This document shows, one piece after another, positions 1 to 64,000 of a stretch of 64,000 nt of DNA. The DNA is from Zygnema cylindricum. Its lineage: Eukaryota; Streptophyta; Zygnematophyceae; Zygnematales; Zygnemataceae. Under the pieces are notes generated by a model that saw only the letters and a program-made list of their open reading frames with translations, made no database searches and had not been told where the DNA came from. Both the position numbers and the translations under genes were made by a program. Position 1 is the first letter of the stretch. Each line of letters begins with the position of its first letter. The stretch is from the NCBI GenBank assembly GCA_037447655.1, contig JBBHKE010002029.1, positions 62,001 to 126,000 on the forward strand. Direction: 5' to 3'.

Positions 1-119
1 TTAAACTGGTTCATAAAACTGATAGAGAAATGATTGCAGACATGATGACAAAAGTAGTGCCTTCCCCTAAGTTGATTTATTGCAGAGAAAACTGTGGATT
101 AAAATTGAAAAGTGACTAG
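1..119 (+). pseudogene. RNase H C-terminal tail of copia element A0
   Basis: This is the last part of a Ty1/copia Pol polyprotein, cut by the window edge. The frame starting at base 3 is open for 38 codons and ends at TAG 117-119. The peptide contains the copia end signature ADMMTK followed by VPSPKL and a Cys-rich tail (CRENCGLKLKSD). The same tail ends element A' at 17276-17400 on the other strand, so both belong to one family. RNase H removes the RNA strand during reverse transcription. One residue of the usual MTKPVPSP motif is changed to Val. The polypurine tract and 3' LTR follow directly, so this is the true 3' end of an element whose body lies left of the window. Confidence 0.9.
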
Positions 120-120
120 G

Positions 121-132
121 AATTAAGGGGAG
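121..132 (+). other. polypurine tract of A0
   Basis: The purine run AATTAAGGGGAG lies immediately before the LTR start TGTTGAAAAG. This is the expected position of the primer for plus-strand DNA synthesis. The same tract precedes every complete 3' copia LTR in the window with small changes. Confidence 0.85.
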
Positions 133-1019
133 TGTTGAAAAGAGGTAATTAATAGTTCACTTCCCTATTTTAGTTTTGTTTTAAAGAAAGAGAGTAAGGA
201 TCAAAGGCGCGCCATGGCTGCCGCCATATTTAGAAAGTGGCAGTTTTTGCAGTTAAGGGTATTTTGGCTAAAACGATGCCTAGGTCTAGATTTGAACTTG
301 TGACCTCTAGATTCTTTATATCCTAACGCCTTAACCATTAAGGCGTTACGAAACGATACACGTCACGGGTTTCATAAATATATAAACATTAACGAAACAG
401 CTAATTAACAGCAGACTAACCAAAATGAGCAATTTCTGCATGTACGCGAATCTGAACCGTGTAAAATATGTTTTGATCGGACGGCCGGCATTATAGCCGC
501 CACGCGAAGTGAGTTTTTCGGCGTCATACGGATATAGCGTCACGCGGTGCCACGTGGCGCCACATTATTTGATACCGGAGAAGATGGGAGGAGGAACCAT
601 GGCTTCCGATATGACAGGTGTCACCTTGTAGACCTTGTCGTACAATAGTTGTACAATAAGTACATCGCCCATTGTACCTTCTTGTACTTTATAGTGTTCC
701 TATTGGACTAGGGTTTAATAGTAGGTAGTCGTGAGTAGGCAGACCGAGACTTAGTAATATTTAGGTACCTCTCTCTCTAAGAGAGCTTGTAACTATAAAG
801 GTCATCTTTGACCAGCCATAACTTACTAGGTGAGCAAATTCAGTGATTCTTTTTGCGTTTCACTCAGGGGAGTCTTGTCCTCACAAGGGTGAGAGTGGTC
901 AGAATATTTGTGTGCCTGGGCGGCGCTTATTCAGCGGGAAAGTAGAAGGGGCAAATATTATCCTAGAGGCTTTACATAGGCTGCTCATTCTGTGGGTCAA
1001 TGGAGACCACAGAATTTCA
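133..1019 (+). repeat. 3' LTR of A0 (family A)
   Basis: An 887-bp LTR starting TGTTGAAAAGAGG and ending GAATTTCA; it matches both LTRs of A' (16374-17262 and 21694-22581, opposite strand). U3 holds CCATGG near 214, an antisense tRNA-like module (276-350), CACGTGGC at 551-558, a cluster of GTAC motifs (640-690), an ATTGG box near 702 and TATAAAG at 794-800. Downstream, in the probable R/U5 part, are the small hairpins ACTC-AGGG-GAGT (862-873) and CTCAC/GTGAG (880-893). ATGGAGACC near 1000 is the Gag start codon position of this family. The right flank is a truncated LTR of another family. Confidence 0.92.
276..350 (-). other. tRNA-like module in LTR A0, antisense
   Basis: Read on the minus strand the segment has a D-arm/box A-like part (TTAATGGTTAAGGCG), a CTAGA-type stem around a short loop, and a box B-like part (AAGTTCAAATCTAG). 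The related copy at 17048-17121 is closer to a tRNA, with the anticodon-loop-like string CTGTAGA (GTA, Tyr-like). The acceptor stem does not pair, so it is not called a tRNA gene. It runs opposite to the LTR. Confidence 0.6.
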
Positions 1020-1304
1020 ATATCCAACGTTAGTTCTAGACTTAATGGTTAAAGGTAACGGCTATGTAACTTGATGGACGCCAGGTACCAGGATCAATTC
1101 CTGGGTCGGTGAAGTAATCCACCCCAATCAACCTAATCCACCCCTTGTCTTCTCTAGAGAGTTTAGGTAGCCATGGCTCTAGCTCCCTTTCTAGCTTTCA
1201 GTGACTACAACAAGTGTGGGGGCTTGGTGAGGGGAGTAGGAGGCAGACAGCCTCGGCTCTTTTTCTATCCTAATACAGACCTAGAAAATACTCAAATATC
1301 AACA
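1020..1304 (-). repeat. truncated LTR of family K with tRNA-like module
   Basis: On the minus strand this begins TGTTGATATTTGAG, then TTTTCTAGGTCTGTATTAGG and AGCCATGGCT, the layout of the start of the other LTRs here. Only about 285 bp remain; the inner end abuts LTR A0 at 1019/1020, so A0 probably inserted into it. The plus strand at 1029-1115 reads as a tRNA-like module: box A-like TTAATGGTTAAAGG and box B-like CAGGATCAATTCCTG, with the T-arm as a clean 5-bp stem. The module is again antisense to the LTR. No internal region of this family is seen. Confidence 0.75.
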
Positions 1305-1403
1305 ACTTTATTATGTTGGTGTTTATGATATAATGTAGTGGCATAAGAGGCTTAGGCATGTCAATATAGATAAGTTAAGAGAGATGAAAAAGATGGGAGT
1401 AGT
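1305..1403 (+). pseudogene. B0 Pol fragment (pre-integrase zinc region)
   Basis: About 33 codons encode the start of the copia integrase module: a Tyr-Val-Gly-Val-Tyr stretch, then WHKRL and KLREMKKMGVV, closely matching B1 at 4000-4100 and B2 at 42400-42490. The His pair of the HHCC zinc-binding domain lies here. A stop (TAG) replaces a codon just before the WHKRL motif. The sequence breaks at 1403 and resumes at 7906 with the partner Cys motif (SDCSGCAEGK), so B1 lies inside an older element, B0, with about 30 bp lost at the junction. Confidence 0.8.
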
Positions 1404-1528
1404 TGGTCAGAGTTTTTGTCTGCCAGGGTGGCAGTTATATTTGCTTAAACACAAAGGGGTCAGGATTATCCTAGAGGCTTCTTGGAAGCTGTCCACTCTG
1501 AGGACTTATGGAGGTCTCAGAGTTTCAT
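1404..1528 (+). repeat. isolated B-type LTR tail
   Basis: A 125-bp copy of the last part of a B-type LTR, containing CTGCCAGGGTGGCAG and ending GTCTCAGAGTTTCA. It is followed head-to-tail by a B LTR that lacks its first 70 bp or so. The pair therefore looks like a shortened LTR-LTR junction. Confidence 0.75.
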
Positions 1529-2499
1529 AACTTGTCCAAACTCTCAAACTTGACGCAGTCATTGAGAAATTGGAGAGGGAGCTAGAGCCATGGCTACCTA
1601 GGCTATCCAGAGGTTTACGGGAAATATATATTAGTTAGGGGTTTATTTACTAAAAAGTATGTGCCGGCCACAGGATTTGATCCTATTACCTACCGGACGA
1701 CAAACAGCCGATAACCGGTAGCCTTAGCCGTTAAGTCTTTAACTAGTGTTACGTACTATATGGTTTGATATTTAATTAAATATTATCAGGTAGGATAATT
1801 CATATAATTGTAACTATTTACGAAGACATAGATCCATTAATGTAAAAGTACGGATTATGGTACGGATAAGAAACCAATACCGCGCATTAATTTCTTTAAT
1901 GAAACGAATACCGCGCACGTATTTATTTCGGCTACGATTAAATGTGAATTTAATCGGACGGCCGAAATTAACGCCGAGATCGCGAAAGAGGATTTCGGCG
2001 GTTTGTGGTCATCACCACATCGGATGACACGTGGCGGAATTAAATTGGATCGCGGCATCTCCGAGGATTACGGGAGCGAATCCGAACATACCACGTGTCG
2101 ACATTTAGGCCATGTCGTTCAGTGTCCGTACAGAAAGTACACCCGCAGCTGTACTTTTGTGTACGGAACTGTAATCTGATTGGCTCCGCACATCAGTTGA
2201 TAGAGTCTGTGAGAGAGATAGGACTTAGAAAAATTAGGAGATAGGACACTCTCTCCCAGATAGCTTCTGTACAAAAGGTCAACTTTGACCCTCCATAACT
2301 TACTGCCCAGTGGAGCAAATTCAGAGATTCTTTTTGCTATTGACTCAGGGGAGTCTTCCCTTCACAGGAGTGAAGTTGGTCAGAGTTATTGTTTACCAGG
2401 TTGGCAGTTGTTTTTGTTGAAACACAAAGGGGTCAAGTTATCTTAGAGGCTTCTTGGAAGCTGTCCACTCTGAGGAATTATGGAGGTCTCAGAGTTTCG
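1529..2499 (+). repeat. 5' LTR of B1 (5'-truncated)
   Basis: It matches the 3' LTR at 6850-7905 from about base 70 onward. It holds AGCCATGGCT near 1587, an antisense tRNA-like module (1663-1752, box B-like GGATCAAATCC on the minus strand), ACACGTGGC near 2028, a GTAC-rich stretch (2125-2165), GATTGG near 2178, and the hairpins GACTC-AGGG-GAGTC and CTTCAC/GTGAAG near 2343-2372. It ends AGAGTTTCG where CA is expected. The Gag start ATGGAGGTC lies about 20 bp before the end. Confidence 0.85.
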
Positions 2500-2519
2500 G
2501 GTTAAAGGCACACCCTCTA

Positions 2520-3600
2520 GGGTACTAATCTTTAATGGAACTGGCTTCATATACTAGGAAAGTATAATGATAAGAGCTCTATGCGAAAAAAGGTTTTGGG
2601 GGATATTGAGTGGACGCTTGGGGCGTCCATCAAGTCTTGGAATTCCTCCAGGGTTTGAAAGAAGCAAATTCACCAGGAAAGAGGAACCACCTTCAACGGA
2701 GGAAACAAAGGAAGGAGAGGTGGTGGACAAAGAAAAAGAGAAGGAGGCGACCACACGAATAGCGATTGGTTAGGCATTCATGTCACCTATTCCAAGGAAC
2801 GAGGAGAATGATACTGAAACTAGAGACTTCAACAATATGGCGGCAAAGCACTTCATCCTACGCCATCTCACTCAAGGACTTGCATGTCTTCATTTGCAGG
2901 TAGAAAGGGCATCAGATATTTGGATGGCTCTCATAGAGATGTACTGAAGTGGTACGATTCAGCAACAACAGTTGGCTGATCAGAAAGTTAAGGAGTATGT
3001 ATACAAAGGGGGGAAGATGTTGGATTTTTGCAATGATTTTGCTACACTCTTCATGGAGCTAAAGAGTGCGGGAAAAGTTTTTAGTGAAAAAAAAAAGGTT
3101 AACTGTTTACTGATGAAGTTACCCGATGAGTTCGAGAACATAGTCAACCGTGTGCAGAACTTGCCGGACTCAAGGTGGATATGGAACTCAGTGGTAGGGA
3201 TGATTCTCGTTCGGGAGAATACGATTGAGATCCGAAGGGGAGAAAAGAGTGGCCAAGCCTTGGCAAATGCAACCGATTGGATGAACAAGGATTCTCGGAA
3301 ATCGGTCGAAAACTATGGGGGTAGGGAGCAGAAAATTCAGACCGACAAGTCCGCACCAAGAGCTCCCAAAGGTTTATGTCATTTTGTAACAAACCTGGGC
3401 ACTATATGGCAGAGTGCACTAAGCTAACCAAGCTTAGGTCAAAGCAGGGGCACATTGGTGGTACCCCGAGAGGAAAAAAAAAGGCCCTTGTGACACACGT
3501 ACATGAAGCGAAATCCAAGGACAAAGACGATGAGCTTCTTTTAGATGAGGAAATGGAGGCGAAAAATGAGGTCGAAATTCCACGAAGGTAGAAATGTGCT
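2520..3600 (+). pseudogene. gag of B1 (broken)
   Basis: Copia Gag, the RNA-binding coat protein of virus-like particles. Recognisable parts are the N-terminal EKRFWGI motif (near 2590), a central helical region with YVYKGGKMLDFCND (from 2996) and MKLPDEFENIV (from 3115), and one zinc knuckle, CNKPGHYMAEC (3385 onward). One base is missing in the knuckle compared with B2 (five T instead of six), so the first Cys pair is read in another frame. There are also stops near 2770 and 2945. The region ends with an acidic stretch and IPRR before the protease. It cannot make a full protein. Confidence 0.85.
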
Positions 3601-5192
3601 TACAGTGCATTGAAAGGTGAAGCAGGCTGGATTAAAAATTCAGGTGCCTCCATGCACATGTGTAAGGATAGGCACCTGTTCACTAAGATAAGAAATATTC
3701 CCACCGTAGAGATAGAGTACGGGGATGGGAGTATATTCACCACTACTCTAGTAGTATCGGTAGATCTGAAAGTGTTAGTAGAAGGAAAGACATCCATAGT
3801 AACATTCTCCGATGTATTGTTTATTCCGAAGCTAAACAAAAACCTCATCTCTATATCTATATTAGATGATAAGGTTTTTTTTATTAGCACTAGGGAAGGA
3901 GTCTTTACTGCTAGTTTTGAGGAGGATGTCTATTTCATTGCTGAGAAAGTAAGCCATGGGATGTTTAGACTGATTTTAAGTAATGAAACGAAGAAACTTT
4001 ATTATGCTGGTGTTCATGATATTATGATGTGGCATAAGAGGCTTGGGCATGTGAATCTAGACAAGTTAAGAGAGATGAAAAAGATGGGAGTGGTGGAAGG
4101 GATTAAGTTCAGTGAGAGTGATAATATAAGTGATTGTAGTGGATGTGCTCAAGGTAAAACACACAGATTACCCTTTCCTAAAACAGCCACCTATAAGGGA
4201 GAAAAAAATTCTAGATCTAGTACACACAGATATTTGGGGACCGGCTAAAGTGCCCTCACCCGGGGGGAAGAGATTTATGATAACTATCACTGATAATTGG
4301 TCTCGGTATTCCCGAGTGTATATTTTGAAAATCAAGTCCGAAGCTCAAGATTGTTTTAGACAATATAAAGCATGGAGCGAAAAACTCCAAGAAACTTCAA
4401 TCAAGAGAATAAGGAGTGACAATGGTGGAGAGTATACTTCTAACTTGTTTGAGGATTTTCTGAGAGAAGATGGGGTCCAACACCAAAAGACAGTTTCTTA
4501 AAAACTCGGAACAAAATAGGGTAGCTGAAAGGTTAAATAGAACACTAAGTGATAGTGCTAGAAGTATGTTGTCAAATAAGAAGATAGGAAAATGGTTTTT
4601 GGCAGAAGCAATGAACTGTGCTAATAACCTCAAAAATAGAGTTATTACTTTAGCTATAAAAGATTAAACACCTTATGAGAGATAGACAGGCCGAAAACCA
4701 GACATATCTCACTTAAAGGTTTTCGGCAGTCAAGTTTTCAGTCTTGATAGAGATCGGTCCAATTAGAAGCTAGATCCTAAAGGAAAACCGGGATACTTAT
4801 TAGGATATGAGGAGGATGTTAAAGGATATAGAGCTTATGATCTAAAAAGGGAAGATATTATCTTAGTAAAGCATCTAGTAGTTATGGATGAAGGAAAGTT
4901 TGTGAATCCCTTCAAATATACAAAGTCAGTAAAAATCAGATTTGAGTCTGAAAATTCCGATGAGTTTGAGCTTCCTAACTATCCAAGTTTTAGAGAAGAT
5001 GTTATTCTTGCAAGTACAAATCAGACCGAAAAGGACTCAACTATGGAAACTTCAGTGACAACTCTACCCGAAGCGGAAGACGTGGTGGAAATTGAATGGA
5101 ATCAAGGGATAGGGGAGAAGTCGAGTTTGTTCGAAAGAATCCACGAGAACCATATATTCCCGGCCTCAGATTTTGAGGGAAAGGAGAAGTAG
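3601..5192 (+). pseudogene. protease-integrase region of B1 (broken)
   Basis: The aspartic protease active site, normally Asp-Ser-Gly-Ala-Ser, reads NSGAS here (near 3640), losing the catalytic Asp. The integrase follows: HKRLGH (4033) and CSGCAQGK (4138) form the HHCC zinc domain, and HTDIWGP (near 4225), SDNGGEYTS and NRVAERLNR mark the DDE core. A one-base insertion near 4205 and a stop at 4499 split the frame, and further stops occur near 4665 and 4685. The tail to 5192 holds the FGSQVFSLD and PFKYTKSVKIRFESE blocks typical of the region between integrase and RT. Protease and integrase are both inactive as read. Confidence 0.85.
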
Positions 5193-5264
5193 CAAAAGAC
5201 AGTAAGAAAAATAGGTTAATAACAAGGTAACTAAACTATCTCATCAAGATGAACCACAAACTTA

Positions 5265-6836
5265 TGGAGAGGCGATAACTTGTCCAAAAAGAAACTGGTG
5301 GAAGACAGCCATCAATAAGGAGATGGCCTCAATTATGGCAGCCGATACTTAACAGCTGGTGGATTGTCCACCTAACCGAAAACCAATCGGTTGTAAGTGG
5401 GTTTTCAAATTAAAATTGAACCCAGATAACACAATCGAGCGCTACTAGGCCCGATTAGTGGCAAAGGGATTTACACAAAACGAGGGAATTGACTACGAGG
5501 AAACCTTTGCTCGGTGGTCGAATTTCCCTCCGTCCGCACACTTCTCAGCCTGGCAGCAGCGGAATACATGATAGTGCACCTGATGGACATCAAGATAGCC
5601 TTTTTGCATGGAGAATTGGAAGAGGAGATCTTCATGCGACAACCCGAAGGGTTTGTGGAGGAAGGAGAGGAGAGTAAGGTATGTCGGCTGATTAAATCTC
5701 TTTAAAGTTTGAAACAGGCGCCTCGACAGTGGAATAAGAAGCTTGATGAGTTTCTTACCGGTCTGGGATATATCCGGATCAGCTCAGATCACTCAATCTA
5801 TGTTTTCGAAGATGAGGAAGGTTTTGTATTTATTGCAATTTATGTTGATAATTTGCTTGTTTTAAGTAAATCAATGGAAAAAATTAATAAACTGAAAACC
5901 AATCTTAAGGGGAGATTTGAAATGAAGGATATGGGGGAAGCAAAATATATTTTGGGAATTCAAGTAGAGAGAGACCGAAAAAGAAAAATTATAAGATTGA
6001 CTCAAAATGAAGCTATAGGGAACATGCTTGAAAAATTTTAAATGGACAAAGCTAAAAGTTGTACAACTCCTATAGAATTGAAGAAGGGAAGTAAGGGGAG
6101 TGAGGAAGAAGGAGTCTTAGTCTTAAACGAGGAATTATCTCCTGAAGAACAGAATTTCATGCCGACTATTCCTTACAGACAAGTAGTGGGAAGTCTAATC
6201 TATTTTATAAATTGTACCCGGCCGGATTTAGCTGCAGCTGTAGGAGTGCTGAGTAGAAGTCTAAATACTCTGACTAACACGGATTGGGAGGCAGCTAAGA
6301 GAGTCCTTAGATATTTGATAGGAACTATGGATCTATGGTTGCATTTGGGTGGGGAGAACACTGACATCACTACTTGGAGTGATGCCAGTTATGGTGATGC
6401 TCCGATGAAGAGATGCACTTCTGGATATGTATTATATGTGGGTGATGGGGCTTGCTGTTGGAATAGCAAACAGCAAAAGGTTATTGCTCAGTCCACCATG
6501 GAGGCTGAGTATATGGCCTCTTGCTCTGCTGTAAAAGAATTGATGTGGGTCAAGTCTTTGCTTGGTGAGCTTGGTCACCTTAAGAGTGGTGTGCAGAAAA
6601 CATATTGTGATAATCAGGCAGCAATCGTTATTTCTGCCAATCCTAAATATCATTTTAAAGCCAAACACATGGACATCAGACTCAGCTTTGTTAGAGAAAA
6701 AGTAGAAAACAAAATAATCAGTTTAGAGTACCGACCAGATAGTGAGATGGTAGCAGATATGATGACCAAACCTGTGCCTTCCCCTAAGCTAATTTTCTGG
6801 AGGGAGAAGTGTTGTTTGAAATTACAGATTGACTAG
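5265..6836 (+). pseudogene. reverse transcriptase-RNase H of B1 (broken)
   Basis: RT begins with the [13 protein letters not shown] block (near 5397) and the GIDYEETFA block. The catalytic box YVDDLL reads YVDNLL (near 5845), so one catalytic Asp is lost. Stops at 5703 and 6039 interrupt the frame. From 6042 to 6836 a single frame of 264 codons covers the RT end and the whole RNase H: SLIYFINCTRPDL, DASYGDAP, MEAEYMASCS, DNQAAI and the ADMMTKPVPSPKL tail. This is one of the longest open Pol stretches among the older elements. The polypurine tract and 3' LTR follow. Confidence 0.88.
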
Positions 6837-6849
6837 AAAATAAGGGGAG

Positions 6850-7905
6850 TGTAGAAATTAATGGTCATTTTTTTAACCATTTTGTGGGTCTAAATAGAAA
6901 TATAGAAAGAAGCCGAGGCAGTCTACCTCTAACTTCTCTCTCCAACTCCCAAACTTGTCGCAGTCATTAAGAAATTGGAGAGGAAGCTAGAGCCATGGCT
7001 ACCTAGGCTATCTTGAGGTTTACGGGAAATATATATTAGTTAGGGGTTTATTTACTAAAAGGTATGTGCCGGCCACAGGATTTGATCCTGTTACCTACCG
7101 GATGGTAGATAGCCGGTAGCCGGTAGCCTTAGCTATTAAGTCTTTAACTAGTGTTACGTACTATATGGTCTGATATTTAATTAAACATTATCAAGTAAGA
7201 CAATTCATTTAACTGTAACTGTTAACGGGAGACATAGATCCATTAATGTAAAAGTACAGATTACGGTACGGATAAGAAACCAATACCGCACATTTATTTC
7301 TTTAATGAAACAAATACCGCGCATGTATTTATTACGGCTACGATTAAATGTGAATTTAATCGGACGGCCGGAATTAACGCCGAGATCGCGGAAGAGGATT
7401 TCGGCTGTTTGTGGTCATTGCCACATCGGATGACACGTGGCGGAATTACATTGGATCGCGGCATCTCCGAGGATTACGTGAGCAAATGCGGACATACCAT
7501 TTGTCGACATTTAGGCCATGTCGTACACTGTCCGTACAGAAAGTATACCGGTAGGTGTACTTTTGTGTACGGAACTGTAATTTGATTGGCTCCATACATA
7601 TGTAGATAGAGTCTGTGAGAGAGATAGGACTTAGAAAAATTTGGAGAAAGGACCCTCTCTCCCAAAGAGCATTTGTACAAAAGGTCAACTTTCACCCTCC
7701 ATAACTTTCTGCTCAGGGAAGCAAATTGAGAGATTCTTTTTGCTATCGACTCAAGCGAGTCTTGATTCACAGGGGTTAAGTTGGTCAGAGTTATTGTTTG
7801 CCTGGGTGGCAGTTTTTTTTGCTGAAACACAAAGGGGTCAGGGTTATCCTAGAGGCTTCTTGGAAGCTATCCTTTTTGAGGACTTATGGAGGTCTCGGAG
7901 TTTGA
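6850..7905 (+). repeat. 3' LTR of B1
   Basis: About 1056 bp, starting TGTAGAAATTAATGG and ending near GAGTTTGA, where CA has mutated to GA. It has the antisense tRNA-like module at 7067-7154, ACACGTGGC near 7433, GTAC motifs 7520-7570, GATTGG near 7583 and the stem-loop row after 7700. It is followed directly by older B0 coding sequence. Confidence 0.88.
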
Positions 7906-8507
7906 AGAATCTAAGTGATTGTAGTGGATGTGCTGAAGGTAAAACACACATGTTACCCTTCCCAAAAACTACCACCTATAAGCGAGAAAAGATTCTAGAT
8001 TTAGTACACACAGATATATCTGGGGGCAAGCAAGAGTGCCATCACCTAGGGGGAAGAGATTTATGATGAATAAAACAGATGATTGGTCTCGCTGTTCCAA
8101 GGTGTATTTTTTTAAAAAATAAGTTAGAGGCTCAGGAATATTTTAAACAATATAAAGCATGGAGTGAAAAACTCTATGAAACCTCAATCAAGGGAGTAAG
8201 GAATGACAATGGTGGAGAGTATACCTCTAACCAGTTTGAGGATTTTTTTGAGAGAAGATGGAGTGCAACACCAAAAGACAATTCCTGAAAATCCTGAGAA
8301 AAATGGTGTAGCTGAAAGATTAAATATAACATTCAGTGATAGTATTAGGAGTTTGCTCTCAAAAAAAAAGATAGGAAAAATGTTTTGAGCCGAAGCAATG
8401 AAATGTGCAAATTATCCGGAAAATAGAGTTCTTACTTCATCAGTATAACGCCAAACACCCTATGAGAGATGGACAGGCCTAAAACCAAATATTTCACACA
8501 TAAAGGT
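7906..8507 (+). pseudogene. B0 integrase fragment
   Basis: Continuation of the Pol fragment at 1305-1403. It encodes SDCSGCAEGKTHMLPFPK (zinc-domain Cys pair), LVHTDI, NDNGGEYTSNQFED and the GVAERLN motif of the integrase core, then the LSKKKIGK and CANY blocks. Several frame changes and a stop near 8388 break it. It stops abruptly at 8507, after the block that precedes FGSQV in other copies, where a different sequence (the 3' end of GD) begins. The rest of B0 is absent. Confidence 0.82.
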
Positions 8508-9110
8508 TTAACCTAAAATCTACATGTCTATCCCAAAAGTTACGTGGCTTTCCACAATGTACCCCCCACTAGGAAAGGTTGAAACGGGTCGCATGTAATA
8601 CAATAGAAATATTTGAAGCAAAATTACTCCGTCGTCTAACTCTTGTTATGCGCGAAATAAAGTGCGTTCTGCTCAATTTGGTAAATAAAATGATTTTATC
8701 TAGCGAGGTGCACTCACTCCTATGTACTTTGAGGACCATACCGGTTCAAAATGGCTCGGAAATCCTTGGGAATATAAAGGTGTGTCGGAAACGCACATGG
8801 GCCTAATTGTTGTCGAGCGTGCCTGGGAAACATAGGGGAAGGGCCCACCGGCAAAAATATAGTGCATTAGGGTCTTAGAAACCGAGAGGTTTAGGCGAGA
8901 TGCCCGAGAAGGTGTGCATAGAAAACTTGCAATCCACCCGAAATGCTGACGCGATTCCGGATGCGTGACAATGCCTGTCAGTGTCCCTCTCTTCCTTGGG
9001 GATATGCATGGGTAATAATGAGGGAGCGAGTGAAAAGAGGAAAAAATACCATGTACCCCCCCAAATTCCCCCACCCTCTTAGTCCCGCGTAACTAAGAGG
9101 TTAAGAAAAA
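8508..9110 (-). other. 3' end of GD, probably untranslated region and LTR part
   Basis: About 600 bp with no convincing coding sequence, joining the PHD-like segment to the break with B0 at 8507. Two G-runs on the minus strand, each followed by TACAT (near 9045-9058 and 8560-8572), resemble polypurine tracts next to an LTR start. No repeat of this stretch occurs elsewhere in the window, so the LTR cannot be delimited. A 124-codon frame (9074-8700) resembles nothing I recognise and is treated as chance. Confidence 0.45.
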
Positions 9111-9338
9111 TTAGCCGCCAAATTCGCAGTCCCCATAGAACCACATATTTGCAGTTTGAGAGCGGGACTCCCAAGTTAGAGGCAGGCAAAAGTCATGCCA
9201 CCCTTGATGAGAGCGATCACACACCAACAAGAATCCGGGCAAAGAAAACACATTGCAAGCAGAGGAACACGGGTGTGGATCTACAAAGTAAGTGAGGTGG
9301 AAAATGGGTTTTTTTCCTCTAGCCCTCGTAGATGGCAA
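9111..9338 (-). pseudogene. GD PHD-like finger
   Basis: The minus-strand frame encodes a Cys-rich segment with the spacing of a plant homeodomain finger: C-SSA-C, then LLVCDRS, QGWHDFCLP and, at the end, MWFYGDCEF. The CD-x-x-H-x-GWH-x-x-C core and the final W-x-x-x-x-C are characteristic. PHD fingers read histone H3 tails. The Cys after CDR is Ser here and the first pair is spaced unusually, so this copy is probably not functional. It lies directly downstream of the integrase C-terminal domain, where chromoviruses carry a chromodomain, which suggests a role in choosing the insertion site. It could also be another zinc-binding fold, but the GWH signature argues for PHD. Confidence 0.68.
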
Positions 9339-9516
9339 AGAGCCACATTGATCTAATTCTCTTTAATTTTGCGGCCATCTTTCCCTTCCAAGGTCAAAAC
9401 CCCTTTGTTAGAGACCTCCGCTACTTTAAAAATCCCTTGTCCGGCTGAAATGTCCAAAGTGTCCTTCTTTTATTACATGCGATACACCAAATCCCCGGGC
9501 ATGAATCACCGTTGCT
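9339..9516 (-). pseudogene. GD integrase C-terminal domain
   Basis: Minus-strand reading gives FMPGDLVY, KKDTLDIS, GIFKVAEVSNKGVLTLEGKDGR and a final CHL. This is the small beta-barrel DNA-binding domain (GPF/Y-like region) that ends Ty3/gypsy integrases. Two adjacent stops interrupt it near 9475. The preceding residues are at 15866-15905, on the far side of element C; the TSD TTGCT (9512-9516 and 15866-15870) fixes the join. Confidence 0.7.
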
Positions 9517-10520
9517 TGCAATTCTGTGTCCTCCATTGGACTACAAAATACAGGAAGCCTCTAGATAGTATTTAACTAACCCACTTCAAGCCACAACTAC
9601 TGTTGCCCAAAAAGTCACACTCACAATTTGACTGCACCCTTGAGCAGCCTAGACTCCCCGGAGCGCGTAGCAAAAAAAATCACTGAAAACGGCCAACCAA
9701 CCGATAAGTTATGAGTCGGCAAAAATGCCAAGTTTATACAAACTCTCAAAGGGAGAGAGGTTCCTTTCTACCAAAATTCTCTAAGTCCTAAATCCCTCTC
9801 ACAACCCCTATCTATTGAAGTACGAACCAATTAGATCACTGTAGGGAATACAAAAGTACTATGGTCGATGTACTTTGTGTACGGCCCATGTACGGCAACG
9901 CCATTAAGTGGACGCGTGTCCACTTTTCACTTGTCCTTATGTTCGCCGGAATTCATGCGACCAAATGTCATCCCTCCGCGTGGCGCCACGTCATGCCACG
10001 TCTATAAACGCCAAAAGTGACCATTCTACGATCGCGGCATTGATGTATGCCGTCGGATCAGATTCAATATTAAATGTCCGCCGTCATAACAAATGTCCGA
10101 TTCATTTGTTTTCGTGCGAGATAATGTTCGCACTATATAATACTTGGTTCCATGTTCGTCAGTTCGAAATTCCGTTAATCCAATTTATACTCGTAACATT
10201 GTATAAATAATAATCAAACCATAATGTATTTCAACGGACTCCTACGACAGACTGGTTAGAGCTAACGGCTAAGCCGTGCTTTGCAGTTCAGAGGTTCGAG
10301 TCCTACCGGACTCAACCTTTTGTTGAGAGTGACATAAGTCACTCTTTAGCCCTGCCTGCTTAGGCTAGGACAGCCATGGCTCACCCACCCTCTCTATCCC
10401 TCAGTGACTACCACAAGTATGGTGGGAAGAGAGAGGAGGCGGAGGCAGGTTGTCCGTCTTTTTCTTATTTGTACTAAATTCAGACCTAGAAAATACCAAA
10501 TAAAACTACTAATTTCAACA
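9517..10520 (-). repeat. 3' LTR of C
   Basis: A 1004-bp LTR; on the minus strand it starts TGTTGAAATTAGTAG and ends GAATTGCA. It contains the plus-strand tRNA-like module 10236-10315 with box B GGTTCGAGTCC (10293-10303), a cluster of GTAC motifs near 9860-9895, CGTGGCGCCACG near 9980, and the hairpin row near 9640-9670. The polypurine tract (AATAAGAGGAG on the minus strand) lies at 10521-10531. Confidence 0.92.
10236..10315 (+). other. tRNA-like module of LTR C, antisense to the element
   Basis: The plus strand reads a box A-like GACTGGTTAGAGC and an exact box B consensus GGTTCGAGTCC (10293-10303), 44 bp apart, as in a tRNA gene. Inner stems such as ACGGC/GCCGT are present. The 5' and 3' ends do not pair as an acceptor stem. 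Further copies are at 15582-15661 and, in C', 57310-57388, where CTACGAC and GTCGTAG pair perfectly. Orientation is opposite to the element. Confidence 0.65.
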
Positions 10521-10533
10521 CTCCTCTTATTTT

Positions 10534-12060
10534 CTAGTCAAATTTAAATTTCAGTTTTAATCCACACTTTTCCCTGCAATAATTTAACTTGGGAGAAGGC
10601 ACTGGTTTTGTCATCATATCAGCAACCATTTCCTCATTAGATCTATATACAAGATTCACGATTTTATTCTCAACTTTTTCCCTTACAAAACTTAATCTTA
10701 TGTCCATATGTTTAGCCTTAAAATGATGTTTTGGATTAGCTGCAATTGGAATGGCAGATTGATTATAACAAAACACTTCATGCACTCCCTCTTTCATATA
10801 CCCCAGTTTTTGCAGCAAGGACTTGACCCACATCAACTCTTTCACAGCAGAACAAGAGGCCATGTACTTAGCCTCCATAGTGGACTGAGCAACCACCTTT
10901 TGTTGCTTACTGCTCCAACAACATTCAACTTCCCCAACATACAACACATACCCAAAAAGTGCATCTTCTCATAGGTGCATCCCCATAACTAGCATCACTT
11001 CAAGTGGTGATATCAGTGTGCTCCCCTCCCAAATGCAACCATAACTCTCTGGTTCCTACCAGATATCTCATGACTCTCTTGGCTGCCTCCCAGTCTCTCT
11101 TTCTAGGATCATTAAGACTCCTACTGAGTACCCCAACTGCTGCGGCTATGTCCGGTCTGGTACAATTCATAAAATAGATTAAACTTCTTACGACCTGTCT
11201 ATAATGGATAGACTTCATAAATTCTCTCTCTTTTGGACTCATCTGATTATCTAAGATCATTACTTCTTCTACTACACTCCTATCACTTATTTTTTTCAAG
11301 TCCATGGGAGTTGTAAACCTGTTAGCATTTTCCATCTGGAATTTCTCAAGCATATTACCTATTGCTTCTTTCTAAGTGAGTCTGATAATCTTTTTCCCCC
11401 TATCTCTCTCCATCTGAATCCCCAAAATATATGTTGCCTCCCCTAAATCCTTCATATAAAATCTGCTTCCAAGATCTTTGTTTAACTTATCGATTTTTTC
11501 TAAAGATTTACTGAACAGAAGCAAATCATCCACATAAATTGCAATAAAAATTACACCATTCTCATCTTCAAACATATCGATAGAATGGTCAGAGCTGATA
11601 CGGATATATCCCAGATAGGTGATAAACTCATCTAGTTTATTATTCCACTGTCGGGGAGCCTGCTTTAGTCCATATAAGGACTTTTTGAGTCTGCAGACTT
11701 TGCTCTCTTCTCCTTCTTCCACGAACCCCTCGGGTTCTCTCATAAAATTTTTTTCCTCAAACTCACCATTAAGAAAAGCAGTCTTAATGTCCATCTGGTG
11801 AATTTCCATGTCTTCTGCTGCTGCCACACTGAAAAGAATCCTTACTAAGGGGAACCGAACAACTGGAGCAAAGGTCTCCTCATAGTCAATCCCCTCTTTT
11901 TGGGTGAACCCCTTCGCTACCAATTGAGCCTTTTATCTCTCAATGGTATTATTTGGGTTCAGTTTTAGTTTAAATACCCATTTACACCCAATAGGTTTTC
12001 TGTCTGGAGGACAATCCGCTAGTTCCCAAGTATTTGCTTCCATGATAGAAGCCATCTCAT
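10534..12060 (-). pseudogene. reverse transcriptase-RNase H of C
   Basis: RT starts near 12060 (TDCPPDRKPIG and [13 protein letters not shown] blocks), continues through [14 protein letters not shown] and IHQMDIKTAFLNGE, and keeps the catalytic YVDDLL box (near 11540). RNase H follows from 11353 to 10534 with DASYGDA, MEAKYMASCS and the ADMMTKPVPSPKL tail. In the RNase H motif DNQAAI the first residues read YNQSAI, so an acidic residue is lost. Frame breaks occur near 11930, 11370 and 10985. Ends at the stop opposite 10534. The DNA polymerase core is better preserved than the RNase H. Confidence 0.88.
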
Positions 12061-12159
12061 CATTTATGGCTCTACTCCATCTTTCTTTCTTTGGACTATT
12101 CACTGCCTCTGAGTAAGACTGAGGCTCATCTGGGTGAGATAGCTTAGTTACCTTATGAG

Positions 12160-13881
12160 CGGCTTATTTTTCCTGTATCTGTTTGCTGCTCCTACTTCCT
12201 CCCTCAAACTGCGAAGCTGGAATAGATGGAAGTCTTGGATTTCTTCTCACTGTCTCATCAGCTCCCCTGTCCATGGAAGCTGGTTCTTGTCCCGCTTTTT
12301 TTATCTCCTCAAAGTCCATAGGAGTATGTGAGGTTTCTGATGAGTCTCTTGCATCTTGGATCTCCCCTAAATTTGCAATCATGGTTTCACTTATGTCACT
12401 TTCCGGAACGACCGAGTTCTCCTCACTTTCGGACTCAAATCTAATTCTTATCTTCTTGGTATATTTGAACGGGTCAAATGACTCCCTTCATCCATGACAA
12501 CTAAGTGTTTGACCAGAATGATATCTTTCTTAGCTAAGTCATAGACTCTATATCCTTTAACATCCTCATCATATCCCACAAAATATCCTGGTTTTCCATA
12601 ACATCTAGTTTTCAGTTTTTCCTATCCGTATCAATACTGTAAACTTGGCTACCGAATACTTTCAGGTGTGAGATTTTGGTTTCCTTCCAACCCATCTCTC
12701 ATAAGGTGTTACTCCCTTTATAGCTGAGGTAAGGACTCTATTCTTAATGTAGTTGGCATAATTCATTGCTTCTGCCTAAAATCTCTTTCCTATTTTCTTG
12801 TATGCCAACATACTGCGTACACTATATCCTAGTGTTCGATTATACCTCTCAGCAACCCCATTTTGTTCTGGGTTATATGGTACAGTTTTTGGTGCTCTAC
12901 TCCCTCATCTCTCAGATATTCCTCAAACTGGTTAGAGGTATATTCCCCCCCATTTTCACTCCTTATCCTCTTAATGGAGGTTTCATGCTACTTCTCACTC
13001 CAGGCTTTATATTCTTTGAAGTAAGTTGATGCTTCAGATTTTGTTTTCATAAAGTAGACTTTAGAGTACCTAGACCCGTCATCGGTTATTGTCATCATAA
13101 ACCTCTTTCCTCCAAACGATGGTACTTTTGCAGGACCCCAAATATCTGTGTGGACAAAATCTAACACTTTCTCACCTCTATATGTGGCGGCTTTGGGAAA
13201 GGGAAGTTTGTGAGCCTTACCTTAAGCACAACCACTGCAATCATCCATCATTTCATTATCCCTAAGCTGAATGCCTTCTACTACCCCGAGTTTTTTCATT
13301 TCCCTCAACCTATCAAAATGCACATGCCCCAACCGCTTATGCCAAATCATCAACTTAGGAACACCAATATAGTAAGCATTATTTTTTCCATTACTCAGGT
13401 TAAGCCTAAACATTCCTTGGCTACCCTTATCTGCTGTGAAGTAAACTTCATCCCCATACTTAGCTGGAAAGACTCCTTTTCGAGTGAAGGTATCAAATTC
13501 TTTGTCATCTAACACAGACGTAGAGACAAGATTTTTACTCAGCTGAGTAATGTAGAGTACATCTGAGAATGTAAGTATAGAAGTCTTACCCTCCACTAAG
13601 ACTTTCAAATCCACTGATCCCACTAGATCTGTAGTAACTACTCTCCCATCCCCATACTCTATCTCTACTGTAGGGATTTTCCTTAACTTAGTGAAGAGTT
13701 CTTTATCCCGACACATATACATGGATGCACTTGATTCGATAATCCATCCTTCGTGTGGAGCTTCCCGAATTGCTCTAAGGGCACACTTTTGTCTCCGAGG
13801 GATCTCCTTCTCCTCCAGACTCTCGTCAACAAAAAGCTTCCCATCCTCCTCAGAGGACTCATCCTCGGTTTCTCCAGTCAC
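12160..13881 (-). pseudogene. protease-integrase region of C
   Basis: A 219-codon frame (13881-13222) starts in the acidic Gag end, passes IPRRQKCA, the protease site and the start of the integrase. The protease triad reads ESSAS instead of DSGAS, so the catalytic Asp is Glu. Integrase shows HKRLGHVH and CSGCA, then HTDIWGP near 13140; a stop directly after CSGCA and further frame changes near 12900 follow. The variable acidic region and the block IPASQFEGGSRSSK lie near 12200. Particles could not be processed by this copy. Confidence 0.85.
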
Positions 13882-13889
13882 CTTTGTAA

Positions 13890-14880
13890 CAACAGGTGCC
13901 TTTTTCTTCCCTCCGGAAGAACCCCCTCCACGGTTCTATTGGAGCCACAGCTCCGACAGCTTGACACAATCTGCGATGAAGTGTCCCGACTTTTTGCAAA
14001 AATGACAAAGACCCTTTGGGGGCCTCGATCCTCCAAGATGATCTCTTTCCCCTTTGTACGGTTTCTTCGGGTCCTTCCCCCATCGGTCCCCTCCTGCTGC
14101 TAGAGCTTGAATGCTCTTTCCTCCTCTCCTAATCTCCATTGTGTTTTCCTGCACAAGTATCATCTTGACCACTGTGTTCCATTTCCATGAACTATCAGGC
14201 ATTTCCTGTACTCGATACACTATGTTCTCGAACTCATCTGGTAACTTCATGATAAGAGTGTTAACTTTCATTTTCATTGTACCTGTCCACCCGGCACTTT
14301 CCATCTCCATATACAAACAAGAAAGATCATTACAGTAATCTAACATCTTTCCTCCTTTGTAAGTGTAACTCACTAGCTTTTGCTCAGCCAACTGGAGCTC
14401 TTGAATGGTTCCAGCTCTATAAATCTCCACCAAACTCACCCATAACTCCTCGGCCTTGTAAATGTGAAGATGAGGAGTGGCCAAAGCTTGAGTGAGGTGC
14501 CTGTGAATGATGTTCTTGGCAGCCATGTTTACATCCTCCCACATTTGAGTATCGGTCTTTGTGGTCTTCAAAGTCGCCGCTCCCAGTACTGTGGCAATAG
14601 GAGTGAAGGGTGTCTCCTTCCCTTTCCCCTTTTCGGACACAATGCTGTCTCCATCATCTACCTCCTTGGCTGAGGCAACCGTTGCTACAAGAAACCTTAC
14701 TCCTCCAAATCGTGGTAGAGTTCGCGAAGGTGGACGTTTCACTTGTCCACTGACGATAACCCAGAATCGTTTTTCACACAAAGCTCCCATCATCATAGCT
14801 TCCCAATAGATGAACCCAGATCCATTGAAGGTGGGCACCGTAGAGGGTGGGCCCATAACCTGCAATTCTGTATCCTCCAT
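13890..14880 (-). pseudogene. gag of C, nearly complete frame
   Basis: A 314-codon frame (14880-13936) starts at ATG within the 5' LTR, 20 bp before its end, and reads MEDTELQVMGPPS, so translation passes through the primer-binding site. It contains YWEAMMMGALCEKRFWVI, the HLTQALATPHLH region, a helical core, MKLPDEFENIV and the zinc knuckle CHFCKKSGHFIADC (CX2CX4HX4C, near 14000). Gag proteins of this type pack element RNA into particles. The frame breaks after ELWLQ, 16 codons or so past the knuckle. This is one of two Gag frames in the window that keep an intact knuckle from the LTR start. Confidence 0.88.
14846..14860 (-). other. primer-binding site of C
   Basis: Minus strand GGTTATGGGCCCACC directly follows the 5' LTR end GAATTGCA. 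It is complementary to GGTGGGCCCATAACC, the anticodon arm of plant initiator tRNA-Met (recalled, not searched). The usual plant copia site TGGTATCAGAGC is absent. The site also encodes Val-Met-Gly-Pro-Pro of Gag. Confidence 0.85.
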
Positions 14881-15865
14881 TGGACTACAGAATACAGGAA
14901 GCCTCTAGATAGTATTTAACTAACCCACTTCAAGCCACAACCACTGCTGCCAATAAAGTCACACTGACAACTTGACAGCACCCTTGTGCAGCATGGACTC
15001 CCCTGAGTCTGTAGCAAAAAAAATCACTGAAAAAGGCCAACCAGCCGATAAGTTATGAGTCGTCAAAAATGCCAAGTTTATACAAACTCTCAAAGGGAGA
15101 GAGGTTCCTATCTACTAATATTCTGTAAGTCCTAAATCCCTCTCACAACCCCTATCTATTGAAGTAAGAACCAATTAGATCACTGTAGGGTACAGAAAAA
15201 TAACTATGGTCGATGTACTTTCTGTACGGCCCATGTACGGCAACGCCATTAAGTGGACGCGTGTCCACTTTTCACTTGTCCTTATGTTCGCCGGAATTCA
15301 TGCGACCAAATGTCATCCCTCCGCGTGGCGCCACGTCATGCCACGTCTATAAACGCCAAAAGTGACCATTCTACGATCGCGGCATTGATGTACGCCGTCG
15401 GATCAGATTCAATATTAAATGTCTGCCGTCAAAACAAATGTCCGATTCATTTGTTTTCGTGCGAGATAATGTTCGCACTATATAATACTTGGTTCCATGT
15501 TCGTCAGTTCGAAATTCCGTTAATTCAATTCATACTCGTAACATTGTATAAATAATAATCAAACCATAATGTATCTCAACGGACTCCTACGACAGACTGG
15601 TTAGAGCTAACGGCTAAGCCGTGCTTTGCCATTCAGAGGTTTGAGTCCTGCAGAACTCAACCTTTTGTTGAAAGAGATATAAGTCACTCTTTAGCCCTGC
15701 CAGCTTAAGCTAGGACAGCCATGGATGAGCCACTCTCTCTATCCCTCAGTGACTACGACAAGTATGGTGGGAAGAGAGAGGAGGCGGAGGCAGGTTGTCC
15801 GTCTATTTCTTATTTGTACTAAATTCAGACCTAGAAAATACCAAACAAAACTACTAATTTCAATA
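14861..15865 (-). repeat. 5' LTR of C
   Basis: A 1005-bp LTR nearly identical to 9517-10520. On the minus strand the TATAAAC box near 15077 and the hairpins GACTC-AGGG-GAGTC and TGCAC/GTGC near 14980-15010 are clear. The plus strand carries the tRNA-like module at 15582-15661. The outer end reads TTTCAATA with TA in place of CA, followed by the duplication TTGCT. Confidence 0.92.
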
Positions 15866-15870
15866 TTGCT

Positions 15871-16368
15871 GAGGGACATAATTTCCGCTCCTGCGTTGGG
15901 AATACTAAAGCTCATCCCTGTGCTGTGGAGCCTTTAAATTGCCTATAGCTAAAGGCATTTCCTGGTGAAATACCTTGGCCTTGTTGGCGATCAGCTTCTC
16001 CACAGTCTCGCGGTTGTCCATCTCCGGAAGTTCAACTACCTTAGCCGATGCAGCTCCAAAAATGATGGAATGTCGGCCGAAGAAAATGAAATAATGGCTA
16101 TATGAAAGGAGGGAGGCGTGCCTACTAAATCTGTATCCCATGGCAATCCAAGGCACCCGTTTGTTCCATTCCCCTAAATCCTCTTCTACTCCATATTTCC
16201 GTATTGACCGTTTCACTCTCTGTACGCACCTTTCGACCAAACCGTCGGCTTGGGGGTGGTCTCGGTTGGTCAACTGGTGGTCAATGAGGCACTTCTCTAG
16301 AAGGTTAAAATATTCTCTAGCAAACTCGGACACCTGATCAGTGAGAACTTTGGTCAGTGCTCTAAATT
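15871..16368 (-). pseudogene. GD integrase core, second half
   Basis: Minus-strand frame with VLTDQ (second catalytic Asp), EKCLIDHQLT, DHPQADGLVERCVQRVKR (catalytic Glu in GLVER), WIAMGYRFSRHASL and a final KAPQHRDEL. This is the second half of a Ty3/gypsy DDE integrase, which inserts the DNA copy into the genome. The N-terminal half lies at 22587-22936 beyond element A', and the C-terminal domain at 9339-9516 beyond C. The Glu motif is intact; the Gly expected after TDQ is Val. A stop follows HRDEL. Confidence 0.85.
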
Positions 16369-16373
16369 GGGAC

Positions 16374-17262
16374 TGAAATTCTGTGGTCTCCATTGACCCA
16401 CAGAATGAGCAGCCTATGTAAAGCATCTAGGATAATATTTGCCCCTTCTACTTTCCCGCTGAATAAGCGCCGCCCACAGATACAAATATTCTGACCATTC
16501 TCACCCATGTGAGGACAAGACTCCCCTGAGTCAAACGCAAAAAGAATCACTGAATTTGCTCACCTGTGCTGTAAGTTATGGCTGGTCAAAGATGACCTTT
16601 ATAGTTACAAGCTCTCTTAGAGAGAGAGGTACCTAAATTTTACTAAGTTTTGGTCTGCCTACTCACGACTACCTACTACTAAACCCTAGTCTAATAGGAA
16701 CACTATATAGTACAAGAAGGTACAATGGACGATGTACTTATTGTACGATTATTGTACGAGAAGGTCTACAAGGTGACACCTGTCAAATCAGAAGCCATGA
16801 TTCCTCCTCTCATCTTCTCTGGTATCAAATAATGTGGCGCCACGTGGCACCGCGTGACGATATCTACGTATGCCGCCAAAAGCTCACTTCGCGTGGCGGC
16901 TATAATGTCGGCCGTCCGATCAAAACATATTTTACATGGTTCAGATTCGCGTACATGCAGAAATTGCTCCTTTTGGTTAGTCTGCTGTTAATTAGCTGTT
17001 GTGTTAATGTTTATATATTTATGAAACCTGTCACGTGTATCGTTTCGTAACGCCTTGATGGTTAAGGCTCTAGGCTGTAGAGAATCTAGAGGTCGCAGGT
17101 TCAAATTTAGACTTAGACATCATTTTAGCAAAATACCCTATACTTCAAAAACTGCCACTTTCTAAATATTGCGGCAGCCATGGCGCGCCTTTAATCCTCA
17201 CTCTCTTTCTTTAAAGCAAAAGTAAAATAGGGAAGTGAACTATTAATTACCTCTTTTCAACA
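16374..17262 (-). repeat. 3' LTR of A'
   Basis: An 889-bp LTR (minus strand TGTTGAAAAGAGG to GAATTTCA). GTAC motifs cluster at 16710-16760, GGCGCCACGTGGC lies near 16836-16850, and the tRNA-like module is at 17048-17121. The polypurine tract occupies 17263-17274 on the minus strand. Confidence 0.93.
17048..17121 (+). other. tRNA-like module in 3' LTR of A'
   Basis: The plus strand has box A-like TTGATGGTTAAGGCTC, the anticodon-loop-like CTGTAGA inside a CTAG-type stem, GGTCGC, and box B-like AGGTTCAAATTT. The arrangement resembles tRNA-Tyr(GUA). The acceptor stem does not pair. The other LTR copy is at 22368-22440. Confidence 0.62.
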
Positions 17263-17275
17263 CTCCCCTTAATTC

Positions 17276-18860
17276 CTAGTCACTTTTCAATTTTAATCCA
17301 TAGTTTTCTCTGCAATAAATCAACTTAGGGGAAGGCACTGGTTTTGTCATCATGTCTGCAATCATTTCTCTATCAGTTTTATGAACCAGTTTAATAATTT
17401 TATTTTCTACCTTCTCTTTGACAAAGCTTAGTCTAATATCCATATGCTTGGCTTTGAAGTGATGTTTCGGATTAGCTGCAATAGAGATAGGAGCTTGATT
17501 ATCACAAAAAACATTTTGAGTTCCAGACTTCATGAACCCAAGTTCTTCAAGAAGAGATTTAACCCACATTAATTCTTTGGTGGCAGCACAGGAAGCCATG
17601 TTTTCAGCCTCCATTGTGGACTGAGAAACTACTTTTTGTTGCTTGCTTCTCCAACAACATGCACCGGATTTAATTTGCAACACATATCCAGTCGTACACC
17701 TCCTTAAAGGCACATCTCCATAACTGGCATCACTCCAAGTGGTGATGTCAATGTGCTCCCCTCCCAAATGCAACCATAATTCCCTTGTCCCCACCAGATA
17801 CCTCATCACTCTTTTGGCAGCCTCCCAGTCTCTCTTTCTTAGTTCATTTAGATTTCTACTAAGGACACCTACAGCTGCAACTATATCCGGACGGGTACAA
17901 TTTATAAAAAAATATAACTGCCTACAATCTGCCGATAAGGAATATTTTCCATAAATTTTCTTTCTATCTCATCCATCTCATCATTAATGATAAATATTCC
18001 TCTCTCTTCACTTCCCTCAAACACTTTCTTCTATTCCATAGGAGTAGTACATCCGTTTGCTTTTTCCATCTGAAATTTTTCTAGCATATTACCGATTGCT
18101 TTTTTTTGAGTGAGTCTTATAATTCTATTCCCTCTATCTCTCTCCATCTAAATTCCCAAAATGTACTTTGCTTCGCCAAGATCTTTCATATCAAAACTGC
18201 TTCTAAGATCCCGTTTTAGTTTGTTAATTTTATCTAAAGACTTGCTTAAGACCAACAAATCATCCACATAAATAGCAATAAATATCACTCCATTCTCATC
18301 CTCAAATAAATATATAGAGTGATCTGAACTAATTCTGATATACCCCAAACCAGTCAGAAATTCGTCAAGCTTTATATTCCACTGTCGCGGGGCTTGCTTA
18401 AGTCCATAGAGTGATTTTATCAGTTTGCAAACTTTATTTTCTTCCCCACTTTCCATGAATCCTTCCGGTTGCCTCATGTAAATTTCTTCTTCTAACTCTC
18501 CGTGCTAAAAGGCCGTTTTAATATCCATCTAGTGGATTTCCATATCCTCCGCTGCGGCTATACTTAAAAGGATTCTAACAGAAGGAAATCTGACTACAGG
18601 TGCAAAGGTTTCTTCGTAGTCTATCCCCTCTTTCTGAGTATAATCTTTTGCAACTAACTTAGCTTTGTACCTCTCAATGGTATTTTCCGAGTTTAATTTA
18701 AGTTTAAAAACCCACTTACATCCAATCGGTTTTCAGTCCGGTGGACAATCTACCAACTCCCATGTATTGGCTTCCATGATAGAGGCCATTTCTTCATTTA
18801 TAGTTGTGATCCACCGGCTACTTTCTGGAGTGTTTATGGCCTCTAAGTATGTTTGAGGAT
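17276..18860 (-). pseudogene. reverse transcriptase-RNase H of A'
   Basis: RT reads [22 protein letters not shown] and, after a stop at about 18507, MRQPEGF, LYGLKQAPRQWN and the intact YVDDLLVLSK box (near 18260). RNase H (17809-17276) has DASYGDVP, MEAENMASC, DNQAPI and the ADMMTKPVPSPKL tail, ending at TAG opposite 17276. Frame breaks are found near 18150, 17990 and 17930. It matches the A0 tail at 1-119 almost exactly. Confidence 0.87.
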
Positions 18861-18869
18861 CATCTGGGT

Positions 18870-20560
18870 GAGACATCTTTGTGAGTTGGTTATTTACTTG
18901 TCTTTCTTGAAGTCGTTTACTACTTCTTCTTCCCCCTTCAAAATCGGACGCCGGTATGGAAGGCATCCTTGGGTTTCGTTGAGGGAGATTTTCAGCTCCC
19001 CTATCTTCCAATTCCGGTGTCTCATCAAGTTCCTCATCGGTTTCCACTTCGTATTGTGGCGTTGCCTCGGATGTTGTCCTTTCCTCCTTCTCCTTTGGTA
19101 GATCTGCAAATTTTTCTTTTTCTCCCTCTTCCTTCTGTTCATTTTCAAAATCAAAGTCAGAAAACTGATCCGTTTCAAATCTGATTTTGACTTCCTTATT
19201 ATATTTGAATGGATCAATGGACTTCTCTTCATTCATCACCACTATGTGTTTTACTAAAATTATATCTCTCTTTTTCAAGTCATACACTCGGTATCCTTTT
19301 GTGCTCTCATCATATCCTACAAGATATCCTCGCTTCCCTCTCCCCTTTAACTTCCATTTAGTCTTATCGGAATCCAAACTGTAGACTTGACTTCCGAACA
19401 CTCTCAAACTAGACAAATCAGGCTTTCTTCCTCTCCACCTCTCATACGGAGTTTCCTCCTTATTTGCTGAAGTTATGACTCTATTTTTGATGAAATTAGC
19501 ATAGTTCATAGACTCCGCCCAAAACTGCAACCCTATCGTCTTATCAGTTAAACATACTTCTGGACATATCTCCTAAAGTTCTATTCACTCTTTGTGCTAC
19601 TCCATTTTGTTCTGGATTATAGGGAACAATTTTCTCATGATGAATTCGTTATTCTTTAAGATATTTTTCAAATTCCCTTGAGGTGTATTCTTTCCCATTA
19701 TCACTTCTTATCTCTTTTATTGAGGTTTCATGTAGTTTTTCACTCCATACTTTATACTATTTGAAACATCTTAATACCTCTGACTTATGTCTAAGAAAGT
19801 ATACCTTCGTGTATCTAGGTTAATCATCTGTGATGGTTAACATCCATCTCTTCCCCCCATGTGAAGCATACCTAGCAGGTCCCCAAACATCAGTGTGAAC
19901 TAGATCTAAAACTTTCTCTCTCCTAAATGTGGTTGCCTTTGGAAATGGAAGTCTATGAATCTTCCCTTGGGCACATCCACTACAATCATCAAAGGTCTCA
20001 TTATCCTCAAAAGTAATACCCTTCACTATTCCCTTTTTCTTCATTTTCTTTAATATATCTAGATGCACATGCCCCAACCTTTTATGCCAAAGCATCATCT
20101 CACTTGCATACGAGTAGAGAACACTCTTTTCATTGCTAAGAACAATTCTGAACATTCCTTGACTGCCCTTCTCAGCTATGAAATAAACCTCATTATCAAA
20201 GCTTGCTGTGAAGATTCTTTTCCTAGTTCCTGTTTCAAACTCCTTTTCATCTAGGACAGCTGTTGAGACTAGGTTCTTGCTAAGCTGTGGAATGAAAAGA
20301 ACGTTTGAGAGTGTTACAATTGAGGCCTTTCCATCAACTAGAACCTTGAAGTCAACAGTTCCAACAAGACTTGAGGTTTCTACTCTACCATCTTTGTACT
20401 CTATCTCAACTGTTGGGATCTTTCTGAGTTTAGTGAATCACCGCTTATCTTTGCACATATGCATTGAAGCCCCTGAGTCTTTGATCCACCCATCCTCGGG
20501 TGGATCCCTCTTACCTCCGAAAGCACACTTTTGTTTCCGTGGAATGTCAACATGCTTTTC
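18870..20560 (-). pseudogene. protease-integrase region of A'
   Basis: The protease site reads KDSGASMHMCKD (near 20460), with the catalytic Asp kept. The first integrase part (20155-19820) has WHKRLGHVH, CSGCAQGK and HTDVWGP; the stop after TDD and further frame breaks near 19650-19540 interrupt the core. A 265-codon frame (19530-18733) covers the integrase end (FWAES, YERWRGRKPDL, FGSQVYSLD) and the acidic linker before RT. The linker is rich in Glu and carries IPASDFEGGRRSSK. Confidence 0.86.
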
Positions 20561-20589
20561 AGTGTTTTTCAGATTAAGAAGAAGCTCCT

Positions 20590-21690
20590 CAAGCTCCTAT
20601 TCTGGTTCAGATTTTTCTTCCACTTCCTTATCAAGAACTTGAGTCAGAAAAGCCTTTTTCTTTCCTCCATCCCTTGAGGTTCCTTGACCATCTTTCAGTA
20701 GAAGATATGCAAGTTTGATACAATCTGCCATATTGTGTCCCGGTTTCTTGCAAGAAGTGACATAATCCTCCTCGAGAAGTTCCTCTCCCCTGTCTATCAA
20801 ATCTGCCACCTTCTTGTCCTCTTCCACCAAAGTTTCGATAGGGATCTTTCCCTCTCTCCTCATCACGCTTCCGCCAATCAGCTCCTGCAGACAATGCTTG
20901 AACACTTGGACTCCCTCTCCTAAGCTCTATGGTGCTTTCTTTCACTAATATCATTCCCACAGTGTCATCCCAATTCCAATTGCTATCTCCTATGTCTTGC
21001 AATTGGTTAATGATATTCTCATACTCTTCAGGTAGTTTCATCATTAATGTGTTCACTCTTGGTCTCTCGGACCATGAGTTACTTGCACTCTCTAACTCTC
21101 CAAATAATGTTCCTAAATCATTGCAATATCTATTCATACTTCCTCCTTTATAAGTATAAGCTGCAATCTTATTTTCGGCCAACTGTTGTTGCTGCAATGA
21201 TCCACTCTTATATTTGTTAACTAGTGATATCCAAATCTGAGATGAAGATTTGACATGCATCAGGGGAATGGCAATGCCCATTGCTACACTTTTAAGAATT
21301 AATAGCTTAGCAACCTTGTCTTTGTAGTTCCAGTTTTCATACTCTGATCTTTCGGTCTGAACCCTTATCGCCGTTTTTGGTGGTGCTGCTGTCGGTATCG
21401 CCTTCAGCAATAGTGTCACTTGAGTTGCAACTCTTTCCTTTTCTCCTTCCATGACAATCTCCTCTCCTTCCTCATCTTCATCCTCGATGATGGTGGCAGC
21501 TGTTTTACCAACTGTAGAGGCGGAGGTGCCAAAAAAACTTGTCCCTCCAAACCCAGGTGGAGGTTGGCATCGAATTTGTCAAGACACTATGCCCCATAGA
21601 TGCTTCTCAAATAGTTCTCCCTCCATCATGATTTCCCAATAAAGAAAGTCTGATCCATCAAATATGGGCACCCTAGAGGGTGGGCCCATA
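20590..21690 (-). pseudogene. gag of A'
   Basis: Starts in the 5' LTR, but the codon after METT is TAA (near 21699), so normal initiation would stop at once. The frame then reads VMGPPSRVPIFDG, EGELFEKHLWG and, from 21452, a 273-codon stretch with YTYKGGSMNRYCND and MKLPEEYENII. The zinc knuckle is split by a frameshift: the first Cys is in one frame (CHFLQ) and KKPGHNMADC in the next. Gag of this type resembles that of E more than that of B, C or D. Confidence 0.85.
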
Positions 21691-21693
21691 ACC
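21679..21693 (-). other. primer-binding site of A'
   Basis: GGTTATGGGCCCACC on the minus strand, next to the 5' LTR end. Same half-tRNA type site as in C, D, E, B2, B3 and F. Confidence 0.85.
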
Positions 21694-22581
21694 TGAAATT
21701 ATGTGGTCTCCATTGACCCACAGAATGAGCAGCCTATGTAAAGCCTCTTAGATAATATTTTCCCCTTCTACTTTCCCGCTGAATAAGCGCCACCCAGGCA
21801 CTTAAATATTCTGACCACTCTCACTCCAATGAACAAGACTCCTCTGAGTCAAACGCAAAAAGAATCAATGAATTTGCTCACCTGAGGAGTAAGTTATGGC
21901 TGGTCAAAGATGACCTTTATAGTTACAAGCTCTCTTAGAGAGAGAGGTACCTAAATTTTACTAAGTCTTGGTCTGCCTACTCACGACTACCTTCTTCTAA
22001 ACCCTAGTCCAATAGGAACACTATATAGTACAAGAAGGTACAATGGACGATGTACTTATTGTACGATTATTGTACGATAAGGTCTACAAGGTGACACTTG
22101 TCAAATCGGAAGCCATGGTTCCTCCTCTCATATTCTCCGGTATCAAATAATGTGGCGCCACGTGGCACCGCGTGAGGATATCTCCGTATGCCGCCCAAAA
22201 GCTCACTTTGCGTGGCGGCTATAATGTCGGCCGTCCGATCAAAACATATTTTACACGGTTCAGATTCGCGTACATGCAGAAATTGCTCCTTTTGGTTAGT
22301 CTGCTGTTAACTAGCTTTTGTGTTAATATTTATATATTTATGAAATCCGTCACGTGTATCGTTTCGTAACGCCTTAATGGTTAAGGCGTTAGGCTATAGA
22401 GAGTCTAGAGGTCGCAGGTCCAAATCTAGGCTTAGGCATCATTTTAGTAGAATACCCTTTAATTCAAAAACTGCCACTTTCTAAATATTACGGCAACCAT
22501 GGCGCGCCTTTGATCCTCACTCTCTTTTTTTGAAGCAAAAGTAAAATAGGGAAGTGAACTATTAATTACCTCTTTTCAACA
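21694..22581 (-). repeat. 5' LTR of A'
   Basis: An 888-bp LTR matching 16374-17262. The tRNA-like module is on the plus strand at 22368-22440. The TATAAAG box lies near 21915 and the hairpin ACTC-AGAG-GAGT near 21840 (both on the minus strand). Flanked on the right by the TSD GGGAC. Confidence 0.93.
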
Positions 22582-22586
22582 GGGAC

Positions 22587-22936
22587 AGCACCGTCTTCAA
22601 GAATACGTTTGCGATTGTTTTGGATTCCTTCCGAGGGAGAACCACTTGTTCGATCCATTTGGAAAAGTGCTCAATCAATACCAATACAAAACGGTTTCCC
22701 CTCTAGCTGGTGGGAAGTGGTTGTATTAGATCTAATGACAGTCTGTAAAACATCCCCTGGATGGGGAGGGAGTTAAGTTCAGTTCCACCTTTTTTGTCAA
22801 AAGAAACTTTCATCTGGTCACAGAAAGGACACGTCTGACCACATGGTTGACCTAGGCCAGCAGCCCATGCCACCAATACGACCATGTGACCTTTGAGGTT
22901 GTCCGCTTCTGTGCGAAGTGCCTGCATTAATAGTGA
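22587..22936 (-). pseudogene. GD integrase, zinc motif end and first catalytic block
   Basis: Minus-strand frame from 22927 with CPFCDQMKVSFD (the last Cys pair of the zinc-binding domain), LPIQGMFYRLSLDLIQPLP (first catalytic Asp in SLDL) and, after a stop, GNRFVLVLIEHFSKWIE and KESKTIANVFLKTV. This is the classical Ty3/gypsy integrase order. The reading continues at 16373 and downward beyond A'; the H2C2 start is at 29305-29420 beyond D. One stop (near 22707) is the main defect here. Confidence 0.88.
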
Positions 22937-22941
22937 AGATG

Positions 22942-23953
22942 TGCAATTCTGTGTTCTCCATTGGACTACAAAATACAGGTAGCCTCTAGATAGTTCTTAA
23001 GTAGCCCACTTTAACCCACAGCCACTGCTGGCCACGAAATTAAGCTGACAATCTGAATGCACCCATGTGCAGCCAGGACTCCACTGAGTCTGTAGGAAAA
23101 AAAATCTCCGAAAACGCCCAACTAGGCGATAAGTTATTAAGCAGTAATACTGTCAATTTGTACAAACTCTCAAAGGGAGAGGTGACTACCTACCTAAAAT
23201 TTCTAAGTCTTGATTCCCTCTAATAACTTCTATCTACTGAAGTACGGACCAATCAGATTAGTGTACCGTACCAAAAAGTACTACTGCTGGTGTACTTTTT
23301 GTACGGCCTATGTACGACAGGACTATTAAGCGAATGCCTGTCTCCTTTTCACTCGTCCGTACATTCCTCAAAATTCCTATGACTGAATGTCATCTCTCCA
23401 CGTGGCTTCAGGTCATGCCACGTCACTAAACGCCAAAGTGACTACTCTGAGATTTCGGCGATGATGTGCGCCGTTGGATTTGCAGCGAGACGCAATTTTG
23501 GCCGTAATAAATACTTGCGCGATATTTGTTTCGTTTTCGAAACAAAATGCGTGGTATCCGTTTTGTATTGGTACATTCATAAAACTGTATCCATGTACGT
23601 CGTACACATTTTTAGTTAAATGGATTTGCTCCTTCCTAAATATATATATATCTATCACATACTATAGCATTTAGCATTGGTCCTAGTCTAGTATGATAAA
23701 AATGACCACTATCGGCCAGCTTGACGAAACGCAAGTACCAGGATCGTCAGATATATTTTTAAAAGCCTTAAAAAATATTTGCCTGTTGAACTAAGGCTGC
23801 CATGGATCAACCACTCTCTCTATCCTTTAGTGACTACAAGAAGTATGGGGGCTAGAGAGAGGAGGTGTAGGCAGGATGTCTGTCCTTTTTCTTTTTCTTT
23901 TATACTAACATTTTAAACCTAGAAAATACTCTAGAAATCTATTAATTTTAACA
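22942..23953 (-). repeat. 3' LTR of D
   Basis: Minus strand TGTTAAAATTAATAG to GAATTGCA. The region has a GTAC cluster (23265-23325), CCACGTGG near 23399, and a tRNA-like module (23680-23752) whose box B is shortened to GGATCGTC by a 13-bp deletion compared with D''. Short runs of TA repeats occur near 23641. Confidence 0.92.
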
Positions 23954-23966
23954 CTCTCTTTATTTT

Positions 23967-25480
23967 CTAGTCTAATTTTAATTTTTCTTTCAACCCGCAT
24001 TTTTCTTGACAATATTTTAATTTAGGAGAGGGCACAGGTTTGGTCATCATGTCAGCCACCATTTCTTCATCAGGTGTATACACAAGATTTAAAATTTTAT
24101 TTTCAACTTTTTCTCTTACGAAGCTTAATGTTATGTCCATATGTTTTGCTTTGAAATGGTGTTTTGGATTGGCTGCAATTGCGATTGCAGCTTGATTATC
24201 ACAAAATATTTCATGCACTCCCTCCTTCATATATCCCAGTTCTTGCAATAATGATTTTACCCACATTAGTTCTTTTACAGCAGAACAAGACGGTATATAC
24301 TCAGCCTCCATAGTAGACAGAGCGACCACCTTTTCTTGCTTACTGCTCCAACAGCAAGCACCTTCTCCCACATACAAAACATATCTAGAAGTGCATCTTC
24401 TCAAAGGTGCATCCCCATAACTGGCATCACTCCAAGTGCTGATATTAGTGTGCTCCCCTCCCAAATGCAACCATAATTCTCTGGTTCCAACCAGATATCT
24501 CATGACTCTCTTGGCTGCCTCCCAATCTCTCTTTCTAGAATCGTTGAGACTCCTACTGAGGACTCCTACTGCTGCCGCTCTGTCTGGCCTTGTACAGTTC
24601 ATAATGTAGATCAAACTTCCTACGACCTTTTTGTAAGGAATAGACTTCATAAACTCTTTCTCCTCTATACTCATCTGATCATCTAAGATTATCACTCCTC
24701 CTTCTACCCTCCCATCACTTACTTTTTTGAAGTCCATGGGAGTGGTACAATTGTTAGCTTTCACCATTTGAAATTTCTCAAGCATATTCCCTATTCTTCT
24801 TTCTGAGTGAGTCTTATGATCTTTTTACCCCTATCTCTTTCCATTTGAATTCCCAAAATATATCTTGCCTCCCCTAAATCTTTCATGTCAAATCTGCTTC
24901 TAAGATCTTTCTTCAACTTATTGATCTTTTCCAAAGACTTACTTAACACCAGCAGTCATCCACATAAATTACAATAAAGACTACACCATTCTCATCCTCA
25001 TACATAAAGATAGAATGGTCAGAGCTGATCTTGAGATATCCTAGACTAGTAAGAAACTAATCTAGTTTCTTATTCCACTGTCGTGGAGCGTGCTTAAGTC
25101 CATATAAGGACTTTATGAGCCTGCAGACTTTACTCTCTTCTCCATTATCCACAAATCCCTCTGGTTGCCTCATGAAGATTTCTTCCTCTAACTCACCATT
25201 GAGGAAGGCGGTCTTAATGTCCATCTGGTGAATTTCCATGTCTTTTGCTGCTGCTAGACTGAGGAGAATCTTGACTGATGGGAAACAAACAACTGGGGCG
25301 AATGTCTCCTAATAGTCAATCCCCTCCTTTTGGGTGAAACCCTTTGCCACCAAACAAGCCTTATATTTTCGATGGTATTGTCAAGGTTTAGTTTTAGTTT
25401 AAAGACCCATTTATACCCAATAGGGTTTCTGTCTGGAGGGCAATCCGTTAGTTCCCAGGTATTTGCTTCCATGATGGAAG
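23967..25480 (-). pseudogene. reverse transcriptase-RNase H of D
   Basis: RT contains [28 protein letters not shown] and KHAPRQWNKKLD. The YVDDLL box is damaged by a missing base near 24955. RNase H is one open frame of 272 codons (24785-23967) with SLIYIMNCTRPD, DASYGDAP, MEAEYIPSCS, DNQAAIAIAANPKHHFKAK and ADMMTKPVPSPKL. The first stop of the region lies near 25063. The RNase H part is well conserved. Confidence 0.88.
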
Positions 25481-27239
25481 CCATTTCATCATTTATGGCC
25501 CTGATCCATCTATCTTTTTGTGGATTGTTCAATGCCTCCAAGTATGACTGAGGCTCATCAGGATGTAATAGCTTAGTTACCTTATGAGCTGCCTGTTTCT
25601 CTTGTAGCCTTTTGCTGCTCCTTCTCCCCCCTTCAAATTCTGAAGCTGGAATAGAGGGAAGTCTTGGGTTTCTCCTTAGTGTCTCATTAGCTCCCCTATT
25701 CATGGAAGATGGTTCCGATTCCTCCTCTTTTGTCTCCTCGAAATCCATGGGAATATGTAGGGTATCTGGTATCTCTCCTTTATCTTAGATCTCCCCTGAA
25801 TCTGCAATCACGGTATCACTCATGTCCTTTTCGGGAAAAACAAAGTTCTCCTCACTCTCGGACTCAAACCTGATTTTTATCTTCTTAGTATATTTAAAGG
25901 GGTCAATTGACTTTCCTTCAACCATGACAACTAGGTGTTTTACCAGAATGATATCTTGCTTTGCTAAGTCATAAACTCTATATCCTTTAACATCCTCATC
26001 ATATCCCACAAAATATCCAAGTTTTCCCTTAGCATCAAGTTTCCAGTTTTTCTTATCTGTATCTAGACTGTAAACTTGACTACCAAAAACTTTAAGGTGA
26101 GAGATATCTGGTTTTTTTTCCAACCCATCTCTCATAAGGTGTCATACCTTTGACTGCTGATATGAGGACTCTATTTTTAATGTAATTAGCACAGTTCATG
26201 CCTTCTGCCCAAAATCTCTTTCCTATTTTCTTGTCAGCCAACATACTGCATACACTATCTCTTTGTGTTCGGTTCAGCCTTTTTGCTACACCATTTTGTT
26301 CCGTATTATGTGGTACAGTATTCTTGTGTTGAACTCCCTCATATCTTAAGTATTCCTCATATTGGTTAGAGGTATACTCTCCCCCATTATCACTTCTTAT
26401 TCTCTTAATGGGGTTCCATGCAACTTCTCACTCCAGGCTTTGTATTCTTTGAAGTAAGTTGGTGTTTCTGACTTTGTTTTTAGAAAATAAACTCTGGAGT
26501 ATCGAGACCAATCATCAGTGATTGTCAACATATATCTTTTCCCTCCAACTAAGGGTACCCTTGCTGGTCCCCAGATATCTGTGTGGATCAAATCTAGTAC
26601 TTTTTCACCCCTATATGTGGCCGCTTTAGGAAAAGGAAGTCTATGAGTTTTTCCTTGGGCACAACCACTACAATCATCCACCAATTCATTATCACTAAAC
26701 TGAATATCTTCTACCACACCCAGCTTCTTCATCTCCCTCAACCTATCAAAATGCACATGCCCCAACCGCTTATGCCAAATCATCAATTTTGGGACATTAA
26801 CATAGTAAGCATTATTCTTTTCATTACTCAGGTTAAGCCTAAATATTCCTTGGCTACCCTTATCTGAAGTGAAGTAAACTTCATCCCCATACTTGGTTGT
26901 AAAAATTCCCTTTCTAGTGAAAGTATCAAACTCTTTGTCATCTAACACAGATGTAGAAACAAGTTTTGTACTCACCTAAGGAATATAAAGCACATCTGAG
27001 AAAGTGAGAATAGAAGTCTTATCACCCACTAAAACTTTCAGGTCAACTAATCCCACTAGATATGTAGTAAAAACTCTCCCATCTTTATACTCTATTTCTA
27101 CAGTAGGGATTTTCCTTAGCTAAGTGAAGAGGTCCTTGTCACGACACATATTCATGGATGCACCTGAGTGGATGATCCATCCTTCCTGTGGTGCTTCCCG
27201 AATTGCTCCAAGGGCACAGTTTTGTCTACGAGGGATCTC
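25481..27239 (-). pseudogene. protease-integrase region of D
   Basis: The protease site reads IHSGASMNMCRD (near 27160), with His for the catalytic Asp. Integrase from 26975 shows WHKRLGHVH, CSGCAQGK, HTDIWGP and DDWSRYSRVYFL, then breaks near 26400 at the block before SDNGGEYTS. The following frames (26135-25785, 25748 onward) hold FGSQVYSLD, YFVGYDEDVKGYRVYD, the acidic linker and IPASEFEGGRRSSK. Stops and small deletions separate them. Confidence 0.86.
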
Positions 27240-28300
27240 CTTCTCCTCCTAACTCTCATCAAGAAGAAGCTCCCTATCCTCCTTAGAGGACTCGTCCATG
27301 GTGTCTCTTGTCACCTTTTTGACCAAAAGTGCATTTTTTTTCCCTCCAGAGGAACCCCCTCCTTGGTTCTCTTTGAGCCTCAGCTCAACCTGCTTTGCAC
27401 AATCCGCAATAAAGTGCCCTGTATTTTTGCAAAAATGACATAGGCCCTTTGGGGGCCTCGATCCTCGAGGTTGGACTCTTTCTCCTTTGTATGGTTTTTT
27501 CGGTTCCGGCCACCACCTGTCCCCTCCGGCGGCTAGAGCTTCAACGCTCTTTCCACCTCCCCTGATCTCCATGGTATTTTCCTGCACAAGTATCATCCTG
27601 ACCACTGTATTCCACTTCCATGAACTATCAGTCATTTCTTGTATCGGTACACTAAATTTTCATACTCGTCTAGTAACTTCATAATGAGAGTGTTTACTTT
27701 CATTTTCATTATGCCTGTCCAACCAGCACTTTCCATCTCCATATACAAACAAGAAAGATCATTGCAATAATCTAACATCTTTCCTCCTTTGTACGTGTAA
27801 CTCACAGGCTTTTGCTCAGCCAACTAGAGCTCCTGAGTGGTACCAGCTCTATAAATCTCGACCAAACTTTCCCACAACTCCTCGGCTTTGTAAATATTAA
27901 GGTGAGAGGTGGCCAAGGCTTGGGTGAGATGCCTTAGAATGAAGTTCTTGGCACCCATGTTTATGTCTTCCCACATTTGAACATCGTTCTCCACTATCTT
28001 TATGGCCGCTGCTCCTAGTGCCATGGCAATAAGGGTGAGGGGTGTCTCTTTCCCTTTCCCCTTTTCGGACAAACTGCTGTCCCCATCATCTGCCTCCTCC
28101 GCGGAAGCAGTCGCTGCTGCAGAAAACCTTACTCCTCCAAATCCTTGCAGAGTTCCCAAAGGTGGACATTTCACTTGTCCACTGACTATACCCCAGTATC
28201 GTTTTTCACACAAAGCTCCCATCATCATGGCTTCCCAATAGATGAACCCAAATCCATTGAAGGTGGGTACCCTAGAGGGTGGGCCCATAACCTGCAATTA
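27240..28300 (-). pseudogene. gag of D
   Basis: The LTR start ATG is followed by MEDT and a TAA codon, so the normal start is dead; the frame reopens at QVMGPPSRVPTFNG. It has YWEAMMMGALCEKRYWGIV, HLTQALATSHLN, a stop near 27826, YTYKGGKMLDYCND, a frameshift near 27645, and an intact zinc knuckle CHFCKNTGHFIADC (near 27440). The acidic end ELLLDES leads to the protease. Similarity to C gag is high. Confidence 0.86.
28278..28292 (-). other. primer-binding site of D
   Basis: GGTTATGGGCCCACC on the minus strand, directly after the 5' LTR end GCA. Confidence 0.85.
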
Positions 28301-29304
28301 TGTGTCCTCTATTGGACTACAGAATACAGGAAGCCTCTAGATAGTTGTTAACTAGCCCACTTTAACCCACAGCCACTGCTAGCCAGGCAATCAAACTGAC
28401 AATCTGAATGCACCCATGTGGAGCTTGGACTCCCTTGAGTCCATTGGAAAAAAAATCCCTGACAACGCCCAACCAGGCGAAAAGTTATGAAGTAGTAAAA
28501 ATGCTAATTTGTATAAACTCTCAAAGGGAGAAGTGACTGCCTACCAAAATTTTCTAAGTCCTGATTCCCTCTAATAACTTCTATCTACTGAAGTACGGAC
28601 CAATCAGATTAGTGTACCGTACCAATAAATACTACTACCGGTGTACCTTTTGTACGGCCTATGTACGACAGGACTATTAAGCAAATAAGTGTCTCCTTTT
28701 CACTCGTCCGTACATTCCTCAGAATTCCTATGACCGAATGTCATCTCTCCACGTGGCTTCAGGTCATGCCACGTCACTAAACGCCAAAGTGACTACTCCG
28801 GGATTTCGGCGATGATGTGCGCCGTTGGATTTGCAGCGAGACGCAATTTTGGCCGTAATAAATACTTGCGCGATATTTGTTTCGTTGTCGAAACAAAATG
28901 CTTGGTATTCGTTCTGTATTGGTATATTCATAAAATTGTATCCATGTACGCCGTAAACAGTTTTAGTTAAATGGATTTGCTCCTTCCTAAATATATATAT
29001 ATCTATCATATACTATAGCATTTAGCATTGGTCCTAGTCTAGTAGGATAAAGGTGACCACTATCGGCGAGCTTGACGAAGCGCAGGTGCTGGGATCGTCA
29101 GGTATAATTTTAGAAGCCTTAAAAAATATCAGCCTGTTGAACTAAGGCAGCCATGGATCAACCACTCTCTCTATCCTTTAGTGACTACAAGAAGTATGGG
29201 GGCTACAAAGAGGAGGTGTAGGCAGGATGTCTCTCCTTTTTCTTTTTCTTTTATACTAACATTTTAAACCTAGAAAATACTCTAGAAATCTATTAGTTTC
29301 AAAA
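28293..29304 (-). repeat. 5' LTR of D
   Basis: A 1012-bp copy of 22942-23953. The tRNA-like module lies at 29025-29105 on the plus strand with the same truncated box B. The outer end reads TTTCAAAA instead of TTTCAACA. Confidence 0.92.
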
Positions 29305-29563
29305 AGACGAACAATGAGGGTTTCATGATCAGCTAGAGGAGGAACTACTTTCCTCATACCATCGGCCCATTTTCTGAGAAGAATGCCTTGGTCCCATTTA
29401 TACGCCGCCATCCGGGTATGAACCTGTGAGAAGTGAATTCCGACCAGGTGGGAAAGAGGGGAACCTCTCTGATAGACCTAAAGGAATCGGGGTCATTCCA
29501 AATATCCTTGCGGCCGGCTCCAATGGGAGCCTGCCGCTCTACGTCTGCAGCAAAAGTTGCCAC
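29305..29563 (-). pseudogene. GD integrase N-terminus (H2C2-type region)
   Basis: Minus-strand frames give QAPIGAGRKDIWND, then AYKWDQGILLRKWADGMRKVVP and ADHETLIVRLF. The Y-W-D-x-G-x-L and VVPP-x-x-(D/E)R-x-x-LIxxLH pattern precedes the H2C2 zinc motif in Ty3/gypsy integrases. The His pair itself is lost at the D insertion site. The protein continues at 22936 downward. Two frame changes and one stop occur in 260 bp. Confidence 0.72.
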
Positions 29564-29850
29564 TTCCCCTTAAAGTCCAGTCCATCTTCCTAGGTTCCAC
29601 TACCGTCAATGCTTCCGATGGCCAACCCCAAAGGGAGATGTCGAATTGTAGTTCTACCTGTGGATGTGTCCCTTGCTCAGCTACTAAAATGCTACAAGTG
29701 ACAACTTCACCAGAGCTGCCCTGATTTGAGCCTTCGCTCCCCCCCACTGAGGAAACTCGTGGGTTCAGTATTCTCTCTGAATGTAATTTGCTAAATTTTT
29801 CCCTTCTTGCCTCTCTCCCCCCCTCAAGCTATAGAGTTGCTTGCATGGCC
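29564..29850 (-). other. GD spacer between methyltransferase and integrase
   Basis: About 290 bp on the minus strand with an open frame (29747-29493) of no recognised family; it includes a Gly/Ser-rich start and a basic end. In a standard Ty3/gypsy element RT and RNase H would lie before the integrase, but there is too little sequence for them here and no YxDD-type or RNase H motif was seen. Confidence 0.5.
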
Positions 29851-30895
29851 AATAACTGGGAGCTTGAAGGTATGTTGCTGGTGAATTTGAAGACAGTTGG
29901 CTAGAGAATGCCAGAGAATGTTGCAGCACCCATGAAATTGCATTCAAATCCATACTTTGCCCAATTAAACTACACCTTTTTGAGGCCGAGACTCTTGGTC
30001 TTGTAGTGGTTGCCGGTTGAAATCCCATTCCTTGTTCTTGTTCCTCAATACTTGGTGCCGTCGAAGTAGGGTTCGTACTGTCAAAGATCTTTCCTAGTGC
30101 GCCTTCCTAGTATACATGGCTGTTAGGGAAAGATACCATGGTCGGTTGGGCCCTTCCTAGATACCTAAGTTTATTGCAACCGAAAAAGGGTGTTTCGTCA
30201 ACTGTGGTCACAAGGGTGGCCATTCGCCCTTTTTCGAGAATCTGTTGAACTGTGATGTTGGGATCCGGAACCTTCATTTTCAACAGTTGTTCGAGTACTG
30301 GAAGTGGAGCCAAATGGTCAAATAAGCCTGAACTCGGTGGGCTCTTGATCCGACATGAGCTACATCAAACACTATGGGAGTCCCCGGAACCTTGGTCACT
30401 TTGTTCTAGCTGTTGACTACCTGTTTCCATTTATCATATGTGGGGTGAACATTTTCCAAGATGTACCCCATTGGTGTGTCCTGGCGTCCCTGTAACCCTG
30501 TTATCAGTCGAGTCATTTGAAAAAATGTTGTGCTACGAACATCTTCGTGTCCCTTGCCCTGTCCCGCAAACAAATACACTTGGCAAGGCCATCCAGCGAT
30601 CACCTGGTCTACCGTTCCAAGCTTCTCCAAATGTGAATCCGTGATGTTGTCTAAATTTTAGGGAAGCGTACGGTGAGAGTTAGACATGGCACACATCGGG
30701 AGTTGCTGTGGGTAAAGTTGGTAAAGCTGGTGCAGTCGATACTCACTAACTGCACGGGCTTCCGGCTTCCGTGTAAATCTTGACTAGCGAGTACGTTACT
30801 ACTTGATATCCAGCTATTAGGACGACATCTAGGTCGGAACTAATGCCACAGAATAGCGAGAGAATCCGCAGTCCTGAGGGCGGAATTTCCAGTGT
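29851..30895 (-). pseudogene. GD C5-cytosine DNA methyltransferase (broken)
   Basis: Minus-strand frames show the methyltransferase motifs in canonical order: motif I (SAM binding) as RILSLFCGISSDL near 30850; motif IV with the catalytic Pro-Cys in VIAGWPCQ (PCQ at 30580-30588) followed by AGQGKGHEDVRS; motif VI as ILENV (30448-30456); motif VIII as VGSRAHR (near 30340); and motif IX/X as MGFQPATTT and LIGQSMDLN (near 29950). These enzymes transfer a methyl group from S-adenosylmethionine to C5 of cytosine. A frameshift separates motif I from IV, a stop (near 30405) separates VI from VIII, and two more frame changes follow. Motif I has Ser for the usual second Gly. It lies between the GD protease and integrase in the same strand, so it is part of the element. 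A partial second copy is at 32467-32971. Confidence 0.83.
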
Positions 30896-31349
30896 CACCA
30901 CTGGTCAGTTAAAGTCCTTCCCTATGTTAGGAACCGTTGGGAGTTCAGGCTGGATGAACCTTGCTGTCCCGGATGATATGGTTGCAAAGCTTGTGTCCAC
31001 TCTCCGCCGAAGGGAAGGATGGCCTTCTGTACCAATCTTTTTTTATACTCCCTTTCCCACCGCTTGGAAATGGGGAATTGCTAGATAGAATTCGCGATAT
31101 CGGTGGAATATTTGAACAACTCGGAAGGGGTGGATGCAGAGTACACAGGATAGCATCCAGTCACAAGAATAGTTGTTTTACCCCAATTCCATAAATCCAA
31201 GGAGACCACCACTTTTGTGCACTCGGGATCCTCCGGGTCTGAAACTGTAACTTGTTCTTTCTAGATGCTCTACTCCTGTTCAACCTTGTCCACGTAGCCA
31301 TACCCAACAAAATTTCAAATTGTTTACCTTCCACCGCAAGGAACGGGAG
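30896..31349 (-). pseudogene. GD linker between protease and methyltransferase
   Basis: Minus-strand frames contain DPEDPECTKVVVSLDLWNWGKTT and VTGCYPVYSASTPSELFKYSTD, then lose the frame. No known domain is recognised and no RT motif is present. The same segment occurs again at 37471-37800 with few changes. Confidence 0.5.
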
Positions 31350-31922
31350 CTATATTTGTACGTATTGTCCTCTGTCATCTGCGAATTCGATTTCCATTGC
31401 TTTAATGATGTCATATACTGGTTGGCTCCTAGTGCTGACCGTACTTTGACATATTTCAGTGGGATTGATTTTTAGCGTGATTTCCTCGGGCATTTTCTGT
31501 AATGCTGAGGTGGTTATGAGGTTAGGAAGGGCTCTGGTATCCACCACTGCATCTTGATACCCGCCGTATCCATTAAGTTTAAAATTGCCTATCATGTTAA
31601 GAATAAGAGCCACCGACAGGGCCTTATAATCTCTATCTGCCATAAAAAATTTCGGTTCTGCCGACATGAAGACAGTCTTGGGTGGTTTTGCAAACGTGAC
31701 TCTTTCCCTCCTGGTGTGAATCTCTTTTTCTAGTGCATGAATGAGGATTTCTTTGGGCAAACTGTGGGAGGAATTTAGCGTTTTGACGTGGGTCAAGGCG
31801 AAGGGCATCAGGTGTTGTACTAACATAATTGTCGATTTTGAGGGAGGGTGAGGTTTGGGCGATGAAATGGGTGAGTCCTCGTCTTTCGATTTCTCCGGTT
31901 TCTGAAACTCTGAGACCTCCAT
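31350..31922 (-). pseudogene. GD protease, fused to the solo-LTR start codon
   Basis: An open frame of 190 codons. The first seven (MEVSEFQ) come from the B-type solo LTR at 31903; the rest is GD. The middle reads AVVDTRALPNLITTSALQKMP, the retropepsin active-site region in which DTG has become DTR (31530-31544). The end reads QPVYDIIKAMEIEFADDRGQYVQI, as in gypsy proteases. Loss of the active-site Gly suggests no activity. The LTR insertion supplies promoter, leader and ATG in frame, so a chimeric transcript is possible. Confidence 0.75.
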
Positions 31923-32466
31923 AAGTCCTCAGAGTGGACAGCTTCCAAGAAGCCTCTAGGATAATCCTGACCCCTTTGTGTTTAAGCAAAATAACTGCCA
32001 CCCTGGCAGACAAAAACTCTGACCAACTTCACCCCTGTGAAGACAAGACTCCCCTGAGTCGATAGCAAAAAGAATCTCTGAATTTGCTCCCCTGAGCAGT
32101 AAGTTATGGAGGGTCAAAGTTGACCTTTTGTACAGAAGCTCTCTGGGAGAGAGGGTCCTATCTTCTAATTTTTCTAAGTCCTATCTCTCTCACAGACTCT
32201 ATCTACTGATGTACGGAACCAATCAGAATTGAGTTCCGTACGCAAAAGTACAGCTGCCGGTGTACTTTATGTACGGATATTGTACGACATGGCCAAAATG
32301 TCGACACATGTCAAATCCGGATTCGGTGTCATAATCTCCGGAGTTTCCACAATCCAACGGAATTTCGCCACGCGTCATCCGATGTGGCGATGGCCACAAA
32401 CCGCCGAAATCTTCCTCCGCGATCTCGGCGCTAATCCCGGCCGTCCGATTAAATTCGGCTTTAATC
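31903..32466 (-). repeat. B-type solo LTR, inner part
   Basis: Minus-strand B LTR from its end (GAGTTTCA at 31903) back to about the middle (TTAATCG at 32466), with target duplication GTTTC (31898-31902; partner 38399-38403). It keeps hairpins, GTAC cluster, and CGCCACGCG in place of the CACGTGGC motif. The rest of the LTR start is at 38272-38398; about 350 bp with the tRNA-like module are missing and replaced by a GD copy plus element E. Confidence 0.88.
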
Positions 32467-32971
32467 GTCGAGTCATTTGAAAAAAATGTTGTGACTACGA
32501 ACATCTTCGTGTCCCTTGCCCTGTCCCGCAAACAAATACACTTGGCAAGGCCATCCAGCGAATCACCCTGGTCTTACCGTTCCAAGCTTCTCCAAATGTG
32601 ACATCCGTGATGTTGTCTAAATTCTAGGGAAGCGTACGGTGAGAGTTAGACATGGCACACATCGGGAGTTGCTGTGGGTAAAGTTGGTAAAGCTGGTGCC
32701 AGTCGATACTCACTAACTGCACGGCGCTTCCGGCTTCCGTGTAAATCTTGACTAGCGAGTAAGTTACCTACTTGATATCCAGCTATTAGGACGACATCTA
32801 GGTCGGAACTAATGCTACAGAATAGCGAGAGAATCCGCAGTCCTGAGGGCGGAATTTCCAGTGTCACCACTGGTCAGTTAAAGTCCTTCCCTATGTTAGG
32901 AACCGTTGGGAGTTCAGGCTGGATGAACCTTGCTGTCCCGGATGATATGGTTGCAAAGCTTGTGTCCACTC
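32467..32971 (-). pseudogene. second copy of GD methyltransferase segment
   Basis: A copy of about 30504-31008 with scattered one-base insertions and deletions. Its motif I frame keeps LRILSLF but reads CSIS, and the PCQ region is broken by three inserted bases. Some of its bases restore frames lost in the first copy (for example near 32720), so the two copies decayed separately. It is cut at 32971 by element E and resumes at 37471. Confidence 0.82.
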
Positions 32972-34275
32972 TGTTAATATTTGGGTATTTTCTAGGTCTT
33001 TATTAGATAGAAAAGGGTAGAGGCAATCTGCCTCTCACTCCCTTCTCCAAGCCCCCACACTTGTCGTAGTCACTGAAGGCTGGAGAGGGAGCTAGAGCCA
33101 TGGCTGCCTAAGCTCTTCAGAGAGACAGGAGTAGATAAATATGTTTACTAAAAAGATGTTTGACGGATCCAGGAATTGATCCCGGTACCTACCGGCCGTC
33201 AAACATCCCGCAGTCGTTAGCATTTTCCATTTAGTCTAGGACTAGTACTGGTACGTATAGGGTTTGATAAATATCTAAATAGTTAAAGGTAGGATTTTCC
33301 ATTTAACTGGGTTACGGTATATAGGGCATAGAAACAGTTGTACTTTTAGTACCGGACGAAATAAATAGTACGGACATTTATTTCGACGGTCCGTTTTAAT
33401 TACGATGTCAATCGGACGGCCGTGGTTAGCGCCGACATCACGGAAAGTAAAATTGGCAGTTTGTAAACGCCGCCACTCTGGATGACACGTGGCAACATCG
33501 TACGGGATTACGGAATTTCCGGAACGGCAGAAAACAAATCAGGGAGTGACAAATGTCGCACTCTGGCGACATCGTACAATGTACATACAGAAAGTACTCC
33601 GGCACTTGTACTTTCTTGTACAGTACCATTTTTATGACGCGGCATGACCTGGCGCCACGTGGAGGGATAAGATTTGGAGGTAGGAATTCCGGAGAATACA
33701 AGAGCGAATCCGGATAAGACATTTGTTGACTTATTAGCCATGTCGTACGATGTCCGTACAAAAGGTACACCGGCATTTGTACCTTTATGTACTATACAGT
33801 AATGTGATTGGTCCGTACCTCAGTACTAGAGGGTTTAGAGAGGGGTTTAGGACATAGAATATTTCGGGTAGGTAGCTGACTCTCCCAGAGAGCACCTTGT
33901 ATAAATGGCAAACTTTGGCAAGCCATAACTATCAATTCAGTTGACCAAATTCAGTGATTCTTGTTGCTGCGGACTCAGGGGAGTCCAGGCTACACAGGGG
34001 TGTAGTCGGTCAGAGTTTTTGCCTGCCTAGGTGGCTGCATTTCTAAGGGAAAGTCAAAGTGGGGAATGTTATCCTATACTCATATTCTAACTTTGCATTC
34101 TGTAGTGAAACTGAGCACACAGAGAGTCTTACTTCACAGGGGTGAAGCTGTAATGGGGTTCTGATTGTCAAGGGGTCAATCATTTGGGTTTATATTAACT
34201 TGGAGTCGGCACTATGTAGATTAGCTTCCTTTGGACCTGCGAATTCTGTGTGGCAATGGAGCCCATAGAATTTCA
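32972..34275 (+). repeat. 5' LTR of E
   Basis: Starts TGTTAATATTTGGG, ends GAATTTCA. In order: GAGCCATGGCT near 33094, antisense tRNA-like module with an 11-bp inverted repeat (33156-33166/33196-33206), ACACGTGGC at 33485-33493 and CCACGTGG at 33655-33662, two GTAC clusters (33580-33625, 33745-33796), ATTGG near 33808, TATAAAT at 33900-33906, and hairpins GGACTC-AGGG-GAGTCC (33971-33986), CTACAC-AGGG-GTGTAG (33990-34005) and CTTCAC-AGGG-GTGAAG (34132-34147). Confidence 0.94.
33156..33270 (-). other. tRNA-like module of LTR E
   Basis: On the minus strand: a box A-like GACTAAATGGAAAATGC, then GACTGCGGG, and box B-like GGGATCAATTCCT. The T-arm-like stem is enclosed by a perfect 11-bp inverted repeat ATGTTTGACGG (33156-33166) and CCGTCAAACAT (33196-33206). 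A second copy with the same repeat is at 36346-36460. Confidence 0.58.
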
Positions 34276-36133
34276 GGTTATGGGCCCACCATCTAGGGTG
34301 CCTATGTTTGATGGAACAGACTTCACTTATTGGGAGTTCACGATGGAGGGATTGCTTTTCGAGAAGCACTTGTGGGGAATTGTTTCGGGACAAGTGAGGT
34401 GTCCGCCACCTGGCTTTGGTGGAGCTCACTATGGAGAATCATCTGGGGCTGCCCAGAAAACCAACCGGATTTCAGATGCAACGGAAGGTGAAGGGAAAAT
34501 CATTACCGTGGAAGGGGAAATAGGGGAGAAGGATAAAGGGACACCTATGGTGAGGGGAGCTAGGCTCTCGACTACGGTTCCACTTGTGGGGGTTATAACT
34601 GAACCAAAAACCGAAGAAAATGATAGAAAAATTTGGGAATATAAAAACACTATAGCAAAACATCTCATACTTAGATATGTGTCTAAGTCTATAGCTATCA
34701 CTCTTTTAAATCTAACCAAGTCGTCGGAAATTTGGGACACACTAATTCAGATTTATAAGAGTGAGACTATACAGAGGGAGCAGTTAGTAAGACAAGAGAT
34801 AGAGGCCTATGTTTATAAAGGCGGTAGCATGACAGAGTTTTGCAATGATATTGCTGTGTTATATGTTGAGCTTGCTAGTGCGGGATATGTAGAATCTGAG
34901 GAGAGAAAGATTAATACACTAATCATGAAGCTCCCATATGAGTACGAAGACATCATTTACCGTATGCAGGGAATGGATGTCTCCTCATGGACTTGGAGCA
35001 TTACCATGGGGATAATTCTTGTGAGGGAAAGCACCTTGGAGCTTCGTAGGGGAAGTGAGAGGGTGACTGCATTTACAGCTGGTGGTGACTGGCGGAAGCG
35101 TGATGTGAGGAACGGCGGTGACGAGCGGAAGCGTGATGAGAGGAAGAAAGACAAAGGTAAACCTTATCGGAACTTTGGTGGAAAGAGAGGGAGAAGAAAA
35201 GAAAGGGGAGCTTTGAAACAAGGGGTTTGCTTCGCTTGTAGGAAACCGGGTCACTATATGGAGGAGTGTCCTCGTTTGGAAGAACTTAGAAGTTGGAGTG
35301 TGAATGAGGAGGAAGAAGGGGAAGAGGAGAAAGAGGATGAAAAAATCTTGGAGCTTCTTCACATCGGTAGAATGGAGAAGAGAGAAAAGTACACAGAAAT
35401 TCCACGAAGGCAACAGTGTGCTTTTGGAGGTATAAGGGAAGTAAAGAGAGAGGAGGTACTTGAGGATGTCGAGGAGTGTAAAGTGTATGACTTAGAAATG
35501 AGAAACTCAGAACTAGGATCCATAAGTGAAAACGGTAAAAATAAAATTAATGAGGATAATTCTATAGGTATTTTGGAATTAGAAAACTGGTCGGAAAGGG
35601 AGACTTCAACGGATTCCGAGGAAAGGGGAGAAGTGAAACAAGAAGGGGTTTTAAAGGATAAGGGAGAAGAGGAATATTTAATGAAAGGTTTAGGGGAGGT
35701 GAAATATTTATTGGGAATAAATTTAGAAAGTGAGAGTGGAAAGATCTCCATGGAAGAGAGTGAGGAAAGTTCATGTTTTAGGGGTAATGGGTTTGAAATC
35801 ACTAAAGGGAGTGATGATATTTATGAAGGTGTGCCTGTAAAAGGGTTAGCCTCAGGATGTGTGTTGCAGATTGGAGATGGGGCTGGCTGTTTGAATTGCA
35901 AGAGGGAAATCAGATTTTGTGTGGATGGAAAAGAGATGAGGTGGATAATATCTTCGCTCGGATTTTTGATAAGTGGGATGCTAAATGAAATGTGTGATGC
36001 AATTATTATTTCATTTCATCTAATGCATTGTTTTAAATACGAAAGCATATTTCATAAGTTATATAAAAGGAAAAAGAAAAGAAAAAGGAAAAAGGGGAGG
36101 GAGTGTTTTGTTTATTTTGTTTGTAATAGTTGA
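34250..36133 (+). CDS. Gag protein with shrunken Pol remnants (element E)
   Basis: A single open frame of 627 codons. It begins inside the 5' LTR (MAMEPIEF) and passes through the primer site (VMGPPS). Residues 25-50 hold YWEFTMEGLLFEKHLWGIV and 185-230 the helical Gag core with YVYKGGSM and MKLPYEYEDII. A basic Arg/Lys stretch (281-320) precedes the zinc knuckle CFACRKPGHYMEEC (Cys327, Cys330, His335, Cys340). After an acidic stretch come short in-frame traces of Pol: IPRRQQCAFGG (384-394), GLGEVKYLLGINLE (480-493) from RT, and ASGCVLQIGDGAGC (535-548) and CDAIIISF from RNase H. Protease, integrase and the RT core are absent. The C-terminus is very basic (KRKKKRKRKKGR, 606-617), like a nuclear localisation signal. 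It should bind RNA and form particles but needs enzymes from another element. Frame retention across several deletions suggests selection, though recent arrival could also explain it. Confidence 0.9.
   Translation: MAMEPIEFQVMGPPSRVPMFDGTDFTYWEFTMEGLLFEKHLWGIVSGQVRCPPPGFGGAHYGESSGAAQKTNRISDATEGEGKIITVEGEIGEKDKGTPMVRGARLSTTVPLVGVITEPKTEENDRKIWEYKNTIAKHLILRYVSKSIAITLLNLTKSSEIWDTLIQIYKSETIQREQLVRQEIEAYVYKGGSMTEFCNDIAVLYVELASAGYVESEERKINTLIMKLPYEYEDIIYRMQGMDVSSWTWSITMGIILVRESTLELRRGSERVTAFTAGGDWRKRDVRNGGDERKRDERKKDKGKPYRNFGGKRGRRKERGALKQGVCFACRKPGHYMEECPRLEELRSWSVNEEEEGEEEKEDEKILELLHIGRMEKREKYTEIPRRQQCAFGGIREVKREEVLEDVEECKVYDLEMRNSELGSISENGKNKINEDNSIGILELENWSERETSTDSEERGEVKQEGVLKDKGEEEYLMKGLGEVKYLLGINLESESGKISMEESEESSCFRGNGFEITKGSDDIYEGVPVKGLASGCVLQIGDGAGCLNCKREIRFCVDGKEMRWIISSLGFLISGMLNEMCDAIIISFHLMHCFKYESIFHKLYKRKKKRKRKKGRECFVYFVCNS
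34276..34290 (+). other. primer-binding site of E
   Basis: GGTTATGGGCCCACC immediately after the LTR. The next base (A) extends the complement to plant initiator tRNA-Met to 16 nt. Confidence 0.85.
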
Positions 36134-36149
36134 AAGGAAGTAGACTAGA

Positions 36150-36161
36150 AAATAAGGGGAG
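36150..36161 (+). other. polypurine tract of E
   Basis: AAATAAGGGGAG directly before the 3' LTR start TGTTAATATT. Confidence 0.85.
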
Positions 36162-37465
36162 TGTTAATATTTGGGTATTTTCTAGGTCTTTATTAGATAG
36201 AAAAGGGTAGAGGCAGTCTGCCTCTCACTCCATTCTCCAAGCCCCCACACTTGTCGTAGTCACTGAAGGCTGGAGAGGGAGCTAGAGCCATGGCTGCCTA
36301 AGCTCTTCAGAGAGACAGGAGTAGATAAATATGTTTACTAAAAAGATGTTTGACGGATCCAGGAATTGATCCCGGTACCTATCGGCCGTCAAACATCCCG
36401 CAGTCGTTAGCATTTTCCATTTAGTCTAGGACTAGTACTGGTACGTATAGGGTTTGATAAATATCTAAATAGTTAAAGGTAGGATTTTCCATTTAACTGG
36501 GTTACGGTATATAGGGCATACAAACAGTTGTACTTTTAGTACCGGACGAAATAAATAGTACGGACATTTATTTCGACGGTCCGTTTTAATTACGATGTCA
36601 ATCGGACGGCCGTGGTTAGCGCCGACATCACGGAAAGTAAAATTGGCAGTTTGTAAACGCCGCCACTCTGGATGACACGTGGCAACATCGTACGGAATTA
36701 CGGAATTTCCGGAACGGCAGAAAATAAATCCGGGAGTGACAAATGTCGCACTCTGGCGACATCGTACAATGTACGTACAGAAAGTACTCCGGCACTTGTA
36801 CTTTCTTGTACGGTACCATTTTTATGACGCGGCATGACCTGGCGCCACGTGGAGAGATAAGATTTGGAGGTAGGAATTCCGGAGAATACAAGAGCGAATC
36901 CGGATAAGACATTTGTTGACTTATTAGCCATGTCGTACGATGTCCGTACAAAAGGTACACCGGCATTTGTACCTTTATGTACTATACAGTAATGTGATTG
37001 GTCCGTACCTCAGTACTAGAGGGTTTAGAGAGGGGTTTAGGACTTAGAATATTTCGGGTAGGTAGCTGACTCTCCCAGAGAGCACCTTGTATAAATGGCA
37101 AACTTTGGCAAGCCATAACTATCAATTCAGTTGACCAAATTCAGTGATTCTTGTTGCTGCGGACTCAGGGGAGTCCACGCTACACAGGGGTGTAGTCGGT
37201 TAGAGTTTTTGCCTGCCTGGGTGGCTGCATTTCTAAGGGAAAGTCAAAGTGGGGAATGTTATCCTATACTCATATTCTAACTTTGCATTCTGTAGTGAAA
37301 CTGAGCACACAGAGAGTCTTACTTCACAGGGGTGAAGCTGTAATAGGGTTCTGATTGTCAAGGGGTCAATCATTTGGGTTTATATTAACTTGGAGTCGGC
37401 ACTATCTAGATTAGCTTCCTTTGGACCTGCGAATTCTGTGTGGCAATGGTGCCCATAGAATTTCA
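36162..37465 (+). repeat. 3' LTR of E
   Basis: A 1304-bp copy of 32972-34275. The tRNA-like module (minus strand) is at 36346-36460 with the inverted repeat 36346-36356/36386-36396. TATAAAT lies near 37090. All sequence features of the 5' copy are kept. Confidence 0.94.
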
Positions 37466-38271
37466 CACTCTCCGCCGAAGGGAAGGATGGCCTTCTGTAC
37501 CAATCTTTTTTGATACTCCCTTTCCCACCGCTTGGAAATGGGGAATTGCTAGATAGAATTCGCGATATCGGTGGAATATTTGAACAACTCGGAAGGGGTG
37601 GATGCAGAGTACACAGGATAGCATCCAGTCACAAGAATAGTTGTTTTCCCCCAATTCCATAAATCCAAGGAGACCACCACTTTTGTGCACTCGGGATCCT
37701 CCGGGTCTGAAACTGTAACTTGTTCTTTCTAGATGCTCTACTCCTGTTCAACCTTGTCCACGTAGCCATACCCAACAAAATTTCAAATTGCTTACCTTCC
37801 ACCGCAAGGAACGGGAGCTATATTTGTACGTATTGTCCTCTGTCATCTGCGAATTCAATTTCCATTGCTTTAATGATGTCATATACTGGTTGGCTCCTAG
37901 TGCTGACCGTACTATGACATATTTCACTGGGACTGATTTTTAGCGTGATTTCCTCGGGCATTTTCTGTAATGCTGAGGTGGTTATGAGGTTAGGAAGGGC
38001 TCTGGTATCCACCACTGCATCTTGATACCCGCCGTATCCATTAAGTTTAAAATTGCCTATCTTGTTAAGAATAAGAGCCACCGACAGGGCCTTATAATCT
38101 CTATCTGCCATTAAAAATTTCGGTTCTGCCGACATGAAGACAGTCTTGGGTGGTTTTGCAAACGTGACTCTTTCCCTCCTGGTGTGAATCTCTTTTTCTA
38201 GTGCCTGAATGAGGATTTCTTTGGGCAAACTGTGGGAGGAATTTAGCGTTTTGACGTGGGTCAAGGCGAAG
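37466..38271 (-). pseudogene. second copy of GD linker and protease
   Basis: Repeats about 31004-31805. The frame 38264-37818 (148 codons) again shows AVVDTRALPNLITTSAL with DTR for DTG. It ends abruptly at 38271 where B-type LTR sequence resumes. The DTR change is shared by both copies, so it predates the duplication. Confidence 0.82.
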
Positions 38272-38398
38272 GGCTCTCCACTTTCTCAGTGACTGCGACA
38301 AGTTTGAGAGTTGGAGAGAGAAGTTAGAGATAGACTGCCTCGACTTCTATATTTCTTTTCAGACCTAGAAAATACTAATAAAACCATTAGTTTCTACA
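38272..38398 (-). repeat. B-type solo LTR, outer end
   Basis: A 127-bp piece, minus strand TGTAGAAACTAATGG with TTTTCTAGGTCTG, forming the start of the solo LTR whose other end is 31903. It ends TCTACA at 38398 and is followed by the duplication GTTTC (38399-38403). Confidence 0.88.
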
Positions 38399-39841
38399 GT
38401 TTCCCCCCCTTGCTTTTTCATCTTCTCCGTCAGAGTTCTCTGTTGGAGGTGTAATTGGTGGATCTGCTGCTGGTCTTTCAACCAAGTATCGGTCGAACCA
38501 TTCCTGATATGTTTGAGTGGTTGAAGCATCCTTTGCTGCTGGTCTTTCAACCAAGTATCGGTCGAACCATTCCTGATCTGTTTGAGTGGTTGAAGCATCT
38601 TTTTCTGGCTGTGGTTTCTTGTAACCCACAAAACCGGGAGGAAGTTTCTTTGGAGCCGGAGGAGGTGGGTGGGTCGGTTTTAGGCCCAGCCTCTAGTCAC
38701 TATTCAAGAGGACAGCTCGTGGTGTGAAGGATAAAGGACTGGCGGCTTTGCGACTGTGGTCTTTTGGTTCCATCGATTATTTTGTCCTTTCTTTATGAAG
38801 ACGTAGTAGAGCGGAGTTGCCTGCGATTGTCCCCGACTTTGACGTTCTAGGCTCCGGACAGATATGTCCGAGCATGATGAGCCTTTGGAGGCTCCATATC
38901 CCAACCCATGAGGTCATCATCATTTGTACCCACCGTGGTTTGTGTTCCAACTCCGCTAGCTTTCGTAGCCGTTCTTATTTTTGTTTATGCAATTTGTGAG
39001 CGTGCGTTAGAGGTGGAGGTGTGTGGGCCTTCGATCCCGAGCGGAAAGCGGCCAATTTTGCTGCCATGGCAGCGAATTGAATTCTTTGCGGCTGAATAAT
39101 GTTTTCCGCCATCATGTTACCTGGTCCTGGTTCATCTGGAGATCGACGTCCCCAAGGATACAAAATTTGTAATGGCAGCGGATTAACGGTTTTTTCCCCC
39201 TCGCTTGTGAACAAGCATATTGCTTCATTTCTTTTGGGACCCCATTCTTCTGGAAACACTGCCCTTCCTTAAGGACTATGAACCCACAAGCGTCACATTT
39301 TGACCCCTCAGTGGTGTAATCCCTCTTAACTCATTAGAGATCTGAGCATCATCAAATTTAGGAAGTCTGATTTGTCTTAACTGGGATTGAGACATTTTAG
39401 CAGTTTCGAAGCGGGGAGTAGGTTTATAAGTTTCGTGCGGTCCCCTCCCCCTCCTCCCTGCCTGCGTTCTTGTTGCTTCTGGGTTCTTTCAGCACGTTTT
39501 TTCTCAAACTCTTTTTGCTTAATAAAGAGTTCCAGGTTGAGCTTCCTAGGGCATCTTTTCCACCCGTGACCGGTTAGAATGTAGTTCAGGTTGTTGTACA
39601 GGTAAAATTTTTCATTTGCACCCATTGCAAGTTCGGATCTCATCTCTGCTTTTTATTTCCCCTTAAGCTTCCGTAAAGCTTGAAGTTCCCTTTATTCCTC
39701 TTGGTTAAGAGAAGATTCCCCCATGAAACTTGCGAAATTGGCTCGCGCTTTGCCGATAACATCCTTTTCTCTAGTCTCATTGTTTACAAAATGATCATAT
39801 AACTTGATTGCATCCTATGAAATTTATTGCGCCGTGAGATT
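38399..39841 (-). pseudogene. GD gag, C-terminal part
   Basis: Several minus-strand frames follow each other. From the 5' side: a frame (39643-39377) with GHGWKRCPRKLNLELF and a long Lys/Glu/Arg-rich, coiled-coil-like stretch; a Cys-rich segment KCDACGFIVLKEGQC with CSQARG (near 39290-39190); a frame rich in Pro and basic residues (39259-38975); and KDASTTQT-type repeats (38466-38603). A classical CCHC knuckle is not seen. The order fits a Ty3/gypsy Gag followed by protease. Stops are frequent. Confidence 0.6.
38466..38603 (-). repeat. 69-bp tandem duplication in GD gag
   Basis: Two head-to-tail copies of a 69-bp unit encoding 23 residues each (QEWFDRYLVERPAA at the end of each). They differ at few positions and keep the frame. 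Confidence 0.85.
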
Positions 39842-40045
39842 TGTAGAAATTAATGGTTTTTAAAAGTATTTTCTAGGTCAAAAATAAGAAAGAAGCCGAG
39901 GCAGTCTACCTCTAACTTCTCTCTCCAAATCTCAAACTTGTCGCAGTCACTGAGAAATTGGAGAGGAAGCTAGAGCCATGGCTACCTAGGCTATCCTGAG
40001 GTTTACAAGAAATATATATTTGGGGTTTATTAAATAAAAATATAT

Positions 40046-40138
40046 GCGGCGGCCACAAGATTTGAACCTCATACTTGCCGGACGGCAAGCTGCCGATAGC
40101 CGGTAACCTTAGCCGTTAAGTCTTGAAGTAGTGTTACG
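40046..40138 (-). other. tRNA-like module of LTR B2
   Basis: On the minus strand: box A-like TTAACGGCTAAGG, CCG-GCTAT-CGG stem-loop, a 6-bp hairpin CTTGCC-GTCC-GGCAAG in the position of a class II variable arm, then box B-like GAGGTTCAAATC. Related modules: 45445-45537, 1663-1752, 7067-7154, 49819-49915, 55224-55320 and 63582-63680. Confidence 0.62.
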
Positions 40139-40680
40139 TGAGATATAGTTTGATTACTATTTCAACATTAATACGTAGGATAAATCATTTAACTATAATT
40201 GTTTACGGGATACATAGAACCGGTAGTGTAAAAGTACGAATTGCGGTACGGATAAGAAATCAATACCGCGCATTGATTTCGTAAGCGAAACAAATACCGT
40301 GCATGTATTTATTACGGCTCCGATCAAATGTGAATTTAATCAGACGGCCAGAATTAGCGCCGAGATCTCGGAAGAAGAAATCCACGGTTTGTGGGAATCT
40401 TCACATCAGATGACACGTGGCGAAATTACATTGGATCGTGGTATCTCTCAAAATTACGGCACAAAATCCGGATATGACATCTGTCGACATTTAGGCCATG
40501 TTGTACAATTTCCGTACATAAAGTACACCGGCGACTGTACTTTTGTGTATGGAGGAGAAATTTGATTGGTTCCGTACATCAGTAGATAGAGTCTGTGAGA
40601 GAGATAGGACTTAGAAAAAATTAGAAGATAGGACCCTCTCTCCCAGTGAGCTTCTGTACAAAAGGTCAACTTTGACCCTC

Positions 40681-40794
40681 CATAACATATTGCTCAGGGG
40701 AGCAAATTTAGAGATTCTTTTTGCTATCGACTCAAGGGAGTCTTGCCTTCACAAGGGTGAAGTTGGTCAGAGTTTTCGTCTGCCAAGGTGGCAG
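40681..40794 (+). other. row of four short stem-loops in the leader part of LTR B2
   Basis: Four perfect stems of 5-6 bp with loops AGGG, AAGG, AAGG and AGG follow each other within 105 bp, just downstream of the conserved CATAAC block. Counterparts with different stem sequences exist in families A, C, D and E. They would lie in the 5' leader of the element RNA. Confidence 0.72.
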
Positions 40795-40887
40795 TTATTT
40801 TTGCTTAAACACAAAGGGGTCAGGATTATCCTAGAGGCTTCTTGGAAGCTGTCCACTCTGAGGACTTATGGAGGTCTCAAAGTTACA

Positions 40888-40902
40888 GGTTATGGGCCCA
40901 CC
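40888..40902 (+). other. primer-binding site of B2
   Basis: GGTTATGGGCCCACC next to the LTR end; also codes VMGPP of Gag. Confidence 0.85.
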
Positions 40903-41990
40903 CTCTAGGGTACCAATCTTTAATGGAACTGGCTTGATATACTGGGAAAGTATGATGATATGAGCTCTATGCGAAAAAAGGTTTTGGGGGATAGTGAGTG
41001 GACGATTGGGGCGTCCATCAAGTCTTGGAATTCCTCCAGGGTTTGGAGGAAGCAGATTCACCAGGAAAGAGGATTCACCTTCAACGGAGGAAACAAAGGA
41101 AGGAGAGGTGGTGGACAAAGGAAAGGAGAAGGAGGCGACCACACCAATAGCAACTGGTTTAGCATTCATGTCACCTATTCCGAGGAACGAGGAGAATGAT
41201 ACTGAAACTTGAGACTTCAACAATATGGCGGCAAAGCACTTCATCCTACGCCATCTCACTCAAGGACTTGCATGTCCTCATTTGCAGGTAGAAATGGCAT
41301 CAGATCTTTGGATGGCTCTCATAGAGATGTACCGAAGTGGTACGATTTAGCAACAACAGTTAGCTGATCAGAAAGTTAAGGAGTATGTATACAAAGGGGG
41401 AAATATGTTGGATTTTTGCAATGAGCTTGCTACACTCTTCATGGAGCTAGAGAGTGCGGGAAAAGATTTTAGTGAAAAAGAAAAGGTTAACTGTTTACTG
41501 ATGAAGTTACCCGATGAGTTCGAGAACATAGTCAACCATGTGCAGGACTTGCGAGACTCAAGGTTGATATGGAACTCAGTGGTAGGGATGATTATCGTTC
41601 GAGAGAATACGATTGAGAACCGAAGAGGAGGAAAGTGTGGCCAAGCCTTGGCAACTGCGACCGATTGGAGAAACAAGGATTCCCGGAAACCGGTCGGAAA
41701 CTATGGCTGGAAGGAGCACAAAAATCAGACCGACGAGTTCGGACCAAGGGCTTCCGAAGGTTTATGTCATTTTTGTAAGAAACCGAGGCACTATATGGCA
41801 GAGTGCACTAAACTAACCAAGCTTCGGTTAAAGGAGGGGCAAACCGGTGGTACCCCGAGAGGAAAGAAAAAGGCCCTTGTGACACAAGTACATCAGGCGC
41901 AATCCGAGGACGAGGACGATGATGGGCTCTTTTTGGATGAGGAGTTGGAGGCGAAAAACGAGGTCCAAATTCCACGATGGCAGAAATGTG
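40903..41990 (+). pseudogene. gag of B2
   Basis: The frame from the LTR ATG (MEVSKLQVMGPPS) meets a TGA at 40961-40963 and another at about 41209-41211. The 235-codon frame 41405-42112 holds the second half: MLDFCNELATLFMELE, MKLPDEFENIVNHV, the knuckle CHFCKKPRHYMAEC (spacing kept, Gly of KPGH changed to Arg) and an acidic tail. The TGA at 40961 is shared with B3. Confidence 0.87.
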
Positions 41991-43640
41991 CTTACGGTGG
42001 ATTGAAAGGTGAAGCAGGCAGGATTATAGATTCAGGTGCCTCCATGCACATGTGTAACGATAGGCACCTGTTCACTAAGATAAGAAAGATTCCCAGCGTA
42101 GAGATAGAGTAGGGGGATGGGAGGATAGTCACCACTACTCTTGTATGATAGGTAGATCTGAAAGTGTTTGTAGAAGGAAAGACATCCATAGTAACATTCT
42201 CCGATGTATTATTTATTCCGGAGCTGAACAAAAACCTCATCTCTACATCCGTATTAGATGATAAGGGTTTTTTTACTAGCACAAGGGAAGGAGTCTTTAC
42301 TGCTAGTTTTGAGGAGGATGTCTATTTCATTGCTGAGAAAGGTAGCCATGGGATGTTTAGGCTGGTTTTAAGTAATGAAAAGAAGAAACTTTATTATGTT
42401 GGTGTTCATGATATTATGATGTGGCAAAAGAGGCTTGGGCATGTGAATCTAGACAAGTTAAGAGAGATGAAAAAGATGGGAGTGGTGGAAGGCATTAAGT
42501 TTAGTGAGAATGATAATATAAGTGATTGTAGTGGATGTGCTCAAGGTAAAACACACAGATTACCCTTCCCTAATACAGCCACCTATAAGGGAGAAAAAAT
42601 TGTAGATCTAGTACACACAGATATTTGGGGACCGGCCAAAGTGCCCTCACCGGGGGGGAAGAGATTTATGATGACTATCAGTGATGATTCGTCTTGGTAA
42701 TCCCGAGTTTATTTTTTGAAAAACAAGTCCGAAGCTCAGGATTGTTTTAGACAAAAAAAGCATGGAGCGAAAAACTTCATGAAACTCGAATCAAGAGAAT
42801 AAGGAGTGACAATGGTGGAGAGTATACTTCTAACCAGTTTGAGGATTTTTTGAGGGAAGATGGGGTTCAACACCAAAAGACAGTGCCAGAAAATCCTGAA
42901 CAGAATGGGGTAGCTGAAAGGTTAAATAGACTACTAAGTGATAGTGCTCGAAGTATGTTGTCGGATAAGAAGATAGGAAAAAGGTTTTGGGCAGAAGCAA
43001 TGAACTGTGCTAATTACCTCAAAAATAGAGTTCTTACTTCAGCTATAAAAGATCAAACACCTTATGAGAGATGGACAGGCCGGAAACCAGACTTATCTCA
43101 TTTAAAGGTTTTCGGCAGTCAAGTATTCAGTCTAGATACTGATCGGTCCAATTGGAAGCTAGATCCTAAAGGAAAACCGGGATACTTATTAGGATATGAT
43201 GAGGATGTTAAAGGATATAGAGTTTATGATCTAAAAGGAGAAGATATAATCTTAGTAAAGCATCTAGTAGTTATGGATGAAGGAAAGTCTGTGGATCCCT
43301 TCAAATATACAAAGTCAGTAAAAATCAGATTTGAGTCAGAAAATTCTGATGACTTTGAGCTTCCTAACTATCCAGGTTTTAGAGACGATGACATTCTTGC
43401 GAATACAAATCTGACCGAAAAAGACTCGGCTGTGGAAACTCCAGTGACAACTCTACCCGAAGCGGAAGACGTGGTGGAAATTGATTCAAAAATCAAAGGA
43501 TAGGGGAGAACCGAGTTTGTTCAAAAAAATTCACGAGAACCATCTATTCCGGCCTCCGATTTTGAGGAGGGAAGGAGAAGTAGCAAAAGACTACAGGAAA
43601 TACAGGTTAATAACAAGGTAACTAAACTATCTCATCAAGA
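41991..43640 (+). pseudogene. protease-integrase region of B2
   Basis: The protease site DSGASMHMCNDRHLF is intact (near 42030), but three stops follow: TAG 42110-42112, TGA 42146-42148 and TAG 42149-42151. All three recur in B3. Integrase (42400-43500) has WQKRLGHVN, CSGCAQGK and HTDIWGP; the frame breaks near 42700-42760, then the 217-codon frame 42850-43503 reads NPEQNGVAERLNR, FWAEAMNCANYLKNRV and FGSQVFSLD. The first zinc-domain His is Gln. Confidence 0.88.
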
Positions 43641-43649
43641 TGAACCTCA

Positions 43650-45227
43650 AGTTTATGGAGAGGTGATGATTTGTCCAGAAAGAAACCGGTGGAAGACAGC
43701 TATCAATGAGGAGATGGCCTCAATTATGGCACCCGATACTTGGGAGCTAGTGTATTGTCCATCTAACCGAAAACCAATCGGTTGTAAGTGGGTTTTCAAA
43801 TTAAAACTGAATCCAGATAACACAATAGAGCGCAACAAGGCCCGATTAGTGGCAAAGGGATTTACACAAAAAGAGGGAATTGACTACGAGGAAACCTTTG
43901 CCCCAGTGGTCAGATTTTCCTCCGTCCGCATACTTCTCAGCTTGGCAGCAGCGGAAGACATGGAAATGCACCAGATGGACATCAAGACAACCTTTTTGCA
44001 CGGAGAATTGGAAGAGGAGATCTTCATGCGACAACCCGAAGGGTTTGTGGAGGAAGGAGAGGAGAGTAACGTATGCCGGATGATTAAATCTCTTTATGGT
44101 TTGAAACAGGCGCCTCGACAGTGGAATAAGAAGCTTGATGAGTTTCTTACCGGTCTGGGATATATCCGGATCAACTCAGATCACTCAATCTATGTTTTCG
44201 TAGATGAGGAAGGTTTTATATTTATTGCAATTTATGTTGATGATTTACTTATCTTAAGTAAATCTATGGAAAAAATTAATAAACTGAAAACCGATCTTAA
44301 GGGGAGATTTGAAATGAAGGATATGGGGGAAGAAAAATATATTTTGGGAATTCAAGTAGAGAGAGACCGAAAGTGAAAAATTATAAGATTGACTCAAAAG
44401 AAGCAATAGGGAACATGCTTGAAAAATTTCAAATGGATAAAGCTAATAGTTGTACAACTCTAATGGAGTTGAAGAAGGGAAGTGAGGGGAGTGAGGAAGG
44501 AGGAGTCATAGTCTTAGACGAGGAATTATCTCTTGAAGTACAAAAGTTCATGCAGACTATTCCTTACAAGCAAGTAGTGGGAAGTCTAATCTATTTTATG
44601 AATTGTACCCGGCCAGATTTAGCTGCAGCTGTAGGAGTGCTGAGTAGAAGTCTAAATGCTCACACTAAGAGGGATTGGGAGGCAGCTAAGAGAGTCCTTA
44701 GATACTTAATACGAACTAGGGATCTATGGTTGCATTTGGGTGGGGAGAATACTGATATCACTACTTGGAGTGATGCCAGTTATGATGATGCTCCGATGAG
44801 GAGATGCACTTCTGGATATGTATTATATGTGGGTGATGGGGCTTGCTGTTGGAGTAGCAAACAGCAAAAATTTATTGCTCAGTCCACCATGGAGGCTGAG
44901 TATATGGCCTCTTGCTCTGCTGTAAAAGAATTGATGTGGGTCAAGTCTTTGCTTGGTGAGCTTGGTCACCTCAAGAGTGGTGTGCAGAAAATATTTTGTG
45001 ATAATCAGGCAGCAATCGCTATTTCTGCCAATCCTAAACATCATTTCAAAGCCAAACACATGGACATCAGACTCAGCTTTGTTAGAGAGAAAGTAGAAAA
45101 TAAAATAATCAGTTTAGAGTACCGACTAGATAGTGAAATGGTAGCAGATATGATGACCAAACCTGTGCCTTCCCCTAAGCTATTTTTCTGTAGGGAGAAG
45201 TGTGGTCTGAAATTAAAGATTGACTAG
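43650..45227 (+). pseudogene. reverse transcriptase-RNase H of B2
   Basis: The RT frame 43663-44376 (237 codons) is almost complete: [53 protein letters not shown] and the intact YVDDLLIL box (near 44230). A TGA at 44374 and a frameshift lead to the RNase H frame 44373-45227 (284 codons) with SLIYFMNCTRPDL, DASYDDAP, MEAEYMASCS, DNQAAIAIS and the ADMMTKPVPSP tail. The Gly of DASYGDA is Asp. It is the best preserved RT in the window. Confidence 0.9.
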
Positions 45228-45240
45228 AAAATAAGGGGAG

Positions 45241-46286
45241 TGTAGAAATTAATGGTTTTTAAAAGTATTTTCTAGGTCAGAAATAAGAAAGAAGCCGAGG
45301 CAGTCTACCTCTAACTTCTCTCTCTAAATCTCAAACTTGTCGCTTTCACTGAGAAATTAGAGAGGAAGCTAGAGCCATGGCTACCTAGGCTATCCTGAGG
45401 TTTATGGGAAATATATATTTGGGGTTTATTTAGTAAAAATATATGCGGCGGCCACAAGATTTGAACCTGGTACGTGCCGGACGGCAAGATGCCGGTAGCA
45501 AGTAACCTTAGCCGTTAAGTCTTGAAGTAGTGTTACGTGAGATATAGTTTGATAACTATTTAAACATTAATACGTAGGATAAATCATTTAACTATAATTG
45601 TTTACGGGATACATAGAACCAGTAGTGTAAAAGTACGAATTGCGGTACGGATAAAAAATTTAATACCGCGCATTGATTTCGTAAGCGAAACAAATACCTT
45701 GCATGTATTTATTACGGCTCCGATCAAATGTGAATTTAATCGGACGGCCAGAATTAGCGCCGAGATCTCGGAAGAAGAATTCGGCCGTTTGTGGGAATCG
45801 CCACATCGGATGACACGTGGCGAAATTACATTGGATCGGGGTATCTCTGGAAATTTCGGCACCGAATTTGGATATGACATGTGTCGACATTTAGTCCATG
45901 TTGTACAATTTCCGTACATAAAGTACACCGGCGACTATACTTTTGTGTACGGAGGAGAAATCTGATTGGTTCCGTACATCAGTAGATAGAGTCTGTGAGA
46001 GAGATAGGACTTAGAAAAATTAGGAGATAGGACCCTCTCTCCTAGAGAGCTTCTGTACAAAAGGTCAACTTTGACCCTCCATAACTTACTGCTCAGGAGA
46101 GCAAATTCAGAGATTCTTTTTGCTATCGACACAGGGGAGTCTTGTCTTCATAGGGATGAAGTTGGTTATAGTTTTTGTCTGCCAGGGTGGCAGTTATTTT
46201 TGCTGAAACACAAAGGGGTCAAGGTTATCCTAGAGGCTTCTTGGAAGCTATCCACTCTGAGGACTTATGGAGGTCTCAGAGTTTCC
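45241..46286 (+). repeat. 3' LTR of B2
   Basis: A 1046-bp copy of 39842-40887, preceded by the polypurine tract AATAAGGGGAG. The tRNA-like module is at 45445-45537 on the minus strand. CATAACTTAC near 46081 is followed by the hairpin row. Confidence 0.93.
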
Positions 46287-46700
46287 GGATTCCTGTCGTG
46301 GATTGCTTGACTGGCACTTTAATTGTTGAGAGTTGCCTGTCTTGTTGGTCCGAACGAATTCGTTAGCGACATAATATTTTGTGGCCATGGCTGGTGTGTC
46401 AATGGTAGACAGTTTGGTCTTATGACAGAGGCTCGAGAGGCGGTTGAACAGCGTCTGGAGGGTTTCATTTTTCAAACATCGGAATTCCGTGAATTCATTG
46501 ATTGCAATTTCGTTCCTTTCGGTATAAAGGAGTCTTCAAGCGTCTAGTAGAGTGGTGCAAGGAGTTGGGTTGGCCACCATCCGGGTAGTTGCTTCAGCGG
46601 CCACTACTGCCTGCATATGGTTAACACAGGCTCTACCTTGGGCCTCCAAATTCATGTCTATACTGAAAGTGGCGGTAACATGGACTGCTTTGGTGGCAGC
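46287..46700 (-). pseudogene. GD gag, more 5' part
   Basis: Minus-strand frames read AATKAVHVTATFSIDMNLEA, then LKNETLQTLFNRLSSLCHKTK, TPAMATKYYVANEF and LKCQSSNPRQES. It is a helical Gag-like region; the next residues lie at 39841 downward beyond B2. The N-terminus is not present, because F cuts in at 46701. Confidence 0.6.
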
Positions 46701-47727
46701 AGTTGAAATTAATAGATTTCTTGAGTAATTTCTAGTTATAAATATGTTAGTATAAAAGGACAAAGAAAAGGAAAGACAACTTGCCTCCCCTTCCTCTCTC
46801 TAGCCCCTATATTTGTTGTAGTCACTGAAGGATAGAGAGGGTGGTTGAACCATGGCTGCCATAGTTCAACAAACAGTTAATTTTAGTAGGTTACTAAAAC
46901 AAAACCTAACAGACCCAAGACTTAATCCCGTTACCTGCCGTCCGTCAAGTTGGCCGGTAGCGGTCAGCTGTATCCTATTAGACTACGACCAATGCTAAAC
47001 GTTATAAGGTATGATAGATATATATTTATTTAGGAGTGAACGAATCCATTTAACTGAAATTGTATACGGCATGCATAGATACAGTTTTGTAATGTACGAA
47101 GTACGATACTATTTCGAAACGGATACCACGCATTTTGATTCGATAGCGAAACAAATATTGCACAAGTATTTATAACGGCTAAGATAGCATTACGCTTTAT
47201 ATCCAACAACGTACATCATCATTGAAATCTCGGAGTGGTCACTTTGGCTTTTTCTGACATGGCATGACTTGGCGCCACGTGGAGAGATCACATTTGGTCG
47301 CGGGAATCTACGAACGAGAAAAAATAGGGCACGCGTCCATGTAGTAGCCGTGTCATACATTGGTCGTACAAAAGGTACACCGGCAGTAGTACTTTTTGGT
47401 AGAGTACAGCAATATAATTGGTTCGTACATCAGTAGATAGGAGTTATAAGAGGGAATCAGGACTTAGCGCTTTTAGATACTGTCACCTCTCCCTTTGAGG
47501 GTTTGTATAAAATAGGCAGCTTTGCCACCCCATAACTTATCGCTTGGTTGGGCGTTTTTTGAGATTTTTTTTCCTACGGACTTAAAAGAGTACATGTTGC
47601 ACACGAATGCAGTCAAATTAAATGTTTGTCTTCTAAGGTAGCAGTGGTTTCCATTGAAATTGGGTTAGTTAATAACTATGTAGAGGCTTCCTGAATTCTA
47701 AAGTCCAATGGAGGACACAAAATTGCA
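46701..47727 (+). repeat. 5' LTR of F (D-like family)
   Basis: About 1027 bp, beginning AGTTGAAATTAATAG (TG expected) and ending AAATTGCA. It contains CCATGGCTGCC near 46851, a degenerate antisense tRNA-like stretch (46910-47000), GGCGCCACGTGG near 47270, GTAC motifs 47365-47405 and the GCACACGAATGC hairpin remnant near 47599. The Gag start ATGGAGGAC is at 47708. The target duplication cannot be checked because the other end is outside. Confidence 0.85.
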
Positions 47728-48690
47728 GGTTATGGGCCCACCCTCTAGTGTGCCTATCTTCAATGGATCAAGGTTTATCTATTGGGAAGCCATGATGACA
47801 AGGGCTTTTTGTGAAAAACGATATTGGGGTATTGTTAGAGGACAAGTGAAATGTCCACCTCAGGGAACTTCAGTGGAATTTGGTGGAATAAGGTTTTATG
47901 TAGCAACATCTGCTACAGCAGTGGAGGCATATGATGGGGACAATAGTGTGTCCGAAAAAGGGAAAGAAAAGGAGACACCTTTTACTCCTATTGCTCCTAT
48001 TCCCACGACACGCGGAGCGGCGATCGTGAAGAGCGTGGAGACCGATACTCAAATGTGGGAAAACACCAACATGGCTGCCAAGAACTTTATTCTGAGACAC
48101 CTCACACAAGCTTTAGCAACTCCTAACCTTCACGGTTACAAGGCCGAGGTGTTGTGGGTGAGTTTGATCGAGATCTATAGAGCTGGTACAATTCAAGAGC
48201 TCTAGTTGGAAGAGCAAAAGTTGGGAAATTATACTTACAAAGGGGAAAAGATGTTAGACTATTGTAATGATCTTTCATGTTTGTATATCGAGATGAAGAG
48301 AGCCGGATGGACAAGTAGAATGAAGGTGAAGGTTAACACTCTCATCATGAAGTTACCAAACGAGTATGAGAATATAATCTACAAAGTACAAGAAATGATT
48401 GATAGTTCATAGAAGTGGAATACAGTGGTCCGCATGATACTTCTGCAGGTGAACACGATTGAAATCAAGAGAGGAGGAAAGAGCGTTCAAGCTCAAGCCG
48501 CCGGAGGGGACAGGTGGAAACCAAACTCGAAAAAACCATAAAAAGGAGAAAGAGTTCAGCCTAGAAGACTAAGGCCCCCAAAGGGCTTATGTCATTTTTG
48601 CAAAAAGCAGAACATTTTATCGCGAATTGTGTCAAGCTATCGGAGCTGAGGCTCAAAAAGAACCATGGAGGGGGTTCTTCCTAGGGAAGA
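47708..48690 (+). pseudogene. gag of F
   Basis: Begins in the LTR: MEDTKLQVMGPPS. The first 165 codons are open (47708-48205) with YWEAMMTRAFCEKRYWGIV and HLTQALATPNLH, then TAG, followed by a second frame with YTYKGEKMLDYCND and MKLPNEYENII to a stop at 48411. The zinc knuckle is broken by a frameshift after CHFCKK (near 48600). It is most like the gag of C and D. Confidence 0.87.
47728..47742 (+). other. primer-binding site of F
   Basis: GGTTATGGGCCCACC directly after the LTR end GCA. Confidence 0.85.
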
Positions 48691-49586
48691 AAAATGCACT
48701 TTTGGTCACAAAGGTGACAGGAGAAACCGAGGACGAGTCCTATGAGGAGGATCGGGAGCTTCTTCTTGAAAAGAGTTTGGAGGAGAAGGAGATCCCTCGG
48801 AGACAAAGTGTGCCCTTTGAGTAATTCGGGAAGCTCCATAGGGAGGATGGATCATCGACTCAGGTGCATCCATGCATATGTGTCGTGACAAGGACCTCTT
48901 CACTATCTAAGGAAAATCCCTATTCTAGAAATAGAGTATAGGAATAGGAGTTTGGTTACTACAGATCAAGTGGGATCACTACATCTGAAAGTCTTTTAGA
49001 GGGTAAGACTTTTATACTCATATTTTTAGATGTACTCTACATTCCTCAGCTGAGTAAAAATCTTGTCTCTACGTTTGTGTTAGATGACAAAGAGTTTGAT
49101 ACCTTCACTAAAAAGGGAGCCTTACAGCTAAGTATGGGGATGAAGTTTACTTCACGGTCGATAACGGTAGCCAAGGAGTGTTAACACTTAACTTGAGTAA
49201 TCAAAAGAAGAATGCTTACTATGTTGGTGTTCCTAAGTTGATGATTTGGCATAAACGATTATGGCATGTGCATTTAGATAGGTTGAAGGAAATGAAAAAG
49301 CTTGGGGTAGTAGAAGGCATTCAGTTTGGGGATAATCAAATGATGAATGATTGTAGTGGATGTGCTCAAGGTAAGGCTCACTGACTTCCTTTTCCCAAAT
49401 CCGCCACATATAGAGGTGAGAAAGTACTAGATCTAGTCCACAAAAATATCTAGTGACTTGCAAAAGTGCCTTCGGTTGGAGGAAAGAGGTTTATGATGAC
49501 AATAACCGATGACTAGTCTAGATACTCTAGAGTCTACTTCCTAAAAGAAAAGTCTGAAACATCAACTTATTTCAAAGAATATAAAG
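48691..49586 (+). pseudogene. protease and integrase start of F
   Basis: The protease site WIIDSGASMHMCRDKDLF is intact (near 48850), but frames change at 48825, 48910 and 49000. The integrase zinc domain is in the frame 49178-49384: WHKRLWHVH and CSGCAQGKAH. HTDIWGP is decayed to HKNI with a stop at 49453. The reading is cut at 49591 by B3 and continues at 56065. Confidence 0.84.
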
Positions 49587-49591
49587 CTTCG

Positions 49592-50660
49592 TGTAGAAAT
49601 TAATGGTCTTTTTAAAGTATTTTCTAAGTCTAAATAGAAATATAGAAAGAAGCCGAGGCAGTCTACCTCTAACTTCTCTCTCTAACTCTCAAACTTGTCG
49701 CAGTTAGTGAGAAATTGGAAAGGAAGCTAGAGCCATGGCAACCTAGGCTATCCAAAGGTTTACGGGATATAAATATTAGTTTATTTACCATTAAGGGTTT
49801 ATTTACTAAATGAATATGTGATGCCTCCAGGATTTGATTCTGGTACCTGCCGGACGGTAAGCTGCCGGTAGCCAATAGCCTTATCCGTTAAGTCTAGACC
49901 TAGAGTTACGTACTATAGGGTTTGATATTTAGTTAAACATTAACACGTAGGATTATTCATTTAACTAAAATTGATTATGGGAGACATAGATCCATTAATG
50001 TAAAAGTACGGATTACAGTATGGATTAGAAACAAATAGTCCGCATTTAATTCTTTAGCGAAACAAATACCGCGTATGTATTTATTACGGCTACGATTAAA
50101 TATGAATTAAATCGGACGGCCAAAAATTAAATGCCGAGATCGCAGAAAAGGATTTCAACCGTTTTTGGTCATCGCAACATCGGGGGACACGTGGCGAAAT
50201 GACATTGGATCGCGGCATCTCCGAGGATTAAGGGAGCGAATTCGGATATACCACGTGTCGACATTTAGGCCATGTCTTCCAAAGATCGTACACAAAGTAC
50301 ACCGGCGGCTGTACTATTCTGTACGGAAGTGGAATATGATTGGCTCCGTTCATCAGTAGATAGAGTCTGTGAGAGAGATATGACTTAGAAAAATTAGGAT
50401 ATAGGACCCTCTCTCCTAGAGAGCTTCTGTACAAAAGGTCAACTTTGACCCTCGATAACTTACACCTCAAGGGAGCAAATTCAGAGATTCTTTTTGCTAT
50501 CGACTCAGGGGAGTCTTGCCTTCACAAGGGTAAAGTTAGTCAGAGTTTTTTTCCGCCAAGGTGGCAGTTGTTCTTCGTGAAACACAAAGGGGTCAGGGTT
50601 ATCCTAGATGCTTCTTAGAAGTTGTCCACTCTGAGGACTTATGGAGGTCTTAGAATTTCA
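49592..50660 (+). repeat. 5' LTR of B3
   Basis: A 1069-bp LTR from TGTAGAAATTAATGG to GAATTTCA. It differs from B2 LTRs in the segment GTTTATTTACCATTAAGGG. The tRNA-like module lies at 49819-49915 (minus), ACACGTGGC near 50187, and the usual hairpins follow 50470. Confidence 0.92.
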
Positions 50661-50675
50661 GGTTATGGGCCCACC
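50661..50675 (+). other. primer-binding site of B3
   Basis: GGTTATGGGCCCACC next to the LTR end TTTCA. Confidence 0.85.
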
Positions 50676-51750
50676 CTCTATGGTACCAATCTTTAATAGA
50701 ACTAGCTTCATATACTGGGAAAGTATGATGATATGAGCTTTATGCGAAAAAAGGTCTTGGGGGATAGTGAGTGGACAATTGGGGCGTCCATCAAGTCTTG
50801 GAATTCCTCCAGGGTTTGATGGAAGCAGATTCACAAAGAAAGGAGGTTCATCTTCAACAGGAGACAAAGGAAGGAGAGGTGGTGGACAAAGGAGCCGAGA
50901 AGGAGACGACCACACTAATAGCAACAAGTTACACATTCATGTCACCTATTCCGTGGAACGAGGAGAATGATACTCAAACCTAGGATTTCAAACAAAAGGC
51001 AGAAAAGCACTTCATCCTACGCCATCTTACTCAAAGACTTGCATGTCCTTGTTTCAAGGTAGAAAGGGCATCCGATCTGTGGATTGCTCTCATAGTGATA
51101 TACCGAAGTGGTACGATTCAGCAACAACAGTTAACTGATTAGAAAAGTTAAGGAATATGTATACAAAGGGGGGAAAATGTTGGATTTTTGCAATGAGCTT
51201 GCTACACTCTTCATGGAGCTAGAGAGTGCGGGAAAAGATTTTAGTGAAAAAGAAAAGGTTAACTGTTTACTAATGAAGTTACCCGATGAGTTCGAGAACA
51301 TAGTCAACTGGGTACAAGACTTGCTGGACTCAAGGTTGATATGTAACTGAGTATAAGGGATGATTCCCGTTCGGGAGAATACGATTGAGATCCAAAGGGG
51401 AGGAAGAGTGGCCAAGCCTTGGCAACTTCGACCAATTGGAGGAACAATGATACCCGAAAACTGGTTGGAAACAATGGGGGAAGGGAGCAAAAAAATCAGG
51501 CCAACGAGTTCGGACCAAAGGCTTCCAAAGGTTTATGTCATTTTTGTAAGAAACCGAGGCACTAAATGGCAAAGTGCACTAAGCTAACCAAGCTTCAGTT
51601 AAACGAGGGGCAGACCGCTGGTACCCCGAGAGGAAAGAAAAAGGCCCTTGTGACACAAGTACATGAGGCGCAATCCGAGGACGAGGACGATGGGCTCTTT
51701 TTGGATGAGGAGTTGGAGGCGAAAAACGAGGTCGAAATTCCACAAAGGTA
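50676..51750 (+). pseudogene. gag of B3
   Basis: Starts MEVLEFQVMGPPS in the LTR. A TGA at 50734-50736 matches the one in B2. Other stops are near 50981, 51138 and 51345. The knuckle reads CHFCKKPRH followed by a stop where Tyr is expected, then KC. The acidic C-terminus (LFLDEELEAKNEVEIP) is well kept. This copy is more decayed than B2. Confidence 0.86.
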
Positions 51751-53430
51751 GAAATGTGCTTATGGTGTATTGAAAGGTGAAGCAAGCTAGATTATAGATT
51801 TAGGTGCCTCCATGCATATGTGTAAGGATAGGAACCTGTTCACTAAGATAAGAAAGATTCCCAGCGTAGAGATAGAGTAGGGGGATGGGAGGATAGTCAC
51901 CACTACTCTTGTATGATAGGTAGATCTGAAAGTGTTTGTAGAAGGAAAGACATCCATAGTAACATTCTCCGATGTATTGTTTATTCCGGAGCTGAACAAA
52001 AACCTCATCTCTACATCTATATAAGATGATAAGGGGTTTTTTACTAGCATTAATTAAGGAGTCTTTACTGCTAGTTTTGAGGAGGATGTCTATTTCATTG
52101 CTGAGAAAGGTAGCCATGGGATGTTTAGGCTGGTTTTAAGTAATGAAAAGAAGAAACTTTATTATGCTTGTGTTCATGATATTATGATGTGGCATAAGAG
52201 GCTTGTGCATGTAAATCTAGATAAGTTAAGAGAGATGAAAAAGATGGGAGTGGTGGAAGGGATTCAGTTCAGTGAGAGTGAAAATATAAGTGATTGTAGT
52301 GGATGTGCTCAAGGTTAAGAACACAGATTACCCTTTCCTAAAACAACCACCTATAAGGGAGAAAAAATTATAGATTTAGTACACACAAATATTTGGGGAC
52401 CGGCTAAAGTGCCCTCACCGGGGGGAAAGAGATTTATGATGACTATCAGTGATGATTGGTCTCGGTATTCCCGAGTATTTTTTGAAAAACAAGTCTGAAG
52501 CTCATGATTGTTTTAGACAATATAAAGCATGGAGCGAAAAACTCCATGAAACTCCAATCAAGAGAATAGAAAGTGACAAAGGTGGAGAGTATACTTCTAG
52601 CCAGTTTGAGGATTTTCGGAGGGAAGATGGGGTCCGACACCAAAAGACAGTTCCAGAAAACCCGAAACAAAATGGGTAGCTGAAAGATTAAATAGAACAC
52701 TAAGTGATAGTGCTAGAAGTATGTTGTCAGATAAGAAGATAGGGAAAAGATTTTGGGTAGAAGCAATGAACTGTGCTAATTACCTCAAAAATAGAGTTCT
52801 TACTTCAGCTATTAAAGATCAAACACCTTATGAGAGATGGACAGGCCGACAACTAGATATATCTCACTTAAAGGTTTTCGGCAGTCTAGTATTCAGTCTA
52901 GATACAGATCGGTGTAATTGGAAGTTAGATCCCTAAAGGAAAACCGGGATACTTATTAGGATATGATGAGGATGTTAAAGGATATACAGTTTACGATCTA
53001 AAAAGGGAAGATATAATCATAGTAAAGCATCTGTTGGTTATGGAAGAAGGAAAGTCTGTGGATCCCTTCAAATATACAAAGTCAGTACAAATCAGATTTG
53101 AGTCTGAAAATTCCGATGACTTTGAGCTTCTTAACTATCCAAGTTTTACAGAAGATGACATTCTTGTAGGTACAAATCAGACCGAAAAGGACTCGGCTGT
53201 GGAAACTCTAGTGACAACTCTACCCGAAGCGGAAGACGTGGTGGAAATTGATTCGGAATCAAGGGATAGGGGAGAAGCCGAGTTTGTTCGAAAGAATCCA
53301 CAAAAACCATCTATTCCGGCCTCAAATTTTGAGGGGGGAAGGAGAAGTAGCAAAAGACTACAAGAAAAACAGGTTAATAACAAGGTAACTAAACTATATA
53401 ATCAAGATGAACCTCAAACTTATAGAGGCA
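51751..53430 (+). pseudogene. protease-integrase region of B3
   Basis: The protease site is IIDLGASMHMCKD (Ser of DSGAS changed to Leu). The stops TAG 51878-51880, TGA 51914-51916 and TAG 51917-51919 are in the same positions as in B2. Integrase shows WHKRLVHVN and CSGCAQG with a stop after it, then frames 52449-52679 (SDKGGEYTSSQFED) and 52721-52936. The end region 53034-53474 has PFKYTKSVQIRFESE and IPASNFEGGRRSSK. Confidence 0.86.
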
Positions 53431-54985
53431 ATGACTTGTCCAGAAAGAAACCGGTGGAAGATAGCCATAAATGAGGAGATGGCCTTAATTATGGCAGCCG
53501 ATACTTGGGAGCTGGTGGATATCCACCTAACCGAAAACCAATCGGTTGTAAGTGGGTTTTCAAATTAAAACTGATCCCAGATAACACAATCGAGCGCTAC
53601 AAGGCCATATTAGTGGTAAAGGGATTTACACAAAAGGAGGGAATTGACTACGAGGAAACCTTTTCCCCAGTTGTCAGATTTCCCTCCGTCCGCATACTTC
53701 TCAATCTGGCAGCGGCGGAAGACATGGAAGTGCACCAAATGGACATCAAAACAACCTTTTTGCACGGAGAATTGGAAGAGGAGATCTTCATGCGACAACC
53801 CGAAGGGTTTGTGGAGGAAGGAGAGGAGAGTAAGGTATGCCGGCTCATTAAATCTCTTTATGGTTTGAAACAGGCGCCTCGACAGTGGAATAAGAAGTTT
53901 GATGAGTTTCTAACTCGTCTGGGATATATCCGGATGAGCTCATATCACTCAATCTATATTTTCAAAGATGAGGAAGGTTTTATATTTATTGCAATTTATG
54001 TTGATGATTTGCTTATTTCAAGTAAATCACTGGAAAAAATCAATAAACTGAAAACCAATCTTTTGGGGAGATTTGAAATGAATGGTATGGGAGAAGCAAA
54101 ATATATTTTGGGAATTCAAGTAGAAAGAGACCGAAAAAGAAAGATTATAAGATTGACTCAAAAGGAAGCAATAGGGAACATGCTTGAAAAATATCAGATA
54201 GATAAAGCTAATAGTTCTACAACTAAAATGGAGTTGAAGAAGGGAAGTGAGGGGAGTAAGGAAGAAGGAGTCATAGTCTTAGACGAGGAATTATCTCCTG
54301 AATAACAAAAGTTCATGCAAACTATCTCTTACAAGCAAGTAGTGGGAAGTCTAAGCTATTTTATGAATTGTACCCGGCCGGATTTAGCTGCAGCTGTAGG
54401 AGTGCTGAGTAGAAGTCTAAATGCTCCCACTAAGAGGGATTCGGAGGCAACTAAGAGAGTCCTTAGATATTTGATAGGAATTAGGGATCTATGGTTGCAT
54501 TTAGGTGGGAAGAATACTGATATCACTACTCGGAGTGATGCCAGTTATGGTGATGCTCCAATGAGGAGATGCACTTCAGGATATGTATTATATGTGGGTG
54601 ATGGGGCTTGTTGTTATAATAGCAAACAACAAAAAGTTATTGCTCAGTCCACCATGGAGGCTGAGTATATGGCCTTTTGCTCTGCTGTAAAAGAATTCAT
54701 GTGGGTCAAGTCTTTGTTTGGTGAGCTTTGTCACCTTAAGAGTGGTGTGCAGAAAATTTTTTGTGATAATCAGGCAGCAATCGCTATTTCTGCCAATCCT
54801 AAACATCATTTAAAGTCAAACACATTGACATTAGACTCAGCTTTGTTAGAGAGAAAGAAGAAAACAAAATAATCAGTTTAGAGTACTGAACTGATAGTTA
54901 GATGGAAGCATATATGATGACCAAACCTGTGCCTTCCCCGAAGCTAATTTTCTGCAGAGAGAAGTGTGGTCTGAAATTAAAGATT
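53431..54985 (+). pseudogene. reverse transcriptase-RNase H of B3
   Basis: RT is one 266-codon frame (53505-54305) containing [41 protein letters not shown] and an intact YVDDLLIS box. A TAA at 54303 ends it; RNase H continues in 54315-54872 with SLSYFMNCTRPDL, DASYGDAP, MEAEYMAFCS and DNQAAIAIS. A deletion near 54815 shifts the frame, and the end block AYMMTKPVPSPKL lies in another frame at 54905-54945. Confidence 0.88.
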
Positions 54986-54999
54986 GAAAATAAGGGGAG

Positions 55000-56064
55000 T
55001 GTAGGAATTAATGGTCTTTTAAAGTATTTTCTATATCTGAATAGAAATATAGAAAGATTCCGAGGCAATCTATCTCTAACTTCTCTCTCCAACTCTCAAA
55101 CTTGTCGTAGTCACTGAGAAATTGGAGAGGAAGCTAGAGCCATGGCTACCTAAGCTATCCAGAGGTTTATGTGATATAAATATTAGTTTATTTACCATTA
55201 GGGGTTTATTTACTTAAAGAATATGTGATGCCTCAAGGATTTGATTCTGGTACCTGCCGGACGGTAAGCTGTTGATAGCCGGTAGCCTAATCCGTTAAGT
55301 CTAGACCTAGTGTTACGTACTATAGGGTTTGATATTTAGTTAAACATTAACATGTAGGATTATTCATTTAACTCAAACTGTTTACAGGAGACATAGATCC
55401 ATTAATGTAAAAGTAGGGATTACAGAACAAATAAGAAATGAATATCGCGCATTTATTTCTTTAGCAAAACGAATACCGTGTATGTATTTATTACGGCTAC
55501 GATTAAATGTGAATTTAATCGGACGGCCGGAATTAAACGCCGAGATCCCGGAAGAGGATTTCGGCGGTTTTTGGTCATCGCCATATCAGATGACACGTGG
55601 CGGAATGACATTGGATCGCGGCATCTTCGAGGATTAAGAGAGCGAATCCGGATATTCCACGTGTCGACATTTAGGCATGTCGTACAGTGTTCGTACACAA
55701 AGTACATCGGCAGCTGTACTTTTGTGTACGAAAATGTAATCTAATTAGCTCCGTACATCAGTAGATAGAGTCTGTGAGAGAGATAGGACTTAGAAAAATA
55801 AAGAGATATGACCCTTTCTCCCAAAGAGCTTCTGTACAAAAGGTCAACTTTGACCCTGCATAACTTATGCTCAGGGGAGCAAATTCATAGATTCTTATTG
55901 TTATTGACTCAAGAGAGTCTTGCCTTTACATAGGTGAAGTTGGTTAGAGTTTTTGTCTGCCACGGGGGCAGTTGTTCTTGCTGAAACACAAAGGGGTCAG
56001 GGTTATCCTAGAAGCTTCTTGGAACCTGTCCACTTTGAGGACTTATGGAGGTCTAAGGGTTTCA
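55000..56064 (+). repeat. 3' LTR of B3
   Basis: A 1065-bp LTR starting TGTAGGAATTAATGG and ending GGTTTCA. The antisense tRNA-like module is at 55224-55320. Followed by the TSD CTTCG. Confidence 0.92.
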
Positions 56065-56580
56065 CTTCGAGTGAGAAGTTCCATGGAACCCCTATTAAAA
56101 GGATAAAGAGTGATAATTGGGGGGAATATACCTCTAACCAATTTGAGGAATACTTGAGAGATGAGGGAGTTTAGCACCAGAAAAACGGTACCATTTAACC
56201 CGGAACAAAATGGGGTAGTCGAGAGAAAGACAATTGGATTACAGCCATAAATGATGAGATGGCCTCTATCATGGAAGCAAATACTTGGGAACTAACGGAT
56301 TGTCCTCTGGACAGAAAAACCGTTTGGCTATAAATGGGTGTTTAAACTAAAACTGAACCCTGATAATTATATTGAGAGATATAAAGCTCGATTGGTTGCA
56401 AACAAGTTCAACCGAAAAGAGGGGATTGACTATAAGGAGACTTTTGCTCAGTTGTTTGGTTCCCATCAGTAAGGATTCTCCTCAGTATAGGAGCAGCGTA
56501 AGACATGGAAATACACCAGATGGATATTAAAACTGCTTTTCTTAATGGTGAGTTAGAGGAAGAAATTCCCATGAGGCAAA
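56065..56580 (+). pseudogene. F integrase and RT fragments
   Basis: Continues F after B3: GTPIKRIKSDNWGEYTSNQFEEYLRDEGV (second catalytic Asp in SDN) and a damaged EQNGV block. Then a deletion of about 600 bp joins directly to ITAINDEMASIMEANTWEL and the RT start, ending at MDIKTAFLNGE-like sequence with frame shifts. It is cut at 56580 by C', just before the MRQPEGF block. Confidence 0.82.
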
Positions 56581-57309
56581 TGCAATTCTGTGTCCTCCAT
56601 TCGACCACAGAATACATGAAGCCTCTATATAGTATTTAACTAACCCACTTCAAGCAACAACCACTGCTATCCTGGAAGGCAAAATGACAGTTTGACTGCA
56701 CCCCTATGCTGTGTGGACTCCTCTGGGTCCGTAGCAAAAAGATTCATTGAAAATGGCCAACCAACTGATTAGTTATGTGTCGGCAAAAATGTCAAGTTTA
56801 TACAAGCTCTCTAAGAGAGAGAGGTGCTATCTACCAAAAACCCCTAAGTCCCAAACCCTCTCTCACAACCCCTATCTATTGAAGTACGCTCCAATCAAAA
56901 GACTGTAAAGTACCAAAAAGTACAATGGCCGATGTACTTTATGTACGGCCACTGTACGACAAGGTCATGGAGTGGACGCGTGTCGCCGTCTGAGTCGTTA
57001 TTATGTTGTCAAGGATCCCTGCTGCTCAATTCAATCTTGCCACGTATCGCTAGGTCACGCCACGTCACGCCAAGTTCGAAAAACCGCCAAAATAACCATT
57101 CCGAGACCTCGGCGACGATTAGGGACGTCGGATAGAGACCGGCATTTAATTGTTATTGTCGAAATAAATGTCCGATTCATTTGTTTCGTGCGGCGGGTTG
57201 TTCGCACTGAATCTGATGTGTTCTATGTTTCCTATTTCATAGTTATATTAATCGGATTAAAAGTTATACTCAATCTTTAAATAAATATCGTACCCCATGT
57301 ATTGTAAGG

Positions 57310-57388
57310 AACTTCTACGACAGACCAATTAGAGCTGACGGCTACGCCGCGCTCTGCCGGTCGTAGGTTCGAGTCCTGCTGGACTCAA
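57310..57388 (+). other. tRNA-like module of C' LTR
   Basis: Contains CTACGAC, AGAGC, CGGC-TAC-GCCG, GCTCT and GTCGTAG as nested pairing segments, then GTAGGTTCGAGTCCTGC, a perfect T-arm with the box B consensus. The acceptor-like 3' end TGGACTC has no partner at the 5' end. The nested pairing differs from a cloverleaf, so it is tRNA-derived at most. Confidence 0.62.
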
Positions 57389-57394
57389 CATTTT

Positions 57395-58655
57395 TGTTGA
57401 AATTGATGTATTTTCTAAGTCTGTATTCGAAAAATAAATAGAGTAAGTTAGCAAAGGTAGCTTTCTTCTCGCTCAAACTATCCAGTCCCCATACTTGTTG
57501 CAGTCACTGAAGACTGGAGAGTGAGCTAGAGCCATGGCTGTCTATAATGTCCAAGGAGACAAAAAATAGGATAATACTTAGTTTGTACCAAAAAGAGACC
57601 GCCAGATCAAGGATTTGATCCTAGTACCTTCAAGCCATTGAAAGATGTAGTAGCCCTTAGATTTAGCCATAAGACCAAATCAACATTATATATATTGGGT
57701 ATAATAGGTATTTAAAAGTGTTCAGGTAGAGAATTGCTAGACATACTAACAAATAACTAAAAGCTGTTCTAGACTGGATTTGAATGTAGGTCTATGGAGA
57801 TTTCTGGTAGTGATACCCCTTATCCACTAAGGCATAATCGAAACGATACACGTGACGGATTTCAAAGAACAATAAACATTAACGTAACAGCTAGTTAACA
57901 CCAGATTAACGAAGAGGAACAATTCATGCATCTACACAAATCTGAACCGTATAAAACATTTTTTGATCGGACGGTCGGCATTGTAGATGCCACGCGAAGT
58001 GAGCTTTTGGCGGCATTCGAAAATAGCATCACGCAGTGCAATGTGGCATCACATTATTTGATACCGGAGAAGATGCGAGGAGGAACCATGGCTCCCGATT
58101 TGACAAGTGTCACCTTGTTGACCATGTCGTACAATGGTCGTACAATAAGTAAATCTCCCATTGTACCTTCTTGTACTATATAGTGTTCTTATTGGACTAG
58201 GGTTAAGTAGTAGGTAGTCGTGAGTAGGCAAACCAAGACTTAGTGATATTTAGGTACCTCTTTCTAAAAGAGCTTGTAACTATAAAGGTCATCTTTGACC
58301 AGCCATAACTTAATGCTCAGGTGAGCAAATTCAGTGATTCTTTTTGCTGCGCACACAGGGGAGCCTAAGCCACACAAGAATGTATTCGGTCAGAGTCTTT
58401 GCGTGCCATGGTGACCATTGTTTAGTGGGAAATTCAAAGTGTAAAATATTGTCCAAAACACATATTCAAGCTTTTCATTTTGTGGTGGAAATGAGCACAC
58501 AGAAGGTTTTCTCTTCACAGGGGTGAAGGTGTATTAGGGTTCTGATTTTCAAGGGATCATTCATTTGGGTTTATATCAACTTGGAGTCGGCACTATCTAG
58601 ATTAGCTTCTTTACGATCTGCCAATTCTGTGGGCAAAGGAGCCCATAGAATTTTA
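57395..58655 (+). repeat. G, recombinant solo LTR
   Basis: A 1261-bp solo LTR from TGTTGAAATTGATG to GAATTTTA, flanked by ATTTT (57390-57394) and CTTTT (58656-58660); intact C LTRs have CTTTT at this site, so the left copy mutated. The first 450 bp are of a D/E-like type with GAGCCATGGCT and a tRNA-like module (57600-57690, minus). From about 57770 to 58320 it is family A-like, including a second tRNA-like module (57770-57850, minus). The final part (58340-58655) is like LTR E, with GAGCACACAGA and CTTCAC-AGGG-GTGAAG (58514 on). Confidence 0.85.
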
Positions 58656-58921
58656 CTTTTGTTGAGAGTGACTTAGGTCACTCCTAAGTCCTGTCTATGG
58701 AGCTGAGGGTGCCATGGCTCCACCACCCTCTCTATCCTTGAGTGACTACAACAAACATGGGGGATAGAGGGAAGAGGTGGACGCAGGCTGCCTGCGCTTT
58801 ACTTTTCCTAATTAAATTAATGTATTAAGATCTAGAAAATACCTTATATATCTAATAATTTCAACACTCCCTTTATTTTCTAGTCCAACTTTAACTTCAG
58901 TCCACACTTTTCTCTACAGTA

Positions 58922-59602
58922 TTATAACTTGGGAGAAGGCACCGGTTTTGTCATCATATCAACCACCGTTTCCTCATCTGATTTATATACAAGCTTCACA
59001 ATCTTATTTTCAACAATTTCTCTCACAAAACTTAATCTTATGTCCATATGCTTAGAGTTGAAATGATGCTTTGGATAAAATGCAATTGGGATGGCAGCTT
59101 GATTATCACAAAACACTTCATGCACCCCGTTCTTCATATAACCCAGTTCTTGCAATAAGGACTTGACCCACATCAACTCTTTCACAGCATAAAAAGAGGC
59201 CATGTACTCAACCTCCATAGTAGACTGAGCAACCATCTTTTGTTGCTGACTGCTCCAACAGCAAGCACCTTCCCCCACATATAACACATACCCAGAAGTG
59301 CATCTTCTCATAGGTGCGTCCTCATAGATGGCATCACTCCAAGTAGTGATGTCAATGTGCCCCCCTCCCAAATGGGACCATAACTCTCTGGTTCCCACCA
59401 GATATCTCATGACTCTCTTGGCTGCCTCCCAATCTCTTTTTCTAGGATCATTAAGACTCCTACTGAGTACTCCAACGGCTGCCGCTATGTCCGGCCAAGT
59501 ATAATTTATAAACCAGATCAAACTTCCTACGACTTGTCTATAAGGGATAGACTTCGTAAACTCTCTCTCATCTGTACTCATCTGATCATCTAATATCATC
59601 AC
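58922..59602 (-). pseudogene. RNase H of C'
   Basis: One open frame of 226 codons from MILDDQMSTDEREF through SLIWFINYTWPDIAAAVGVLSRS, DAIYEDAP, MEVEYMASF and DNQAAIPIA to the end block VVDMMTKPVPSPKL. The first catalytic Asp region and DNQAA are kept, although Ser-Tyr-Gly of DASYGDA are changed. RT is not attached: upstream sequence is replaced by the H-type segment. Confidence 0.87.
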
Positions 59603-59628
59603 TCCTACACTCCCATCACTTACTTTTT

Positions 59629-59994
59629 GTAGAAATATGTAATAAACATATTATATTTTTAATAAACATCGCTTATTACTCGCGGTCACAAAAACAGGGA
59701 AAATAAACTCAAAATCATGTTTGTAACTCAAGTTTGAGTTTTCGCTAACAAACAATAGTGGTAAGAAACTCTTTACATTGTGAACGCTCACAAAAATAGT
59801 TAAAAAACAACCCTAAACCTTGTTTCTATCACAAATTTGAGTTTGTGCTCCAGTTTGAATATTATATGCAGCATGCACTGCTATGCTACGCTACTTTGAC
59901 ATCCTAGTCGTAGCAGTTGCTCCTTTATACTCTTAACTTCCCCCTCACAGCCTCATCCACTGAGGACTAAAGCTTTCAAAATAACACTCCCTTA
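59629..59994 (-). repeat. H-type LTR-like segment inside C'
   Basis: About 366 bp not related to copia coding. On the minus strand it reads AAGGGAG, then TGTTATTTTGAAAGC, and ends TTTCTACA, so it has TG...CA ends preceded by a purine tract. Its start (GAAAGCTTTAGTCCTC...GGCTGTGAGGG) matches the start of H' at 61399. It replaces roughly 2 kb of C' and has no matching target duplication. It may be a 3' LTR joined by template switching. Confidence 0.5.
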
Positions 59995-59995
59995 A

Positions 59996-61037
59996 AGTTC
60001 TCCTCAGTTTCGGACTCAAATCTGATTCTTATCTTCTTTGTATATTTGAAGGGGTCACATGACTCCCCTTCACCCGTGACAACTAAGTGTTTGACTAGAA
60101 TGATATTTTTTTTTGCTAAGTCATAGACTGTATATCCCTTAATATCCTGATCATATCCCACAAAGTATTCAGGTTTTCCCTTAGCATCTAGTTTCCAGTT
60201 TTTCCTATCCGTGTCAAGACTGTAAACTTGGCTACCCAATACTTTAAGGTGTGAGATATCAGGTTTCCTTCCAACCCATCTCTCATAAGGTGTCACTCCC
60301 TTTACTGCTGAGGTAAGGACTCTATTCTTAATGTAGTTGGCACAGTTCATTGCTTCTGCCCAAAATCTCTATCCTGTTTTCTTGTCTACCAACATACTGC
60401 ATCCACTATATCCTAGTGTTCAATTCAACCTCTCAGCTACCCCATTTTGTTTCGGGTTATATGGTATAGTTTTCTGGTGCTTTACTCCCTCATCTCTTAG
60501 ATATTCCTCAAACGGGTTAGAGGTTTTTTTCCCCTCATTATCACTCCTTATCCTTTTAATGGGGGTTTCATGCAACTTCTCACTCGATGCTTCATATTCT
60601 TAGAAGTAAGTTAATGCTTCAGACTTTGTTTTTAGAAAATAAACTCTAAAGTATCTAGACCAGACATCGGTTATTGTCATCATAAACCTTTTTTTTCCAA
60701 TCGAAGTACTTTTGCAGGTCTCGAAATATTTGTGTGGACCAAATCTAATACTATCTCACCTCTATATGTGGCGGCTTTGGGAAAGGGAAGTCTGTGAGCC
60801 TTACCTTCAGCACAGCCACTACAATTATCCATCATTTCGTTATCCCCAAACTGAATGCCTTCTACTACCCCAAGCGTTTTTTATTTCCCTCAACCTATCA
60901 AAATGTACATGCCCCAACCGCTTATGCCAAATCAGCAACTTAGGAACACCAAGATAGTGAGCATTGTTCTTTTCATAACTCAGGATAAGCCTAAACATTC
61001 CTTGGCTACCCTTATCTACTGTGAAGTAAACGTTATC
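59996..61037 (-). pseudogene. integrase region of C'
   Basis: Minus-strand frames show HKRLGHVHFDRLREI (near 60900) and the decayed Cys motif, the HTDIW block with stops (near 60720), the NRV-x-x-SAVKG and YERWVGRKPDI blocks, and FGSQ changed to LGSQVYSLD (frame 60350-59976). It ends with IRFESETEENF where the H-type segment joins. Frameshifts are frequent between 60850 and 60350. Confidence 0.83.
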
Positions 61038-61398
61038 TGCAATTCTGTGTCCTCCATTGGACCATAGAATATAGGAAGCCTCTAGATAGTATTTAACTAA
61101 CCCGCTACAAGCCACAACCACTGCTATCCAGGAAGGCAAAATGACAATTTGACTGCACCCCTATGCAGCTTGGACTCCCTTGAGTTCGTAGCAAAAAGAA
61201 TCACTGAAAACGGCCAACCAGCCGATAAGTTATAAGGCAGTAAAAATGCCAATTTGTACAAACTCTCAAAAAGAGAGGTGACTACCTACCAAAATTTTCT
61301 AAGTCCTGATTCCCTCTAATAACTTCTGTCTACTGAATTACGCACCAATCACATTATTGTACCGTACCAAAAAGTACTACTGCCGGTGTACCTTTTGT

Positions 61399-62240
61399 TG
61401 TTTTTAGAAAGCTTTAGTCCTCTCTAAGCCTCGGCTGTGAGGGAGAGAGATCTATTTAGGACTTAAGCTTTTTTGTGTTGAGTTCGGCTCAGTGGTTACC
61501 AAAATTAGTGTGACACTGAAGTTGGGAGTTCACGGTTCATTCACACTTGGGACACGCATCGTCACTTGAGAGAAATGCGTGAGTATGTCCTCCGTGGACG
61601 TACGGAAATTCGGCAAGACCACGGGACTTCGTGAAGTCAGTTCTATGGTGCCAAATTCTCTAGTCGGACGGCTGACAACCGCCACCAACAAATACTGACG
61701 AGGCGTGACTAGATCACTATCACTTTACGTTGTCTGAACTTCGGTGTAAATATTTGGTAGAATAGAATTTTGTTTGTAGTGAATTAGTTGTTTAGTGTTG
61801 AGAATGTGGTTTATGACATACCTTCACTACACAGGTTTACTCACACTATTTGTTGTGTTAGAATGTTATATGTACGGCTGGAATGCCTCCGTACAGCTTA
61901 GTGTAGTTTCGGTGTATAGAAGTAGGACTTATTGAATTTGATTCATTAGGAACAAATGATATGAAAACTGTACACTCAGTTTTATGTAATTTCATTTCTG
62001 CATATCTCATAGATTTGTAAGCGGAATTCATTGAAATTTTTTATGTGTGTTTCTGTGTATTTTATATAAACTGTGTTAAATTTTGAGGACCATTGGATAA
62101 TTTTTCTGAAAGTTATCGTCTGTCAAAGTTGCTGTTCAGCAATCAGTATTTGTGGAAGCTTCCTCTTTTGTTTTGTTCTACGATGACTACTGTTGCATCT
62201 TCTTCATCTTCAGTGTTAGCAGTTGTCCCAGAACAACACA
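61399..62240 (+). repeat. H', solo LTR of another retroelement family
   Basis: An 842-bp insertion into the D'' LTR with TG...CA ends (TGTTTTTAGAAAGC ... ACAACACA) and the duplication TTTTGT (61393-61398, 62241-62246; intact D LTRs have it once). Near the end an ATG (62182) starts MTTVASSSSSVLAVVPEQ, which looks like the start of a Gag read out of the LTR, as in the other families. A weak tRNA-like stretch (61475-61560, plus strand) has GGCTCAGTGGTTACC and CACGGTTCATTCAC. No internal region is present. Confidence 0.72.
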
Positions 62241-62594
62241 TTTTGTACGGCCTATGTACGACAAGGCTATTAAGCAGACGCGTGTCTGCATTTCACTCGT
62301 CTGTACATTCCTCTGAATTCCCATGACTGAATGTCATCTCTCCACGTGGCTCCAAGTCATGCCACATCACAAAACGCCAAAGTGACAATTCCGAGATTTC
62401 GGCGATGATGTGCGCCATTGGATTTTCAACGAGACGCAATCTTAGCCGTTAAAAATACTTGCGCGATATTTGTTCCACTATCGAAACAAAATGCGTGATA
62501 TCCGTTTTGAAATAGAGTCGTACTACGTACTTTCATATAACTGTATCTATGCATGCCGTATAAAATTTAAGTTAAATGGATTTGTTCCTCCCTT

Positions 62595-62604
62595 AATATA
62601 TATA

Positions 62605-62699
<95 letters not shown>
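62595..62699. repeat. AT dinucleotide microsatellite
   Basis: About 105 bp of almost pure TA repeats with one interruption near 62608. It expands a short TATATATATA run that exists at the same place in the LTRs of D (near 23641 and 28990). Confidence 0.97.
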
Positions 62700-62702
<3 letters not shown>

Positions 62703-62721
62703 ATGCTATAGCATTTAGCAT

Positions 62722-62815
62722 TGGTCGTAGTCTAATAGGATAAAGCTGACCACTATCGGCCAACTTGACGAACCGCAGGTACCGGGATCAAATCCCTGGA
62801 CCGTCAAGTATATTT
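62722..62815 (+). other. complete tRNA-like module of D-type LTR
   Basis: Plus strand: box A-like TAATAGGATAAAGC, anticodon-arm-like TGACC-ACTATC-GGCCA, box B GGGATCAAATCCC (62784-62796), all enclosed on the 3' side by the inverted repeat ACTTGACG (62763-62770) and CGTCAAGT (62802-62809). Antisense to the element. Confidence 0.65.
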
Positions 62816-63010
62816 TTAGTAACCTACAAAAAAATAACTGTCTGTTGAACTAAAGCAGCCATGGATCAACCACCTTCTCTATCCTTCAGTGACTACAACA
62901 AGTATGGGGGCTAAAGAGAGGAGGTGGAGGCAGGCTGCCCGTCCTTTTTTTTTTTTTATCCTAACAAATTTAAACCTAGAAAATAATCTCGAAATCTATT
63001 AATTTCAACA

Positions 63011-63352
63011 CTTTCTTTATTTTCTAGTCTAATTTAATTTTTCTTTCAACCCGCACTTTTACAGACAATATTTTAATTAAGGAGAGGGCACAGGTTTGGT
63101 CATCATGTCAATAACCATTTTTTAATCAAGTCTATACACAAGATTTAAAATTTTATTTTTAACTTTTTCCCTTACGAAGCTTAATCTTATGTCCATATGT
63201 TTTGCTTTGAAATGGTGTTTTGGATTGGCTGCAATTGCGATTGCAGCTTGATTATCGCAAAAGATTTCATGCACTTCCTCCTTCATATATCCCAGTTCTT
63301 GCAATAATGATTTCACCCACATTAGTTCTTTTACGGCCAATCAAAACGCCAT
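63011..63352 (-). pseudogene. RNase H end of D''
   Basis: Minus-strand remnant with VKELMWVKSLLQELGYMKEEVHEIFCDNQAAIAIAANPKHHFKAK and the start of the tail. A stop replaces the codon after LVYRLD and the ADMMTK motif is altered (VIDMMTK). Cut at 63352 by B4. Confidence 0.85.
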
Positions 63353-63357
63353 ATACT

Positions 63358-64000
63358 TGTAGAAATTAATGGTCCTTTAGAGTATTTTCCAGGTCTAAAT
63401 AGAAATATAGAAAGAAGCCGAGGCAATTTACCTCTAACTTCTCTCTCCAACTCTCAAACTTGTCGGAGTCACTGAGAAATTGGAGAGGAAGCTAGAGCCA
63501 TGGCTACCTAGGCTATTCAGAGGTTTACGGGATATAAATATTAGTTTATTTACCATTAGGGGTTTATTTACTAAAAGAATATGTGATGCCAGTAGGATTT
63601 GATCGTGGTACTTGCTAGACAGTAAGCTGCCGGTAGCCGGTAGCCTTATCCGTTAAGTCTAGACCTAGTGTTATATACTATAGGGTTTGATATTTAATTA
63701 AACATTAACACGTAGGATTATTCATTTAACTAAAACTGTTTACAGCAGACATAGATCCATTAATGTAAAAGAACAGATTGCAGTATGGATTAGAAACGAA
63801 TACCGCGCATTTAATTCTTGAGCGAAACCAATATCGCGTATGTATTTAATACGGCTACGATTAAATGTGAATTTAATCGGACGGTCAAAATTAAACGCCG
63901 AGATCGCGGAAGAGGATTTCGGCGGTTTTTGGTCATCACCACATTGGCTAACACGTGGCGGAATGACATTGGATCGCGGCATCCCCGAGGATTAAAGGAG
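63358..64000 (+). repeat. 5' or solo LTR B4 (cut by window end)
   Basis: The first 643 bp of a B3-subtype LTR, TGTAGAAATTAATGG with AGCCATGGCT near 63496, the antisense tRNA-like module 63582-63680 and ACACGTGGC near 63951. The adjoining ATACT (63353-63357) is the candidate target duplication. It continues beyond the window. Confidence 0.9.

What the first reader, a model, noticed from the sequence alone, without database searches (positions are those of the whole stretch)
29851..30895. Ty3/gypsy-type element carrying a C5-cytosine DNA methyltransferase
Seen: motif I (LRILSLF), IV (AGWPCQ), VI (ILENV), VIII (GSRAHR) and IX/X (MGF..., LIGQSMDLN) in canonical order on the minus strand, between a retropepsin-like protease (31902-31350) and an integrase (29563 down to 9339 after removing insertions). 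Known: retrotransposons with cytosine methyltransferases have been reported in dinoflagellates and charophyte algae. Inference: GD is another such element, or the first seen in this host, which might methylate its own DNA to hide from, or exploit, host silencing.
Basis: partly seen in the sequence, partly recalled or inferred. Interest (0 to 1): 0.93.

Follow-up and report, generated by a model that had tools for sequence, protein, structure and literature searches.

The report
Jumping gene carrying DNA methyltransferase
The window holds a broken copy of a retrotransposon that carries its own DNA-methylating enzyme; many relatives, some with long intact reading frames, lie in the same genome, so a mobile element here has captured and kept an enzyme that hosts normally use to silence such elements.

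Summary
Window 29816-30904 (minus strand) encodes a decayed C5-cytosine methyltransferase: Pfam PF00145 E=1.1e-8 on an 83-aa piece, conserved motifs in order. It belongs to a Ty3/gypsy element split by nested copia insertions, with RT-RNase H deleted. The same 353-Mb genome scored 149 other matches to this piece. Relatives share one domain order: CCHC, weak protease, methyltransferase, RT, RNase H, integrase, PHD finger. The domain is Dnmt3-like and under purifying selection. Terminal repeats run A-coding-B-A-B (4 of 6 elements checked), as published for KnitGypsy-Dnmt3 of Klebsormidium nitens; the kind is known. Apparently new: the PHD finger; a clade with ECQ instead of PCQ at the catalytic motif; ends suggesting an unusual integration route: TGTC/GACA termini, 4-bp target duplications (5 of 5 clade-A copies read), an internal GACA-GC-TGTC junction (287 matches), and an A2-B2 joint with no two identical among 14 readable copies (two differ by one base). 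I infer that integrase opens a circular DNA at that palindrome. The host is probably Zygnema cf. cylindricum (inferred). Self-methylation is plausible, not shown.

The parts
46286..46454 (-). 5'-most recognised piece (gag-side frame, residues 1-57 of the L011 frame 2189-2956)
   Evidence: tblastn 67-78% identity; the L011 frame itself has no Pfam match
38403..39841 (-). 5' part of the element, gag-side
   Evidence: blastn 77-81% to L011/L014/L022/L023/L026; tblastn 67-77% over residues 56-256
31350..31928 (-). open frame in the place of the protease
   Evidence: no Pfam hit itself; counterpart L014:3477-4313 Asp_protease_2 22.3 bits, below cut-off 24.3
30749..30904 (-). methyltransferase motif I piece (LRILSLF)
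   Evidence: 67.5% to L011 pol 21-100
30409..30657 (-). methyltransferase motifs IV (AGWPCQ) and VI (ILENV)
   Evidence: PF00145 E=1.1e-8; 149 other scored matches in the own genome, best 82% identical
30283..30405 (-). methyltransferase motif VIII (GSRAHR)
30110..30364 (-). target-recognition region and motif IX (PTMVSFPNSHVY), in the other frame
29768..30106 (-). motif X end of the methyltransferase (LIGQSMDLNAISWVLQ)
   Evidence: 65% to L011 pol 252-418
29571..29864 (-). linker after the methyltransferase (pol 403-512); its end is the edge of the RT-RNase H deletion
   Evidence: 54% identity; L011 6095 jumps to 7606 with 8 shared bases at 29564-29571
29298..29569 (-). after RNase H, up to the start of integrase (pol 1019-1109)
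   Evidence: 72-74% identity
22583..22837 (-). integrase piece (pol 1141-1225)
   Evidence: 78% identity; blastn 79-81%; no Pfam hit
15866..16372 (-). integrase core piece (pol 1225-1393)
   Evidence: 75% identity; no integrase Pfam hit
9302..9517 (-). end of integrase region (pol 1392-1463)
   Evidence: 78% identity, 4 stops
9114..9326 (-). decayed PHD finger (pol 1455-1525)
   Evidence: 65% identity; PHD 16.4 bits E=0.0092, below cut-off 24
9068..9080 (-). purine tract before repeat B
   Evidence: read by eye by comparison with C1374
8811..9067 (-). terminal repeat B1, ending CTCGACA
   Evidence: limits read by eye; blastn 75-78% to the right end of C1374 for the region 8880-9174
8510..8808 (-). 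start of terminal repeat A2, decayed and cut by a copia-related stretch
   Evidence: read by eye; blastn with the C1374 A repeat found nothing in the window
30503..31806 (-). segment duplicated at 32464-32972 plus 37466-38274
   Evidence: 97.5% and 98.8% identity
32464..38274 (-). second copy of that segment, split by a copia-like element with repeats 32972-34275 and 36162-37465

Best explanation
The finding is an old, dead copy of a Ty3/gypsy-type retrotransposon lineage that carries a Dnmt3-like cytosine methyltransferase inside Pol, between the protease region and reverse transcriptase, and a PHD finger after the integrase. The lineage is old (two clades 41% identical in this domain) and part of it looks young in this genome. 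Shown: domain order, purifying selection on the methyltransferase, A-coding-B-A-B repeats, TG...CA ends, 4-bp target duplications. Inferred: the methyltransferase arrives with RT and integrase in the particle and methylates the element's new DNA before or at insertion (about 0.5), so that the copy resembles host chromatin, or is quietly held and not destroyed. Inferred: reverse transcription makes a DNA with repeats B-GC-A at both ends, the ends are ligated into a circle, and integrase opens the circle at the internal palindrome GACA-GC-TGTC and inserts it with a 4-bp duplication (about 0.6).
For: PF00145 hit in the window. 123 scored PF00145 matches of 782 candidates in the own genome, 123 of 123 over the cut-off; 26 of 123 rows show an open frame of 500 aa or more. 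Window piece: 150 scored of 987 candidates, including itself. Domain order in five frames from four loci and in 13 of 20 loci where all five domains were found. Methyltransferase and RT trees of 17 copies give the same clades A and B and nearly the same subgroups. Clade A: 7 of 15 pairs with measurable dS give dN/dS 0.06-0.18 (4 of the 7 with dS above 2), the other 8 have saturated dS with dN 0.12-0.21; clade B: 6 of 6 pairs 0.13-0.37. Profile against PDB: best DNMT3A 4e-19, against HaeIII 5e-9, DNMT2 2e-7, DRM2 3e-7. Repeats 99.4-100% identical in C1344, C829, C1915. Target duplications TTGG, AAGG, CCCT, AGGT, GTGG. 287 matches of the B1-A2 junction with up to 1 mismatch, reversed control 1. 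A2-B2 joint read in 14 copies, no two identical.
Against: No expression, methylation or activity data. The KnitGypsy-Dnmt3 catalytic domain gave no methylation in yeast, called inconclusive by its authors (PMC5890265). Clade A has ECQ in place of PCQ at the catalytic motif in 12 of 12 rows, which could mean weak or altered chemistry. Of 6 elements whose flanks were fetched, C544 (L011) and C2577 (L018) showed no A-B-A-B repeats there. C1374 (clade B) shows no target duplication. Joints were readable in only 14 of 39 copies looked at, and most differ elsewhere too (C829/C1915 96.3%, C228/C449 92%); C17 and C451 differ at the joint by one base and may share it. Only C1344/C1407 are near-identical (99.9% over 7.2 kb) with different joints, and C1407 has lost 226 bases of A there and lacks the C1344-like 5' part, so a later deletion could explain it. 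No tRNA-type primer site was recognised after A1. L028 stands in different places in the two trees.
Confidence: 0.82

Rival explanations
1. A host methyltransferase gene or retrocopy that merely lies next to or inside a gypsy element by nested insertion.
For: In the window alone the domain is broken and its neighbourhood is heavily nested.
Against: In relatives the domain is in one uninterrupted frame with RT, RNase H, integrase and PHD (L009 2395 aa, L011 1525 aa), and methyltransferase and RT trees agree in their clades.
Confidence: 0.02
2. The element is a DIRS-type (tyrosine recombinase) retrotransposon, as the A-coding-B-A-B repeats suggest, with the B1-A2 junction acting as template for circle closure.
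For: Repeat layout is the DIRS layout described in PMC5890265.
Against: Integrase_H2C2 and rve domains and no tyrosine recombinase hit in the five frames scanned; TG...CA ends and 4-bp target duplications.
Confidence: 0.04
3. The A2-B2 joint is inherited through a full-length RNA, and its differences are ordinary later mutations; the element integrates as a linear molecule whose odd ends are made by an unusual reverse transcription.
For: Most copies compared differ by several percent elsewhere; C17 and C451 differ at the joint by one base only; the element ends at CACGACA in 5 of the 9 slices scanned for that end, the other 4 not showing it.
Against: No two of 14 joints are identical; C1344 and C1407 differ strongly at the joint; a G-rich tract lies 134-269 bases upstream of the junction in 9 of 9 elements found, not next to A2.
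Confidence: 0.3
4. The methyltransferase has lost DNA methylation and serves another role (RNA methylation, DNA binding, particle structure), at least in the ECQ clade.
For: ECQ in 12 of 12 clade-A rows; no activity seen for KnitGypsy-Dnmt3 in yeast, inconclusive.
Against: Catalytic Cys, the Glu of motif VI and the Arg of motif VIII are kept and the domain is under purifying selection.
Confidence: 0.25

Closest known systems
KnitGypsy-Dnmt3 of Klebsormidium nitens (de Mendoza et al. 2018, PMC5890265)
   Same: Gypsy element of a charophyte, Dnmt3-like domain in the Pol frame, DIRS-like repeat layout, purifying selection (Ka/Ks < 0.2), as stated in section 9.
   Different: The main text has 0 occurrences of PHD, and the parts I read give no account of its ends or target duplications; figures and supplements not seen. 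The probable host differs.
SymbioDIRS-Dnmt3 of Symbiodinium (same paper)
   Same: Dnmt3-like domain in Pol, A-coding-B-A-B repeats; shown to methylate CG in yeast.
   Different: Tyrosine recombinase, not a DDE integrase; dinoflagellate host; independent capture according to that paper.
DIRS/PAT retrotransposons (layout recalled and)
   Same: Split direct repeats.
   Different: Enzyme and target duplications differ.
Chromoviruses (Ty3/gypsy with C-terminal chromodomain; abstract start of PMC3605345 seen in the listing)
   Same: A chromatin-reader-like module follows the integrase.
   Different: Here a PHD finger, nearest in PDB to PHF12, BAZ2B, WSTF and KDM5-type fingers.
DNMT3A/DNMT3B
   Same: Best PDB matches of the catalytic domain.
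   Different: Motif IV is PCQ or ECQ, not PCN as in DNMT3A (alignment); no ADD or PWWP domain was reported in the five frames scanned.

Membership tests
Ty3/gypsy LTR retrotransposons | Pol order with RT, RNase H, then integrase | tested here: met
   L009, L011, L018 frames and 13 of 20 loci with all domains found; in the window copy RT and RNase H are deleted
Ty3/gypsy LTR retrotransposons | TG...CA ends and short target duplication | tested here: met
   5 of 5 clade-A copies with both ends read; clade-B C1374 has the ends but no duplication; not readable in the window copy
Ty3/gypsy LTR retrotransposons | Two equal terminal repeats flanking the coding region | tested here: not met
   Layout A-coding-B-A-B in 4 of 6 elements, no repeat pair found in the fetched flanks of the other 2; the same layout is reported for KnitGypsy-Dnmt3, which its authors call Gypsy
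Ty3/gypsy LTR retrotransposons | tRNA primer site after the 5' repeat | tested here: inconclusive
   Inspected after A1 in 4 copies, none recognised
Retrotransposons with Dnmt3-type methyltransferase (KnitGypsy-Dnmt3 kind) | Dnmt3-like domain inside Pol of a Gypsy element | tested here: met
Retrotransposons with Dnmt3-type methyltransferase (KnitGypsy-Dnmt3 kind) | Common descent with the Klebsormidium elements | not testable with these tools
C5-cytosine methyltransferases | Motifs I, IV (PCQ), VI (ENV), VIII, IX, X in order | tested here: met
   Window pieces and clade B meet all; clade A has ECQ at motif IV
DIRS retrotransposons | Tyrosine recombinase, no target duplication | tested here: not met
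   rve integrase and 4-bp duplications

The most novel reading that the evidence does not exclude
A Gypsy lineage that replicates as a circle: reverse transcriptase makes ordinary ends (purine tract|B ... A|primer site), these are ligated, and a retroviral-type integrase opens the circle at the internal palindrome GACA-GC-TGTC, losing the two bases GC. Each genomic copy thus keeps its own ligation scar (A2-B2). The Dnmt3-like enzyme acts on this circular DNA, and a PHD finger of the unmodified-H3K4 type on the integrase chooses the insertion site, so that one polyprotein bundles a DNA writer and a histone reader much as host DNMT3 does. A young clade uses an ECQ catalytic motif that I know of nowhere else (recall, not a search).
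Probability: 0.3. Interest if true: 0.85.

Novelty: new variant of a known kind. Interest (0 to 1): 0.62.

Why it matters
Cytosine methylation is a host weapon against transposons, yet here a large, long-lived transposon lineage has kept a methyltransferase under selection. A second probable charophyte host, with hundreds of matches in one genome, makes the role testable: young copies, old copies and two deep clades can be compared for methylation. The circular-integration reading, if true, would add a route that I did not find for Gypsy elements in the listings and passages I saw. A practical point: such elements may inflate counts of PHD-finger and DNA-methyltransferase genes in genome surveys (inference).

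Tried and rejected
Nested host gene: rejected. DIRS element: rejected on the enzyme. Bacterial or viral origin: a scan of prokaryote contigs found 0 relatives among 32 pattern matches; viral contigs gave 1 locus of 51 pattern matches, L041, with 43% identity over query residues 83-138 and an ordinary PF00145 domain, so no close source was found; these scans rest on two short patterns each. Past methylation: in the window copy, sites that are C in both L014 and L011 read T in 62 of 289 CG, 79 of 406 CHG and 128 of 1186 CHH; this fits CG and CHG methylation in the past, but there was no control element, and changes to A or G are also highest at CHG (42 of 406, against 19 of 289 CG and 60 of 1186 CHH). 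tRNA search in the fetched loci found 0. Host: a contig-count search found 0 papers. Co-occurrence counts of RT with and without the methyltransferase, the genome-wide joint pattern and a GRAS-domain test of the host lineage could not be run because the genome tool stayed busy.

Full report
What is there. On the minus strand, 30904-29768 reads in two frames as a C5-cytosine methyltransferase: motif I (LRILSLF), IV (AGWPCQ), VI (ILENV), VIII (GSRAHR), IX (PTMVSFPNSHVY) and X (LIGQSMDLN) stand in the canonical order (motif names are recalled). Ten window pieces were scanned against Pfam; one, 30409-30657, hit PF00145 with E=1.1e-8 and 35.4 bits (cut-off 22), and none of the other nine reached a cut-off. 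The same piece hits NCBIfam dcm with E=5.5e-12, below that model's cut-off. The domain is broken: the three aligned stretches hold four stops and change frame twice.

The element around it. Self-comparison of the window shows a stack of copia-type elements with paired repeats, for example 9517-10518/14861-15863, 22942-23948/28293-29299 and 39842-40884/45241-46283 (the copia label rests on my reading of frames, not on a profile). Between them lie pieces that match, in order, the relative L011: 46454-46286, 39841-38403, 31902-29571, 29569-29298, 22837-22583, 16372-15866, 9517-9302 and 9326-9114. I compared these pieces one by one and did not join them. L011 residues 513-1018 (RT and RNase H) have no counterpart; the two matches on either side overlap by 8 bases at 29564-29571, so this copy seems to have lost them by an internal deletion. 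A segment (30503-31806) is repeated at 32464-32972 plus 37466-38274, 97.5 and 98.8% identical; the second copy is split by a copia-like element and sits inside a fragment of a copia repeat.

Relatives in the same genome. The window lies in a 352.8-Mb assembly of 2689 contigs. PF00145 gave 123 scored matches of 782 candidates, 123 of 123 over the cut-off; 26 of 123 rows show an open frame of 500 aa or more. The window's own 83-aa piece gave 150 scored matches of 987 candidates, itself included, 57-100% identical, the best other one 82%. I fetched 20 stretches chosen, mostly for long frames or high scores. Five frames from four of them were scanned: L009 is a single frame of 2395 aa with zf-CCHC (weak), DNA_methylase, RVT_1, RNase H, Integrase_H2C2, rve and PHD; L010, L011 and the two frames of L018 have the same order as far as they reach. 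In 13 of the 20 loci all five domains (methyltransferase, RT, RNase H, integrase, PHD) were found by tblastn, in this order in each.

Clades and selection. The 20 copies fall into clade A (L009, L010, L012, L013, L015-L020, L025, L027), clade B (L011, L014, L022, L023, L026; the window element is nearest to these) and L021, L024, L028, which lie nearer to B. A and B are about 41% identical in the methyltransferase. Methyltransferase and RT trees of 17 copies that have both show the same clades and nearly the same subgroups; L028 differs. dN/dS in the methyltransferase: clade A, 6 copies and 15 pairs, 7 measurable at 0.06-0.18 (4 with dS above 2), 8 with saturated dS and dN 0.12-0.21; clade B, 6 of 6 pairs at 0.13-0.37 (two clade-A and one clade-B copy carry one stop). 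RT in the same call changes more slowly (clade A dN 0.03-0.06 where dS is saturated). So the domain appears kept by selection since before the clades split, though less tightly than RT. Motif IV reads ECQ in 12 of 12 clade-A rows and PCQ in 10 of 10 other rows where it can be read, the window piece among them. The Cys, the Glu of motif VI and the Arg of motif VIII are kept.

Kind of methyltransferase. A profile of 8 natural copies matches DNMT3A best among PDB sequences (4e-19), then DNMT3B, HaeIII (5e-9), DNMT2 (2e-7), HhaI and DRM2 (3e-7). It is Dnmt3-like. A scan of prokaryote contigs found no relative and viral contigs one locally similar locus.

Ends. Flanks were fetched for six elements. 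In C1344 the element runs A1 (85514-86444), coding, B1 (94737-94979), GC, A2 (94981-95911), B2 (95912-96154); A1/A2 are 100% identical and B1/B2 99.6%. C829, C1915 and clade-B C1374 have the same plan (A repeats of C1374 97.8% identical, with an insert beside B1); C544 (L011) and C2577 (L018) showed no such repeats in the fetched flanks. Copies begin TGTC and end GACA. Target duplications of 4 bp are seen in 5 of 5 clade-A copies with both ends read: TTGG, AAGG, CCCT, AGGT and GTGG. C1374 shows none; slices of C449 and C1156 missed the 5' end. The B1-A2 junction of clade A (20 bases, up to 1 mismatch) occurs 287 times, the reversed control once. Nine fetched elements of clade A, clade B and the L021 type carry GACAGCTGTC with a G-rich tract 134-269 bases upstream. 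In the window the same B1 end can be read by eye at 8811, followed by a decayed A2.

Reading of the ends. The purine tract stands directly before B1 in the four elements where B is defined, so plus-strand DNA should start at B; the 5' repeat ends with A. The DNA made by RT would then be B-GC-A, coding, B-GC-A. Joining its ends and cutting one internal GACA-GC-TGTC gives exactly the genomic form A-coding-B-GC-A-B, with the loss of the two bases GC, in the manner of retroviral end processing (general knowledge). The A2-B2 joint would then be a fresh ligation scar in every copy. I looked at 39 copies: the six above and 33 from slices of copies with a perfect junction (slice places were guessed, and most slices missed the joint). 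The joint could be read in 14. No two are identical: 7 of 7 in the C1344-like group, though C17 and C451 differ by a single base and may share one joint; also C829 against C1915 (96.3% identical over 9.6 kb) and C228 against C449 (92%). C1344 and C1407, 99.9% identical over 7.2 kb, differ strongly at the joint. Most other copies also differ elsewhere, so later mutation is not excluded.

PHD finger. The nearest PDB sequences are PHF12, BAZ2B, WSTF, KDM5-type and PHF21A fingers, among which readers of unmodified H3K4 are common (recalled). This suggests, but does not show, insertion-site choice by chromatin. The clade-B finger is weaker (L011 E=2.4e-4, 21.5 bits, below the cut-off of 24).

Host. 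Named only by inference: PMC9915684 (passages read) gives Zygnema cf. cylindricum SAG 698-1a 359.8 Mb, 3,587 scaffolds, N50 213.9 kb, 29.8% Copia, 5.9% Gypsy, and a PHD gene family at least 9-fold larger than in the other Zygnema strains. A copia-rich window, the size and abundant PHD-bearing gypsy elements fit. The assembly held here (352.8 Mb, 2689 contigs) does not match exactly. Closterium was considered (PMC10407611, passages) without a decision.

Known or new. De Mendoza et al. (PMC5890265; sections 9-11, the first of seven parts of the text and passages read; figures and supplements not seen) describe KnitGypsy-Dnmt3: Dnmt3 in Pol of a Gypsy element with DIRS-like repeats, under purifying selection. 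The window element works like it and is very probably the same kind. PHD does not occur in that main text. 'KnitGypsy' occurs in no other held paper; searches for a Zygnema case, split-repeat Gypsy elements and PHD-bearing Gypsy elements listed none in the titles and abstract starts that I saw (15 of 102 papers shown, 15 of 44). Absence from print beyond these searches is not claimed.

Role. Purifying selection says the enzyme helps the element. Of the options, methylation of its own new DNA is the most direct, since the enzyme is made in one polyprotein with RT and integrase; I put it at about 0.5. Protection from host sensing, a calm relation with host silencing, or a non-DNA role remain open.

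Noticed in passing
window 30503-38274: A 1.3-kb piece of the element is duplicated in direct orientation inside a copia repeat fragment (31902-32468 and 38274-38398), and the second copy is split by another copia-like element.
   Followed up: partly
window 29564-29571: Internal deletion of RT and RNase H with 8 shared bases at the break.
   Followed up: partly
L009 (methyltransferase 4743-5729), L012, L016 and other clade-A loci: Catalytic motif reads ECQ instead of PCQ in 12 of 12 clade-A rows, in the clade whose three copies with both repeats read have nearly identical repeats.
   Followed up: partly
L009 8925-9119: PHD finger at the end of Pol; transposon genes of this kind might explain the reported PHD gene expansion in Zygnema cf. 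cylindricum (PMC9915684).
   Followed up: partly
L030, L036, L037, L039 and slices among L042-L075: The A2-B2 joint varies between copies by bases added or lost; no two of the 14 read are identical.
   Followed up: partly
G000:C1407 (L010, L054, L074): Copy 99.9% identical to C1344 over 7.2 kb but without its 5' part and with a 226-base shorter A2.
   Followed up: partly
window 34220-36133: A 637-aa open frame between the repeats 32972-34275 and 36162-37465, probably gag of the copia-like element (no profile run).
   Followed up: no
window element pieces versus L014/L011: C to T change is higher at CG (62 of 289) and CHG (79 of 406) than at CHH (128 of 1186), as expected of plant-style methylation; no control element was tested.
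   Followed up: partly
L041: An IMG/VR contig of 81 kb encodes an ordinary C5-methyltransferase, locally similar to the element's domain.
   Followed up: partly
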